A stretch of DNA of 46,479 nucleotides. Source: Nitrospira sp. Lineage in GTDB: Bacteria > Nitrospirota > Nitrospiria > Nitrospirales > Nitrospiraceae. This document shows positions 1 through 46,479 of this stretch, piece by piece; the stretch's first letter is position 1, and every line of letters starts with the position of its first letter. Position numbers and translations under genes: made by a program. The DNA lies in assembly GCA_016873395.1 (NCBI GenBank), contig VGXG01000018.1, positions 1 through 46,479 on the forward strand. Direction: 5' to 3'. A model generated the notes under the pieces. That model had not been told where the DNA came from, ran no database searches, and saw nothing but the letters and a program-made list of their open reading frames with translations.

Positions 1-43
1 CCCCGCATAGCTGCGGCCGCGCCTTCGAAATCATACAGACTGG

Positions 44-343
44 CTACACGTAGGTGTGCTCGTCGCGTTTGACTAACTTCAGCAGAATGACTTTCTTGCG
101 CGTCTCATCAATATCGTACAGGAGGCGGTAGGGACCGATCCGAATCCGGTATTGCGCGATGAATTGCGCGACAACCACCTCGCCTTTGAGCTTCTTATAC
201 CGTTTCCCTTCGGGTCTGGGGTTGAGACTGAGCGACCGGACCTTTTCAGCAACTGCGGCTTGATAGTCGGCGGGAAGTTTCTCCAGCGCTTTTTCGAAGT
301 TGCGCTCTACCCGCTCGCTCGGAAAGACGATTTCATAGGACAC
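44..343 (-). CDS. RelE/ParE-family toxin
   Basis: A 99-residue basic protein that reads as a RelE/ParE-superfamily toxin: an N-terminal helical part (about residues 5-45) followed by the family's beta-sheet core with the run YRIRIGPYRLLYDID and a C-terminal VKRDEHTYV. Toxins of this superfamily either cleave mRNA on the ribosome (RelE) or poison gyrase (ParE); which applies here cannot be told. The start is GTG at 343, only 3 bases after the stop of the upstream antitoxin gene, the normal order and spacing for a toxin-antitoxin operon. The gene is full length. The family call is confident, the target is not. Confidence 0.82.
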   Translation of the reverse strand: MSYEIVFPSERVERNFEKALEKLPADYQAAVAEKVRSLSLNPRPEGKRYKKLKGEVVVAQFIAQYRIRIGPYRLLYDIDETRKKVILLKLVKRDEHTYV

Positions 344-346
344 CGC

Positions 347-628
347 CTAGAGCCCCATTTTGCGGAACAGCCGCTCGGCCGGAACCGCCTTCCCTTGGGT
401 ATACTCCGACCGCGCCTTGGCGATTTCCTTCAGGAGCTTTTGGTCCTTGAGCTCTTCCAGCATTTCCAACAGATCGAGCATCTCTTCGTACGGCATCAAA
501 AAGGACATCGGCTTGCCGTGCGACAGCACGAGCGATGGCATTTTAGAACTGATCAGCTTGGACAGCCGGGCTTGCGCCTGTCGCACGTTCACGGGCCTGG
601 CCTTTCGGAGCAATGCCGCTGTGGTCAT
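347..628 (-). CDS. Phd/YefM-family antitoxin
   Basis: A 93-residue protein with the Phd/YefM N-terminal DNA-binding fold: residues 12-45 contain VNVRQAQARLSKLI followed by LVLSHGKPMSFLMPYEEM, the typical core of this antitoxin family. The C-terminal half is charged and helical, as expected for the segment that wraps around the toxin. An ATG at 628 is preceded by a GAGGAG ribosome site. It lies directly before the RelE/ParE-like gene, so the two probably form one autoregulated module, with the antitoxin binding the promoter between 629 and 720. The operator itself is not recognisable by eye. Confidence 0.82.
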   Translation of the reverse strand: MTTAALLRKARPVNVRQAQARLSKLISSKMPSLVLSHGKPMSFLMPYEEMLDLLEMLEELKDQKLLKEIAKARSEYTQGKAVPAERLFRKMGL

Positions 629-720
629 GGAAGTCTCCTCGTCAGACGCATGGCAATTGTATAGACACTAGCAGGTTTTGATGGCTGGGGCAAGGCGCGC
701 GACGCGGGCTGCTAGATCCT

Positions 721-1065
721 TTACCCAGGCGGCCAGTGCATGGGGCGGCCGCCGAGGAGGTGCAAGTGCAGATGGAACACGCTCTGGCCCGCCTGGGCCC
801 CGGTGTTCGACACGACCCGATAGCCCGATTGCGTCAAGCCCCGGGCCTCGGCGATCGTCGCGCAGAGGAGGAGCAAGTGGCCGAGGAGGTCGCGATCCGC
901 CTGCTTGGCCTCACTCAGCGACGCCAGGTGCGTCTTGGGAATGATGAGGAGATGGGTCGGCGCCTGGGGATGGATGTCTTCAAAGACCACGGTGCGGTCG
1001 TCTTCGTGCACGATCTTGGAAGGGATTTTCTTCTCGGCGATCTTGCAAAAGAGACAGTCGCTCAT
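721..1065 (-). CDS. HIT-family protein (histidine triad nucleotide hydrolase)
   Basis: A 114-residue HIT protein of the HinT/PKCI type. The N-terminus MSDCLFCKIAEKKIPSK and the C-terminal triad HLHLHLLGGR are the family signatures; the middle histidine of the triad is the nucleophile that attacks AMP-linked substrates. CxxC at residues 4-7 matches the zinc site of some HIT proteins, but the usual partner histidines were not checked. The ATG at 1065 overlaps the hisIE stop codon (ATGA), so it is translationally coupled to the his operon as its last gene. A longer frame runs upstream but it is a shadow of hisIE. The cellular substrate is unknown. Confidence 0.9.
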   Translation of the reverse strand: MSDCLFCKIAEKKIPSKIVHEDDRTVVFEDIHPQAPTHLLIIPKTHLASLSEAKQADRDLLGHLLLLCATIAEARGLTQSGYRVVSNTGAQAGQSVFHLHLHLLGGRPMHWPPG

Positions 1066-1730
1066 TGGCTTTTCCCCTTCTTCAAGCCCGACTTCCCATA
1101 CCGGCCCGCCAGTTCTTGATAGACCTCTTCCGGCTTGACGTCGTGATAGCCGAGCGCGACCATGGTATGGAACAGGAGATCGGCCGCCTCGTAGATAATC
1201 TCGTCCCGCTTGCCGCCCTTGGCGGCCAGGACCACCTCGCCCGCTTCCTCGACCACCTTCTTGAGCACCTTGTCGGCGCCGCCCTGGAGCAGGGAGGAGA
1301 CATAGGAATCGGGCTTGGGCGACCGCTTGCGGTCCAGGACCGTCTGATGCAGCCGCTCCAGAATCCCTCCGAAAGCGTCCGGCGTCTTCCCGCCTTCGGT
1401 CTTCCCGGTCGATTCGAGGCGCGTAAAGAAGCAGGCTTTCTCGCCGGTATGGCAGGTCGGCCCGACCGGCTCGGCCTTGACGAGCACCGTGTCCCCGTCG
1501 CAATCCACGAAGAGGTCTTTCAGGATCAGCTTGTGGCCGGAGGTTTCGCCCTTCTCCCAGAGCCTGTTCCTCGATCGGCTCCAGAAGTGGACGGACTTGG
1601 TTTCAAGCGTCTTCTGCAGGGCCTCCTTGTTCATGAAGGCGAGCATCAGGACGCTCCCGTCCCGCCAATCCTGCACGACCGCTGGGATCAAGCCCTGTCC
1701 GTCGAATTTGAGTTGGCTGAAGTCTGCCAT
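1062..1730 (-). CDS. hisIE: Bifunctional phosphoribosyl-AMP cyclohydrolase / phosphoribosyl-ATP pyrophosphatase
   Basis: A 222-residue fusion that catalyses steps 2 and 3 of histidine synthesis. The HisI half (about residues 1-115) has the zinc-site run GPTCHTGEKACFF. The HisE half (about 125-222) has the EEAGEVVLAAK and YEAADLLFHTMVAL motifs of the pyrophosphohydrolase helices. Fused HisIE is common in bacteria. ATG at 1730 is preferred over an in-frame TTG at 1739. It follows hisF across a spacer made of 7-base words and overlaps the HIT gene by 4 bases. Confidence 0.95.
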   Translation of the reverse strand: MADFSQLKFDGQGLIPAVVQDWRDGSVLMLAFMNKEALQKTLETKSVHFWSRSRNRLWEKGETSGHKLILKDLFVDCDGDTVLVKAEPVGPTCHTGEKACFFTRLESTGKTEGGKTPDAFGGILERLHQTVLDRKRSPKPDSYVSSLLQGGADKVLKKVVEEAGEVVLAAKGGKRDEIIYEAADLLFHTMVALGYHDVKPEEVYQELAGRYGKSGLKKGKSQ

Positions 1731-1742
1731 AATGCTCAACTC

Positions 1743-1804
1743 GGGCGAGCGGCAAGTGGCTAGAGGTTAGGTCCGTCCACTCGCCTCTCGCCCCTTGCCT
1801 CTAG
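1743..1804. repeat. Heptad inverted repeat between hisF and hisIE
   Basis: Two arms of 7-base words in opposite orientation around a 6-base centre. Left arm from 1743: GGGCGAG, CGGCAAG, TGGCTAG, AGGTTAG. Right arm from 1777: CCACTCG, CCTCTCG, CCCCTTG, CCTCTAG. The right arm includes the hisF stop codon (CTA at 1801-1803 on this strand). The arms can pair imperfectly as a long RNA hairpin. Related arrays with other words occur at most other spacers of the cluster. Confidence 0.75.
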
Positions 1805-2574
1805 CCCTCCATATGTCTCACCGGAATCCCCCGTTGCTTGAGATACGTCTTTGCCTCCGAAATCGTATGCGTCCGATAGTGGAAGATGGAGGCGGCCAGC
1901 ACCGCGTCCGCCTTGCCTTTGACGAATCCCTCATAGAGATGTTCGAGCGTGCCCACTCCGCCCGAGGCGATCACGGGTATGGACACGGCCTCGGCCACCG
2001 CTGCAGTCAGCTCCAGATCGTAGCCGTTCAAGGTGCCGTCCCGGTCCATGCTGGTCAGGAGAATTTCGCCGGCCCCGTAACTCTCCATCTTGCGGGCCCA
2101 CTCCACTGCGTCAATGCCGGCGGGATTGCGCCCTCCGTGCGTGAAGACCTCCCAGCCGGTTGCGGGGGCGGCCCGCCGCTTTGCATCAATCGCCACTACG
2201 ATGCACTGCGTGCCGAACCGTTCCGCCGCTTCCTTGACGAATTCCGGCCGCTCGACTGCCGCCGTGTTGATGCTGACCTTGTCCGACCCGGCCTTCAGCA
2301 AGGCCCGAATATCTTCGAGCGTCCGGACGCCGCCTCCCACGGTCAAGGGCATGAAGACCTGCTCCGCGGTCCTGGTCACCACGTCAAAGATGGTCTTTCG
2401 ATTCTCATAGGACGCGGTGATGTCCAGGAAGCAGAGCTCGTCCGCTCCTTCTTGGTCATAGGCCCGGGCGACTTCGACCGGATCGCCCGCGTCCCTCAGA
2501 TTGACGAACGAGACGCCCTTGACCACCCGGCCGTCCTTGACATCCAGACAGGGGATGATGCGCTTCGTCAGCAT
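1801..2574 (-). CDS. hisF: Imidazole glycerol phosphate synthase, cyclase subunit
   Basis: A 257-residue (beta-alpha)8 barrel that joins with HisH to make IGP and AICAR from PRFAR and ammonia. The catalytic aspartates sit in [15 protein letters not shown] near the N-terminus and in VAIDAKR about halfway; the phosphate-binding GGV and ASGGVG loops are present. The start MLTKRIIPC at 2574 matches the family; the frame continues 22 codons upstream through spacer repeat sequence. Length is normal. HisH is encoded three genes upstream in the same cluster. Confidence 0.96.
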
Positions 2575-2585
2575 GTTTGAAGAAG

Positions 2586-2671
2586 TGATGACGGCTGATT
2601 GATGAGTGATGAGTGAGACCGAACAGAACCCGCTTTCCACTCAGCATTCATCACTCAGCACTCTGCACTGC
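2586..2671. repeat. Heptad inverted repeat between hisA and hisF
   Basis: Left arm from 2586: TGATGAC, GGCTGAT, TGATGAG, TGATGAG, TGAGACC. Right arm from 2637: CCACTCA, GCATTCA, TCACTCA, GCACTCT, GCACTGC. The period is exactly 7 in both arms and the arms are roughly complementary. The right arm supplies the last codons and stop of hisA (TGA at 2653-2651 on the minus strand). Confidence 0.8.
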
Positions 2672-3379
2672 CTTTAACGCCGCCGCGAGGTCCAGCTTGC
2701 CGTCGTAGAGGGCCTTGCCCACGATGGCTCCTTCCACCTTCGGTCCCAGCGCCTTGATGCCCTGCAGGTCCTCGACCCGCGTGATCCCGCCGGAGGCAAT
2801 GACCGGGACCGGCGAGCCGGCGACGATTTCACGGAGCGCTGCCAAGTTCGGCCCTTCCAACATCCCGTCCCTGGCGATGTCCGTGTAGATCACCCCGCAG
2901 AGCGGATAGCCCGAGAGGGTCGGCAGCAGCTCTTTGACCGAGACGTTGGACTGGCTGGTCCAGCCCCGCACGGCCACCTTGCCGTCCCTGGCATCGATGC
3001 CGACCAGGATGCGCATGGGAAATTCTCGACAGGCCTGGTCAAGGAGCGAGCGGTCCTGCAGGACGGCGGTCCCCAAGACGATGCGGCTGACTCCCCGGGA
3101 GAGGTACTGCTTGACGGTCTCCAGAGTGCGAATGCCGCCCCCCACTTGGAGAGGCACCGACACAGTTTTGAGGATGGCTTCGATCTGAGGGAGATTGTGA
3201 GGACGTCCTTCGACCGCGCCGTTCAGGTCCACGACATGGAGCCGCGTAGCGCCCAACCGCTCCCAGCGCAGAGCCGTCCCCGCCGCATCCTCCGAATAAA
3301 CCGTCTCCTCGTGCAGGTCCCCCTGCCGCAGACGTACGCAGCGTCCGTCCTTGAGATCAACGGCGGGAATGACCAGCAT
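2651..3379 (-). CDS. hisA: ProFAR isomerase
   Basis: A 242-residue barrel enzyme of histidine synthesis (isomerisation of 5'-ProFAR to PRFAR). The catalytic aspartates are in AVDLKDGRCVRLRQGD (residue 8) and VGIDARDGKVAVRGW (mid-protein); GGGIR and ASGGI phosphate loops are present. Start MLVIPAVDL at 3379 is the conserved family start; an upstream in-frame start would add four residues. The last residues (AVQSAE) are encoded by the spacer heptad array, so the C-terminus seems to have been shaped by the repeat. Confidence 0.96.
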   Translation of the reverse strand: MLVIPAVDLKDGRCVRLRQGDLHEETVYSEDAAGTALRWERLGATRLHVVDLNGAVEGRPHNLPQIEAILKTVSVPLQVGGGIRTLETVKQYLSRGVSRIVLGTAVLQDRSLLDQACREFPMRILVGIDARDGKVAVRGWTSQSNVSVKELLPTLSGYPLCGVIYTDIARDGMLEGPNLAALREIVAGSPVPVIASGGITRVEDLQGIKALGPKVEGAIVGKALYDGKLDLAAALKAVQSAE

Positions 3380-3390
3380 CACGGAACCCA

Positions 3391-3467
3391 ATGATGCATG
3401 CGGAACGCTGAACGATGAATGGGCCGCTCATCAGTTCACCATTCATCACTCATCACTCATCATTCTG
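3391..3467. repeat. Heptad inverted repeat between the lipoprotein gene and hisA
   Basis: Left arm from 3391: ATGATGC, ATGCGGA, ACGCTGA, ACGATGA, ATGGGCC. Right arm from 3426: GCTCATC, AGTTCAC, CATTCAT, CACTCAT, CACTCAT, CATTCTG. Strict 7-base period, with arms approximately complementary. It fills nearly the whole spacer between the upstream stop (3473) and the hisA start (3379). Confidence 0.8.
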
Positions 3468-3472
3468 TTTTG

Positions 3473-4219
3473 CTACTTGGACGCCGGACCGCCGAAAGCG
3501 AACTGCTGGACGACGTGATCGGCGCCGTACTGGACCAGCTCATCGGCCGTCACGAACCCGATCCCCCGTTGGAAGACGCCGCCCAAGTCCTCGTTCAACG
3601 GCTTTTGCTTCTCGTAGTAGTTGCCGACCCAGAGGGTCCTGCCGTCCGCCGCGACCAGCTTCACTTCAAACCCCACCGTCGCCGGCGTGGCACCCCACCT
3701 TCCGCCTACCCGCTCCTGGTAAACCAGCACCCGTCCGAACAGGATTGCATCGGCGGACATCTTGGCCGCCACCTGTTTGGCCAGGTCAGCCGCCGCCAAG
3801 CCGGAGGCCTTTGCCCCCAGCGAGTCCTTGACCTGGCCGGTGGCCTCCGGAGACAGCACCAGAAGCCCCTCCAAGCGGCGCAGCTTCTCGTAGACCGCTT
3901 CCGTGACCTTCACGGCCACATGGGGCGGGACCACCGCAGTCGGGCTGTCAAACTTTTCCACCGTCTGGGGAATGGCAAAGGTGATGTCGGATCTGAGCAT
4001 CCCCTGCGGCGCCTGCAGCTCGACGTCGCGCCGCTCGGCCACCTGCGGGGTGGCCAGCGCGTCGAAGGGCATGACCGCGACCATCTTGACCCGGTACTTC
4101 TCGATCTCGGGCGAGGTGTCCACCGTCACTTTGGTCGGAGGGCAACCGGCCAGCACGATGCCGACTGCAACCAGCACGCACGGGAGGAGGCGTACGACGC
4201 ATGCCCCGTGATGTCGCAT
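3473..4219 (-). CDS. Predicted lipoprotein of unknown function inside the his operon
   Basis: A 248-residue protein with a basic N-terminus, a hydrophobic stretch and a lipobox ending in LAGC, so it is probably an outer- or inner-membrane lipoprotein. ATG at 4219 is preceded by GAGAGGG five bases away; an upstream GTG at 4246 lacks this. The mature part has MVAVMPFDALATP, a possible link to periplasmic GNA1162/LptE-like lipoproteins that report a 'putative lipoprotein activity' region, and a later ADAILFGRVLVYQERVGG run. No enzyme motif is visible. It sits between hisH and hisA, which are otherwise his genes only, so its place is odd and need not mean a role in histidine synthesis. Confidence 0.8.
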   Translation of the reverse strand: MRHHGACVVRLLPCVLVAVGIVLAGCPPTKVTVDTSPEIEKYRVKMVAVMPFDALATPQVAERRDVELQAPQGMLRSDITFAIPQTVEKFDSPTAVVPPHVAVKVTEAVYEKLRRLEGLLVLSPEATGQVKDSLGAKASGLAAADLAKQVAAKMSADAILFGRVLVYQERVGGRWGATPATVGFEVKLVAADGRTLWVGNYYEKQKPLNEDLGGVFQRGIGFVTADELVQYGADHVVQQFAFGGPASK

Positions 4220-4255
4220 GTCTACCCTCTCAGGCTTCACGTTCACACCTCACGG

Positions 4256-4882
4256 TTAGAGGCGCCAGGCGCCGAAATTTTTGACGATCTGCAAGCCGAC
4301 CGCCTGGCTCTTTTCCGGATGAAACTGGCAGGCAAATATATTGTCCCGCCAGATGCTCGAGGCAAAGGACACCCCATAGTCCGTGACCGTGCACGCGACC
4401 GAAGGATCGGCCGGCTCGACGTAATAGGAGTGGACGAAATAGAAGTGGCCGCCGCTGCCGATGTCCCGCAGAGGCGGCGCCTGCCGCGTGACGGTCACTT
4501 CGTTCCAGCCCATGTGGGGGACCTTGAGACGCTCCCCCCCTGAGCCGGCACCTGAGACAAAGCGCTTGACCCGGCCCGGCACGAGGTCCAGTCCCTTGTG
4601 GAGCCCGAACTCCTCGCTCTCGGTGAAGAGCAGTTGCAACCCCAGGCAGATCCCGAGAAAGGGCTTGCCGCCGGCGATGGCGCGCCTGATGGGATCGATC
4701 AAGCCGTATTGGTCCAAGTTGGCCATGCAGTCGGCAAAGGCGCCGACGCCCGGCAGCACGACGTGGCTCGCATCGGTGATGACCTGGCGCTCCCTCGTCA
4801 CCACCGCCCGGTGTCCGACCGTCTCGAAGGCCTTCTGGACGCTCCGCAGGTTGCCCATGCCGTAGTCGATGATTGCAATCAT
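4256..4882 (-). CDS. hisH: Imidazole glycerol phosphate synthase, glutaminase subunit
   Basis: A 208-residue class I glutamine amidotransferase that feeds ammonia to HisF. The nucleophile elbow GKPFLGICLGLQLLF holds the catalytic cysteine, and the CQFHPEKSQ run holds the catalytic histidine and glutamate. The N-terminus MIAIIDYGMGNLRSVQKAF is standard. Start ATG at 4882; length is normal. The his order here is G-D-B-H-(lipoprotein)-A-F-IE. Confidence 0.96.
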   Translation of the reverse strand: MIAIIDYGMGNLRSVQKAFETVGHRAVVTRERQVITDASHVVLPGVGAFADCMANLDQYGLIDPIRRAIAGGKPFLGICLGLQLLFTESEEFGLHKGLDLVPGRVKRFVSGAGSGGERLKVPHMGWNEVTVTRQAPPLRDIGSGGHFYFVHSYYVEPADPSVACTVTDYGVSFASSIWRDNIFACQFHPEKSQAVGLQIVKNFGAWRL

Positions 4883-4895
4883 CTCAAGAAACCCC

Positions 4896-4987
4896 GTGAC
4901 GCGTAACGAGTGACAGGTGACGAGTCGGATATGAAGAACTCTCCTCGCTTCCCGTCACTCGTCACTTGTCACCCGTCACCTGTTCTA
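4896..4987. repeat. Heptad inverted repeat between hisB and hisH
   Basis: The clearest array of the his cluster. Left arm from 4896: GTGACGC, GTAACGA, GTGACAG, GTGACGA, GTCGGAT. Right arm from 4953: CGTCACT, CGTCACT, TGTCACC, CGTCACC, TGTTCTA. Both arms keep a 7-base period around the word GTGACnn or its complement. The right arm includes the hisB stop codon (CTA at 4985-4987 on this strand). Confidence 0.85.
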
Positions 4988-5593
4988 CAGCTTCCCTTTC
5001 GTCGACAACACGCCCGACACCCGCCCATCAAGGGAGGTGGCTTGATCGAGAGCCTTGGCCAGCGCCTTGAAGGTCGCCTCCATAATATGGTGCGGGTTTC
5101 GTCCATACAGCACGTTCACATGCAGGTTGAACGCCCCGTGCGTCACGAAGGCCTGGAAGAAGTCCTCGAAGAGGTAGAGATCGAAGCCTTTGATGCGCCG
5201 GTGCGGCAGCTTGGCGTTATAGATGAGGTACGGCCGCCCGCTCAGGTCCACCGTGACCTGCGACAGCGTTTCGTCCAGCGGCGCCGATGCAAAGCCGAAT
5301 CGCCGCACGCCCTTCTTGTCGCCCAGCGCCTGCTTGAGCGCCTCGCCCAGCACGATGCCCACGTCTTCAACCGTGTGGTGGTCGTCGATGTGCGTGTCGC
5401 CCTTCGCCCGCACGGTGAGATCAAACAACCCGTGCTTGGCCATCAATTCCAGCATGTGGTCCAGGAACGGGATCGTCGTCTTGATCCGCCCTTGGCCGGT
5501 GCCGTCCAACGTCCAGTCCACCCGGATGTCCGTCTCTTTGGTCGCCCGCTTGACGACCGCGCGCCGCGGCGGTGCGTTCCGTGCCTTCTTCAT
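4985..5593 (-). CDS. hisB: Imidazoleglycerol-phosphate dehydratase
   Basis: A 202-residue monofunctional IGP dehydratase (unlike the E. coli fusion with a phosphatase). The manganese-binding histidine motifs are visible: [13 protein letters not shown] and [11 protein letters not shown] near residues 40-80, and a second pair, HGAFNLHV, near residue 170. The N-terminus carries about 15 basic residues before the conserved [10 protein letters not shown]. Start ATG at 5593 overlaps the hisD stop by 4 bases, so the two are coupled. Confidence 0.95.
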
Positions 5594-6873
5594 GAGAATC
5601 GGCTTTCCAACGATTTGGCGTGGGCATCCAGCCCCTCCATCTGCGCGATGCGGGCGATATGGTCCTTCACCTTCATCAACTCTTCTTTGCTGTAGGCGAT
5701 GATGTTGCTCTTTTTGACGTAATCGTCGAACGAGAGGGGTGAGAAAAACCGCGCCGTCCCTCCCGTGGGCAGAACGTGATTGGGGCCGGCCACGTAGTCC
5801 GCCACGGCCGGAGAGCTGTATCGGCCGAGAAAGAGCGCCCCGGCATGCCGGACTTTTTCCAGGTAGTCGAAGGGCCGGTCCACCGCCAGCTCCAAATGTT
5901 CCGGCGCGATCTCGTTGGCCAGGTCGATCGCCTCGTCCATCGTGCCCACCACGAAGGCCACCGCGTGCCGGCCGATCGACTTCGCGAGGACCTTCTGGCG
6001 CGCGAGCTTTTTCACCTGCTCGCCGATCTGACGGACCACCTCCTTGGCCAGGCGGTCCGATGTCGTCACCAGACAGACCTGCGCCTCTTCATCGTGTTCC
6101 GCCTCGCAGAGCAGATCGGCCGCCACGTGGACGGGATTGGCGGCCTCGTCCGCAATCACCAGCAGCTCGCTGGGGCCTGCGATCATGTCGATGTCCACCC
6201 GGCCATAGATCAACCGCTTGGCCGTGGCCACGTAGACATTGCCGGGCCCGACGATCTTGTCCACCGGCCTGATGGTCTTGGTGCCGTAGACCATGGCCCC
6301 GATCGCCTGGACGCCTCCGATCCGGTAGACCTCGTCCACCCCCGCGATATCGGCCGCCACGAGCACATAGGGGCTGATCCCCCCCTTGCCCGCGGGCGTA
6401 CACATGACCACCCGCTTGACGCCGGCGACCTTGGCCGGGATGGCGGTCATCAGGACCGACGAGGGGTAGGCCGCCTTGCCCCCCGGCACGTACAACCCTA
6501 CCGCATCGAGCGGCATCACCACTTGGCCCAACGTCGCGCCGTTGTCCTGGTACATCCAGGTCTTGGTCCGCTGCCGTTCATGAAAGGCCATGATCCGCTG
6601 AGCGGCGTACCGCAGCGCGTCGCCTTCTTCCTTCCGGATCTGGTAGTAGGCCTCCTTCACCTGTTCCGGGCTAACCCGGAACTGAGCCGGCTTGAGGGTC
6701 ACCCGGTCGAACTTCCTGGTGTAGCGGACGACGGCGCCGTCCCCGGCCCGTTCCACCGCCTTGAGGATGGTCTTGACGGCGGTCTCGACCGCCCCTCCTT
6801 GAGGGACGGACCGAGCCGCGACGCGCTTCACCATCCCCTTGAATGCCCGATCCTTGCTCGCTATGACCTTCAT
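5590..6873 (-). CDS. hisD: Histidinol dehydrogenase
   Basis: A 427-residue NAD-dependent enzyme that oxidises histidinol to histidine in two steps. Recognisable motifs are the [12 protein letters not shown]-like run with the following [17 protein letters not shown] (zinc and active-site region), APEHLEL with the catalytic histidine, and [14 protein letters not shown]. Start [11 protein letters not shown] at 6873; the frame continues upstream without support. It overlaps hisB by 4 bases and starts 58 bases after the hisG stop. Confidence 0.96.
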
Positions 6874-6931
6874 CCTCACCCCCCTGCAGCATCGCCGGGT
6901 CGCCTGAAGGCGGCACGGCCCGCTCCGGCGC

Positions 6932-7566
6932 TCACTGCGCCCGCTTCGGGCGTCCACGCTCCAGCCTGGCGATCAGGTCAGCCAGGCCGGCGTGCTTCAT
7001 CTTCAGACTGGCGCGGTTGACGATCAGCCGCGCGGTGGATTGCGCAATCACATCAACCTCCACGAGGTTGTGGGCTTTGAGGGTCTTCCCGCTGGACACC
7101 AGGTCCACGATCCGTTCGGCCAACCCTACCATGGGCGCCAGCTCAATCGATCCGTACAGCTTGATGATTTCTACCGGCACGCCTTTCCGGTTGAAATAGC
7201 GTTCGGTGATGTTCGGATACTTGGTGGCCACCCGGACCTTGGCGGACAGCCGGTCGCGCAGGGCCTGCCCCTTCAGGGCCGCGACCGAGATCCGGCATGC
7301 TCCAACCCTGAGATCCAGCGGCTCGTAGACATCCCGGTCCTGCTCCAGCAGCACGTCCTTTCCCACCACCCCCGCATCGGCCGCCCCATATTCCACGTAG
7401 GTGGGAATGTCGCTCGGCCGTACGATCAGCAACGTCAGGTCCTGGCCGGGACAGGCAAACACCAGGCGGCGGCTCTCCGGCGACAGATTGTCCATGACGT
7501 AGCCAGCCCGCTTGAACAGCGCGAGCGTGGGGCCCAGCAACTTTCCCTTCGACAGGGCCACCGTGA

Positions 7567-7570
<4 letters not shown>
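6932..7570 (-). CDS. hisG: ATP phosphoribosyltransferase, short form
   Basis: A 212-residue HisG, first enzyme of histidine synthesis (ATP + PRPP). It contains the family run [15 protein letters not shown] and the phosphate-binding [17 protein letters not shown] segment. At 212 residues it lacks the C-terminal regulatory ACT-like domain of the long form, so it belongs to the short HisG type that normally needs the HisZ subunit for activity and feedback control. No hisZ lies in this window. The start is GTG at 7570, overlapping the murA stop (GTGA). It lies downstream of murA in the same operon. Confidence 0.95.
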
Positions 7571-8862
<1,292 letters not shown>

Positions 8863-8873
8863 GCGCTCATTCG

Positions 8874-8957
8874 AGTGGCAAGTGACAAGAAACAAGTTAC
8901 AAGCGAAAGCGGCAGACCGCCTTGCCTTGCTTACTTGGTCACTTGCGACTTGTCACT
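8874..8957. repeat. Heptad inverted repeat between prmC and murA
   Basis: Left arm from 8874: AGTGGCA, AGTGACA, AGAAACA, AGTTACA, AGCGAAA. Right arm ends with ACTTGGTC (one 8-base unit), ACTTGCG, ACTTGTC, ACTG. The arms are roughly complementary. The right arm encodes the last residues and stop of prmC (TAA at 8933-8931 on the minus strand). Confidence 0.75.
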
Positions 8958-9851
8958 GTTTCTGACGAAGCAGACCACCCGTTCAATGCCGGCCGCATCC
9001 TTGAGCCTCTGCGCCGGATTATAGCCGCCCTGCGCCACGGCTATCCGCGAGACGGCCGTGGCCTGTCCCATCCCAACCTCGACCAGCAGCCTCCCTCCCG
9101 GTGCCAGGAACTCCGCCGCTTCTTTGAGAAGCCGACGGCACACTGCCAACCCATCAATCCCACCGGCCAGCGCCAGCCGCGGTTCGTACCACCCTACTTC
9201 CGGTTGAAGACCGGCCAAGTCGCCCTCAGGGATATAGGGAGGGTTCGAGACAACCGCCGCCAAGCTTCCGTCCAGCCCAAGCCCTTGCAACGGCGCAAAC
9301 AAGTCCCCAGGCAGAAACCGCACCCGTTCGGCAACCCCGTGCCGGACCGCATTCCGTCTGGCTACTTCGAGCGCCGCTGGGGAGACATCCGTGGCATAGA
9401 GGACCGCCGTGGGCACGGCCACCGCCAGAGCCACGGCAATGCAACCGGAGCCGGTTCCGATATCGGCGATGAGCGGCTGCGGGACTGACCGGAGGCCGGC
9501 GGCGCAGTGCTTGACCAACAGCTCTGTCTCGGGTCGAGGGATCAATACGTGTGGATTCACCTCGAACTCCAGGCCGCAAAACTCCTGCGAGCCCAGGATA
9601 TGCTGAAGCGGCTCGCGGGAGGCTCGGCGGGCCAACAGCTCCATGGCCAGTCGCCGGTCGGCAGGCCGCACGTCGCGCCCCTCTTCCAGCTTGAGCGTCA
9701 GCCGGTCGAGACCGAGCGCTCGTTCTGCAAGCCAGGTTGCCTCGTTCTCCGCATTCTCGACCCCGGCGTGAGCCAGGAGGGCCTGCCCCTCACGGAGCAG
9801 CCCCGCGAGTGTGTCCTCTGCCGGCCTTGCCTGCTGCGTCATCTCCGCCAT
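8931..9851 (-). CDS. prmC: Peptide chain release factor N5-glutamine methyltransferase
   Basis: A 306-residue SAM-dependent methyltransferase that methylates the GGQ glutamine of release factors. Visible are the SAM motif [16 protein letters not shown] and the NPPY motif ([13 protein letters not shown]), which holds the glutamine side chain. It follows prfA by 7 bases, the standard partner. ATG at 9851 has GAGGG just upstream; ATG at 9842 is a slightly shorter alternative. The C-terminal tail is encoded by the spacer heptad array. Confidence 0.95.
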
Positions 9852-9858
9852 GTCGCCC

Positions 9859-10965
9859 TCAGGTCCCCAGTGCGGCAGCCTTGGCCCGATCTGCCTTGAG
9901 GCCTTCCACAATCTCGTCCAGATCGCCGGCCAGCACCTGCTCCAGCCGGTGCAGGGTCAAGCCGATCCGATGGTCGGTCACGCGGTTCTGCGGAAAATTA
10001 TAGGTGCGGATCTTTTCGCTCCGCTCGCCGGTCCCCACCTGGGACTTGCGGCTCTGAGCAATCTCCGCCTCCTGCTTGGCTCGCTCTGCCTCCACGATAC
10101 GGGCCCGCAGCGTCCGCATCGCCTTGTTCCGGTTCTTGAGCTGCGACCGCTCGTCCTGACAGGTCACCACGACCCCCGTGGGAATGTGCGTGATCCGCAC
10201 CGCCGAATAGGTCGTGTTGACGCTCTGGCCGCCGGCCCCCGAGGAACAGAAGGTGTCGATCCGGAGATCCTTGGGATCAACCTGCACGTCGATCTCGTCC
10301 ACTTCGGGCATGACGGCGACCGTCACGGTGGAGGTGTGAATGCGCCCGCTGGCCTCGGTCGCCGGCACCCGCTGCACGCGGTGCACCCCGCTTTCGTGCT
10401 TGAAACGCCCGTACGCGCCCTTGCCCTCCATCAGCATGACCACTTCCTTGTATCCTCCGATGCCGGTCTCGCTGGCTTCCACCACCTCTACGCGCAGCTT
10501 CTTCCGCTCGGCGTATTTCAGGTACATCCGAAAGAGGTCCCCCGCAAACAGGGCCGCTTCCTCACCGCCTGTGCCGGCGCGAATCTCGACGAACGTATTT
10601 TTCTCGTCGCGGGGATCTTTGGGCACGAGGAGATCCTTGGCCTGCTCTTCCATCTCGCGCCGTCGCTCCTGCAGGCTGCGCGCTTCGTCCGTTGCCAGCC
10701 GCTGCAGCTCGGCCTCCAGACTCGGCTCCTTGAGCAACTGGGCCGTCTCGGCCAGCTGCCGCAGGAGTCCTTGATACTCGGCAAACAGGCGCGCGAGCCC
10801 TTCGATCTCGGTCCGCTCCTTGTTGAGCTTGTGCAGGAGGGCCGGCTGACTGAGGACAGACGGGTCGGTGAGCTGCAGGGTCAGCTCCTCGTAGCGATGC
10901 GCCACGCCCTCCCACTTCGAGAGCAGCGGCATCTCGTTCAGCTCGGCAGTCTGCGTGTCAGTCAC
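9859..10965 (-). CDS. prfA: Peptide chain release factor 1
   Basis: A 368-residue class I release factor for UAA and UAG. The GGQ loop ([17 protein letters not shown]) that triggers peptide release is intact, with the family's codon-recognition and anchoring domains around it. The annotated start is GTG at 10965; an in-frame ATG at 10932 (MPLLSKWEG) would give 357 residues, closer to the usual 360, so the true start is open. The start lies only about 30 bases after a terminator-like hairpin. Confidence 0.95.
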
Positions 10966-10994
10966 GGCCTCTACTCGCCTGTTGTGTAAAGCCC

Positions 10995-11037
10995 AAAAAA
11001 CAAAGAACCCCGCCCCTCCTCGAGGCAGGGTTCTTTG
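10995..11037 (-). terminator. Intrinsic terminator or attenuator between rpmE and prfA
   Basis: Read on the minus strand, a stem CAAAGAACCC / GGGTTCTTTG with extra GC pairs inside (11037-11001) is followed by six T (11000-10995). It ends the rpmE transcript. Because prfA starts 30 bases further on, with little room for a promoter, it may instead be a leaky attenuator that lowers prfA-his expression relative to rpmE. Confidence 0.85.
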
Positions 11038-11055
11038 TGCAGTCCCAAGACGACC

Positions 11056-11259
11056 CTACTTTTTCTTGGAATATTTCTTTTTGAATCGCTCCACCCGCCC
11101 TTCAGTATCCACGATCTTCTGCGTGCCGGTAAAGAAGGGATGGCACCGCGAGCAGATGTCCACCTTGAAGTCCCCGACCGTGGAGCGGGTTTTGAATTTC
11201 GCCCCACAGGCGCAACTAATGGTGGCCTCAGCGTAGTCCGGATGAATGCCTTTTTTCAT
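11056..11259 (-). CDS. rpmE: 50S ribosomal protein bL31, zinc-binding form
   Basis: A 67-residue ribosomal protein. The cysteines in SCACGAKF (16 and 18) and [10 protein letters not shown] (37 and 40) give the zinc-binding C+ form. The C-terminus is very lysine-rich, as usual. Start ATG at 11259. It lies between rho and prfA, a commonly conserved order (rho-rpmE-prfA-prmC). Confidence 0.96.
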
Positions 11260-11270
11260 GATGACTCCGA

Positions 11271-11319
11271 GTTTTCAGTTTCTGCAACTCAGAACTACCA
11301 ACTCACCACTACCGACTTC
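11271..11319. repeat. Heptad array between rho and rpmE
   Basis: A single-arm array in 7-base phase: GTTTTCA, GTTTCTG, CAACTCA, GAACTAC, CAACTCA, CCACTAC, CGACTTC. No clear second inverted arm is seen, so this is a weaker member of the group. Confidence 0.55.
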
Positions 11320-11326
11320 CCTGGGA

Positions 11327-12577
11327 TTACCGGTTCATCGACTGGAGAAATTCCTGGTTGCTCTTGGTCCCGCCGATCTTGTCGATCAGAAACTCCATCG
11401 CTTCCATCGTTCCCAGCGGGCTGAGCACTTTTCTGAGAATCCACATCTTGTTCAGGCGATCCCGGTCCACCAGCAGCTCTTCCTTCCTGGTGCCGGACTG
11501 GCTGATGTCGATGGCAGGGAAGATCCGCTTGTCGGCCAGGCGGCGATCCAGGTGCACTTCCATGTTGCCGGTCCCCTTGAACTCTTCGAAAATCACATCG
11601 TCCATCCGGCTGCCGGTGTCCACCAGGGCTGTGGCCATGATGGTCAGGCTCCCGCCGTTCTCGATATTGCGGGCGGCGCCGAAAAACCGTTTGGGGCGCT
11701 GGAGCGCGTTGGAATCCAACCCGCCCGAGAGGACCTTGCCGCTGGGCGGCGCAATCGTATTGTACGCCCGGGCCAGCCGGGTGATGCTGTCCAGCAGAAT
11801 CACGACGTCCCGCTTGTGTTCAACCAGGCGCTTGGCTTTCTCCAGCACCATCTCCGCCACCTGGGCGTGGCGCTGAGCCGGCTCGTCGAACGTGGAGCTG
11901 ATGACTTCGGCCGCCTTGACCTGCCGCTGCCAGTCCGTCACCTCTTCGGGCCGCTCATCGATCAAGAGCACGATGAGCGTGACTTCGGGATGGTTCTTAA
12001 GGACCGCTCTGGCGATGGCTTGCAGCAACATGGTCTTGCCGGTCCTGGGCGCCGCGACGATCAAGCCCCGTTGCCCCTTGCCGATCGGGGTGACCAGTTC
12101 CATCACCCTGGTACAGTATTCCTCAGGATCGAATTCCAGGTTGATCCGCTCCTCGGGATAGAGCGGCGTCAGGTTGTCGAAGAGGATCTTGTCCCGGGCG
12201 ATCTCGGGGTCTTCCAAGTTGACCTTCTCGACCTTGAGCAGCGCGAAATAGCGCTCGCTTTCCTTCGGCGGGCGGATCTGGCCGGAGACGATATCGCCGG
12301 TCCTGAGGTTGAAACGCCGGATCTGCGACGGCGAAATGTAGATGTCGTCTGGGCCCGGGAGGTAGTTGGAATCCGGCGCCCGGAGGAACCCGAACCCGTC
12401 GGGCAATGTTTCCAGAACCCCCTCTCCGAAAATCACCCCGTTTTTTTCGGTCTGCGCCTGGAGGATGGCAAAGATCAATTCCTGCTTGCGCAGGTTGGGG
12501 GCGCCCTCGATCTTCAAATCCCGCGCCACTTCGTTGAGGTCGGCAATGGACTTCTGCTTGAGCTCGGCAAGATGCAT
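11327..12577 (-). CDS. rho: Transcription termination factor Rho
   Basis: A 416-residue hexameric RNA helicase. Seen are the N-terminal Rho helix domain ([18 protein letters not shown]), the RNA-binding cold-shock-like domain with GFGFLR, Walker A (AAPRTGKT), Walker B ([16 protein letters not shown]) and the C-terminal Q/R-loop region. Length matches E. coli Rho (419). ATG at 12577 is preceded by AAGGGAGAAG; an upstream in-frame ATG at 12595 lacks such support. A strong promoter match lies about 330 bases upstream, so rho seems to have a long leader, as in E. coli where rho is autoregulated by attenuation. Confidence 0.96.
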
Positions 12578-13040
12578 GGTCTTCTCCCTTAACATGATAT
12601 TCAATGGCTTCGCTGCCCACGGTGGGCGCGAAGTCCGGTGACGACGATACGGAGCAAGTCGTGCGACATGTCTCTTGTAAAGGTGATGGTACGTGCTCGG
12701 AGAGGGTGGCCCACGAAGGATGAGCTATCGGTGCCCTAAGGTCTCCATTGTTGATAACCCGTGTCTCCCGCTAACGCGTGGGCGGCACCACATTCGCCCC
12801 GTTCGACCCCCTGGTCCAGAACGACGGCTTGACTCGAGATCTGCTCCGGGAAGCTATGCTGGAGGTGGAAGCGTCTTGTGATCGTGTACCGGGAAGCTAG
12901 AATTACAGGATCATAATATCGGCCTGCGGTTTCTTTGTCAATATCTATTTTCCATCGAGCCAGCCGTCTCCCCGGCGGGCCGGCTCCCCTTCAGCAGAAC
13001 ATTGCGCAGCAGCCGCATCTATGCTACAACCCCAACCGGT
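12578..13040 (-). other. rho leader and divergent promoter region
   Basis: No gene is supported in this 463-base stretch. On the minus strand it should carry the rho 5' leader from about 12906 to 12578. On the plus strand a weak match TTGTGA-N16-TAGAAT (12876-12903) could serve the DUF2203 gene. A small plus-strand frame at 12693-12881 has no ribosome site or recognisable content. Confidence 0.6.
12913..12941 (-). promoter_or_regulatory. Sigma70-type promoter for rho
   Basis: On the minus strand: TTGACA (12941-12936), a 17-base spacer, then TATTAT (12918-12913). The -35 is perfect and the -10 has five of six consensus bases. The predicted start near 12906 gives a leader of about 330 bases before rho. 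Confidence 0.75.
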
Positions 13041-13457
13041 ATGGCACAACGTGAAGAAGGGCAAAATCTGGAGCGACTGTTTACCCTCACCGAGGCCAAT
13101 TGCCTCATTCCCCAGTTGCAAGAGCATTTAATCGCGGTCAAGCAGGCCAAAGCCGTCCTGCTTCGCACCAAGGACGAGGTCAAACGGGCCAGCGCGAAAG
13201 CCCAGTTGGGCGGGGGGAGCTCGGCCGGCCCGCACTACATCACCGCGCTTGAACAGGTCAGTGAAAACCTGCAGGCGATCCAGGAGCTGGGGGTGCTCGT
13301 CAAGGACCTCGACATTGGCCTCTGCGATTTCCCCCACATGCTCAACGGCCGAGTCGTGTACCTCTGTTGGAAGCTGGGCGAGACGGAAGTGCGGTGGTGG
13401 CACGAAATCAACAGCGGGTACACGGGCCGCCAGCCCCTCGGAAACGATCTGGACTAG
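13041..13457 (+). CDS. DUF2203-family protein
   Basis: A 138-residue soluble protein with FTLTEANCLIPQLQEHL at its N-terminus, a helical middle, and DIGLCDFPHMLNGRVVYLCWKLGETEVRWWHEINSGYTGRQPL at its C-terminus. That C-terminal run is characteristic of the DUF2203 family, whose function is unknown. ATG at 13041 is chosen because the conserved LFTLTEAN part follows at once; a TTG at 13002 is an alternative. It lies before a YciI-like gene. Confidence 0.82.
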   Translation: MAQREEGQNLERLFTLTEANCLIPQLQEHLIAVKQAKAVLLRTKDEVKRASAKAQLGGGSSAGPHYITALEQVSENLQAIQELGVLVKDLDIGLCDFPHMLNGRVVYLCWKLGETEVRWWHEINSGYTGRQPLGNDLD

Positions 13458-13507
13458 GGGGAATAAGCCCTGGGCTGGCTACAGACCGGCCCGCTTCTGA
13501 GCGGACG

Positions 13508-13795
13508 ATGAAATTTGTGATCCTCGGTTTCGATGGGCCCGAAGGCGCCGCGAGACGCAAGATTCACCGGCCAGCTCATTTGGCTCGCATGGACGCGTTG
13601 GACGCTCAGGGGCGTGTCGTGTTGGCCGGCCCGTTGACCGACAAGGCTGGCAGCCTGATCGTGATCGAGGCCGACTCGCTGGCGGAAGCCGAATCCTTCG
13701 CCCGGGAGGACCCCTATACCCTGCACGGGGTTTTCCAACGGGTGGAAGTCCATCCTTTTACGCAAGTGTATCCCCAAGAGAACCCCCCCTCGTAA
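13508..13795 (+). CDS. YciI-like protein
   Basis: A 95-residue protein with the YCII-related fold: MKFVILGFDGP, a central RPAHLARMDALDAQGRVVLAGPLTD, then SLIVIEADSLAEAESFAREDPYTLHGVFQRVEVHPF. The conserved histidine and aspartate thought to form the family's putative active site are in RPAHL and REDPY. Substrate unknown. ATG at 13508 has only a weak upstream site. It lies 50 bases after the DUF2203 gene in the same direction. Confidence 0.88.
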   Translation: MKFVILGFDGPEGAARRKIHRPAHLARMDALDAQGRVVLAGPLTDKAGSLIVIEADSLAEAESFAREDPYTLHGVFQRVEVHPFTQVYPQENPPS

Positions 13796-13919
13796 AGCAG
13801 GAACCGATCTGCCGGCTCCTCGTTCGGAGGAACGGGCCCTCACCGCGAACTTCGTTCAGCCAACACCGCACACAATCTCTTGCATTGCCTGATCTCAGCC
13901 GACGCGTTATAGTAAATCT

Positions 13920-15200
13920 ATGCGCCCTCGCTTGTTCCCAGCCTGCCTGATCGTCGCGATCGCCGGCCCGATCCTGTCTCTCTTGGCCCCCGATCATGCC
14001 GGTGCGCAGGACACCAAAGTGATCGTGGCAGAAGGCGCCTGCGTCATGGGCGATTCCGATACGCTGGCCGGAGCGGAAGAGAACGCCTTGCTGCGAGCCA
14101 AGCGCAAGGCCGTCGAAGAGGCAGGGGTCTACATCGAGGCTTCCTCAACGGACATCGAGACCCAGGCCGGCAGCACCCCATCGCACCTGAACCAGCTGAG
14201 CGTACGGACCATCGCCGCTGCCGTCACGGAGACCGAAATCCTGGACAAGCGACGCTCACTGGAAGGGGACCGTCCGGCGTTTTACGTGAAGATCAAAGCC
14301 ACCGTCCACCTGGGCATGCTGGCCGAGGCGGTCAAACGGCTGAAGTCCGACGAGCAGCTGGCCACCCACCACCGTCAGCTCCAGACCGAAAACAGCCAAC
14401 TCAAGACCGAGCTGAAGGGCCTGCGCGAACAGTTGCAGACATCAGCCAAGGCTCAACGGGAACCAGCCGCCGCGCTGAAAGGTCGGCGGACCGCCGTCGA
14501 GTTGGCACGGACGGCCGTGAAATCGCGCAGCCTCCCGGAGAAAATCGACCTGGCCGCCCGCGCTATGACCGCCGACCCACTCTACGTCGACCCCTATATC
14601 ATCCGAGGACAAACTTATCTCCGGATCGCTTCCCTGACATTTTCCAAAAAAGGCGGCCGCTCTGAACTCGACCCCTATGTAGCGCAGGCAATCACGGATT
14701 TCGACCAGGCGCTCACGCTCGACCCTTCCAGCACCTGGGCGCTGTTGGGCAGGGGCGATGCGTTCACCTGGCAGAAAAAACTCCAGGAGGCGGCCGGAGA
14801 TTACGAGCGGATCCTCAGGCTCGATCCTCTGTTCGACGTTGCACGGCAGCGACTCATCGCCCTCTCCACCACCATCGCCAAGAAACAGACCGCCGCTAGG
14901 CAGTGGCGCCAGGCCCTGGCCACCCTGAGCCGTATCCTGGAGAATGCGCCTCATCAGAACTGGGCCGCTCAAGAAAAGGACGCCTTGCTGCTGCGGGCCC
15001 ATGTCTACGAGCAACTCGGCGACCAGGATCGTGCAGTCGCCGACCTCAGCACGGTCATCCAAGTGGACCCTGCCAACACGAAGGCCTTGGTCCTGCGGGC
15101 CCGACATTACCAGAAGCTGCGGCAAGGCCGGCTGGCAAAAGAAGATTTCGAACAGGCCTGCGCGATGGGAACAGAAGAAGCCTGCACAGAATTGCGCTAG
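13920..15200 (+). CDS. Exported TPR-repeat protein
   Basis: A 426-residue protein with a signal peptide (residues 1-30, cut near AGAQD). Residues 31-145 resemble the N-terminal domain of FlgT/LPP20-like envelope proteins (ALLRAKRKAVEEAGVYIEA and a later TIAAAVTETEIL). A short coiled coil follows (about 148-175, QLQTENSQLKTELKGLREQL). The C-terminal half has TPR-like repeats around DFDQALTLDPSSTWALLGRGDA, DYERILRLDPLF and DLSTVIQVDPANTKALVLRARHY. It is likely periplasmic and works through protein contacts. The exact role is unknown, and no operon partner is evident. Confidence 0.85.
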   Translation: MRPRLFPACLIVAIAGPILSLLAPDHAGAQDTKVIVAEGACVMGDSDTLAGAEENALLRAKRKAVEEAGVYIEASSTDIETQAGSTPSHLNQLSVRTIAAAVTETEILDKRRSLEGDRPAFYVKIKATVHLGMLAEAVKRLKSDEQLATHHRQLQTENSQLKTELKGLREQLQTSAKAQREPAAALKGRRTAVELARTAVKSRSLPEKIDLAARAMTADPLYVDPYIIRGQTYLRIASLTFSKKGGRSELDPYVAQAITDFDQALTLDPSSTWALLGRGDAFTWQKKLQEAAGDYERILRLDPLFDVARQRLIALSTTIAKKQTAARQWRQALATLSRILENAPHQNWAAQEKDALLLRAHVYEQLGDQDRAVADLSTVIQVDPANTKALVLRARHYQKLRQGRLAKEDFEQACAMGTEEACTELR

Positions 15201-15224
15201 AAATCAACTTGTTAGATATGCATC

Positions 15225-15249
15225 GAGCGGTTTCTTAATCGGACCGCTC
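15225..15249 (+). terminator. Possible terminator hairpin after the TPR gene
   Basis: GAGCGGT (15225-15231) and ACCGCTC (15243-15249) form a 7-base-pair stem with an 11-base loop 25 bases after the stop. There is no T-run, so it would be Rho-dependent or merely a 3' stabilising hairpin. Confidence 0.4.
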
Positions 15250-15365
15250 CCGACGATAGATCGCCACCTGGCGACAGCCCCGGCATGTTGTCGGACTTCG
15301 CGGTTCTCCCACATTCTGCAGGGCGAGAGAAGGCGGAACCAACCTCAACTCCCTGCTTCTTCTCG

Positions 15366-15395
15366 TTGACATCCGATACGATCGCCAGCTATACT
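15366..15395 (+). promoter_or_regulatory. Sigma70-type promoter for the oxidoreductase operon
   Basis: TTGACA (15366-15371), an 18-base spacer, TATACT (15390-15395). The -35 is perfect and the -10 is five of six. It would start transcription near 15402, about 215 bases before the first gene. Confidence 0.7.
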
Positions 15396-15401
15396 CGGTC
15401 A

Positions 15402-15618
15402 CCTCAAGTGGGCGTGAGATTTGATGATTGTTCCGCTGAACGCTTAGCTCAAAAGGCCTAGATGGTTACCCTGCCATAGCCCATAATTTCATGTGGGTGG
15501 GCCTTCTGCCGGCTTGCATAAATGGGGAGACAAGCATAGAGTGTGGACAGTCCGTTTGTAGGTCTTTTTTTCAATCTGGCTTCATAGGGCCCGGAAGGCG
15601 CGGAGGGAGCCGAAAAGA
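15402..15618 (+). other. Long leader of the oxidoreductase operon
   Basis: With the TPR 3' region this makes a 418-base gap without a gene (15201-15618). The leader has an AAGGCC/GGCCTT pair (about 15454 and 15500), a GCTTG/CAAGC pair around 15515-15535, and a run of eight T at about 15566-15573 after a GGACaGTCC hairpin. It could be an attenuator or a small RNA ending at the T-run. No known riboswitch is recognised. Confidence 0.45.
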
Positions 15619-16254
15619 ATGAGTCAATACAGAGTGTTGCCTGGCCCGGAGCATTTCCTTCCTCCGGCGGCGGCCTCCATGGGAATTCGGTTGCCCAATC
15701 CCGGGGAAGGTCATATCAACGGTGTCATCGTACCAGAGGAGCAGGCCTACGAAGAGGCTGCGCGCCAGTTCTTGATGGCCAAGGTCCCTACGATTTTCCC
15801 CGGTCCTCTGGTTCTGTGGGCTTGGAACGAGAAGGCGGCGAAAAAGGCGACGGCGATCAAGCATCTGTACGAAACGCTCAAGGAATGCGTTACCCCGCAG
15901 CAGCAGGCCATGCTCATCCCGATGCCCGACTACCGGCCGAAGTATCCCAAAATCAATCCTGAAGTCGAAATCAATCCGAATCACCCGAACCTGACGATCT
16001 GGCACAACAAGATCGACTGCTGTATGTTCGTGGGGGTCCATTGCCACCAAGCCAATCTCTCGTTGAAGATCATCCGCGGTGGCACCTCTTGCTACACGAT
16101 TGCGATGTGCGCGCAGGCGGGACATGAGGATGCCATGCTCTCGTTCCGCGACGCGTCGGTGGAAAAGATCATGAAGCTGGCGGAATGGGTGCGCAAGCTG
16201 AAGGGGTCCGTGACGGTGTCGCAGTTCGTGTCCAAGAGCGGGTCCTCAAACTGA
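15619..16254 (+). CDS. 2-oxoacid:ferredoxin oxidoreductase, small accessory subunit (CO-dehydrogenase beta-like)
   Basis: A 211-residue protein, first of five co-directional genes. It has no iron-sulfur or TPP motif. The region GPLVLWAWNEKAAKKATAIKHLYETL and the IDCCMFVGVHCHQANLSLKII run, with paired cysteines, match the fifth (epsilon-type) subunit that accompanies five-subunit pyruvate or 2-oxoglutarate:ferredoxin oxidoreductases of reductive TCA cycle bacteria, often annotated as CO dehydrogenase beta subunit family. Its role in the complex is not established. It is followed by the alpha, beta, gamma and ferredoxin subunits. Confidence 0.75.
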   Translation: MSQYRVLPGPEHFLPPAAASMGIRLPNPGEGHINGVIVPEEQAYEEAARQFLMAKVPTIFPGPLVLWAWNEKAAKKATAIKHLYETLKECVTPQQQAMLIPMPDYRPKYPKINPEVEINPNHPNLTIWHNKIDCCMFVGVHCHQANLSLKIIRGGTSCYTIAMCAQAGHEDAMLSFRDASVEKIMKLAEWVRKLKGSVTVSQFVSKSGSSN

Positions 16255-16335
16255 CCTGCTGAAGGGTTCCTGAGCCAATGTATTGTATTGCCGCCGCAGC
16301 TTGCTGCGGGGCCTACTCATAAGGAGGCCGGGTCC

Positions 16336-17544
16336 ATGGAAACCACTTCTCTCATCGGGACGAAAAATAAAAAGGGGCAGGTCATCACGGACGTGCGCCA
16401 CATGATGTTTGAAGCGCCTCGCACCCCGTCCTTTTACACGGGCAGCGAGGTGATCAAGGAAGCAATCCGGCGTGCCAACGTGGATGTCATGATCGCCTAC
16501 CCCATCACGCCGCAGAGCGAGGCTGCCGCGCTGATCGGCGAGCTGTTTGCGGAAGGGTACATCAAGGAGTACTTCCGGGGCGAGAGCGAGTTCGCGGTGA
16601 TGTCCCAGTGCGCCGGCGCAGCCTTCGGAGGCGCACGGGTTTTCACGACGACCGCTGGACCTGGCACGATGCGGGCCATGGAGAATTTCCCCATGTGGGC
16701 CGGCGCCAGGTTGCCGATTCAGATGATCGTGACCTGTCGCGGCATTAACTCCCCCTTGTCCATCCAGCCCGACACCCTGGAGATTTCGTATCTGATCCAA
16801 ACCGGCATGCTGGTTTGGCACGCAGAGACCGCGCAGGACTTCTATGACTGGATCCTGAAGGGCTACATGGTCTCGGAGGAACCGGACGTGCACCTACCCC
16901 TGGCGCTCTGCTGCGACGGCTTCTTCGTGACCCACACGAAGGACGTGGTGAACCTCACGCCAGCGGACATGTGCTTGCCACCGTATGATCCCTACCGATC
17001 GCCGGTGCCCTGCATGGACATGGAGTGTCCTCCGGTCCGGATGATGCGGGACCCCTTCGTGATGAAGAGCAATTACATCAGCTACGCGACGCACGCCTCC
17101 TGGCAGCAGGAAGTCTGGGCGGCGGTGGAGCGGTCTAGGAAGCACACGATCGCATGGCTGGATGGGCTGATCGAGACCGAGAACACCGACGCCGACATCC
17201 TCATCGTCTCGTCCGGCACCGCCGTATCGCAGGGACGGGAAGCCATCCGCCTGTTGGCCGATGAAGGCATTCGCGTCGGCCTTGTAAAGATCAAGACTAT
17301 CCGGCCCTGGCCCTGGCAGGAGATCCGCGAAGCCACCAAGAACGCCAAGCACATCATTGTGCCGGAGTTCAACGTGGCCGGCTGGCTTGCCCGGGAAATC
17401 AAGGCAAGCATCCCGGACAGCGACCGCGTCGTGGCTGCCCCGCACGTCTGCGGCGGGATGACCATGCCGCCGGAGATCATCGTGTCGGAGATTAAGAATG
17501 TGCTCGGCATGCGGGACCATGCCCTGGCCGGACGCGGGAGCTGA
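16336..17544 (+). CDS. porA: 2-oxoacid:ferredoxin oxidoreductase, alpha subunit
   Basis: A 402-residue alpha subunit (pyrimidine-binding domain plus C-terminal transketolase-like domain). Seen are MIAYPITPQSEAAALIGELFAEG, the family's PITPQS motif, and GARVFTTTAGPGTMRAMENF, then SSGTAVSQGREAIRLLADEG in the C-terminal domain. ATG at 16336 has AAGGAGG upstream. The complex reductively carboxylates acetyl-CoA to pyruvate or succinyl-CoA to 2-oxoglutarate with ferredoxin; sequence alone does not say which, so the symbol is provisional. Confidence 0.88.
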   Translation: METTSLIGTKNKKGQVITDVRHMMFEAPRTPSFYTGSEVIKEAIRRANVDVMIAYPITPQSEAAALIGELFAEGYIKEYFRGESEFAVMSQCAGAAFGGARVFTTTAGPGTMRAMENFPMWAGARLPIQMIVTCRGINSPLSIQPDTLEISYLIQTGMLVWHAETAQDFYDWILKGYMVSEEPDVHLPLALCCDGFFVTHTKDVVNLTPADMCLPPYDPYRSPVPCMDMECPPVRMMRDPFVMKSNYISYATHASWQQEVWAAVERSRKHTIAWLDGLIETENTDADILIVSSGTAVSQGREAIRLLADEGIRVGLVKIKTIRPWPWQEIREATKNAKHIIVPEFNVAGWLAREIKASIPDSDRVVAAPHVCGGMTMPPEIIVSEIKNVLGMRDHALAGRGS

Positions 17545-17623
17545 GCGGTACGAGACAAGGAACGGTCCACCCAAACGATACTGGCGATACTGGCGAGAGA
17601 CAGCAGCCTGAGAGGAGGCTTTC

Positions 17624-18532
17624 ATGAGCAAAGAGCGGATAAAAATCGCGCCTGAGTTCTTCGAGATCATGCCGCCCGAGTACCAGGACCTGGTCAACCG
17701 GGCGACATACGGCAAAGAAGACCGGGGCTGGAAGGATATCGGAACGGCGAAGGAACTGATCGAGGAACATTCGCTCTGCGCTGGGTGTCCGGAGTCCATG
17801 GCCTTCCGCTACATCCTGGCCTCTCTGCCGAACCCGGAAGATACCGTCATGGTGGGATCCACCGGCTGCACCAGCCTGGTCTTCCCCCACGTCGCTGTGC
17901 ACAACATCCACTCGCTGTTCGGGAACCAGAACGCGATCGCCTCGGGCCTCAAGCGCGCGCTCACCGTGCGCTTCCCTGGCCGGATCAAGGACGTGGTGGT
18001 GCTGGCCGGAGATGGGGCCACGGTGGACATCGGCCTGGACATGACCTTGCAGGCCTGGTTCCGCCAGGAGAAGTTCACCACGATCTGCTTCGACAACGAG
18101 CTGTACGCCAACACCGGCGGCCAGGAGAGCGGCTTGATGCAGAAGGGCTTCGTGGCCAAGATGGCACCGGTCGGCAAGATGTTCGAGAAAGTACGCCTGC
18201 CCGAGATCGCCCGTGAGTCCGGCTGCCACTATGTTGTGAATTGCACGGTCAGCAAGCCGTCCCTCGTGGAAAAGGTCATCAGGAACGCGGTCCACGTGGC
18301 CCGTGAGATCGGCCCGACCTATCTCCAGCTCTACACCCCCTGCATTCTGGAGATCGGCAAGAACAGCATGGAAGGCCTCCAGGAAATGCGGGATTCGGAG
18401 AAGCCAACCGAGCGCTTCGCCTACAAGGAGTACATCAGCGAGCCGGCCAAGCAATTGCTCGCAGAGATCGCCGCTAAGGAGAAGGAAAAGAAGGCCGCGG
18501 CCAAGGAACAGTTGGCGGCTCAGCAGGCCTAA
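17624..18532 (+). CDS. porB: 2-oxoacid:ferredoxin oxidoreductase, beta subunit (TPP-binding)
   Basis: A 302-residue beta subunit. The TPP motif is clear: VVLAGDGATVDIGLD followed by TICFDNELYANTGGQ. An early HSLCAGCPESMAFRY and VGSTGCTSL carry cysteines that bind the proximal 4Fe-4S cluster. ATG at 17624 with AGGAGG. The C-terminus is a lysine/alanine-rich tail (EKEKKAAAKEQLAAQQA). With the alpha subunit it forms the catalytic core. Confidence 0.93.
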   Translation: MSKERIKIAPEFFEIMPPEYQDLVNRATYGKEDRGWKDIGTAKELIEEHSLCAGCPESMAFRYILASLPNPEDTVMVGSTGCTSLVFPHVAVHNIHSLFGNQNAIASGLKRALTVRFPGRIKDVVVLAGDGATVDIGLDMTLQAWFRQEKFTTICFDNELYANTGGQESGLMQKGFVAKMAPVGKMFEKVRLPEIARESGCHYVVNCTVSKPSLVEKVIRNAVHVAREIGPTYLQLYTPCILEIGKNSMEGLQEMRDSEKPTERFAYKEYISEPAKQLLAEIAAKEKEKKAAAKEQLAAQQA

Positions 18533-18567
18533 GATATGGACGCAGCGCAGCGCAGGAGGCAGCACGC

Positions 18568-19272
18568 ATGATCAAGAAACGACTCAACATCCGGATGTCC
18601 GGACTGGGTGGGCAAGGCGCGGTGACCGCCGCGCACGTGATGGCCATGGCCGCGTCGAAGGACGGCAAGTTTGCCATTTCAAATCCGTTCTTTGGCGCCG
18701 AGAAGCGGATGGCACCGGCGGAAAGCTACTGTCGGATCGGCATAGAGCGGATCTATGATCGGGGCGAACTGGTGTTCCCGGACGTGATCGAAGTGTTTCA
18801 CCCCCAGGTGATTACGATGGGCAAGAGCTACACGATGCCCTTCTATTCAGGCATCAAGGAAGGCGGCTTGGTTATCATCAACTCGGACGCCCCCCTGCTC
18901 ACCGAGGAGGATATCCAGCGGCTGAACGATCTGCGCGTGGCTGTGTTCTACATCAACGGGACACAGGTCGCCCTGGAGGTTGCGGGCACCGAGCTGTCTA
19001 CGAACATGACCATGATCGGGTCCGTCGCGGGAATCACCAAATGTGTGTCTATGAACTCGCTCGATTTGGCCCTCCAGGAGCGCTTCGGCAAAAAATTCGT
19101 AGCCTCCGGCGGCACGGCCACCCTGGACGAAGCGATCAAGAAAAAGTTTGCCAAGAAGGAAATGTTACTCCAGAAAAACCTCGACACGGTGAAACGGGCC
19201 TACGAGTTGGGCATCGAATGGGCCGAGAAGAACAAGTTTGAATTGCAAGTGGCGGCCATGGCAGCGGCTTAA
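18568..19272 (+). CDS. porG: 2-oxoacid:ferredoxin oxidoreductase, gamma subunit
   Basis: A 234-residue gamma subunit with the family start IRMSGLGGQGAVTAAHVMAMAA and the matching core NPFFGAEKRMAPAESYCRIG. This subunit binds the CoA part of the substrate in characterised enzymes. ATG at 18568, RBS AGGAGG. The C-terminal helix is charged and followed by a short gap to the ferredoxin-type gene. Confidence 0.93.
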   Translation: MIKKRLNIRMSGLGGQGAVTAAHVMAMAASKDGKFAISNPFFGAEKRMAPAESYCRIGIERIYDRGELVFPDVIEVFHPQVITMGKSYTMPFYSGIKEGGLVIINSDAPLLTEEDIQRLNDLRVAVFYINGTQVALEVAGTELSTNMTMIGSVAGITKCVSMNSLDLALQERFGKKFVASGGTATLDEAIKKKFAKKEMLLQKNLDTVKRAYELGIEWAEKNKFELQVAAMAAA

Positions 19273-19292
19273 CGAACGGGGATACCAGACGC

Positions 19293-19571
19293 ATGTATAA
19301 CATCGCGCAGGTCATTGAAGAAAAATGCGTAGCCAAGAAGGGCTGCCGTCTTTGCATCATGTACTGTCCGGAAGCCAATTGCCTGGACTTGAACGTGACC
19401 AAGATGGTAGCGGAAGTGACTATCAACCGCTGCAAGGGCTGCGAACTCTGCGTGGTCGTTTGCAATGCCGCCAAGCATAACGCGATCGAGATGCAGGCGG
19501 TTAGCTCGAGCGGCGCGCTCATGTCCCACAAGGGTGAATCCGCAGGCCTGGGGCAAGCCTACCAAGGCTGA
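19293..19571 (+). CDS. porD: 2-oxoacid:ferredoxin oxidoreductase, delta subunit (ferredoxin-type)
   Basis: A 92-residue protein with two 4Fe-4S-type motifs. The second is canonical in spacing (CKGCELCVVVCN, proline replaced by asparagine). The first is unusual: C12-x5-C18-x2-C21-x3-C25-P, so the first cysteine is displaced by three residues from the usual CxxC spacing and an extra Cys follows at position 30. This could change how the first cluster is bound. It is the last gene, followed by a terminator. Confidence 0.88.
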   Translation: MYNIAQVIEEKCVAKKGCRLCIMYCPEANCLDLNVTKMVAEVTINRCKGCELCVVVCNAAKHNAIEMQAVSSSGALMSHKGESAGLGQAYQG

Positions 19572-19598
19572 CAACTCGCGCGGCAACGAGAGAACGAG

Positions 19599-19632
19599 AA
19601 ACCCCATGGCGCCAGCGCTGTGGGGTTTTTTT
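19599..19632 (+). terminator. Intrinsic terminator of the oxidoreductase operon
   Basis: AAACCCCA and TGGGGTTT form a stem around a GC-rich loop at 19600-19627, followed by a run of T ending at 19632. It lies about 30 bases after the ferredoxin-subunit stop. Confidence 0.85.
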
Positions 19633-19660
19633 ATTGAGGTCCGTGAAGTGCGGAGGCTCC

Positions 19661-19930
19661 ATGACGAACGAAGATAATGTGGTGAGAGAGTTGCTTGGGG
19701 AGATCACGACCCTGCTCAATCGGTTCCCCAAAGTCCTGGAGCACCGTGCCGCTGAAATCGAGGCAACTGGGAAGGACCCCGAGTTGGCAAGCAAGCTCGC
19801 CAAGGGCGCCGATGCCATGCGTGACAGCGGAAATCTTTACATCACCTGGGCCCGCCACTTTGCCGCGCTCTCGGAAGGCAGCTCGGACGCGGCTGATGAC
19901 GAGGATGAATCGGAAGACTTCGACGTGTAA
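19661..19930 (+). CDS. Small acidic protein of unknown function
   Basis: An 89-residue protein starting MTNEDNVVRELLGEIT with an ATG at 19661 behind GGAGG. It is helical, with an acidic tail (SSDAADDEDESEDFDV). No recognisable domain. It is placed after the oxidoreductase terminator and 150 bases before the tRNA-Asn. An in-frame start at 19634 would extend it into the terminator and is not preferred. Real gene likely, function unknown. Confidence 0.65.
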   Translation: MTNEDNVVRELLGEITTLLNRFPKVLEHRAAEIEATGKDPELASKLAKGADAMRDSGNLYITWARHFAALSEGSSDAADDEDESEDFDV

Positions 19931-20115
19931 GACCGGGCTTCCTGTGCCCATTGTTCCCCCCCCCACAACCCACCGACTCAAAACATGACGCTTTGGCTGG
20001 CCTTCTGTGCTAATATATGGTCTAGTTTGTAACCGCTTAGGAGGTGCAATCGGCAGAACATTCAACACCACTGATAGTGTTCCCCGGTAGCTCAGTTGGT
20101 AGAGCGATCGGCTGT

Positions 20116-20685
20116 AGAAGAAGGGTGAACCGGTGGTTGAGCGACGCACATACGCTGATCGTCGCAAGTACCTGATCGACGCTGTCCGGAAACGGCGGAA
20201 GGTGCTACGCCAGAAGGCTCTGGCCTACCTGGGCGGGCGTTGTCAGGGTTGTGGCTACGATCGATGTATGGAAGCCCTGGAGTTTCATCATTTAGAGTCC
20301 TCGCAAAAGGATTTTGGCATCTCCGGCAAGGGCTACACTCGAAGCTGGACCAAGGTCCGTGAAGAACTCAATAAATGTATGCTCCTGTGCGCCAACTGCC
20401 ACCGCGAAGTTCACGCCGGGCTGCAGCTTCCACGGGAAACCGTGGTTGAAACATCGGGTGAATTCAGGGAAGCCTGCCTCGACGTCCTTCCGAGTCGGAA
20501 TGGTAACCCTGAGCGAAGCCTGCCGAAGGGCCCATCAGTTTCTTGATGGTTTAGGCAGGAACGTGCAGAGACTAGAGGCTGAGGAGCCTTCCCAATAACG
20601 CCTCGCCAGCGCCCGACACCCTCTCTTGGATTTCCAGGCGGGTGAAGAGATAGTCCGAGCCCAGCGGAAACGTTGGGGGCACTCG
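20116..20685 (+). ncRNA. Group I self-splicing intron
   Basis: A 570-nt intron with the conserved core visible. P-like element at 20461-20475 (AATTCAGGGAAGCC) pairs with Q-like GGTAACCCTGAGCGAAGCC at 20503-20521 (TCAGGG/CCCTGA). R element GTGCAGAGACTAGA at 20564-20577 and S element AAGAGATAGTCC at 20645-20656; GACTA pairs with TAGTC to make P7. P9 is 20660-20677 with a GAAA tetraloop. The intron ends in G (20685). A candidate internal guide GTGGTTGA at 20133-20140 pairs with the last eight exon bases (TCGGCTGT) with U-G at the splice site. The element types resemble bacterial tRNA introns of the IC3 kind. Confidence 0.9.
20133..20546 (+). CDS. Intron-encoded HNH homing endonuclease
   Basis: A 137-residue protein with a basic N-terminus and a zinc-stabilised HNH domain: CQGC (37-40), FHH (51-53, HNH catalytic histidines), CANCH (86-90) and H94. 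HNH proteins in group I introns cut intronless alleles to spread the intron. The GTG start at 20133 lies in the candidate internal guide sequence. The last 30 or so residues (from about SGEFREACLD) are encoded by the intron's P and Q elements, so the reading frame and ribozyme share the same DNA. The true protein end may therefore be shorter in function; the frame is open to 20546. Confidence 0.88.
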   Translation: MVERRTYADRRKYLIDAVRKRRKVLRQKALAYLGGRCQGCGYDRCMEALEFHHLESSQKDFGISGKGYTRSWTKVREELNKCMLLCANCHREVHAGLQLPRETVVETSGEFREACLDVLPSRNGNPERSLPKGPSVS

Positions 20686-20726
20686 TAACCGATTGGTCGC
20701 AGGTTCGAGTCCTGCCCGGGGAGCCA

Positions 20727-21251
20727 TTTCGACGCGAAAGGGGCGGCATCGCGAAGATGCATGCCCCTTTCTTGCCTTTCGATGTTCTCAAGGCCCCGAG
20801 CATGTCGAGAGGCTCAAGGCCTTCGGCCATGCGATCCAAAAGCGTCGAAATGGCCTTTAGCTTGTCGAGGGGCCATCTCCTCAATTTTGCGCGAGCGCGA
20901 GGCCTGCCTGGTTCTACACCCTGCGACTGCGATCTGGGTCACTCTATCTCGGCGCGACGAGCGATTTGAAGAATCGCTACGACGAGCGTCTCTCCAGACC
21001 AGCAGGCAGGACTACCATGCTTGATCCTCCCCTCGCCCGCGTCTATTCCAAAGAATTCAAGACCTTCTCGGAAGCACGTTGCCGAGAAGCGCAAGTGAAG
21101 CCCCACGGCTTTAGCCCACTCCGCCGACCCGCTCGCCGGAAGCCTCTGGCGGGCGAGAGTAGCTTCCGCCTGCGGGGGGACGGAGCCTTCGGCGGAGGAC
21201 TCGGCTACGAAGGCCGAGCAGCCGTGGCTTCCTGCGTAGGCGGGTGAATCA
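20727..21251. other. Accessory spacer downstream of the intron-bearing tRNA
   Basis: About 520 bases without an intact gene. It holds short words of the type GAGCATGTCGAGAGG and TAGCTTGTCGAGGGG (about 20796-20871), the GIY-YIG relic, and a GC-rich hairpin region after it (CGCTCGCC/GGCGGGCG near 21128-21155). Short frames here have no start or ribosome site. Confidence 0.5.
20909..21100 (+). pseudogene. Decayed GIY-YIG nuclease fragment
   Basis: In one frame the translation reads WFYTLRLRSGSLYLG, then ATSDLKNRYDE, then RVYSKEFKTFSEARCREAQVK. This matches the GIY-YIG domain order: a degenerate GIY motif, the YxG, the DLKxR helix, and the EFxTFSEARxREAQxK region. No start codon lies before WFYT, and the usual KRWSRAKKEAL continuation after REAQVK is replaced by an unrelated GC-rich sequence. 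It is therefore a truncated relic. Such single-domain GIY-YIG proteins are mobile small nucleases; whether this one was linked to the tRNA intron is unknown. Confidence 0.7.
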
Positions 21252-21593
21252 TCAAAGAGGTGCAACAAACCTGTTCTCAGTGAACATGCCGCGAAGTTGC
21301 TCCGTGACGTGGCGGCGGTACTCAACGGTCGCCTTGCGGATGATGACAAGACCGTCATCATCCGCAAGAATCAGAAGATCCTGCTCGGCCGCAAGTTTCC
21401 GGTTAGGCGTGCCTATATCGACACGATACTGAGTCCTCCCATCAGGATTCAGGCCCGAACCGTGGACTATCTCCGTCAGGCCGTCAATGGCCCCTTCATA
21501 CCCTTCTAGGCGGCACCTCACCTTTGTCCCATCAGGAATTCTCAGCCACTTTCTTGCGATCACCGACTTTTCGTGTTTCCCTTCGTTCGCCAC
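21252..21593 (-). CDS. Hypothetical protein
   Basis: A 113-residue soluble protein with no recognised domain. The start is GTG at 21593, preceded by GGAGGT at a good distance (6 bases), which argues that it is a real gene. It contains PDGTKVRCRLEGYEGAIDGLTEIVHGSG and a C-terminal VTEQLRGMFTENRFVAPL. The early part hints at a small beta-rich fold. It lies in the accessory stretch between tRNA-Asn and the RRM gene, facing away from the tRNA-side genes. Confidence 0.7.
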   Translation of the reverse strand: MANEGKHEKSVIARKWLRIPDGTKVRCRLEGYEGAIDGLTEIVHGSGLNPDGRTQYRVDIGTPNRKLAAEQDLLILADDDGLVIIRKATVEYRRHVTEQLRGMFTENRFVAPL

Positions 21594-21648
21594 GATGGTA
21601 CCTCCTTATAACAGAACATGTGCATACCGTTTGCCGGCGTCGCGAGGC

Positions 21649-21990
21649 TCAGTGCGGCGAAGGACGCGCCTGTCGTGACAAGGCTCGCTCTACCCAGCGG
21701 AGAGGGTTCGCAATCCATCGCTTCCAGACATTGAACAGGGACGAGTCACTCGCCTCCTTCGGCTCTTGAGAGCCACTGGACTCCGCCAGCACGGTGCTAC
21801 ATCGAGGACGAGCCGGGTACAGTACCCGTCCCTGATGACTGTTCCGATCAGCTATGATGCCAGGGCCAGGGTCGATGACCTGGCCACAGAGCAAACATTG
21901 CCAGCCGGGGAAGGATTCTCGGCTCGTCGTGCTCCCGGCATCCTCGAACCGGCAAGCTGTCATCTGGGCGTCGCAACGTGGGCAGTTCAT
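21649..21990 (-). CDS. Small zinc-ribbon protein
   Basis: A 113-residue protein. The N-terminus has two CxxC pairs, MNCPRCDAQM and FPGWQCLLCGQVIDPG, which would bind one zinc. Start at 21990 has GGGGAGAGG upstream; a longer frame to 22071 lacks it. The C-terminal half is low-similarity and basic. Small proteins of this zinc-ribbon layout are common as unknown genes in many bacteria; the function is not known. Adjacent to the GTG-start hypothetical gene on the same strand. Confidence 0.7.
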   Translation of the reverse strand: MNCPRCDAQMTACRFEDAGSTTSRESFPGWQCLLCGQVIDPGPGIIADRNSHQGRVLYPARPRCSTVLAESSGSQEPKEASDSSLFNVWKRWIANPLRWVERALSRQARPSPH

Positions 21991-22748
21991 CAGTTGACCT
22001 CTCCCCGGGTAGATACGGTCTTGCGTCAGCACGCCTTCTCGAAGCTCACAACCGACAGGGAGCTGTTGCAAGCGGGCCAGGGACCAGACCGGGCCCCAAC
22101 GTCGCCCTGTGAATAACGAATGGCTCCGGTGCTGTCTTCAAAGCCATGCACGAAGCGCCGCAGAGAAGCGCTGGAGAGTGAGGAGCGGCGGAGACTGGGG
22201 AATCAGACGCGCAAGGAGAGTTCAGGAAGCGCGAGGGATAGGACAGTCAACGTGGCTCAATACATCCTACATACTACACGCAAAGGGAAGTCCGCGCAAC
22301 CGGCATTTATTTGGTCTCGTTTGTTGAATGATTACGTGATGTTCTAAGTGACTGTGCTGCTTGGGAATCATGCTCAACGTTTATGGCACCTTCCACTCCA
22401 CGAATCTCCACGAAGCCTCGACGCCTCAAAATCCAGCACAAAACCCGTGGTAGCTACTCCGCATGGAGTGTGTTAGACTGAGCCACCGTACGAGCCACGG
22501 TCACTATCCTATCTCTCGCGCGTCCGCACCTTCCGATCTGACCCTTGCGCGATCGATTCCCTAGTACACGCTGCTCTTACGGCCGAGCATCATACTCCAC
22601 TCGATGAAGCGCGTGGAGGTGAGCTGGCCTGGAGGCTCGATTGTTTTCCACGATCCCTCTGTCGGCTGTTGCCCAACAGCCGAACAGGATGTGGATCGGT
22701 GGCTCGCAAGACGCTCATCACAGTATTGCAAACGTAGGTGAACCGCGA
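21991..22748. other. Long intergenic stretch in the accessory islet
   Basis: About 760 bases with no convincing gene. Short frames (for example 22109-22327 on the plus strand) lack a ribosome site and domain content. Around 22437-22500 there are CCGTGG/CCACGG and ACTCC/GGAGT inverted pairs. No tRNA, transposase or CRISPR repeat is seen. Confidence 0.5.
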
Positions 22749-23075
22749 ATGAGCAAGATGAATGTTGAGCCGATAATCACGTTCGCGGATGGCTCGCAGT
22801 TGTTGGTCAGCACACAATATTCCGGGGCCGGCAGCTTTACATGCGATCTGTATCTGTCGGTTCCGTGCAACAAGGACAGGCTGGACTTGAGAGTCGTTTC
22901 AGATCATCTTGAGGCGCCAACCTGTCGTGAGGCCCAGGACATAGCGTTCCGCTATGCCAGTCGTCAGTACCCTGAAAAAGCAAGTGGCATGAAAGGGCCT
23001 CCCTACTTGATCTGGCCTGGGCCGAACTTGCCCGTTGGGCCCGACAATCGCTGGCGCCGATCTGTGCAACCGTGA
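22749..23075 (+). CDS. Hypothetical protein
   Basis: A 108-residue protein starting MSKMNVEPIITFADGSQLL at 22749. It has a beta-rich look (QLLVSTQYSGAGSFTCDLYLSVPC) and four cysteines at most. A longer frame begins at 22641 but the upstream residues look non-coding. The ribosome site is weak. It probably forms a two-gene unit with the next gene, which ends in a terminator. Function unknown. Confidence 0.5.
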   Translation: MSKMNVEPIITFADGSQLLVSTQYSGAGSFTCDLYLSVPCNKDRLDLRVVSDHLEAPTCREAQDIAFRYASRQYPEKASGMKGPPYLIWPGPNLPVGPDNRWRRSVQP

Positions 23076-23127
23076 GGAGCGGGGCAACGAGCAAAGAGAA
23101 ATGTACGAGACGACAAAGGAGATAGGC

Positions 23128-23397
23128 ATGGCTTGGAAACGATTGCACCAAGAGCAGCGCATCAAACCGAGACGGAAGGCCACAAAGATCAACTGGGAGC
23201 ACTTGGGACTGGACACACCGGCGAAAGAGCGCCAGCCTGTCCCAATGGACGAGATCCGGCGACAAGTGCTGATGCTGGCAGGCCGAGCACTCGGACAAGG
23301 TGTACGGGCTCGGCGCCTGCTCCAGGGCGAGCAAGGTTCCAACTCGGACCGACACCTCGAGACCGCCCGTCGGGATCGTCGAGGAGCTACCCGGTAA
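23128..23397 (+). CDS. Hypothetical small basic protein
   Basis: An 89-residue, lysine/arginine-rich protein starting MAWKRLHQEQRIKPRRKATK, with AAGGAGAT upstream of the ATG at 23128, so it is likely real. An ATG at 23101 would add nine residues. The middle helix PMDEIRRQVLMLAGRALGQGVRARRLL and the basic tail could bind nucleic acid, but this is only inferred from charge. The stop codon lies inside the terminator stem. Confidence 0.55.
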   Translation: MAWKRLHQEQRIKPRRKATKINWEHLGLDTPAKERQPVPMDEIRRQVLMLAGRALGQGVRARRLLQGEQGSNSDRHLETARRDRRGATR

Positions 23398-23422
23398 AGG
23401 ACAACAGCACCGGGTTGTTTTT
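23389..23422 (+). terminator. Intrinsic terminator overlapping a gene end
   Basis: ACCCGG (23389-23394) and CCGGGT (23410-23415) form a stem, followed by TGTTTTT. The stop codon of the preceding gene (23395-23397) is in the loop. The T-run overlaps the candidate -35 of the next gene. Confidence 0.7.
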
Positions 23423-23443
23423 CGGCTTCTTGCGTGATATAGT
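23415..23443 (+). promoter_or_regulatory. Candidate promoter of the RRM gene
   Basis: TTGTTT, a 17-base spacer and TATAGT (23438-23443). The leader from about 23450 to 23637 is long (near 190 bases) and has a 7-base-pair hairpin CGGGCCT (23462-23468) / AGGCCCG (23490-23496). AAAGGAGG precedes the start codon. Confidence 0.5.
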
Positions 23444-23637
23444 ATTGTTGCTTCATCGCGTCGGGCCTGTGGTGAAGCGGCAGTGAGCAAGGCCCGTAAC
23501 CGATGTTGTTTTGTCCGGGAATTTGATCGGAAGCCAGACCCAAGCCGCTTCAGTGTTCGCGTCTTCGGCCCGTTCCTTCCTTTCGTTCTTTCTTTCTCGC
23601 GTCCAAGGCAATATCACTATCTCAAAGGAGGAACCCC

Positions 23638-23949
23638 ATGGGTTCGAAGATTTATGTTGGTGGGTTGCCGTATTCGGCGACCGAGCCGCAGTTGAATGGC
23701 TTGTTCGCCCCGCACGGCACCGTTGAGTCCGCGCGGGTGATCACGGACAAGTTCACGGGACAGTCACGGGGCTTCGGCTTCGTGGAGATGTCCACGGCGG
23801 AGGAGGCCAAAGCCGCGATCGCGGCGCTGAACGGCACCCAAATGGACGGCCGGACGTTGACGGTTAATGAGGCCAAGCCCCAGGAGCCCCGCTCCGGTGG
23901 GGGCAGCTTCGGCGGCCGCGGTGGTGACCGCGGGCGTAATCGCTTCTAA
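23638..23949 (+). CDS. RNA-binding protein with one RRM domain
   Basis: A 103-residue single-RRM protein. RNP2 (KIYVGGLPY) is at residues 4-12 and RNP1 (RGFGFVEM) at about 44-51; the C-terminus is glycine/arginine-rich (GGGSFGGRGGDRGRNRF). It resembles the cyanobacterial Rbp-type cold-inducible RNA-binding proteins. A long leader with a hairpin is consistent with temperature or RNA-level control, which is inferred. ATG at 23638 with AAAGGAGG upstream. Confidence 0.95.
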   Translation: MGSKIYVGGLPYSATEPQLNGLFAPHGTVESARVITDKFTGQSRGFGFVEMSTAEEAKAAIAALNGTQMDGRTLTVNEAKPQEPRSGGGSFGGRGGDRGRNRF

Positions 23950-24024
23950 AGTCCGCTCAGCAAGGCGTGCGGTGAAGGTGGCTCAAGAGAGTCGCTCCTC
24001 CACCCCCGCCAAGGAGTTTTCCCT

Positions 24025-24885
24025 ATGACGTCCATCACATCCCCCACTGTGCCGCTCGTCCGCCCCTTTAGTCTTGGGCCTGCCATTCTCTTTAGCATCG
24101 TGACCCTGGTTGCGCTGATCGGGCTCCCCGCTTTCGCCTACTTCTACGATTACACGTGGGTCGATTGGACCATGTTCGGGCTCCTGTACGTGGTCACCGG
24201 TTTGGGTATCACGGTCGGCTATCATCGCTTGATGGCCCATCGGAGCTTCGACTGCCCCAATTGGGTCAAGGCAGGACTGTTGATCGCCGGGGGATGGGCG
24301 CTGGAAAACACGGCGCTCAAATGGGCCTCAAGCCACATCCGCCACCACGCTCGGTGCGACCAGGAAGAGGACCCGTATAACGCGCAGCGAGGGTTCTGGT
24401 GGAGCCATTGCGGCTGGATTTTTTTCACTGACCCGTATGCGGACGAGAAATACAGTGCGCGCCTGCGACGGGATCCGATTGTGATGTGGCAGCACCGGTA
24501 CTATGTGCCCATCGTGCTCTCCGGCCTGACGCTGCCCTTTCTGGTGGGCTTTCTCTATAACGGCTGGATCGGGGGCCTAGGCTGTTTCCTGTTGGCGGGC
24601 GTAGGCCGGACCTTCTTTGTGCTCAATTCCACATTCTGCATCAATTCCATCTGCCACCTGTGGGGAAGCCAGCCGCACGGCGGATCCGATTCTAGCCGGG
24701 ATAGCTGGTGGGTCTCTTTGCTCACCTTCGGCGAGGGCTACCACAACTATCATCACACCTACCAAAGCGATTACCGCAATGGCCCCCGTTGGTACAACTT
24801 CGATCCCTCGAAGTGGCTGATCTTCAGCTTGGCTGCCCTGAGCCTGGCAACGTCCTTGCGCACATCTTCGAACGAAGTCGAGTAG
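24025..24885 (+). CDS. Acyl-CoA/acyl-lipid delta-9-type fatty acid desaturase
   Basis: A 286-residue membrane desaturase. The three histidine boxes are intact: HRLMAH (67-72), HIRHH (104-108) and HNYHH (240-244). Four or so hydrophobic segments surround them. These boxes hold the di-iron centre that introduces a double bond. The closest characterised group is the stearoyl-CoA/DesC-like desaturases; regiochemistry cannot be read from sequence. AAGGAG lies upstream of ATG 24025. Confidence 0.92.
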   Translation: MTSITSPTVPLVRPFSLGPAILFSIVTLVALIGLPAFAYFYDYTWVDWTMFGLLYVVTGLGITVGYHRLMAHRSFDCPNWVKAGLLIAGGWALENTALKWASSHIRHHARCDQEEDPYNAQRGFWWSHCGWIFFTDPYADEKYSARLRRDPIVMWQHRYYVPIVLSGLTLPFLVGFLYNGWIGGLGCFLLAGVGRTFFVLNSTFCINSICHLWGSQPHGGSDSSRDSWWVSLLTFGEGYHNYHHTYQSDYRNGPRWYNFDPSKWLIFSLAALSLATSLRTSSNEVE

Positions 24886-25036
24886 CGCGTCTTCCTCAAT
24901 GGCCCGGCGGCTCATGATCCTTTTTGAATAGACCGGAAACGGCTCGCAACTGGTACCGATTTGGGAGCCACTCCACTTCGTTTTTGAACCTGTCCTGCCC
25001 ACTGTCCCTGTTTCATGATAGACTTTCGACACCCTC

Positions 25037-26029
25037 ATGGCTTGGTTTGACTTTCATCCGCACCCCCTCTGCTTTCACCCCCATCTGATGACAGTGTGGC
25101 CCCGCGTCAGATCGCGAAGTGGGCTGCTTCGAGGCGTTCCGACCGAGGTTCGTCTTTTCACCGTCGCCCCTGACTCCCAAATCCTAGGTTACTGCCACTG
25201 GCAGCCGGACCGGCAGCGACATCGGACGCTCGTCCTCATGCACGGGTTTGAAGGCTGCAGCGACTCCCACTATATGCTGGGCATCGCCGGCAAGGCCTGG
25301 CGCGCCGGGCTCAACATCATCCGCCTCAACCAGCGGAACTGCGGGGGCACCGAGCATTTGACACCGACCCTCTACCATTCCGGCCTGAGCGGGGACTTCG
25401 CGGCAGTTATCTCCACACTGGCCGCAAAGGACGGCCTGGCCGACATCTGGGCAGTCGGTTACTCGATGGGCGGAAATCTCGTGCTCAAAATGGCCGGTGA
25501 GGCCGGATTGTCACATCCGGCGCTCCGAGGGGTGATCGCGGTCTGCCCGAACATCGATCCGGACGCCTGCGTCGCCGCCCTCGAGCAGCCGTCCAATTGG
25601 TTCTACCAGCGGTATTTCCTGACCCGTACGACGGCCCGTCTGCGCCGGAAGGCCGTGCATTTCCCCGGCAAGTACGACCTCTCCCCTTTGGAGAGGATCA
25701 AGACCTTGCGCGAGTTCGATGACCTCTACACAGCGCCGGATGGTGGATTTCAAAGCGCCGCGGATTACTACGAGCGCGTCGGCGCGCGACACGTTCTGCG
25801 GACGATCAGGGTCCCAACCGTGATCTTCGCGGCGCAGGACGATCCCTTCATCCCCTACCGGATCTTCGAAAACCCCGCGCTGCTGGGCAACTGCTCGATC
25901 AGGCTGGTCGCGCCCAGGCACGGCGGTCACTGCGGGTTCTTTCAGCGGCCACGTCCGAACGAAGATACCTACTGGGTGGAAAATCGCCTGTTGGACGTTA
26001 TCATCTCCGGCGGCGAGGCAGGGACATGA
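25037..26029 (+). CDS. Alpha/beta hydrolase, YheT family
   Basis: A 330-residue alpha/beta hydrolase. The N-terminal HPHPLCFHPHLMTVWPR is typical of the YheT/EMB8 family. The catalytic triad is visible: Ser143 in GYSMGGN, an Asp in AAQDDPFIP, and a His in HGGHCGF. The oxyanion region VLMHGFEG is present. Substrates are unknown but lipid-like esters are a family suggestion. ATG 25037 fits because the conserved HPHPL lies right after it, although no clear ribosome site precedes it. Confidence 0.88.
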   Translation: MAWFDFHPHPLCFHPHLMTVWPRVRSRSGLLRGVPTEVRLFTVAPDSQILGYCHWQPDRQRHRTLVLMHGFEGCSDSHYMLGIAGKAWRAGLNIIRLNQRNCGGTEHLTPTLYHSGLSGDFAAVISTLAAKDGLADIWAVGYSMGGNLVLKMAGEAGLSHPALRGVIAVCPNIDPDACVAALEQPSNWFYQRYFLTRTTARLRRKAVHFPGKYDLSPLERIKTLREFDDLYTAPDGGFQSAADYYERVGARHVLRTIRVPTVIFAAQDDPFIPYRIFENPALLGNCSIRLVAPRHGGHCGFFQRPRPNEDTYWVENRLLDVIISGGEAGT

Positions 26030-26063
26030 CAGGAGCGCAGCTCAGGCCCGACTAAGCTGTCGG

Positions 26064-26486
26064 CTACTCTCCCATGACCTGGACCACCAGGTCGCGGGTG
26101 CGAGATCTCGTGTCGAAGTCCACCACGACGAGCTGCTGCCAGGTACCCAGCATCAACGTCCCGTCGCTGAACGGGATCGTGAGGGACGGCCCCTGAAGCT
26201 GTCCGCGCAGGTGACTGTGACCGTTGTCCTCCCCGGGATTGCGGGTATTGTGCTGCCAGACAGGATCGGCCGGCACCAGCCGGTCCCAGATCGTTTTCGT
26301 ATCGGCCCGGATGCCCGGCTCATCCTCGATGATCATGACGGATGCGGTCGTGTGTTTGATGAAGAGGGTGACTAGTCCGGCCTTAAGCCTCGTGTCCGTC
26401 AACGTCTGCTGAACCAGCTTCGTGACGTTCTCGATCTGAGTCCCACCCTGCAGGGTGAGCCGCAGCGGGACGGTGGTCACCGGCAT
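26064..26486 (-). CDS. yjbQ: YjbQ-family protein
   Basis: A 140-residue protein with the family core FIKHTTASVMIIEDEPGIRADT, then HSHLRGQLQGPSLTIPF and LGTWQQLVVVDFD. The family (UPF0047/YjbQ) has been reported as a secondary thiamine-phosphate synthase in some species. It overlaps the 3' end of the upstream HD-domain gene by 10 bases, suggesting co-expression. Confidence 0.92.
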   Translation of the reverse strand: MPVTTVPLRLTLQGGTQIENVTKLVQQTLTDTRLKAGLVTLFIKHTTASVMIIEDEPGIRADTKTIWDRLVPADPVWQHNTRNPGEDNGHSHLRGQLQGPSLTIPFSDGTLMLGTWQQLVVVDFDTRSRTRDLVVQVMGE

Positions 26487-27424
26487 GGGGCGGCTCCCGA
26501 CGCCAGCGTCCGCAGCGCCTGAATCTCCCGCCTGGGCAAAGGAGCGCCCTGTGCTTCGGCCAGAATCCGATCGAACGCCCCTTCCGCAGCCAGTTCCCGC
26601 AGCGCGGTCACAACCCGATCGCCGAGAATCCCCTCGACCCGAAGCTTTTCAAGATACGCGGAGGCATCTGCCACGCTTTCCCCCGTGCGCGTGTAATAAT
26701 CCCGTCCGCGCCGCCGATTGCAATATGCCTCGAATTGCTCACAGGCGACCAGCACTTCGGCCAACTGGCGCACCCAGGCCGGCGCCCCCTCCAATTTTTC
26801 CGGATAGTAATAGTAGAGCATGACGCGGGTCATCCATGAGGACCACCTGACCCCCAGCTTGGTCAGGCGAGGCTTGACGGCGCGCAACCGCCGCGCCAAT
26901 CGTCCTGCGTATCCCAACCGCATTTCCACCTGTTCCCGAGTCCAGCTATCGATCGGGATGCCGGCATTTTCCAAGTCGCGCGAGTAGCGGAACAGGAACG
27001 CCTCCGTTTCACGGCCATAGGGAGTACCCGGGTGGGCCACCCGCCATTCCCGCGGCCTGGTCGGAATGCCATGCCGCCGGGCCCACGACCACACCGCCCC
27101 GAATCGCCGCCGATCCAACCCCGCCCTCCCCAAGTCATGGAGCAGGCAGGCCATCTGGTAGGACATCACCCGGCTTAGCGGATGTCCAAGTCGCAGCGCG
27201 ACGGCAGCGCACATGCGCGCGGTGCGGAACGCGTGCGGCCGGTCGTAGCCGCGGATGAGTCTCTCCGGCTTTCGAGGATCAGGCACGTCATAGAGCTGGA
27301 GCAGCGCGGAGGCCAGAGGACGCGGGATCAAGAGCGGCGCGCCGTTGTGGAAGCCGGTTGTGCGGCTCCCCTTGGAGGTCCCGGTTCCGTTCAATGTGGT
27401 CGTTTGCCGAGCCATCGTCACCAT
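26477..27424 (-). CDS. HD-domain protein
   Basis: A 315-residue protein with RMCAAVALRLGHPLSRVMSYQMACLLHDLGRAGLDRRRF near residues 74-115, which carries the HD pair (LLHDLGR) of metal-dependent phosphohydrolases. No partner domain such as EAL or GGDEF is evident, and no GYP motif is seen, so a nucleotide or cyclic-dinucleotide phosphohydrolase role is only inferred. The N-terminal 30 residues look disordered. ATG at 27424 or 27415 is possible. It runs into yjbQ by overlap. Confidence 0.75.
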   Translation of the reverse strand: MVTMARQTTTLNGTGTSKGSRTTGFHNGAPLLIPRPLASALLQLYDVPDPRKPERLIRGYDRPHAFRTARMCAAVALRLGHPLSRVMSYQMACLLHDLGRAGLDRRRFGAVWSWARRHGIPTRPREWRVAHPGTPYGRETEAFLFRYSRDLENAGIPIDSWTREQVEMRLGYAGRLARRLRAVKPRLTKLGVRWSSWMTRVMLYYYYPEKLEGAPAWVRQLAEVLVACEQFEAYCNRRRGRDYYTRTGESVADASAYLEKLRVEGILGDRVVTALRELAAEGAFDRILAEAQGAPLPRREIQALRTLASGAAPCR

Positions 27425-27509
27425 ATGGCTGGTTCAGCTCGGATGAGGATATCGCCAGCCGAAACGGGGTGTCAAGCCAACACCTACCAGTGCCAGCGTT
27501 GCAGAGCAG

Positions 27510-28400
27510 TCAGAACCGTTTGCCCACCATCAGTCCCGCACCCATCCCATGCTCCATCGCCATGGGACGGATTTGCCAGTCTGTGGGATCTCCGGAGTGG
27601 CGCCGGTTGATAAAATGCCCCAGCCCCCAGCCAATCAAACTGCCCGCAACGACATCCGAGGCAAAATGCTTGTTCGTATAGATCCTGGAGGCGGCCACGG
27701 CGGTGGCCAGACCATAAGCCATCCATGCCACCGCCGGCGACTCGAACCGCTCCGCAAAGACGGTCGCCACGGCGAAGCTGGCCGCCGCAGATGAGGAGGC
27801 AAACGAACTGCTCAGGCCGGTGAAGGGACGAAAATGGGTCGCGCCCTGATTAGCCTCAGGGCGCGCGCGGCCGGTGATCTCCTTAAGCAGCGCCGTCGCA
27901 GCCACCGCGAACGCTTCCGCTTCCAGGCCGACCAATCCGGCTTCTTTCCATTGACTGTCTCCGCCGTAGGACTCACGGGCCAGTCCGATCGCGATGACGC
28001 CGACATTCAGACCGGCCAGCGTGCCGGCGCTCCCGAAAGCGCTGAGACCATCGGCCACATTTTTCCCGGTGGTCGATTGGTTCCGATTGACCAGATTCCT
28101 GATACTCGAATCGGCGGCAAACATGCCTCCGACGACCGCCATCGCCCCGCCCAGCTTCATCGCATCGTACCGGTCCATGTGCAGCGGCGCGACCACCAGG
28201 GCTCCAGCATCCTCAATGACGGCTTTGACACCCTCGGTCAACGATTCTTCCTTGATCGCCTTCACCGACTGCTCCCCCTCGGCCGCATAGGCGACACCGG
28301 ACGGGAAAGGCAGACCGAGGCAAAGGCAAACAAGAAGAACCCACAAGGCCATCGCGATCTTGATTGTTTTCAAGGTCGTATGGAGATCTTCGTCAACCAT
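27510..28400 (-). CDS. PAP2-like membrane protein with a degenerate active site
   Basis: A 296-residue protein with an N-terminal signal or anchor and a C-terminal PAP2/haloperoxidase-fold region. Motif 1, KEITGRARP, and motif 3, SRIYTNKHFASDVVAG, are present. Motif 2, normally PSGH, reads ASSS (in SSFASSSAAASFAVA), so the catalytic histidine that protonates the leaving group is missing. It may be inactive as a phosphatase or have shifted its role. ATG at 28400 is preferred over a TTG at 28445. It lies downstream of tRNA-Thr. Confidence 0.82.
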   Translation of the reverse strand: MVDEDLHTTLKTIKIAMALWVLLVCLCLGLPFPSGVAYAAEGEQSVKAIKEESLTEGVKAVIEDAGALVVAPLHMDRYDAMKLGGAMAVVGGMFAADSSIRNLVNRNQSTTGKNVADGLSAFGSAGTLAGLNVGVIAIGLARESYGGDSQWKEAGLVGLEAEAFAVAATALLKEITGRARPEANQGATHFRPFTGLSSSFASSSAAASFAVATVFAERFESPAVAWMAYGLATAVAASRIYTNKHFASDVVAGSLIGWGLGHFINRRHSGDPTDWQIRPMAMEHGMGAGLMVGKRF

Positions 28401-28497
28401 GAACCTACTCTTTCCAAGACGATGACCAGGAAAGCTTTCGCTCAACGGGGAAGCACAAGCAGGGAACGCAACGGTGGGTGAGAGCCAGGCGAGATGC

Positions 28498-28572
28498 TGG
28501 AGCCGGCGAGTGGGGTTGAACCACCGACCTGCTGATTACGAATCAGCTGCTCTGCCACTGAGCTACGCCGGC
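28498..28572 (-). tRNA. tRNA-Thr(CGU)
   Basis: On the minus strand a 75-nt cloverleaf: acceptor GCCGGCG/CGCCGGC, D arm GCTC/GAGC, anticodon arm GCTGA/TCAGC with loop TTCGTAA, T arm GGTGG/CCACT (closing pair G-T), CCA encoded. The anticodon CGT reads ACG (threonine). Confidence 0.93.
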
Positions 28573-28695
28573 CGCCAGTCGCTTGCGAGCGGACCTTGAC
28601 GCAGTCCGCAGACGCCCGCGCATCATACTCAGCCCGCTGCCGGCCTGTCAATCGCATCGGAGCTGGCGGGAGGTCCCCGGCTTGCTGCGGCGCAC

Positions 28696-30603
28696 TCATT
28701 GGATGCGGGCTAACGGCAGGTGCCACGCCTTCGAGGTAGGGGCAAGGGCGGGAATGCAGGCGGGCTCTTGCTCGTTCCCGTATTCCGCTTGCGCGGTCTT
28801 GGATACCTCGGCCCGCGCGTAGTTATAGAGCTCTCCCAGAGCCACAAAACCGTTGTGGTCCCGGTCGGCCGCTCCAGCCAAACCCTTGAGGAGATAGTAC
28901 GTAAACAGGCCGTGCTTCCCCAAGTCGTACCGATGGGCCTCCTGGATCTTGTTGACCCCGAGTAGTTGCACCACCTTTCCGCCTGCCTGATCGGGAGGGA
29001 GCCAGACCGGTCCTTTGACATGCGGCTGGACCGCTGCGGAAGGAGTCATCAGCGCGACATCAAGCAGCAACACCGCCTGCTGAATGGGCAGGCGCGCGAG
29101 CCCCGTCTGGAGCCGGCGAAGGGAGAAGGAGCGGGCCGGCGCTTCCGGGCTGCTTTCATAGGGAAGCAGCATCACCGACCCGGTCGCAGGATCAACCACC
29201 GCACGACCGGAAAAGAAGATCATGACCAGCGAGCCCGGCTCCACCTGTTGCGGCAACCAGTCCTCGAACACTTCGGCCAGATCTTGCTTCAGCGCATGGT
29301 CATCCGTGATCAACTTGATCTGCTTGGCCGGAATGCCACCCGCCGTCCGGAAATAATCGGCCATCACTTTGGCATCACGGGCCGCGTACTTCACACCCGG
29401 CACATCGGCGTTACGGAAAGAGCCGATCCCGATGGCGATCCCGACCGCCTTGCGCCGTTCAAAGCCCCGTACCGGCTGGGGGACCTGATCCACATCCACC
29501 GACAACACCTCCACGTTCTGCAGTTTGGCTGGGCGCAACGCGGCGATGAATTTCTTGGGGCTCGGCTGCCCGGCCGAGGCGGACGGGATCAACACGGACA
29601 CGATCAGCTCCGCCTGCTGGACGGCCGAAACGGGCGGGACTCTCCCCTTAGCTTCCACTTGTTTGGATTCGTCCGGTTGCAGGTCTCCCACGGGGATCTG
29701 TCCGGCAAGCATCTGCACCAGCGAAGGACTTCCGCTCAGGTCCACCACGGCCCCTTTGACGACTTCGCGACTGATATTCTTGACCTCGACCTTGACGATC
29801 ACCTGTTCTCCCCCTTCGAGGACTTGATCCAGGCTTTCGTCCTTCAGCATGGCTCGAAAGGAGAGCACCGGCGAGCCGGCAGAACCAGGAGCCTGCGGCG
29901 GAGCTTGGGACTGTGCCGGAGTCGGGACCGAACCGGAGGAGACAACCGCAGCCCCTCCGGGCCGAGATCCGGCAAGCGGCTTTCGGCTGTCTTCCGGCCG
30001 TGAGCGGGCTGCCTGTCGAATTTTCAACGAATCTCCAAGATTCTTCTTGAACCCCTGCGCCAGTTTGACAGCCGCCTCGTTCGCTATGTCGGTCAGGCCG
30101 CGTACCGCGCACTGATCCCGGTCTGTCTCGACTTTCCCCTTGACTTCGGTCCGCAGCTTCTTCGAAAAGAGCACGTCGCCGCTTGAGTCGACGTAGGCCA
30201 CTGTGCCGCCAAGGATCACCGTGGCGTCGTAACTGTTGGTTTCACGACGCGGGATGTAGAGTTCCAGCTCCTTGAGTCCCAGAGAGATCTGCACCTCCCC
30301 GTCGAACGGTCCGCTTGGGGCGCTGCCGGCTGCGCCGGTATCGGTCTGGACCTTCTCAAAGACCGTCCCGATTTCGCGCGAGAAGGCCGTGGTCAGGCGA
30401 CCACCGATGGGGACCGTCACAGGCTCCTGGCAGCCGTTCGTATAGTCGAGGCCGGCCCTCGTGACGCTGGAGTCCAGCTTCATGTTCACCCGTAAGGGAA
30501 GCCAGTACCCCTGAGGGTCTGACCCGAACCAGGGCCTGGAGGTCATACCGCTGCAACCGGTGAGCCCGGCCAGCAGGAGCAGCAGCCAAGTCAATCGAGC
30601 CAT
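28696..30603 (-). CDS. Lipoprotein with a caspase-like domain lacking the catalytic dyad
   Basis: A 635-residue protein. An N-terminal lipobox (LTGC) marks it as a lipoprotein; ATG at 30603 gives the signal peptide. Residues about 30-205 form an unknown envelope domain, and about 245-360 a CARDB-like beta domain (VKVEVKNISREVVKGAVVDL). Residues about 385-620 are caspase-like: VGIAIGIGSFRNADVPGVKYAARDAKVMADYF, then IFFSGRA where active enzymes have GHG, then LLLDVALM where they have DxCH/S. Both catalytic residues appear replaced. A calcium-loop-like DRDHNGFVALGE follows at about 580-591. It probably acts by binding rather than cutting. Confidence 0.78.
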   Translation of the reverse strand: MARLTWLLLLLAGLTGCSGMTSRPWFGSDPQGYWLPLRVNMKLDSSVTRAGLDYTNGCQEPVTVPIGGRLTTAFSREIGTVFEKVQTDTGAAGSAPSGPFDGEVQISLGLKELELYIPRRETNSYDATVILGGTVAYVDSSGDVLFSKKLRTEVKGKVETDRDQCAVRGLTDIANEAAVKLAQGFKKNLGDSLKIRQAARSRPEDSRKPLAGSRPGGAAVVSSGSVPTPAQSQAPPQAPGSAGSPVLSFRAMLKDESLDQVLEGGEQVIVKVEVKNISREVVKGAVVDLSGSPSLVQMLAGQIPVGDLQPDESKQVEAKGRVPPVSAVQQAELIVSVLIPSASAGQPSPKKFIAALRPAKLQNVEVLSVDVDQVPQPVRGFERRKAVGIAIGIGSFRNADVPGVKYAARDAKVMADYFRTAGGIPAKQIKLITDDHALKQDLAEVFEDWLPQQVEPGSLVMIFFSGRAVVDPATGSVMLLPYESSPEAPARSFSLRRLQTGLARLPIQQAVLLLDVALMTPSAAVQPHVKGPVWLPPDQAGGKVVQLLGVNKIQEAHRYDLGKHGLFTYYLLKGLAGAADRDHNGFVALGELYNYARAEVSKTAQAEYGNEQEPACIPALAPTSKAWHLPLARIQ

Positions 30604-30774
30604 GCGGTGAGTCACAGAGGTCTTAAGGGAAGAGACGGGGGCTGACAAGACAGCCACAGCCCACACAGCCCCGTGTATATACCGGAAACCCTTTCACAAG
30701 GCAACCGGAAAGGTTCGTGCAGGCCTTGGCCCCCCGTCGTTGACAGGGTGTTCTTGCTGGGCTATGGTCTTCTC

Positions 30775-31683
30775 ATGCGAGCCGCCCTGGAATCCGACCA
30801 GTCTGCCAGTGTCCCTCGCCCGCGGGCCTTCCCCGACTGGCGGACCCTGGCCCAGCTCATCAGGCTGTCCAACCAATCCGGCACCCTGCTGCTGGCGCTC
30901 CCGATTTTCTGGGCGTTGCTTCTTGCCTCAGAGGGACACCCCCCCTTCAAGCTGATCGCCGTCTTTCTGGCCGGTTCGTTCCTGATGCGCAGCGCCGGGG
31001 TGGTCATCAACGACGTAGCGGATCGCTCCTTCGACCGCCAAGTGGCGAGAACCAAGTCACGTCCCTTGGCCAGCGGCGCCCTGACCGTCCCTGAGGCTCT
31101 GCTGGCGGCGACGTTCTTGATCCTCCTCGCAGCCGGTCTGCTGGTGTTCGTGAGCCGACTCACTCTGTTGTTGAGCCCTGTCGCATTCCTGCTGGCTGCC
31201 TCCTACCCCTTCTCCAAGCGGGTCCTGCACCTGCCTCAGGCTATGCTCGGGATTTCGTTCGGGTGGGGAGTGGTCATGAGCTGGGCGGCGGTCCGTGATA
31301 GCCTGGACCTCCCCTGCTGGCTCCTCTTCGCCAGCACGGTCCTCTGGGCCCTGGCCTACGATACGATCTACGCGCTCCAGGACCGAGAAGATGACGCACG
31401 AATCGGCGTCAAATCCTCCACCATCCTCTTCGGGCCGCTGACCTGGGCGGCGGTAGCCGTCGCGATGGGCGGGATGCTGACCCTGCTTGGCCTCACCGGC
31501 TGGGTGGCTCGGTTGGGACCAGCGTTTTATGCGACACTGGCTCTGGTTGGCTGGTTTGCCTGGCGGCAAGTCCGACAGTTACGAGGCCCTGTGTCCTCGG
31601 TTCAGGCCTTCACCCTCTTCAAACAGCATATTTGGATCGGGTGGGCCATTCTGGCCGGTATCTGGGCAGGGTTGGTGTGGTAG
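30775..31683 (+). CDS. ubiA: UbiA-family prenyltransferase
   Basis: A 302-residue integral membrane protein with the two aspartate motifs of UbiA enzymes: NDVADRSFDRQVART and YDTIYALQDREDD, which bind the prenyl diphosphate through magnesium. Eight or so hydrophobic segments. The best match by motif is 4-hydroxybenzoate polyprenyltransferase, but other UbiA roles (quinone or heme side chains) remain possible, and no other ubiquinone genes are in the window. ATG 30775 is used; the upstream frame looks non-coding. Divergent from the caspase-like lipoprotein. Confidence 0.85.
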   Translation: MRAALESDQSASVPRPRAFPDWRTLAQLIRLSNQSGTLLLALPIFWALLLASEGHPPFKLIAVFLAGSFLMRSAGVVINDVADRSFDRQVARTKSRPLASGALTVPEALLAATFLILLAAGLLVFVSRLTLLLSPVAFLLAASYPFSKRVLHLPQAMLGISFGWGVVMSWAAVRDSLDLPCWLLFASTVLWALAYDTIYALQDREDDARIGVKSSTILFGPLTWAAVAVAMGGMLTLLGLTGWVARLGPAFYATLALVGWFAWRQVRQLRGPVSSVQAFTLFKQHIWIGWAILAGIWAGLVW

Positions 31684-31696
31684 TCGAACGATTCAA

Positions 31697-32728
31697 TCAC
31701 TTGGCCGAGGCTTTTTCGATCGGCTTCTCAGGCTTGGGCGCCCGCAAGGTGGCCAGGTACCTGGCGATCGCCCTGGCGTCCGGATCGCTGATACCCAGGT
31801 TGGGCATGCGGGTCTCCGGCTTCATGCTCTGCGGATACTTGATCCAGCGGTAGACCCAAGTGCTGTTCAGCCGGAAGCCGGCCCGGTCCAAAGCCGGTCC
31901 GACGATCCCGCCGGCATCCCCCACCTGATGGCAGGCATTGCAGCCGTATTTATTGCTGTAGAGCCGCTTGCCGGTCTCAGCCTGCTTGGCCGCTTCTGCT
32001 TCGGCCATCGTCAGGTCCGGCCGTTGAACCGCGGCGAACTTCGGCTTCGAGGAAAAGTTGGCGAGGGCGGTCTTGGCCGCTTCCAGTTCCTTGGCGACCG
32101 CTGCGTTCGCTTCCTGCTCCTTGGCTGTGGCGGCGTCGTCCACGTCAACGCCTTTCTTCTCCGCCTCATCCTCCGCCTTCTTTTCAGCCGCTTCCAAAGC
32201 TTGCTTGGTTTGATCCGCCTTCTGCTGAGCAGCCTGGAGCTGGTCCTGCAACTCCTTCTTCCGCCCTTCCACGTTGAAGGTCAGGCTCATCCCGTGCAAC
32301 GTCCGAACATAGGCTACGATCGCCCAGATTTCCTCCTCGGAGAGCGTGTACTTGAAGGTCGGCATGGTCGGCACGGCAAACTCGTCGTCCCCGATCTTGT
32401 CGCCCACCTCCGGGGTCGTGTCCTTCATATCGCGCGAGATGGTCCCGTAGATTTCTTCGTCCTTGAAGGTGGACATCTCCCCCTGGTTGGACAGGTCCTT
32501 GGGGCGGGGGTCCGGCATCTGCCCCCAGTTATACCCCTCATTCTGCCGGCCATGCTCGCCGTGACAGTGCATGCAGTAGTGGGCGTAGAGCTTCTGGCCT
32601 TTGGCGACCTGCTCGCTCTGGAACAGCGCGCAGCCGGCCGTCCCCGCCACCGCGCCGACCGCCACCACCGCTCCGGCCAGCAGGAGCTTTCGAATCTTCG
32701 TTGTTGCCCTCTTGCGCGCGGCCGTCAT
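31697..32728 (-). CDS. Diheme cytochrome c with a coiled-coil linker
   Basis: A 343-residue exported protein. Heme c sites are CMHCH (52-56) and CNACH (263-267), each followed by a methionine-containing loop. Between them, residues about 155-225, lies a long Lys/Glu/Ala/Gln-rich coiled coil (EGRKKELQDQLQAAQQKADQTK continuing in the same style). Such a rod between two hemes is unusual. A hydrophobic N-terminal segment (IRKLLLAGAVVAVGAVAGTAGC) anchors it, possibly as a lipoprotein. ATG at 32728 overlaps the stop of the upstream NxrC-like gene (ATGA). It is the last gene of the respiratory cluster. Confidence 0.86.
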   Translation of the reverse strand: MTAARKRATTKIRKLLLAGAVVAVGAVAGTAGCALFQSEQVAKGQKLYAHYCMHCHGEHGRQNEGYNWGQMPDPRPKDLSNQGEMSTFKDEEIYGTISRDMKDTTPEVGDKIGDDEFAVPTMPTFKYTLSEEEIWAIVAYVRTLHGMSLTFNVEGRKKELQDQLQAAQQKADQTKQALEAAEKKAEDEAEKKGVDVDDAATAKEQEANAAVAKELEAAKTALANFSSKPKFAAVQRPDLTMAEAEAAKQAETGKRLYSNKYGCNACHQVGDAGGIVGPALDRAGFRLNSTWVYRWIKYPQSMKPETRMPNLGISDPDARAIARYLATLRAPKPEKPIEKASAK

Positions 32729-33549
32729 GACGAGGACCCTTTCTTCAGCTTCCGGATCACCACGAACTGAAACCCGGCCGCGAGCCCGACGGCCAGCGCA
32801 GCGTAGAGATAGCCGGAATAATCCGGCGGCGGCTCGGCGCGGAAATACCACCAGGAGGAGACCGCCTTCTGCGACCCCTTCTCCTTCAGGTCGCCGCTCG
32901 CGTCCCGCTTTCCATCCCAGATCGCGAACGCGATATTGATAAAGTCCCCCGGCTTGATCTGCGCGTCGTCCTCCGCGTCGGGCGTGGAGAGAGAACGGGT
33001 GAAGATAACCTTCCAGGTGCCGTTCTGATAGACTCCCTTGCCCTTCACATCCTGCTGGTCCTGAGCCTTCAAGGTGCCAAACCCCTTGGCGTTCATGTCC
33101 AGGACCTTGGCGTCCTTGTTCTTCCAGAACCAGATGTTGACCGGCCCTCCCTCCACCTGCCCCATCGGCTGCCCGTGCGCGAAATGGGCCTTCTTGTCTC
33201 CGACCATGAACTCCAAGGCCGCCGCGTCATCGGGATCTTCGGAGGGATCCGCCCACTCCAGAAGGATCGACACTTGCTGGCCGTCATGCAGACCGCGCAC
33301 CTTCACCGACTTGACTGTGACTTCCTGAATCCGAGGCGCCCAGTGAACTTGCGGAGACAGGGGGAACTCCGAAACAGGCGCGCTGCTCCAGGCCGCAGCG
33401 GTCGGATCCTCAGCCGGGAGGTTGTCCTTGACCAGCGCGGCCCTCACCGCCACGCTCTCCTGAGCCCAACCGGCCACAGAAGCCAGGATCACTGCGGAAA
33501 GGGCCACTCCAGCGACCACGCTGACACGCCACGCTCTTGACCGATTCAT
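32725..33549 (-). CDS. NxrC-like (ethylbenzene-dehydrogenase gamma-type) b-heme protein
   Basis: A 274-residue protein with an N-terminal signal peptide, a soluble domain, and a C-terminal membrane helix (YAALAVGLAAGFQFVVI) followed by a basic tail. The central runs QVSILLEWADPSEDP, NIWFWKNKDA and SLSTPDAEDDAQIKPGDFINIAFAIWDGKRDASG match the ethylbenzene dehydrogenase-related heme b domain, the gamma subunit of type II DMSO-reductase enzymes including nitrite oxidoreductase. No NxrA or NxrB is present in the window. It is coupled to the diheme cytochrome, suggesting that it carries electrons between that cytochrome and the membrane. Confidence 0.84.
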   Translation of the reverse strand: MNRSRAWRVSVVAGVALSAVILASVAGWAQESVAVRAALVKDNLPAEDPTAAAWSSAPVSEFPLSPQVHWAPRIQEVTVKSVKVRGLHDGQQVSILLEWADPSEDPDDAAALEFMVGDKKAHFAHGQPMGQVEGGPVNIWFWKNKDAKVLDMNAKGFGTLKAQDQQDVKGKGVYQNGTWKVIFTRSLSTPDAEDDAQIKPGDFINIAFAIWDGKRDASGDLKEKGSQKAVSSWWYFRAEPPPDYSGYLYAALAVGLAAGFQFVVIRKLKKGSSS

Positions 33550-33565
33550 GCCCCTGCCCTCTCTC

Positions 33566-33630
33566 TCTTCACGTCAACTCTTCACGCTTCCGTTTATCTT
33601 CTTCTCACTGCTCACTCTTCACTTCTTCTA
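33566..33630. repeat. Heptad array between cytochrome genes
   Basis: From 33602: TTCTCAC, TGCTCAC, TCTTCAC, TTCTTCT in 7-base phase; a partial arm with TCTTCAC words lies at 33566-33585. It includes the stop codon of the upstream gene (CTA at 33628-33630 on this strand). Confidence 0.55.
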
Positions 33631-34344
33631 TTCCCACGTCCTGGGCTTTTGATGCGCCCCATCGTATTCGCCCATGATGATCTTCCAGATCTGTTCATCC
33701 TTCAACTCGACTTCCCAGCGCGGCATGGCCGACTTCCAGGGCATGCCCTCGATGGGCAATCCGACCCCACCGTTCTTAATTCTCCAGAACACATACGACT
33801 CCTGGAGCTGGGCGATGGTTCCAGGATCCACGAAATTCGCCGGAGGAGGACTGAAGCCCCTGGCGGCCGGCCCCTTTCCGTCAAAATTCCCGTGACAGGG
33901 TGAACAGAAGGCCGCAAAGAGTCCTTTGCCTGCCATCACGTTTTCCGGCGTATTCGGGATCGGGTTCGACAGCCCCACGAACTCGCCCGGTGGGGCCGGG
34001 TGGATCGTCCGGTTTTCCGCCGGAGGCTGGTCGCTCGGCGCCGTGCTGGAATAGGTTTGCCAGCCCACCAGCAGCGGGAACAGAACCAGAACCAGCAGAC
34101 GGGCCGTCTTCATAGCACCAGTCTGCCCCTCCCCGCTCAGGAACCGGGAGATGGGGCCAAAAAACGCCTCGGTGGACTGGCCGCTCAGGGTGGCGAAAAT
34201 CACGATGCCGGTAACAGTCAGAGCCAGGTAGATGAAGATAAGGCTGGCCGGCAGTGGCGCTGTGAACAGGGGCAGAGCCAACTTCAAAAACAGATAGATG
34301 CCGACGGTGAGGATCGCGCCTTTGAGAAGCACTCCGCCTTTCAT
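33628..34344 (-). CDS. Membrane-anchored cytochrome c
   Basis: A 238-residue protein with three hydrophobic N-terminal segments (about residues 5-25, 30-52 and 78-98) and one heme site, CSPCH, at about residue 146. The heme domain has GKGLFAAFCSPCHGNFDGKGP and a later GMPWKSAMPRWEVELKDEQIWKIIM with the ligand methionine. ATG at 34344. It is next to another short cytochrome c in the cluster, so both probably pass electrons around the complex. Confidence 0.88.
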   Translation of the reverse strand: MKGGVLLKGAILTVGIYLFLKLALPLFTAPLPASLIFIYLALTVTGIVIFATLSGQSTEAFFGPISRFLSGEGQTGAMKTARLLVLVLFPLLVGWQTYSSTAPSDQPPAENRTIHPAPPGEFVGLSNPIPNTPENVMAGKGLFAAFCSPCHGNFDGKGPAARGFSPPPANFVDPGTIAQLQESYVFWRIKNGGVGLPIEGMPWKSAMPRWEVELKDEQIWKIIMGEYDGAHQKPRTWE

Positions 34345-34370
34345 AGCTTCTTTCCTTCCCTCAGAAGACC

Positions 34371-34979
34371 TCACTGACCGTGAACGATCGGAATCAGCGC
34401 CGCCACCTTCTGTGGCTGGCCGGCCGGCTGCGTGATCTCGGACGGACTGACCGTGATCGGCTCTCCGCTCATCTGCTGCAAGAACGCAATCACCGAGAGG
34501 ATTTCATTGTTGGAGAGGCCGATCGGGTTTTTATTGATCTGGGGCATCTTGGCCGGATATTCCTTCGGCGGTCCCTCGTGCCGGAAGTCCAGATAAATAT
34601 AGGCCTGGGGCTGCGTCAAGCTCTCGTAAATGAACTCGCGAGTCAGCTTGGCACCGATCCCCTTGAGGTCCGGGCATCGCGCCGATTCGCTGGGGCCGAT
34701 CGAATGGCACAGGGCGCATTGCCCTTTGCTGAAAAAGATCTTTTGGCCGATCGCGGCCATATCTGTCGCAGTCTTAATGCTGGCTACGTCGAATTTTTCT
34801 TCCGCCGGGGGGAGCGAGGCCATTTGGGGCACACCCAACGCAATCAAGGCAAATATCCCCAGCACAATAATGACGAACCCCACCACGCGAAGAAATCGGG
34901 CTTGAATGAATAGAAGGATCACCACCCCGAGGCCAACCACGCAGAGCCCGATCACCTGTAGCAACACAACTTCGCTCAT
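34371..34979 (-). CDS. Membrane-anchored cytochrome c
   Basis: A 202-residue protein with two hydrophobic N-terminal helices (residues about 4-26 and 30-48) and a CALCH heme c site at about residue 88. KMPQINKNPIGLSNNEILSVIAFLQQM carries the likely methionine ligand and the helix after it, typical of class I cytochromes. ATG 34979 has the upstream bd-like gene across a heptad spacer. No catalytic motif; an electron carrier. Confidence 0.88.
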   Translation of the reverse strand: MSEVVLLQVIGLCVVGLGVVILLFIQARFLRVVGFVIIVLGIFALIALGVPQMASLPPAEEKFDVASIKTATDMAAIGQKIFFSKGQCALCHSIGPSESARCPDLKGIGAKLTREFIYESLTQPQAYIYLDFRHEGPPKEYPAKMPQINKNPIGLSNNEILSVIAFLQQMSGEPITVSPSEITQPAGQPQKVAALIPIVHGQ

Positions 34980-34991
34980 AAGTCCTCTCTG

Positions 34992-35063
34992 AAAGCTGAG
35001 AAGCTGTCAGCGATCAGCTTTCAGCTCCGAAGCCGACCGCTGAGAGCTGATGGCTGAAGGCTA
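34992..35063. repeat. Heptad array after the larger bd-like gene
   Basis: In 7-base phase from 35001: AAGCTGT, CAGCGAT, CAGCTTT, CAGCTCC, GAAGCCG, ACCGCTG, AGAGCTG, ATGGCTG, AAGGCTA. The word changes from CAGCTnn to nnnGCTG, giving partly inverted arms. The last unit includes the stop codon of the bd-like gene (CTA at 35061-35063 on this strand). Confidence 0.75.
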
Positions 35064-36917
35064 TTTCCCATCCAACTTCTGCGACCCTCCCGCCATGGCC
35101 GGCACAGCCCCGGCTGGCATCTTGCCCTTCCCGCTCACCTCAGCTGATTTGCCCTTATCCCCCATCGTGGCAACCCAGAAGATGAACGAGACCAGCAGGC
35201 AAAACACAAACGTGTTCAGGGACATAAAGACCGCCGCATAGCCCAACGCCGGCGAGTAGGCGTACTGCGAGGAGTCTCGCATCACGCCGTAGACGTGCCA
35301 GTGCACCCGGGAGGATGACCGCGCATAGCCCATCAGGGTCATCAGCAGAATGACCATCACCGCGTTCATCACCAGTGCATAGCCCGCCCTCGGCGGCATG
35401 CGACCCCACACCATCTCGGTGGTCGTCTTGGCGCTGCGCAACAGCAGGGCCGTGAGCGGTGTGATCGTCAGCATCACGAACAGCACGATCAAGACCTGGG
35501 CTACCGAGAAGTAGTTGATGCGCACGATCGCCGGCACGAAATAGCCCCAGACACCCAAGATGATCACCACGATAGCCGCCAGGCCGAGCACCCCGCCCAT
35601 GACCGCCTTGGCGACTTTGGCCCAGGTGGCTGTCTCTTCCTTGCCAGCGCGCCAATAGATGACAAAGCTCATGAACGTCACCAGGATCATGAGATTGACC
35701 ACGGTCATCTTCGCCGACATCACCCCGAACACCCCGAGGAGAGGATGGTGGGTGCCGCCCATCTTCCTCGCCTCCTCCAGACTAGCCACCAGCGAGTGAG
35801 GGGTCATCCACACCCCCAGGCAGAGGAGCAGGATCACCAGCATCGCCATAATCGGCTTTCGGTACTTGGCTTCGGCCCCCTCGATACGGTGCGTAATCCC
35901 GAGCCAAAAATAATAGTTCGCGCCCAGGAACAACGCGCCGATCAGCACGGCCTGGAGGATGAACAACCAGGAGAGGAATCCGCCCATCAACGTAATCCCC
36001 ATCTGCTGGTTGTACTGGTAGATCTCCCGCATCAGCCAGTAACCGGCGAAGGGCAGCGGCAACATTCCGAAGACGCCGATGAAGTTCCCCACGTAGCCCA
36101 TCCAGTCGTAGTGATCCCGCTCCTCCGCCGTGGTCGCTGACAGATAGCGAATGCCGGCATAGGCGCCGCAGATGAAGCCACCCAGCACGACATTAGCGAT
36201 CAGGCGGTGGATGTTCACCGGCCACCAGGTCGGATTCCATGTGGCGGCCCAGGCTCGAGCCAGGGCCGAGCCTTCCGCAATCACGACCGGGCTGGCTTGG
36301 AACGTGGCCCAGGAGTTTGGGACGATCATGATGAAGAACGCGAACACGTTCAGCAGGAAGCCCAAAAACAGGTGCAGCACCTTCATGCCGCCACCCTGCA
36401 TCGCCTCCCACCCATACCAGTAGAGATACAGCGTCACCGTTTCCAGAAGGAACAAGGCGCAGTACACGACAAAAGAGGGGAAAAAGATATCCGTCAGGTA
36501 CGTCATCAGCTTGGGGTAGAAGCCGATCAGAAGGAATAGTAGAATGCCTCCGAACAGGGCGGTGGTGGCGTAGGCGGAGGTCAGCAGCTTTGTGAACTCC
36601 TTGGCCAGCTTGTCGTACCGTTTTTCGCCGCTCTTCCAGCCGACGATCTCGCAGACCCAGGCGAAAATCGGGACGCCCAGGACAAATCCGGCCAACAGGA
36701 GGTGCTGCTGCGCAACGACCCAGATAATGTTCCGGCTGCCGCCGACCTGAGGAATATCACGATACGCGACGGCCGCCGAGGCGCTCGCTGCATCCTGCGC
36801 CAGCCCCGCCAAGGGGAACCCCAACAGTGCGATCAGCAAGGACAGGCCGGCGATCAACGATCCCTGTTCGCGGAACAGGCTGGCGATCAGTCCCGGATGT
36901 CCGCCGTGGTTCTTCAT
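35061..36917 (-). CDS. Cytochrome bd-like oxidase subunit I homologue
   Basis: A 618-residue membrane protein with about 14 hydrophobic helices and an N-terminal signal-like segment. Histidines that fit the heme ligands of CydA are at H72 (VAQQHLLLAGFVLG) and H237 (NIHRLIANVVLGGF); the spacing of 165 residues is close to that in E. coli CydA (167). The usual GRQPW motif of CydA is not seen. WMTPHSLVASL and RVHWHVYG are further conserved-looking runs. No CydB gene is nearby, so oxygen reduction is not proven; it may instead be a quinone- or cytochrome-reactive heme protein. Confidence 0.8.
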   Translation of the reverse strand: MKNHGGHPGLIASLFREQGSLIAGLSLLIALLGFPLAGLAQDAASASAAVAYRDIPQVGGSRNIIWVVAQQHLLLAGFVLGVPIFAWVCEIVGWKSGEKRYDKLAKEFTKLLTSAYATTALFGGILLFLLIGFYPKLMTYLTDIFFPSFVVYCALFLLETVTLYLYWYGWEAMQGGGMKVLHLFLGFLLNVFAFFIMIVPNSWATFQASPVVIAEGSALARAWAATWNPTWWPVNIHRLIANVVLGGFICGAYAGIRYLSATTAEERDHYDWMGYVGNFIGVFGMLPLPFAGYWLMREIYQYNQQMGITLMGGFLSWLFILQAVLIGALFLGANYYFWLGITHRIEGAEAKYRKPIMAMLVILLLCLGVWMTPHSLVASLEEARKMGGTHHPLLGVFGVMSAKMTVVNLMILVTFMSFVIYWRAGKEETATWAKVAKAVMGGVLGLAAIVVIILGVWGYFVPAIVRINYFSVAQVLIVLFVMLTITPLTALLLRSAKTTTEMVWGRMPPRAGYALVMNAVMVILLMTLMGYARSSSRVHWHVYGVMRDSSQYAYSPALGYAAVFMSLNTFVFCLLVSFIFWVATMGDKGKSAEVSGKGKMPAGAVPAMAGGSQKLDGK

Positions 36918-36979
36918 GGAAATCTCCTCGTATGCCGGCCGGCGCTCGTGTTGAGAGCCTTCCGCCTCTGAGCGGCTAA

Positions 36980-37948
36980 CTACTTTGTCTGTCCCGTGGC
37001 TGCCGGCGCCTTCTCCGCTTTGACGGCTTTCGCGTCAGAGCCGGCCGGTTGGGCCTTGGGGCTCGCGGCTTCTTTTCCCGTCCCCTTGTCTTTTGCCTGA
37101 CCTTGGCCTTTGCCCTTGCCCTTTGCCTGGGCCTTGGCTTCTTCTTGCGCCTTTTCCTCCAAAGCCTGGACCGCCACCTCTGCTTGCGCGATCAGCTTCT
37201 CGGTTTTCTGCAAGACCTCGGCCGGCTTGACGGGAGGCACGACCTTGACCGCCTCTTTTTGATAGAGCTCGTGGGGATGTGGAGTCGTCACCGGCATGAA
37301 GGCCCAGAACAGCAGAACCAGTCCCACACCCGAGGCCGCAAACACGGCTAGCAGGAGGGGCTGGTCGGCCGGCACCCGCATCAAGTCCCACTGCTTGACC
37401 AGGGCCTGGTAGGACTCGTCCGATGCCCTCGCGGCGGCGGTCTGACGGCGAACAATCCATCCGAAGAGAAACAGCCAGCCGAGCACCAGCAGCAGCAGCA
37501 TGACCGCCGAGGGAACGCTCCAGAGCACGAGCTCGACGCTGATCCGCTCCGCCACCGGCAGGCCCTTGAGCAGCTCGATCTCCAGGATCTTCTCCACCAC
37601 CGCCTTGGCCCCGGCCTTGGTGCTGCTCTCGATGACATAGCCGAGCGGCAAATAGACGAGGTTGAGCAGGGCGCCTTGCCACCAGAGCGTGAGACCGAGC
37701 TGATCCGGCGGCTGCAGACGCAGCCGTTCCAGGAACACGGTCCTGGCGCTGACGCTGAGAGCCCAGATGTCGACGGGGATCGAGAGGAGCAGAAGCAACA
37801 CCAGGCCTGCCTCCTCCCAGGGATGCAGCCCGGCCGCCAGCAGGAGCAGGGCGAACACGATTTTTGCGGGAACGGCCGTCCAGAAAGCGGGCCAGGCGAC
37901 AGCCAGGCCCAGCTTGACCGACGACATGCTCGAAGGCTGATCCGTCAT
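36980..37948 (-). CDS. Membrane protein with a low-complexity Lys/Ala tail
   Basis: A 322-residue protein with about four or five hydrophobic segments in residues 10-215 and a C-terminal tail (about 245-322) rich in Lys, Ala, Glu and Gly (AKAQAKGKGKGQGQAKDKGTGK). No known domain; the N-terminal part weakly recalls YIP1-like membrane proteins. It lies between the cytochrome b gene and the larger bd-like gene and may be a structural subunit of the complex. Confidence 0.65.
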   Translation of the reverse strand: MTDQPSSMSSVKLGLAVAWPAFWTAVPAKIVFALLLLAAGLHPWEEAGLVLLLLLSIPVDIWALSVSARTVFLERLRLQPPDQLGLTLWWQGALLNLVYLPLGYVIESSTKAGAKAVVEKILEIELLKGLPVAERISVELVLWSVPSAVMLLLLVLGWLFLFGWIVRRQTAAARASDESYQALVKQWDLMRVPADQPLLLAVFAASGVGLVLLFWAFMPVTTPHPHELYQKEAVKVVPPVKPAEVLQKTEKLIAQAEVAVQALEEKAQEEAKAQAKGKGKGQGQAKDKGTGKEAASPKAQPAGSDAKAVKAEKAPAATGQTK

Positions 37949-37964
37949 ACTCTCGAACGGCGCG

Positions 37965-38027
37965 TTATGAGTTTTGAGTTCTCAGTTTTGAGTTACAAAC
38001 TCACAATTCAAAACTCAAAACTGCTAG
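37965..38027. repeat. Heptad inverted repeat before the membrane-protein gene
   Basis: From 37965: TTATGAG, TTTTGAG, TTCTCAG, TTTTGAG, TTACAAA, CTCACAA, TTCAAAA, CTCAAAA, CTGCTAG. The first four units read nnTTGAG and the last ones read CTCAAAA, so the arms are inverted and nearly perfect. The last unit carries the cytochrome b stop (CTA at 38024-38026 on this strand). Confidence 0.85.
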
Positions 38028-39118
38028 TCCAGGAATTCCCGATTAATGATCGCCGACATGGTAAAAACAAGAATGCCGATCATGACAATCAGCCAGCCCA
38101 CCAATGCGATGGGCCGCTTGAAAATATTGCGCTCGGGATTACGATCGATAAACGGCAGCGCGGCCAGCAGCAACAGGAAGGCATTCGGAATAGCGACCCC
38201 GGCCAGGAACTGCCCAAATTCCCCGGCGAAGATCTTCAAGCGCAACATTTGAAACAGAAACAGGAAGTACCACTCCGGCTCCGGATGATAATCGCCCGGG
38301 TCCGGCGTCGCCTCCTCCAGCAGCACCACCGGCTCGATAAAGGCCAGGCTGCAGATCGTGAGGAACACGGCCGCCATCGCCACCATGTCCTTCCAGACCT
38401 GTCTCGGAAAGAAATAGTCGGTCTTGGCCTTGAGCTCCTCCGAGCTCCCGCGGAACGGCCCGGCCGGACCGGCTTTTCTAAAGAAGAATAGATGCAGACC
38501 GGCCAAGCCCATGAGGGCGGCAGGCAGAATCATGACATGGATCACGAAGAACCGACTCAGTGTCATCTGGCCCGGCGTGGGTCCGCCCTTCAGAAACCTG
38601 GCGATAAAGTCGCCGACGATCGGGGTCTTGTCCATGATTTCCACGCCGACCGTGGTCGCCCAGTAGGCACGTTGGTCCCACGGGAGGAGGTACCCGGTAA
38701 AGCCGAACGCCATCACGAGGCCGAACAACGCAAGCCCGACCAACCAGATCATCTCACGCGGCTTTTTATAAGCACCCCACAGGAAGACTTGCGACATGTG
38801 CGCGAACACCATAACTACCATCGCGGAGGAGCCCCAGAAGTGGTAGCTTAGCAGGAACCAGCCGTAGTCCACCTCGTGGATGATGTACTGGGTGCTGGCG
38901 TAGGCATGGTCGGCGCTCGGCACGTAGTAGAACATCAGCAGGATGCCGGTCACGGCTTGCATGATGAAGATAAACAACAGGACCGAGCCGAACACGTAGG
39001 CCCAACGCGAGCCGCCGGGCACCGGCTCGTTGAGCATCTTGGCCTGAAGCGTCTTCAGGCCGACCCGCTCGTCGACGAAGGCGATGATCTTTTCAAGGAC
39101 GTTGGGCTGTCCGTTCAT
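38024..39118 (-). CDS. Cytochrome b of a bc/b6f-type complex
   Basis: A 364-residue fused cytochrome b. The four heme histidines are H93 and H107 (13 residues between) and H194 and H209 (14 between); the 14-residue spacing of the second pair is the b6 pattern. A quinol-site PEWY motif is present (PEPEWYFLFLFQML). The region after it corresponds to subunit IV, so b6 and IV parts are joined in one protein. The GTG/ATG region at 39118 overlaps the Rieske stop (TGATG). Confidence 0.92.
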   Translation of the reverse strand: MNGQPNVLEKIIAFVDERVGLKTLQAKMLNEPVPGGSRWAYVFGSVLLFIFIMQAVTGILLMFYYVPSADHAYASTQYIIHEVDYGWFLLSYHFWGSSAMVVMVFAHMSQVFLWGAYKKPREMIWLVGLALFGLVMAFGFTGYLLPWDQRAYWATTVGVEIMDKTPIVGDFIARFLKGGPTPGQMTLSRFFVIHVMILPAALMGLAGLHLFFFRKAGPAGPFRGSSEELKAKTDYFFPRQVWKDMVAMAAVFLTICSLAFIEPVVLLEEATPDPGDYHPEPEWYFLFLFQMLRLKIFAGEFGQFLAGVAIPNAFLLLLAALPFIDRNPERNIFKRPIALVGWLIVMIGILVFTMSAIINREFLD

Positions 39119-40053
39119 CACACGATCCGAATCTGCGCTTTGGTTCCTGCCTTGTACTCGATGTCGATGATCTCGATGTCGCCACTGGCAGCCACGCGGA
39201 TCGGGACAGGGTCCAGCGGACGAGGGGCCGGCCCGTCCAGCACTGTGCCGCTCGCGTCGTAGATGCTCAGGTGGCAGGGACAGAGGAAGATCTGCCGGCC
39301 CAGCTTGGGCACGTTCCGCCATTTGTAGCCGCACCCGAGGTGGGGGCACTTTCCCGAATAGGCCACATAGGGAACATCACGCTTGTTGGTCCAGACCACG
39401 TGCCCCGCGTGATCCTTGAAGTCCATGTCTTTTCCTTTATAGACAGCCTCGAGGACGGCGGGAGATGCCTTCAGGACCCAGACGTTCTTGTCGACCTCGG
39501 CCTCCGGCATGAAAGCCTCCTTCACCTTCTTCTTATACTTGAACTGGACGCCGACGTCCTCGGTCTTGATCCTGCTCGCGTTGCCGATCCTGAGCCATCG
39601 GTTGTCAAAGGGCGCGTACATCGGCTTCATGAGGTACCGCAGGACGGGAAAGGCCAGCGGCATGACCATGAGCGCCCCGATTGCGTGCGTGAAGTTGGTG
39701 AAGAAGGTCCGGCGCTTGACGTCACGCTCCAATTCTGGCAACGGGACCAGCACCTCGCCCGGCTCGACGTGGAGATGATCCTCCAGGTGCGCGATCTCGA
39801 CTTCCTTGGTGGTGACGTACTCGTCACGTTTCAAGAGCGGGAACCGCTCCAGGTCGCCCGAGGCGGCCCGGAGCTGCACGGTATCGTCCGTCACCGCCTG
39901 GACCTGGGCCATCGGGACCTGGCGCCCCGGCCCCCCGTTTCCCCCGACGATGATGTGGCTCACCTCGCGCGAGAGCGGATCGAGGATGACTTTGGTGACT
40001 TCGCCGACCTCCCGGTCGGTGCACCGCACTTTCGATTTGAGCTTGGGCTGCAC
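39118..40053 (-). CDS. Rieske iron-sulfur protein fused to a PRC-barrel domain
   Basis: A 311-residue protein in three parts. Residues 1-100 form a PRC-barrel-like domain (KSKVRCTDREVGEVTKVILDP). One transmembrane helix is at about 119-140. Residues about 150-300 are the Rieske domain with both cluster motifs: C236-P-H238-L-G-C241 and C258-P-C260-H261. The start is GTG at 40053 with GGAAGAG upstream. A PRC-barrel in front of Rieske is not the usual bc1 layout and could dock another subunit on the cytoplasmic side. It precedes cytochrome b, as expected. Confidence 0.9.
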   Translation of the reverse strand: MQPKLKSKVRCTDREVGEVTKVILDPLSREVSHIIVGGNGGPGRQVPMAQVQAVTDDTVQLRAASGDLERFPLLKRDEYVTTKEVEIAHLEDHLHVEPGEVLVPLPELERDVKRRTFFTNFTHAIGALMVMPLAFPVLRYLMKPMYAPFDNRWLRIGNASRIKTEDVGVQFKYKKKVKEAFMPEAEVDKNVWVLKASPAVLEAVYKGKDMDFKDHAGHVVWTNKRDVPYVAYSGKCPHLGCGYKWRNVPKLGRQIFLCPCHLSIYDASGTVLDGPAPRPLDPVPIRVAASGDIEIIDIEYKAGTKAQIRIV

Positions 40054-40069
40054 TGGCTCTTCCTTTTAA

Positions 40070-40097
40070 CTTAACTCTTCACTCTTTCCCGTTCACT
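40070..40097. repeat. Short heptad array between cytochrome c and Rieske genes
   Basis: From 40070: CTTAACT, CTTCACT, CTTTCCC, GTTCACT, in 7-base phase. The last unit contains the stop codon of the cytochrome c gene (TCA at 40093-40095 on this strand). One arm only. Confidence 0.5.
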
Positions 40098-40908
40098 TCT
40101 TTTTAATCGGCTTGGGCGTATTGACCGCCGTATTCTTCAGCGAGGAGAGAAACGCCACGAGGGCATCCACTTCTTTCTCCTCCATCAACTCTTTGTACTT
40201 ATTCGGCATCTTCTTCTTTTCGTATTCCTTCTCGAAGCCCTCAGCCATCCAGGTCTGCGGGTCCATGACCTTTTGCTTGAGTTCATCCGGCTTCATCAAA
40301 TTGCCGATGTTATCCATCTCGGGGCCCCGCTTCTTTCCCCCCTCGCCGAACAGCTTGTGGCAGTTGTAACATTCCTGCAGGTTCCACTGCTCCTTCCCCA
40401 AGGCGACGAGGTCCCCTCCGGCCGGGGCGCCGGCCGCTTTGGCCCCATCTGCCCCCGCCGGCGCCTCCGCCACCCCGCCGACGGTCTGTAGACGCGCCAT
40501 GATGGCATCGGCTTTCTCGGACAAGGCCTTGGCGCGGGCCAGCAACTCCTCTGCCTTCCCCTGCTCCGATGCCGCCCGCTTGGCCTTCAACAGCTTTTCA
40601 ATCTTCCCCTTTTCATCCTCCGGGTCATACTGGGGCAGAAACGTCGCGCCGCCGATGTAGGCGCCGGAGAGCACGGCGTAGAAGGCGACCAACGCCACGA
40701 TGGCCTTGAGCCCGCCGATCGGCTTGATCGAGGGGGCATCCAATAGGATGAAAACCGCCGCCCCCAAAATGGCGTAGCTGAAAAACATCACCTGAAACAC
40801 CGGCGGAAAGGTCAGGGCCTTGGCCACACCCACCAGGACGCCTCCTACGATGAGTCCGATGATTCCCTTTTTGATGATATTTTTGATCAAGCTCGGCTGT
40901 TCGGCCAT
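40093..40908 (-). CDS. Membrane-anchored cytochrome c
   Basis: A 271-residue protein with about three hydrophobic helices (residues 12-35, 38-55 and 65-88), a coiled-coil-like stretch (about 98-145), an Ala/Gly-rich linker and a CYNCH heme c site near residue 182. The methionine ligand is probably in KKMPNKYKELMEEKEV. ATG 40908 with GAGGT upstream. It lies just before the Rieske and cytochrome b genes and may take the place of cytochrome c1. Confidence 0.87.
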   Translation of the reverse strand: MAEQPSLIKNIIKKGIIGLIVGGVLVGVAKALTFPPVFQVMFFSYAILGAAVFILLDAPSIKPIGGLKAIVALVAFYAVLSGAYIGGATFLPQYDPEDEKGKIEKLLKAKRAASEQGKAEELLARAKALSEKADAIMARLQTVGGVAEAPAGADGAKAAGAPAGGDLVALGKEQWNLQECYNCHKLFGEGGKKRGPEMDNIGNLMKPDELKQKVMDPQTWMAEGFEKEYEKKKMPNKYKELMEEKEVDALVAFLSSLKNTAVNTPKPIKKK

Positions 40909-40920
40909 ATGTACCTCAAT

Positions 40921-41045
40921 GATGAATGCAGAATGCTAAAGGTCGTCGGTCATCAGTTGTCAGTTCTGGAAAATTCAGAAACTGAGAACTGTAAACTGAG
41001 AACTGTTCACTCAAAGTCGTGCCGCGTTCACCGTTCGGTTACTCT
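40921..41045. repeat. Longest heptad array, between the smaller bd-like and cytochrome c genes
   Basis: Units in 7-base phase include GATGAAT, GCAGAAT, GTCATCA, GTTGTCA, GTTCTGG, then (from 40980) AACTGAG, AACTGTA, AACTGAG, AACTGTT, CACTCAA and, near the end, GTTCACC and GTTCGGT. The TTGTCAG/TCAGTTC words and the CTGAGAACTG words are complementary, so two arms can pair. The last unit contains the stop of the bd-like gene (TTA at 41039-41041 on this strand). Confidence 0.8.
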
Positions 41046-42757
41046 GCCCCGGCCGGAATCGGCTTGGCCTCCGGCGCATGGGCCTTGCCCTCGGATACCC
41101 GCAGGGTCACCACGATCGCAAAGCTCACGATGATGTAGAACGCCAGCGTGATGGCCGTGATCCACCAGGCCGAATACGACAGCGTAGGCGTAAACGATTC
41201 GGCGGTGAAATCGGGCATCAGGTTATAGGTGTGGAAATACTTCCGCAGCAGCGACCGGACCGCCCCCATAAGGCCCATCGTCCAGATCGCGCTGAAGGCC
41301 AGAAAGATCAGCACAAACTGGGAGACAAAGTCGATCTTCCCCCAGACGATCGTCCCCTGCCGGATGGCGCGGTTGTAAAGGATGTAGTTCACAACCGTCA
41401 CAAAGACCAGCGTAAACGCCGCGCTGTTCTTGGCCGGCATCAGGGCCAGGAAACCCCAGTCGGACGGCAGCTCCAGATGCTCGGTAGCCAACGCTTGGGT
41501 CGCGACGAACCCGTGCGGCGTCATCCAGATCGCGTTTCCGACCACGACCATCAAGAACCCGACCTTGATGAAGGTACGGGATGAGACGGTGATGCGGCCG
41601 AGCGGCGGAATGACCTTGCCCAGAATCACAGGGGCCAGCACCAGCGGCAAAAGAACCCCCAGCGATGTGGGATCGGGAACCGGGAAGATCGTCCAAGCAT
41701 AAGTCATGACGAAGGGCAGGGCGATCATCACCAGCATGGTCAGGGCCGACATGCGGACCCGCTCAACCCCTTCTATACGCTTCATGCTGAGCCAGATGTA
41801 ATAGTTGCTGGCCAGGAAGATCAGCCCAACCATGGCCCCTTGCATCTCAAAGAACATCGAGAGCTGGTCCGCCATCATGTAGGGACAGATCGACGCGTCG
41901 TAGTCGCAGAGCTCGTAGGCCAGGAGATAGCCCATGAAGGGGAGGAAGAGCAGCGCGCCCACGCCGATGAGGTTGCCGACGAACCCCATCCAGTCGTAGT
42001 AGGACCGCTCGTTGTCGTTCTTGGCCCCCATGTACATGTAGGCGGCGATCAGGCCGGTGATGAACCCACCGAACGTGACGTTCCCCACCAGCCGATGCAG
42101 GTTCATCGGCATCCAACTATAGTTGAACACCTTCTCCCAGAGCGACGCAGTCTGGATAAAATCAACGAGCGAAATGCCTTCGACTGCCTTGGAAGGTGTG
42201 TTCATAAATGAGGTCGGCCCGTCGATGACGAACAGCGTGATGGTGCCGATCAGGTTCAGCAGGACTCCCAGCGCAATGTGGCGCCCTTTCTTCTCCCCCT
42301 TCCAGGAGTCCCAGGTGTAGAAGTAGAGGTAGAGGACGATGGTCTCCCCGATGAACAGGAGCGGGTAGATCACCGCGAAGATGAGGAAGAAGTGATTGAT
42401 CAGCCAGGTGGTGAATTGCGCGTAGGTGGCCAGCAGGACGAAGATGAACAATCCGCCGGTCAAGGCAGTCATGCTGTAGAGGATGACGGTGACCTTCATG
42501 ACCTCCTTGGCCAGCCGGTCATAACGGGGGTCCTGCTTCCGGTAGCCCAGCCATTCCGAGATGACGACAAAAATCGGAGCCCCCAGGATGAACGCGGCGA
42601 ACAGAATGTGGAGTTGGGCGACAATCCACACGGCCATCCTGTTGCCGGTATAGGGGAACTCCGTAGCAGGCGGGTTCGGAACCTGGGCATAGGCCGCCGT
42701 GCCGCACAGGGCCATGAGGCCAAGCAGTACCAGGAGACTTCGCTGCCATGTTTTCAT
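41039..42757 (-). CDS. Cytochrome bd-like oxidase subunit I homologue, second copy
   Basis: A 572-residue membrane protein with a signal peptide (cut near AYAQ) and about 14 hydrophobic helices. It is a paralogue of the 618-residue protein: both have an early His (H50, IVAQLHILFAAF), NLHRLVGNVTFGGF (H221; spacing 171), SNYYIWLSMKRIEGVE and WMTPHGFVATQ. The copies lack each other's end regions, so they have different roles. No CydB or GRQPW motif. It is coupled to the cytochrome c lipoprotein upstream and a cytochrome c downstream. Confidence 0.8.
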   Translation of the reverse strand: MKTWQRSLLVLLGLMALCGTAAYAQVPNPPATEFPYTGNRMAVWIVAQLHILFAAFILGAPIFVVISEWLGYRKQDPRYDRLAKEVMKVTVILYSMTALTGGLFIFVLLATYAQFTTWLINHFFLIFAVIYPLLFIGETIVLYLYFYTWDSWKGEKKGRHIALGVLLNLIGTITLFVIDGPTSFMNTPSKAVEGISLVDFIQTASLWEKVFNYSWMPMNLHRLVGNVTFGGFITGLIAAYMYMGAKNDNERSYYDWMGFVGNLIGVGALLFLPFMGYLLAYELCDYDASICPYMMADQLSMFFEMQGAMVGLIFLASNYYIWLSMKRIEGVERVRMSALTMLVMIALPFVMTYAWTIFPVPDPTSLGVLLPLVLAPVILGKVIPPLGRITVSSRTFIKVGFLMVVVGNAIWMTPHGFVATQALATEHLELPSDWGFLALMPAKNSAAFTLVFVTVVNYILYNRAIRQGTIVWGKIDFVSQFVLIFLAFSAIWTMGLMGAVRSLLRKYFHTYNLMPDFTAESFTPTLSYSAWWITAITLAFYIIVSFAIVVTLRVSEGKAHAPEAKPIPAGAE

Positions 42758-42793
42758 GTTGTCTCGCCGCCCCTCCTCCGGAATCCGAATGAC

Positions 42794-43420
42794 CTACTTC
42801 TTGCTGCCGCCAGCCGGAGCCTTCGGCGCACCGCCCGCAGGCGTTCCGCCAGCCGGCGCCGCAGGAGCGGTCGCTCCATCCTTAGCCCCCTCAGCCGGCG
42901 CTGCCGGCGCGGCTCCAGCCGCGGCCGAAGCCGCGCTGCCAACCGGCACCCAGGCATTCTTGGCAACATCCCACTCCTGCCCCTTGAGCCCGAAGGTACG
43001 CTCATAGGCCATCACCTTCCACCGGTCTTCTTCAGGAAGCTTGCTCTTCCAGGGTTTCATCTTGGTGTTGGGCACGCCTTCTGAGATCCGCCAGAACCAG
43101 ACCGAGTCCGAGTAGAGCTTCATCCGCTCGGTCACGCGGAAGTCGCGGGCCCCGGCCTTGACCGGCTTTCCGTCCTTGCCGTGACAGCTGGCACAGTTGA
43201 CATCAATATTTTTGGCGCCGATGAAAATCTGACGGCCTTCCTCGATAATCTTCTCGTCCGCCCACCAACCGGCCGGCATGTGCTTGTCCGCATACTCAGC
43301 CGGCGGAGGCGGCGGCGCCACGATCGGCCCTTCACCCCCCTCACCGCAACCAGCGATCGTCAGACCGACGCCTGCTACCCCGACAAAGAAGGCTGCTTTC
43401 ATCCAATCCATGCGCTTCAT
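42794..43420 (-). CDS. Cytochrome c lipoprotein
   Basis: A 208-residue lipoprotein (lipobox IAGC) with a single heme site CASCH at residues 76-80 and SVWFWRISEGVPNTKMKPWKSKLPEEDRWKVMAYE, which carries the methionine ligand. The C-terminal third is a low-complexity Ala/Pro/Gly-rich tail. First gene of the respiratory cluster. ATG 43420 has GGGGGAG upstream. It may be the entry point for electrons from a soluble cytochrome. Confidence 0.9.
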   Translation of the reverse strand: MKRMDWMKAAFFVGVAGVGLTIAGCGEGGEGPIVAPPPPPAEYADKHMPAGWWADEKIIEEGRQIFIGAKNIDVNCASCHGKDGKPVKAGARDFRVTERMKLYSDSVWFWRISEGVPNTKMKPWKSKLPEEDRWKVMAYERTFGLKGQEWDVAKNAWVPVGSAASAAAGAAPAAPAEGAKDGATAPAAPAGGTPAGGAPKAPAGGSKK

Positions 43421-43535
43421 AATGATCTCCCCCGCTCCTTTCTTTTTCCTAAACTATCTTCCTAGACCGAACCTGATTGCCCTGTCATAACGTCGTCACC
43501 GCTCAGCTTCGCATTCACGATCCATCCTTTATGAA

Positions 43536-43583
43536 AACAAATAAAGACGCTTTTGCTCAGGCTTTTTGACCTGAGCAAAAGCG
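43536..43583 (-). terminator. Intrinsic terminator
   Basis: On the minus strand, CGCTTTTGCTCAGG (43583-43570) and CCTGAGCAAAAGCG (43561-43548) form a perfect 14-base-pair stem with an 8-base loop, followed by the T-rich TTTATTTGTTTT. It ends the transcript of the gene at 43674-44216 and separates it from the respiratory cluster. Confidence 0.85.
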
Positions 43584-43673
43584 CCATCGCCCAGACCACC
43601 AGGGTTTTCTGCGGCCTGCCTCGATTCGACACAGAACCGGACAATCCGAGAACCCAGACACCTTTCAAGAGCG

Positions 43674-44216
43674 TTACTTTCGATACCCCTTCCCTCGCTG
43701 CTGTGACCGCTGGCGCTTCCTGACCAACCGCGCACCAGCTACAGCGGCTACCGCAGCAAGGCCAATGCCGGCTCCGTAGTAGACCCAGCGCGACGGCTCG
43801 CCCGCGGAGACTTCACACCCTGATCCGATATTGACCGTGACGTGACGCTCTGTCTTGACATCCTTGACATCAAACAGCGCCGTGACTTTTTTTTCCTGCT
43901 CCAGGGCGGTGACCAGAATCGGGTCGCCCCGATTATCGTTGTGCAGGTGGAGCGTAGCCTTGTAGTGGCCCCCCCCATCGGCAAAAACAGTCGTGCCGAC
44001 GGACACCCGCGTGTCTTTTACCACCACCTGTGCTTCCGCCGCCGGAGTGCCGTCTGCGTTGCACACATACCCTTCGACGGTGAACCGGTGATCAACCTCG
44101 TGCATCGCGACCGCCACCGCGGGCGCGGACACGACCACCCCTATCCACGCCGCTCGCAGGGTCAGCCTGACGACCAAGTCGGCCGCGCTTGCCCCCCTCC
44201 GTCGCCCGTCCCCCAT
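43674..44216 (-). CDS. Exported protein with a carboxypeptidase-regulatory-like domain and C-terminal anchor
   Basis: A 180-residue protein. An N-terminal hydrophobic signal, a beta domain with FTVEGYVCNADGTPAAEAQVVVKDTRVSVGTTVFADGGGHYKATLHLH (carboxypeptidase-regulatory-like/transthyretin-type fold), and a C-terminal membrane segment (YYGAGIGLAAVAAVAGARLV) with a basic end. Function unknown; the fold is common in binding domains of exported proteins. ATG 44216 is chosen; the longer frame upstream crosses the promoter. It has its own promoter and terminator, so it is monocistronic. Confidence 0.75.
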   Translation of the reverse strand: MGDGRRRGASAADLVVRLTLRAAWIGVVVSAPAVAVAMHEVDHRFTVEGYVCNADGTPAAEAQVVVKDTRVSVGTTVFADGGGHYKATLHLHNDNRGDPILVTALEQEKKVTALFDVKDVKTERHVTVNIGSGCEVSAGEPSRWVYYGAGIGLAAVAAVAGARLVRKRQRSQQRGKGYRK

Positions 44217-44575
44217 GTGCCTCGGGGGCCTGGTCCCCGCTTCCGATCCCCGACTGTTCGGCTGCGCTTTAACCTTCAAAAAACCCTGCAAAATCACGGT
44301 GCAAATTGATGTTGAGCGCGCCTTTTCTAGCACAGGCAATGGTCTTTGTCAACAACGTCAATGCCCGCTCCAGGCCTCAGAAAACCGGCGAATTTCGACC
44401 CTGGGAAAGGGAATTCGTCCCCCAGAAAAGGCATCCGCGACCGCGTGTTACGGTGACCGGAGCGGCACATCCGTCAGAGGAAAAATCGATACGGGAGATG
44501 GTGGCAGGCACTCCGAGGGGATGGGGTCAGGAACGGGCGGAAGTGTCGCGAATCCATGGACCACGGAGAGAGCCC
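44217..44575. other. Intergenic region with promoter of the exported protein
   Basis: About 360 bases without a gene between the exported-protein gene and the small gene at 44576. It holds the promoter below. A plus-strand frame at 44306-44638 has no ribosome site or domain content. No RNA gene is seen. Confidence 0.6.
44324..44352 (-). promoter_or_regulatory. Sigma70-type promoter of the exported-protein gene
   Basis: On the minus strand TTGACA (44352-44347), a 17-base spacer, TAGAAA (44329-44324). The transcript would start near 44317, about 100 bases before the start codon. Confidence 0.65.
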
Positions 44576-44965
44576 TTACAAGTGCCCACGAGACTTCGCC
44601 TCTGCCGCAGCCTGCGCGGATTCAGCGCGGCGCTGTGACTCTTTCTTGGCAACCCAGGCTTCCCAGGACTTTCCTGACGCGGTGTCCTTTCCGGTAAAGG
44701 CGATCGAGACCACATCCTCATAGGCAATGATTCTTTCCCCAAGTTCTCCCCTGGGAAACAACTGAAGGCAAGGCCGCGAGCCGGTGGGAGTCCGGTTGAA
44801 GATATACCCCTCGATCGTTTCGCCGGTCCTCAGCTTGAGAGTGACGTCGCCGCGGTAGTCAAACGCTTGCTCCACCGCCTCGGCCAGTTCCTTGGGGTTT
44901 CGCGGGCGAAACACGCGGCCTTCCAAGGACCCGGCCTCAGGACTGTGATTCTTGGAATCAGTCAT
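44576..44965 (-). CDS. Small protein of unknown function next to hpnH
   Basis: A 129-residue protein: RPRNPKELAEAVEQAFDYRGDVTLKLRTGETIEGYIFNRTPTGSRPCLQLFPRGELGERIIAYEDVVSIAFTGKDTA. The layout (VTLKLRTGETIEGYIFN, then IAYEDVVSIAFTG) resembles an SH3/Sm-like beta barrel, though this is only a guess. The C-terminus is a charged helix. It starts 46 bases after hpnH, so it is probably in one operon with it. ATG 44965. Confidence 0.7.
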   Translation of the reverse strand: MTDSKNHSPEAGSLEGRVFRPRNPKELAEAVEQAFDYRGDVTLKLRTGETIEGYIFNRTPTGSRPCLQLFPRGELGERIIAYEDVVSIAFTGKDTASGKSWEAWVAKKESQRRAESAQAAAEAKSRGHL

Positions 44966-45011
44966 GCCAGAGAAGCAAGGGACGGTGGGTAAGACGGGAG
45001 AACCAAGCCGC

Positions 45012-46025
45012 TTAGGCGTTCGGCAGCAACGTGGCCTTCACGGTGCGACCGAAGCCGGACCAGGACCCGAAGGTGTCCTCGACAGCCGAGGCCTCATACC
45101 CACAGTGGACCATACAGTCGGCGCACTTTTCGTTTCGTCCGGTTCCGTACCGGTTCCACTCGGTGTCCGCCATCAACTCTTGGAAGGTCTTGGCATAGCC
45201 TTCCTGCAGGAGATAGCAGGGCTTCTGCCACCCGAAAACATTATAGGTCGGGTTGCCCCACGGGGTGCACTCATAGTCGCGCTTGCCCATGAGGAATTCC
45301 AAGAAGAGGGGAGATTGATTGAAGCGCCAGCCGCGCTTGCGATCGCTGAGTACGCGGGCAAACAGCTCGCGGGTACGGTTTCGCTTCAGGAAATTCTTTT
45401 GGTCCGGAGCCTTCTGGTAGCTGTACCCGGGGGAAATCATCATCCCCTCCACCCCAAGCGCCATCATCTCATCGAAAAAGGCGCGCACGCGCTCAGGGTG
45501 CGCGTCGTCGAACAGGGTCGTGTTCGTGGTGACGCGGAACCCCCGCTTGAGGGCCGCGCGGATCGCCTTGACCGCCGCGTCGTAGACTCCGTCTCGGCAG
45601 ACGGCCATGTCATGTTCTTCCCGCAGGCCATCCATGTGAATGCTGAAGGTCAGGTATCTGGAGGGGCGGTACTCGTCCAGCTTCCGCTCCAGGAGAATCG
45701 CGTTGGTACAGAGGTACACGTACTTCTTGCGCTCAACCAGGCCGCGGACGATCTCCGGCATTTCGGGATGGATGAGCGGTTCCCCGCCCGGGATGCTGAC
45801 GATCGGTGCGCCGCATTCTTCGGCCGCCGCCCAACATTGCTCCGGCGTCAGGCGCTTGTCCAGCACGTGCTCCGGATACTGGATCTTTCCGCATCCGGCG
45901 CAGGCCAGATTGCAGCGGAACAACGGCTCAATCATCAGCACGAGCGGATAGCGTTTGACGCCCTTGACCTTCTGCGTCAGCACATACTTGACCACCTGGT
46001 ACATCTGAGAAACCGGAACCGCCAT
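45012..46025 (-). CDS. hpnH: Adenosyl-hopene transferase (radical SAM)
   Basis: A 337-residue radical SAM enzyme of hopanoid side-chain synthesis: it joins the SAM-derived 5'-deoxyadenosyl group to diploptene. The radical SAM motif is CNLACAGC near residue 38 (CxxxCxxC), followed by IVSIPGGEPLIHPEM and a C-terminal CADCMVHCGYEASAVEDTF cysteine region typical of HpnH. Start ATG at 46025 with GGAGAG upstream. Together with a short unknown gene it forms a small operon; other hpn genes are not in the window. Confidence 0.95.
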   Translation of the reverse strand: MAVPVSQMYQVVKYVLTQKVKGVKRYPLVLMIEPLFRCNLACAGCGKIQYPEHVLDKRLTPEQCWAAAEECGAPIVSIPGGEPLIHPEMPEIVRGLVERKKYVYLCTNAILLERKLDEYRPSRYLTFSIHMDGLREEHDMAVCRDGVYDAAVKAIRAALKRGFRVTTNTTLFDDAHPERVRAFFDEMMALGVEGMMISPGYSYQKAPDQKNFLKRNRTRELFARVLSDRKRGWRFNQSPLFLEFLMGKRDYECTPWGNPTYNVFGWQKPCYLLQEGYAKTFQELMADTEWNRYGTGRNEKCADCMVHCGYEASAVEDTFGSWSGFGRTVKATLLPNA

Positions 46026-46353
46026 CCTGCTCTCCTTTATCGAGCCGGCAGGCCCACCCGCCGGATTATCGCCGTGCGAAATCGTGAGATGCTAGCACCG
46101 TGGCGCGCGCATCGTCAACGGTATTCCTCGGCAGCAATCGTTTCGCTAAGGCGCTGGGGAGCCGCCGGTTCAACCGAAGAATTTACGCTCACGTGAGGCA
46201 AAGTCACAATCCGCCGCCATTTGACCCGTCGAGCCTTCGACCCGACTCGACTGAGCTCGTCGCAGGCCGCTCAGGCTCGACCCCGAGCGAGGTCGAGGGG
46301 TCGAGAGCCTCTGGGTCGAGCGATCGAAGGCGGCGGCTCTAGCAAGCTTGGTA
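46026..46353. other. Intergenic region with a TCGA-rich repeat
   Basis: About 330 bases without a gene. It contains the hpnH promoter (below) and, at 46221-46331, a GC-rich stretch of TCGAC/GTCGA words, including a 9-base-pair stem CTCGACCCC (46276-46284) / GGGGTCGAG (46297-46305). These look like dispersed palindromic repeats. Confidence 0.6.
46089..46118 (-). promoter_or_regulatory. Sigma70-type promoter of hpnH
   Basis: On the minus strand TTGACG (46118-46113), an 18-base spacer, TAGCAT (46094-46089). The leader is about 55 bases. Confidence 0.6.
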
Positions 46354-46429
46354 TGGAGGCGCCGGGCGGGTTCGAACCGCCGCATCGCAGTTTTGCAGAC
46401 TGCTCCCTTAGCCACTTGGGTACGGCGCC
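46354..46429 (-). tRNA. tRNA-Cys(GCA)
   Basis: On the minus strand a 76-nt cloverleaf: acceptor GGCGCCG/CGGCGCC, D arm with CCCA and GGGA, anticodon arm GCAGT/ACTGC with loop CTGCAAA (anticodon GCA), T arm GGCGG/CCGCC, CCA encoded. Confidence 0.93.
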
Positions 46430-46479
46430 CCATCCTCTCTCGTGAGGCGCATTATAACGGCCTCCCCCTCTCCAGCACA

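Follow-up and report, generated by a model that had tools for sequence, protein, structure and literature searches.

A conserved respiratory gene cluster of Nitrospira, predicted to combine a cytochrome c oxidase with complex III, appears to consist of two separable modules

In nitrite-oxidizing Nitrospira, a cluster of eleven respiratory genes most likely provides a route by which cytochrome c passes electrons to oxygen and, through complex III, also to quinone. We analyzed this cluster in a contig of 46,479 nucleotides from a Nitrospira sp. assembly (the window). Our best reading, to which we assign a probability of about 0.7, is that the cluster encodes a cytochrome c oxidase together with complex III. 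Membrane-bound cytochromes c would donate the electrons with which two cytochrome bd-like proteins, of the types called OR-N1 and OR-N2, reduce O2, and the Rieske/cytochrome b pair would connect that cytochrome c pool to quinone. Complex III would run downhill from quinol or, when the donor is nitrite, uphill by means of the proton motive force. The cytochromes c and the heme b protein alt-NxrC would link periplasmic electron donors, NXR among them, to the oxidase and to complex III. We infer O2 reduction by the OR-N proteins, the direction of electron flow and any physical complex from the observations that follow.

The cluster occupies positions 31697-43420 of the minus strand, where eleven collinear and co-directional open reading frames are separated by intergenic gaps of -4 to 130 bp (Table 1). 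A first-pass annotation of the window had listed these eleven genes and assigned them to families, and our Pfam and NCBIfam searches bear out both the set and the assignments. Cytochrome c families match five of the proteins, whose six CxxCH sites make four of them monoheme and one diheme. The 322-amino-acid membrane protein has no credible Pfam match; it is retained in Nitrospirales, and outside the order it is short or different. The start of the cytochrome b gene was corrected to the ATG at 39118. For the diheme cytochrome c, the start is most likely the ATG at 32728 (343 amino acids), which overlaps the stop of the NxrC gene, and not the GTG that would yield 384 amino acids.

A predicted intrinsic terminator upstream of the unit marks the boundary of the cluster on that side. 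In a search for internal promoters, sigma-70 matches within the cluster equaled the expectation from shuffled sequence, and none was on the minus strand. The longer intergenic gaps (40909-41038, 37949-38023 and 34980-35060) are filled by the short repeated words CTCAAAACT, CTCAGTTT and AGCTGAAAGCTGA. Several neighboring genes are also recognizable. Downstream of the cluster and convergent with it is a UbiA prenyltransferase gene (30673-31683, plus strand; PF01040, 1.4e-58). A gene at 28696-30666 (minus strand) encodes a 656-amino-acid lipoprotein-like protein that has neither a Pfam nor an NCBIfam match and whose C-terminal half resembles the caspase type by eye. Also near the cluster is a hopanoid gene, for adenosyl-hopene transferase HpnH (45012-46025, minus strand; TIGR03470, 557 bits; cut-off 225).

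Table 1. Features of the respiratory cluster, in predicted transcription order.
Feature	Module	Position	Strand	Evidence
Intrinsic-terminator-like hairpin upstream of the unit		43546..43585	-	17-pair stem, then T-rich tail
Monoheme cytochrome c lipoprotein, 208 aa	A	42794..43420	-	PF13442 2.6e-8; lipobox-like AGC at C25; one CxxCH
OR-N1-type CydA-like protein, 572 aa (bd-like_1 equivalent)	A	41039..42757	-	PF01654 (Cyt_bd_oxida_I) 6.9e-23
Membrane-anchored monoheme cytochrome c, 271 aa	A	40093..40908	-	PF00034 3e-11; hydrophobic N-terminal segments; C-terminal CYNCH
Rieske protein with N-terminal PRC-barrel-like domain, 311 aa	A	39118..40053	-	PF00355 4.5e-8
b6-like cytochrome b fused to C-terminal domain, 364 aa	A	38024..39118	-	PF00033 5.9e-50; PF00032 5.3e-9
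Membrane protein, no family, 322 aa		36980..37948	-	About 4 hydrophobic segments
OR-N2-type CydA-like protein, 618 aa (bd-like_2 equivalent)	B	35061..36917	-	PF01654 1.5e-12
Membrane-anchored monoheme cytochrome c, 202 aa	B	34371..34979	-	PF00034 1.2e-7
Membrane cytochrome c, 248 aa	B	33628..34374	-	PF13442 1.7e-8; CSPCH
NxrC-like protein (DMSO reductase type II gamma-like, alt_NxrC_1), C-terminal TM	B	32725..33549	-	PF09459 (EB_dh) 2e-22
Diheme cytochrome c, 343 aa		31697..32728	-	PF00034 8e-20; two CxxCH

The cluster is not new: judging from gene order and protein similarity, we identify it with the published CIII_1/bd-like_1/bd-like_2/alt_nxrC_1 region of Nitrospira. For N. moscoviensis, Mundinger et al. 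2019 (PMC6606698) described CIII_1, bd-like_1, bd-like_2, alt_nxrC_1 and cytochromes c, proposed that the region encodes a III/IV supercomplex, and reported high transcription of it during nitrite oxidation; the expression data for the cluster are from this one species. All eleven genes are found, with order and orientation unchanged, in N. moscoviensis, with 43-88% identity per protein and no difference in gene content, and in N. defluvii, whose counterpart contains the NIDE0901-type oxidase (loci L140 and L175). Because the eleven-gene order recurs in most of the twenty relatives inspected and is complete in half of the 80 named loci (40, with many of the remainder ending at contig ends), we conclude that the cluster is not a product of chance. 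Homologues in relatives were found in every case, 61 of 61 for the 618-amino-acid protein and 117 of 117 for the 572-amino-acid protein, weaker matches being paralogues.

Names were assigned from later Nitrospirales papers and from synteny, by which the 572-amino-acid protein matches the OR-N1 type and the 618-amino-acid protein the OR-N2 type. The latter has an 85% orthologue in N. moscoviensis that likewise precedes two cytochrome c genes and alt-NxrC. Since two cytochrome c genes stand between bd-like_2 and alt_nxrC_1 in the published region (PMC6606698), the 618-amino-acid protein corresponds to bd-like_2, a placement that also fits its being of the NIDE0901 type and OR-N2. According to surveys of Nitrospirales (PMC12342949) and Nitrospinota (PMC10839748), OR-N1 and OR-N2 likely form a CydAA' terminal oxidase. 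As far as these two surveys cite Murali et al. 2021, the pair belongs, within the bd superfamily, to a branch that depends on cytochrome c. Related arrangements include the terminal oxidase complexes TO_1 to TO_4 described for Ca. Manganitrophaceae (PMC9040806), which also contain bd-like proteins with cytochromes and in some cases complex III. In one relative (G072; locus L101, 10040-18308), a module A equivalent is followed by an OR-N2 that carries a fused cytochrome c domain, then by two MrpD-like antiporter subunits (PF00361), so that the MrpD-like pair lies inside the module B equivalent, adjoining module A. TO_2 has such a pair as well (PMC9040806), whereas the window cluster lacks MrpD-like genes. 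A rearranged cluster was seen in another Nitrospirales genome (G012, 84% complete; L061): its OR-N2 is more divergent (67%), an additional OR-N copy is present, and it has two NxrC-like genes; NxrA was looked for in that genome and not found.

Both bd-like proteins retain a pair of ligand-type histidines, which the first-pass annotation had placed 165-171 residues apart, as in CydA. These are correctly H50/H221 in the 572-amino-acid protein (spacing 171) and H72/H237 in the 618-amino-acid protein (165), compared with H40/H206 (166) in the canonical CydA of the same genome. The pairs are equivalents of E. coli H19/H186, and they are invariant in 41 OR-N1 and 19 OR-N2 rows, respectively. Also as annotated, GRQPW is absent from both proteins and no CydB is encoded in the cluster. 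A single-chain AF2 model of the 572-amino-acid protein (pLDDT 84.8, pTM 0.84) was searched with Foldseek, and each of the ten PDB matches at E≤0.001 is a subunit I of a bd oxidase, with TM-scores of 0.48-0.64 normalized by target length. On this model, OR-N1 is predicted to have the fold of bd subunit I (CydA). Extra helices occupy the position of the canonical Q-loop, between the helices after the second heme histidine and the helix with M440; such replacement of the Q-loop was reported earlier for bd-like oxidases (PMC3578206). The model of the 618-amino-acid protein reached a mean pLDDT of 53.7 with 19 close homologues, and its Foldseek matches were set aside. Profile-profile comparison indicates homology of OR-N1 and OR-N2 over most of their length (E 9e-101). 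In the tree, the 572-amino-acid protein falls in the N1 clade (support 100), and the two proteins of the window are placed separately.

Seven residues are invariant in the 41 OR-N1 rows, which span several phyla (H50, H160, H221, M440, K443, R501 and H509), and their counterparts are invariant in the 19 OR-N2 rows (H72, H182, H237, M400, K403, R533 and H541). OR-N2 has additional invariant histidines at H269, H374, H390, H391 and H539. With hhalign and a PDB profile search, only the N-terminal half aligns with canonical CydA, and the C-terminal columns of the MAFFT alignment are unsure. Therefore, equivalences to M393 and E445 of E. coli CydA are given by helix order only. By this measure, the invariant M440/M400, the candidate counterpart of the heme b558 ligand M393, stands where the helix corresponding in order to CydA TM7 begins, in a region of unreliable sequence alignment. 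E445, the ligand of high-spin heme b595, appears not to be conserved in OR-N proteins; the invariant H509/H541 lies nearby and may be a heme ligand. Because E445 appears to be lost and an invariant histidine lies near, the chemistry of the OR-N active site is uncertain. Overall, the bd-like proteins share with canonical CydAB the fold, the H19- and H186-equivalent histidines and their spacing, but they lack the Q-loop, GRQPW and CydB and show no conserved equivalent of E445. With the OR-N1/OR-N2 CydAA' type they have in common the CydA fold, the N-terminal heme histidines, the missing quinol-site features and the adjacent cytochrome c genes.

Complex III is predicted to be intact from its sequence signatures. 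The Rieske motifs CPHLGC/CPCH (CxH...CxxH, with the disulfide cysteines) are invariant in 20 rows, and H94/H108, H195/H210 and PEWY of cytochrome b are conserved in 62 rows. Cytochrome b has a histidine spacing of 15 residues in helix D, which is typical of b6, but in contrast to b6f-type proteins with heme c_n it has no counterpart of the b6 cysteine C35 close to the Qn site, its sole cysteine being C257. The PRC-barrel-like domain of the Rieske protein precedes the membrane helix and is kept across Nitrospiria orthologues. Its PRC match (5.6e-4) is just under the Pfam cut-off, and the match recurs at E≤0.01 in 7 of 20 orthologues. Among the PDB matches listed for the Rieske protein, none falls in the PRC-like domain, and we found no mention of a PRC-barrel in the open-licence Nitrospira/Rieske literature. 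The NxrC-like protein exceeds the cut-off for EB_dh. By two measures it does not qualify as an NXR gamma subunit: it scores 114 bits for TIGR03477, under the cut-off of 169.85, and it has orthologues in genomes with no detectable NxrA.

The case for O2 reduction comes chiefly from a survey of 98 Nitrospirales genomes that are at least 95% complete, which were searched for heme-copper oxidases (PF00115) and CydB (PF02322) at E≤0.001. PF00115 was found in 33 genomes and PF02322 in 55, and 32 have neither. In the Nitrospirales genomes searched, many PF00115 matches are weak, with E values between 1e-6 and 1e-12 and frames of roughly 430-510 amino acids, unlike the strong oxidase matches. In the 32 genomes with neither family, OR-N proteins are the only visible candidate O2 reductases. 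Two single-contig genomes with no match to either family (G041 and G053) carry NxrA and both bd-like proteins; since no other oxidase is detectable there, OR-N proteins must reduce O2 in such genomes unless an unknown enzyme exists, for which absence of HMM matches leaves room. The source genome (2.34 Mb, 97.8% complete) itself has no PF00115 match. It encodes one canonical CydAB, its sole CydB being next to the canonical CydA on contig C7, as well as four bd-like proteins, two in the cluster and two on contig C43. Its NxrA is 1148 amino acids long, with 84-89% identical copies in G041, G053 and one further genome (G006). In the open-licence literature, we found no report in which O2 reduction by an OR-N protein was measured.

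The first-pass annotation had suggested that the cluster could encode one complex. A conserved co-directional unit agrees with this, but the single-complex part is put in doubt by genomes in which the genes separate (G066, G039 and G045). The cluster thus appears to comprise two modules: A joins OR-N1 to complex III, and B groups OR-N2, cytochromes c and alt-NxrC. In G066, OR-N1 and complex III occur without OR-N2 (L099), and OR-N2, cytochromes and an NxrC-like gene are on another contig (L195). In a family represented by G039 and G045 (L193 and L194), OR-N1 and complex III are followed by cytochromes only, and neither a 618-type OR-N2 nor NxrA was found. The reverse case, OR-N2-type genes accompanied by cytochromes and NxrC but not by complex III, occurs at three loci (L107, L108 and L110). 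Outside class Nitrospiria, OR-N1 adjoins molybdoenzymes (L105, L106 and L114-L116), and in G252, which has heme-copper oxidases, OR-N1 is the only bd-type protein. Given its occurrence without OR-N2 and beside molybdoenzymes, OR-N1 does not have to act as a terminal oxidase in every case. All complex-III-linked OR-N1 proteins form one 13-row clade (support 100), which suggests that OR-N1 was joined with complex III a single time. The absences carry some risk, since a number of the key genomes are draft MAGs. In a Chloroflexota MAG, a radical SAM gene of heme-biosynthesis type (L180, 13744-15096; NirJ2/AhbD-like, under cut-off) lies close to a homologue of OR-N1; similar radical-SAM-like openings were seen at L107, L108 and L173.

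These distributions raise the possibility, which we regard as tentative, that one operon encodes two machines: a complex III in which OR-N1 is an integral component, and a terminal oxidase with its donor chain formed by module B, with no obligate OR-N1/OR-N2 heterodimer. Each module is found without the other, the sole bd-type protein of G252 is an OR-N1, and the OR-N1 sequences linked to complex III group in a single clade. However, most Nitrospiria have the two modules side by side in a constant order, the G039/G045 family keeps another OR-N2-like paralogue (bd-like_3 type) that might be the partner of OR-N1, and gene order, here partly from draft MAGs, does not prove assembly. A more specific proposal seems to us rather doubtful: that OR-N1, instead of pairing with OR-N2 in a CydAA', is a dedicated partner to an unusual complex III, in an assembly of PRC-Rieske, cytochrome b, OR-N1 and cytochrome c that exchanges electrons among quinone, cytochrome c and possibly O2, and that this assembly formed once at the base of Nitrospiria, before the acquisition of NXR, its OR-N1 deriving from a type that serves molybdoenzymes in other settings. 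We found no earlier statement of the module separation in the open-licence literature.

It is unlikely that the whole set forms one cytochrome c:quinone complex for reverse electron flow, in which the bd-like proteins would be quinone-linked and would not reduce O2. The bd-like genes do adjoin complex III, and in anammox organisms bd-like proteins are conserved beside NXR genes, with a quinone-linked role previously proposed for bd-like_3 (PMC3578206, PMC6606698); some OR-N1 genes also accompany molybdoenzymes that have no other obvious membrane anchor (L105, L106 and L114-L116). The first-pass annotation had likewise suggested cytochrome c-quinone exchange, possibly in reverse. The evidence goes against this for the bd-like proteins: helices replace the Q-loop, GRQPW is missing, the cluster is present where NxrA is undetectable, and without OR-N oxidase activity the 32 near-complete genomes would have no recognizable O2 reductase. 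We therefore favor the oxidase reading, in which complex III could still be run in reverse in a nitrite oxidizer. Least probable is that the bd-like proteins mainly detoxify NO or peroxide beside complex III: nitrite oxidizers meet NO and canonical bd oxidases have NO and peroxide side activities, but the near-universal conservation of the bd-like proteins, the high transcription in N. moscoviensis and the genomes with no alternative oxidase argue otherwise.

Full or nearly full copies of the cluster, alt-NxrC included, occur in three genomes of class Nitrospiria outside Nitrospirales (L097, L098 and L100), and NxrA was not detected in these genomes (G061, G064 and G069; 97-99% complete), apart from a trivial match in G061. 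An association of the cluster specifically with nitrite oxidation is thus not supported, and neither module appears specific to that metabolism. Because published reconstructions place the acquisition of NXR early in Nitrospirales (PMC10203281), and the cluster is also present outside the order without NxrA, it probably predates NXR.

The cluster itself had been published; the module split and the occurrence without NxrA go beyond the open-licence literature. Nitrospira is a dominant nitrite oxidizer, and its terminal oxidase is still called uncharacterized in that literature. The cluster bears on the route by which electrons from nitrite reach both O2 and NAD. Its modularity and its presence in genomes without detectable NxrA weaken two ideas, an obligate OR-N1/OR-N2 heterodimer and a role of alt-NxrC as the anchor of NXR, and make both testable.
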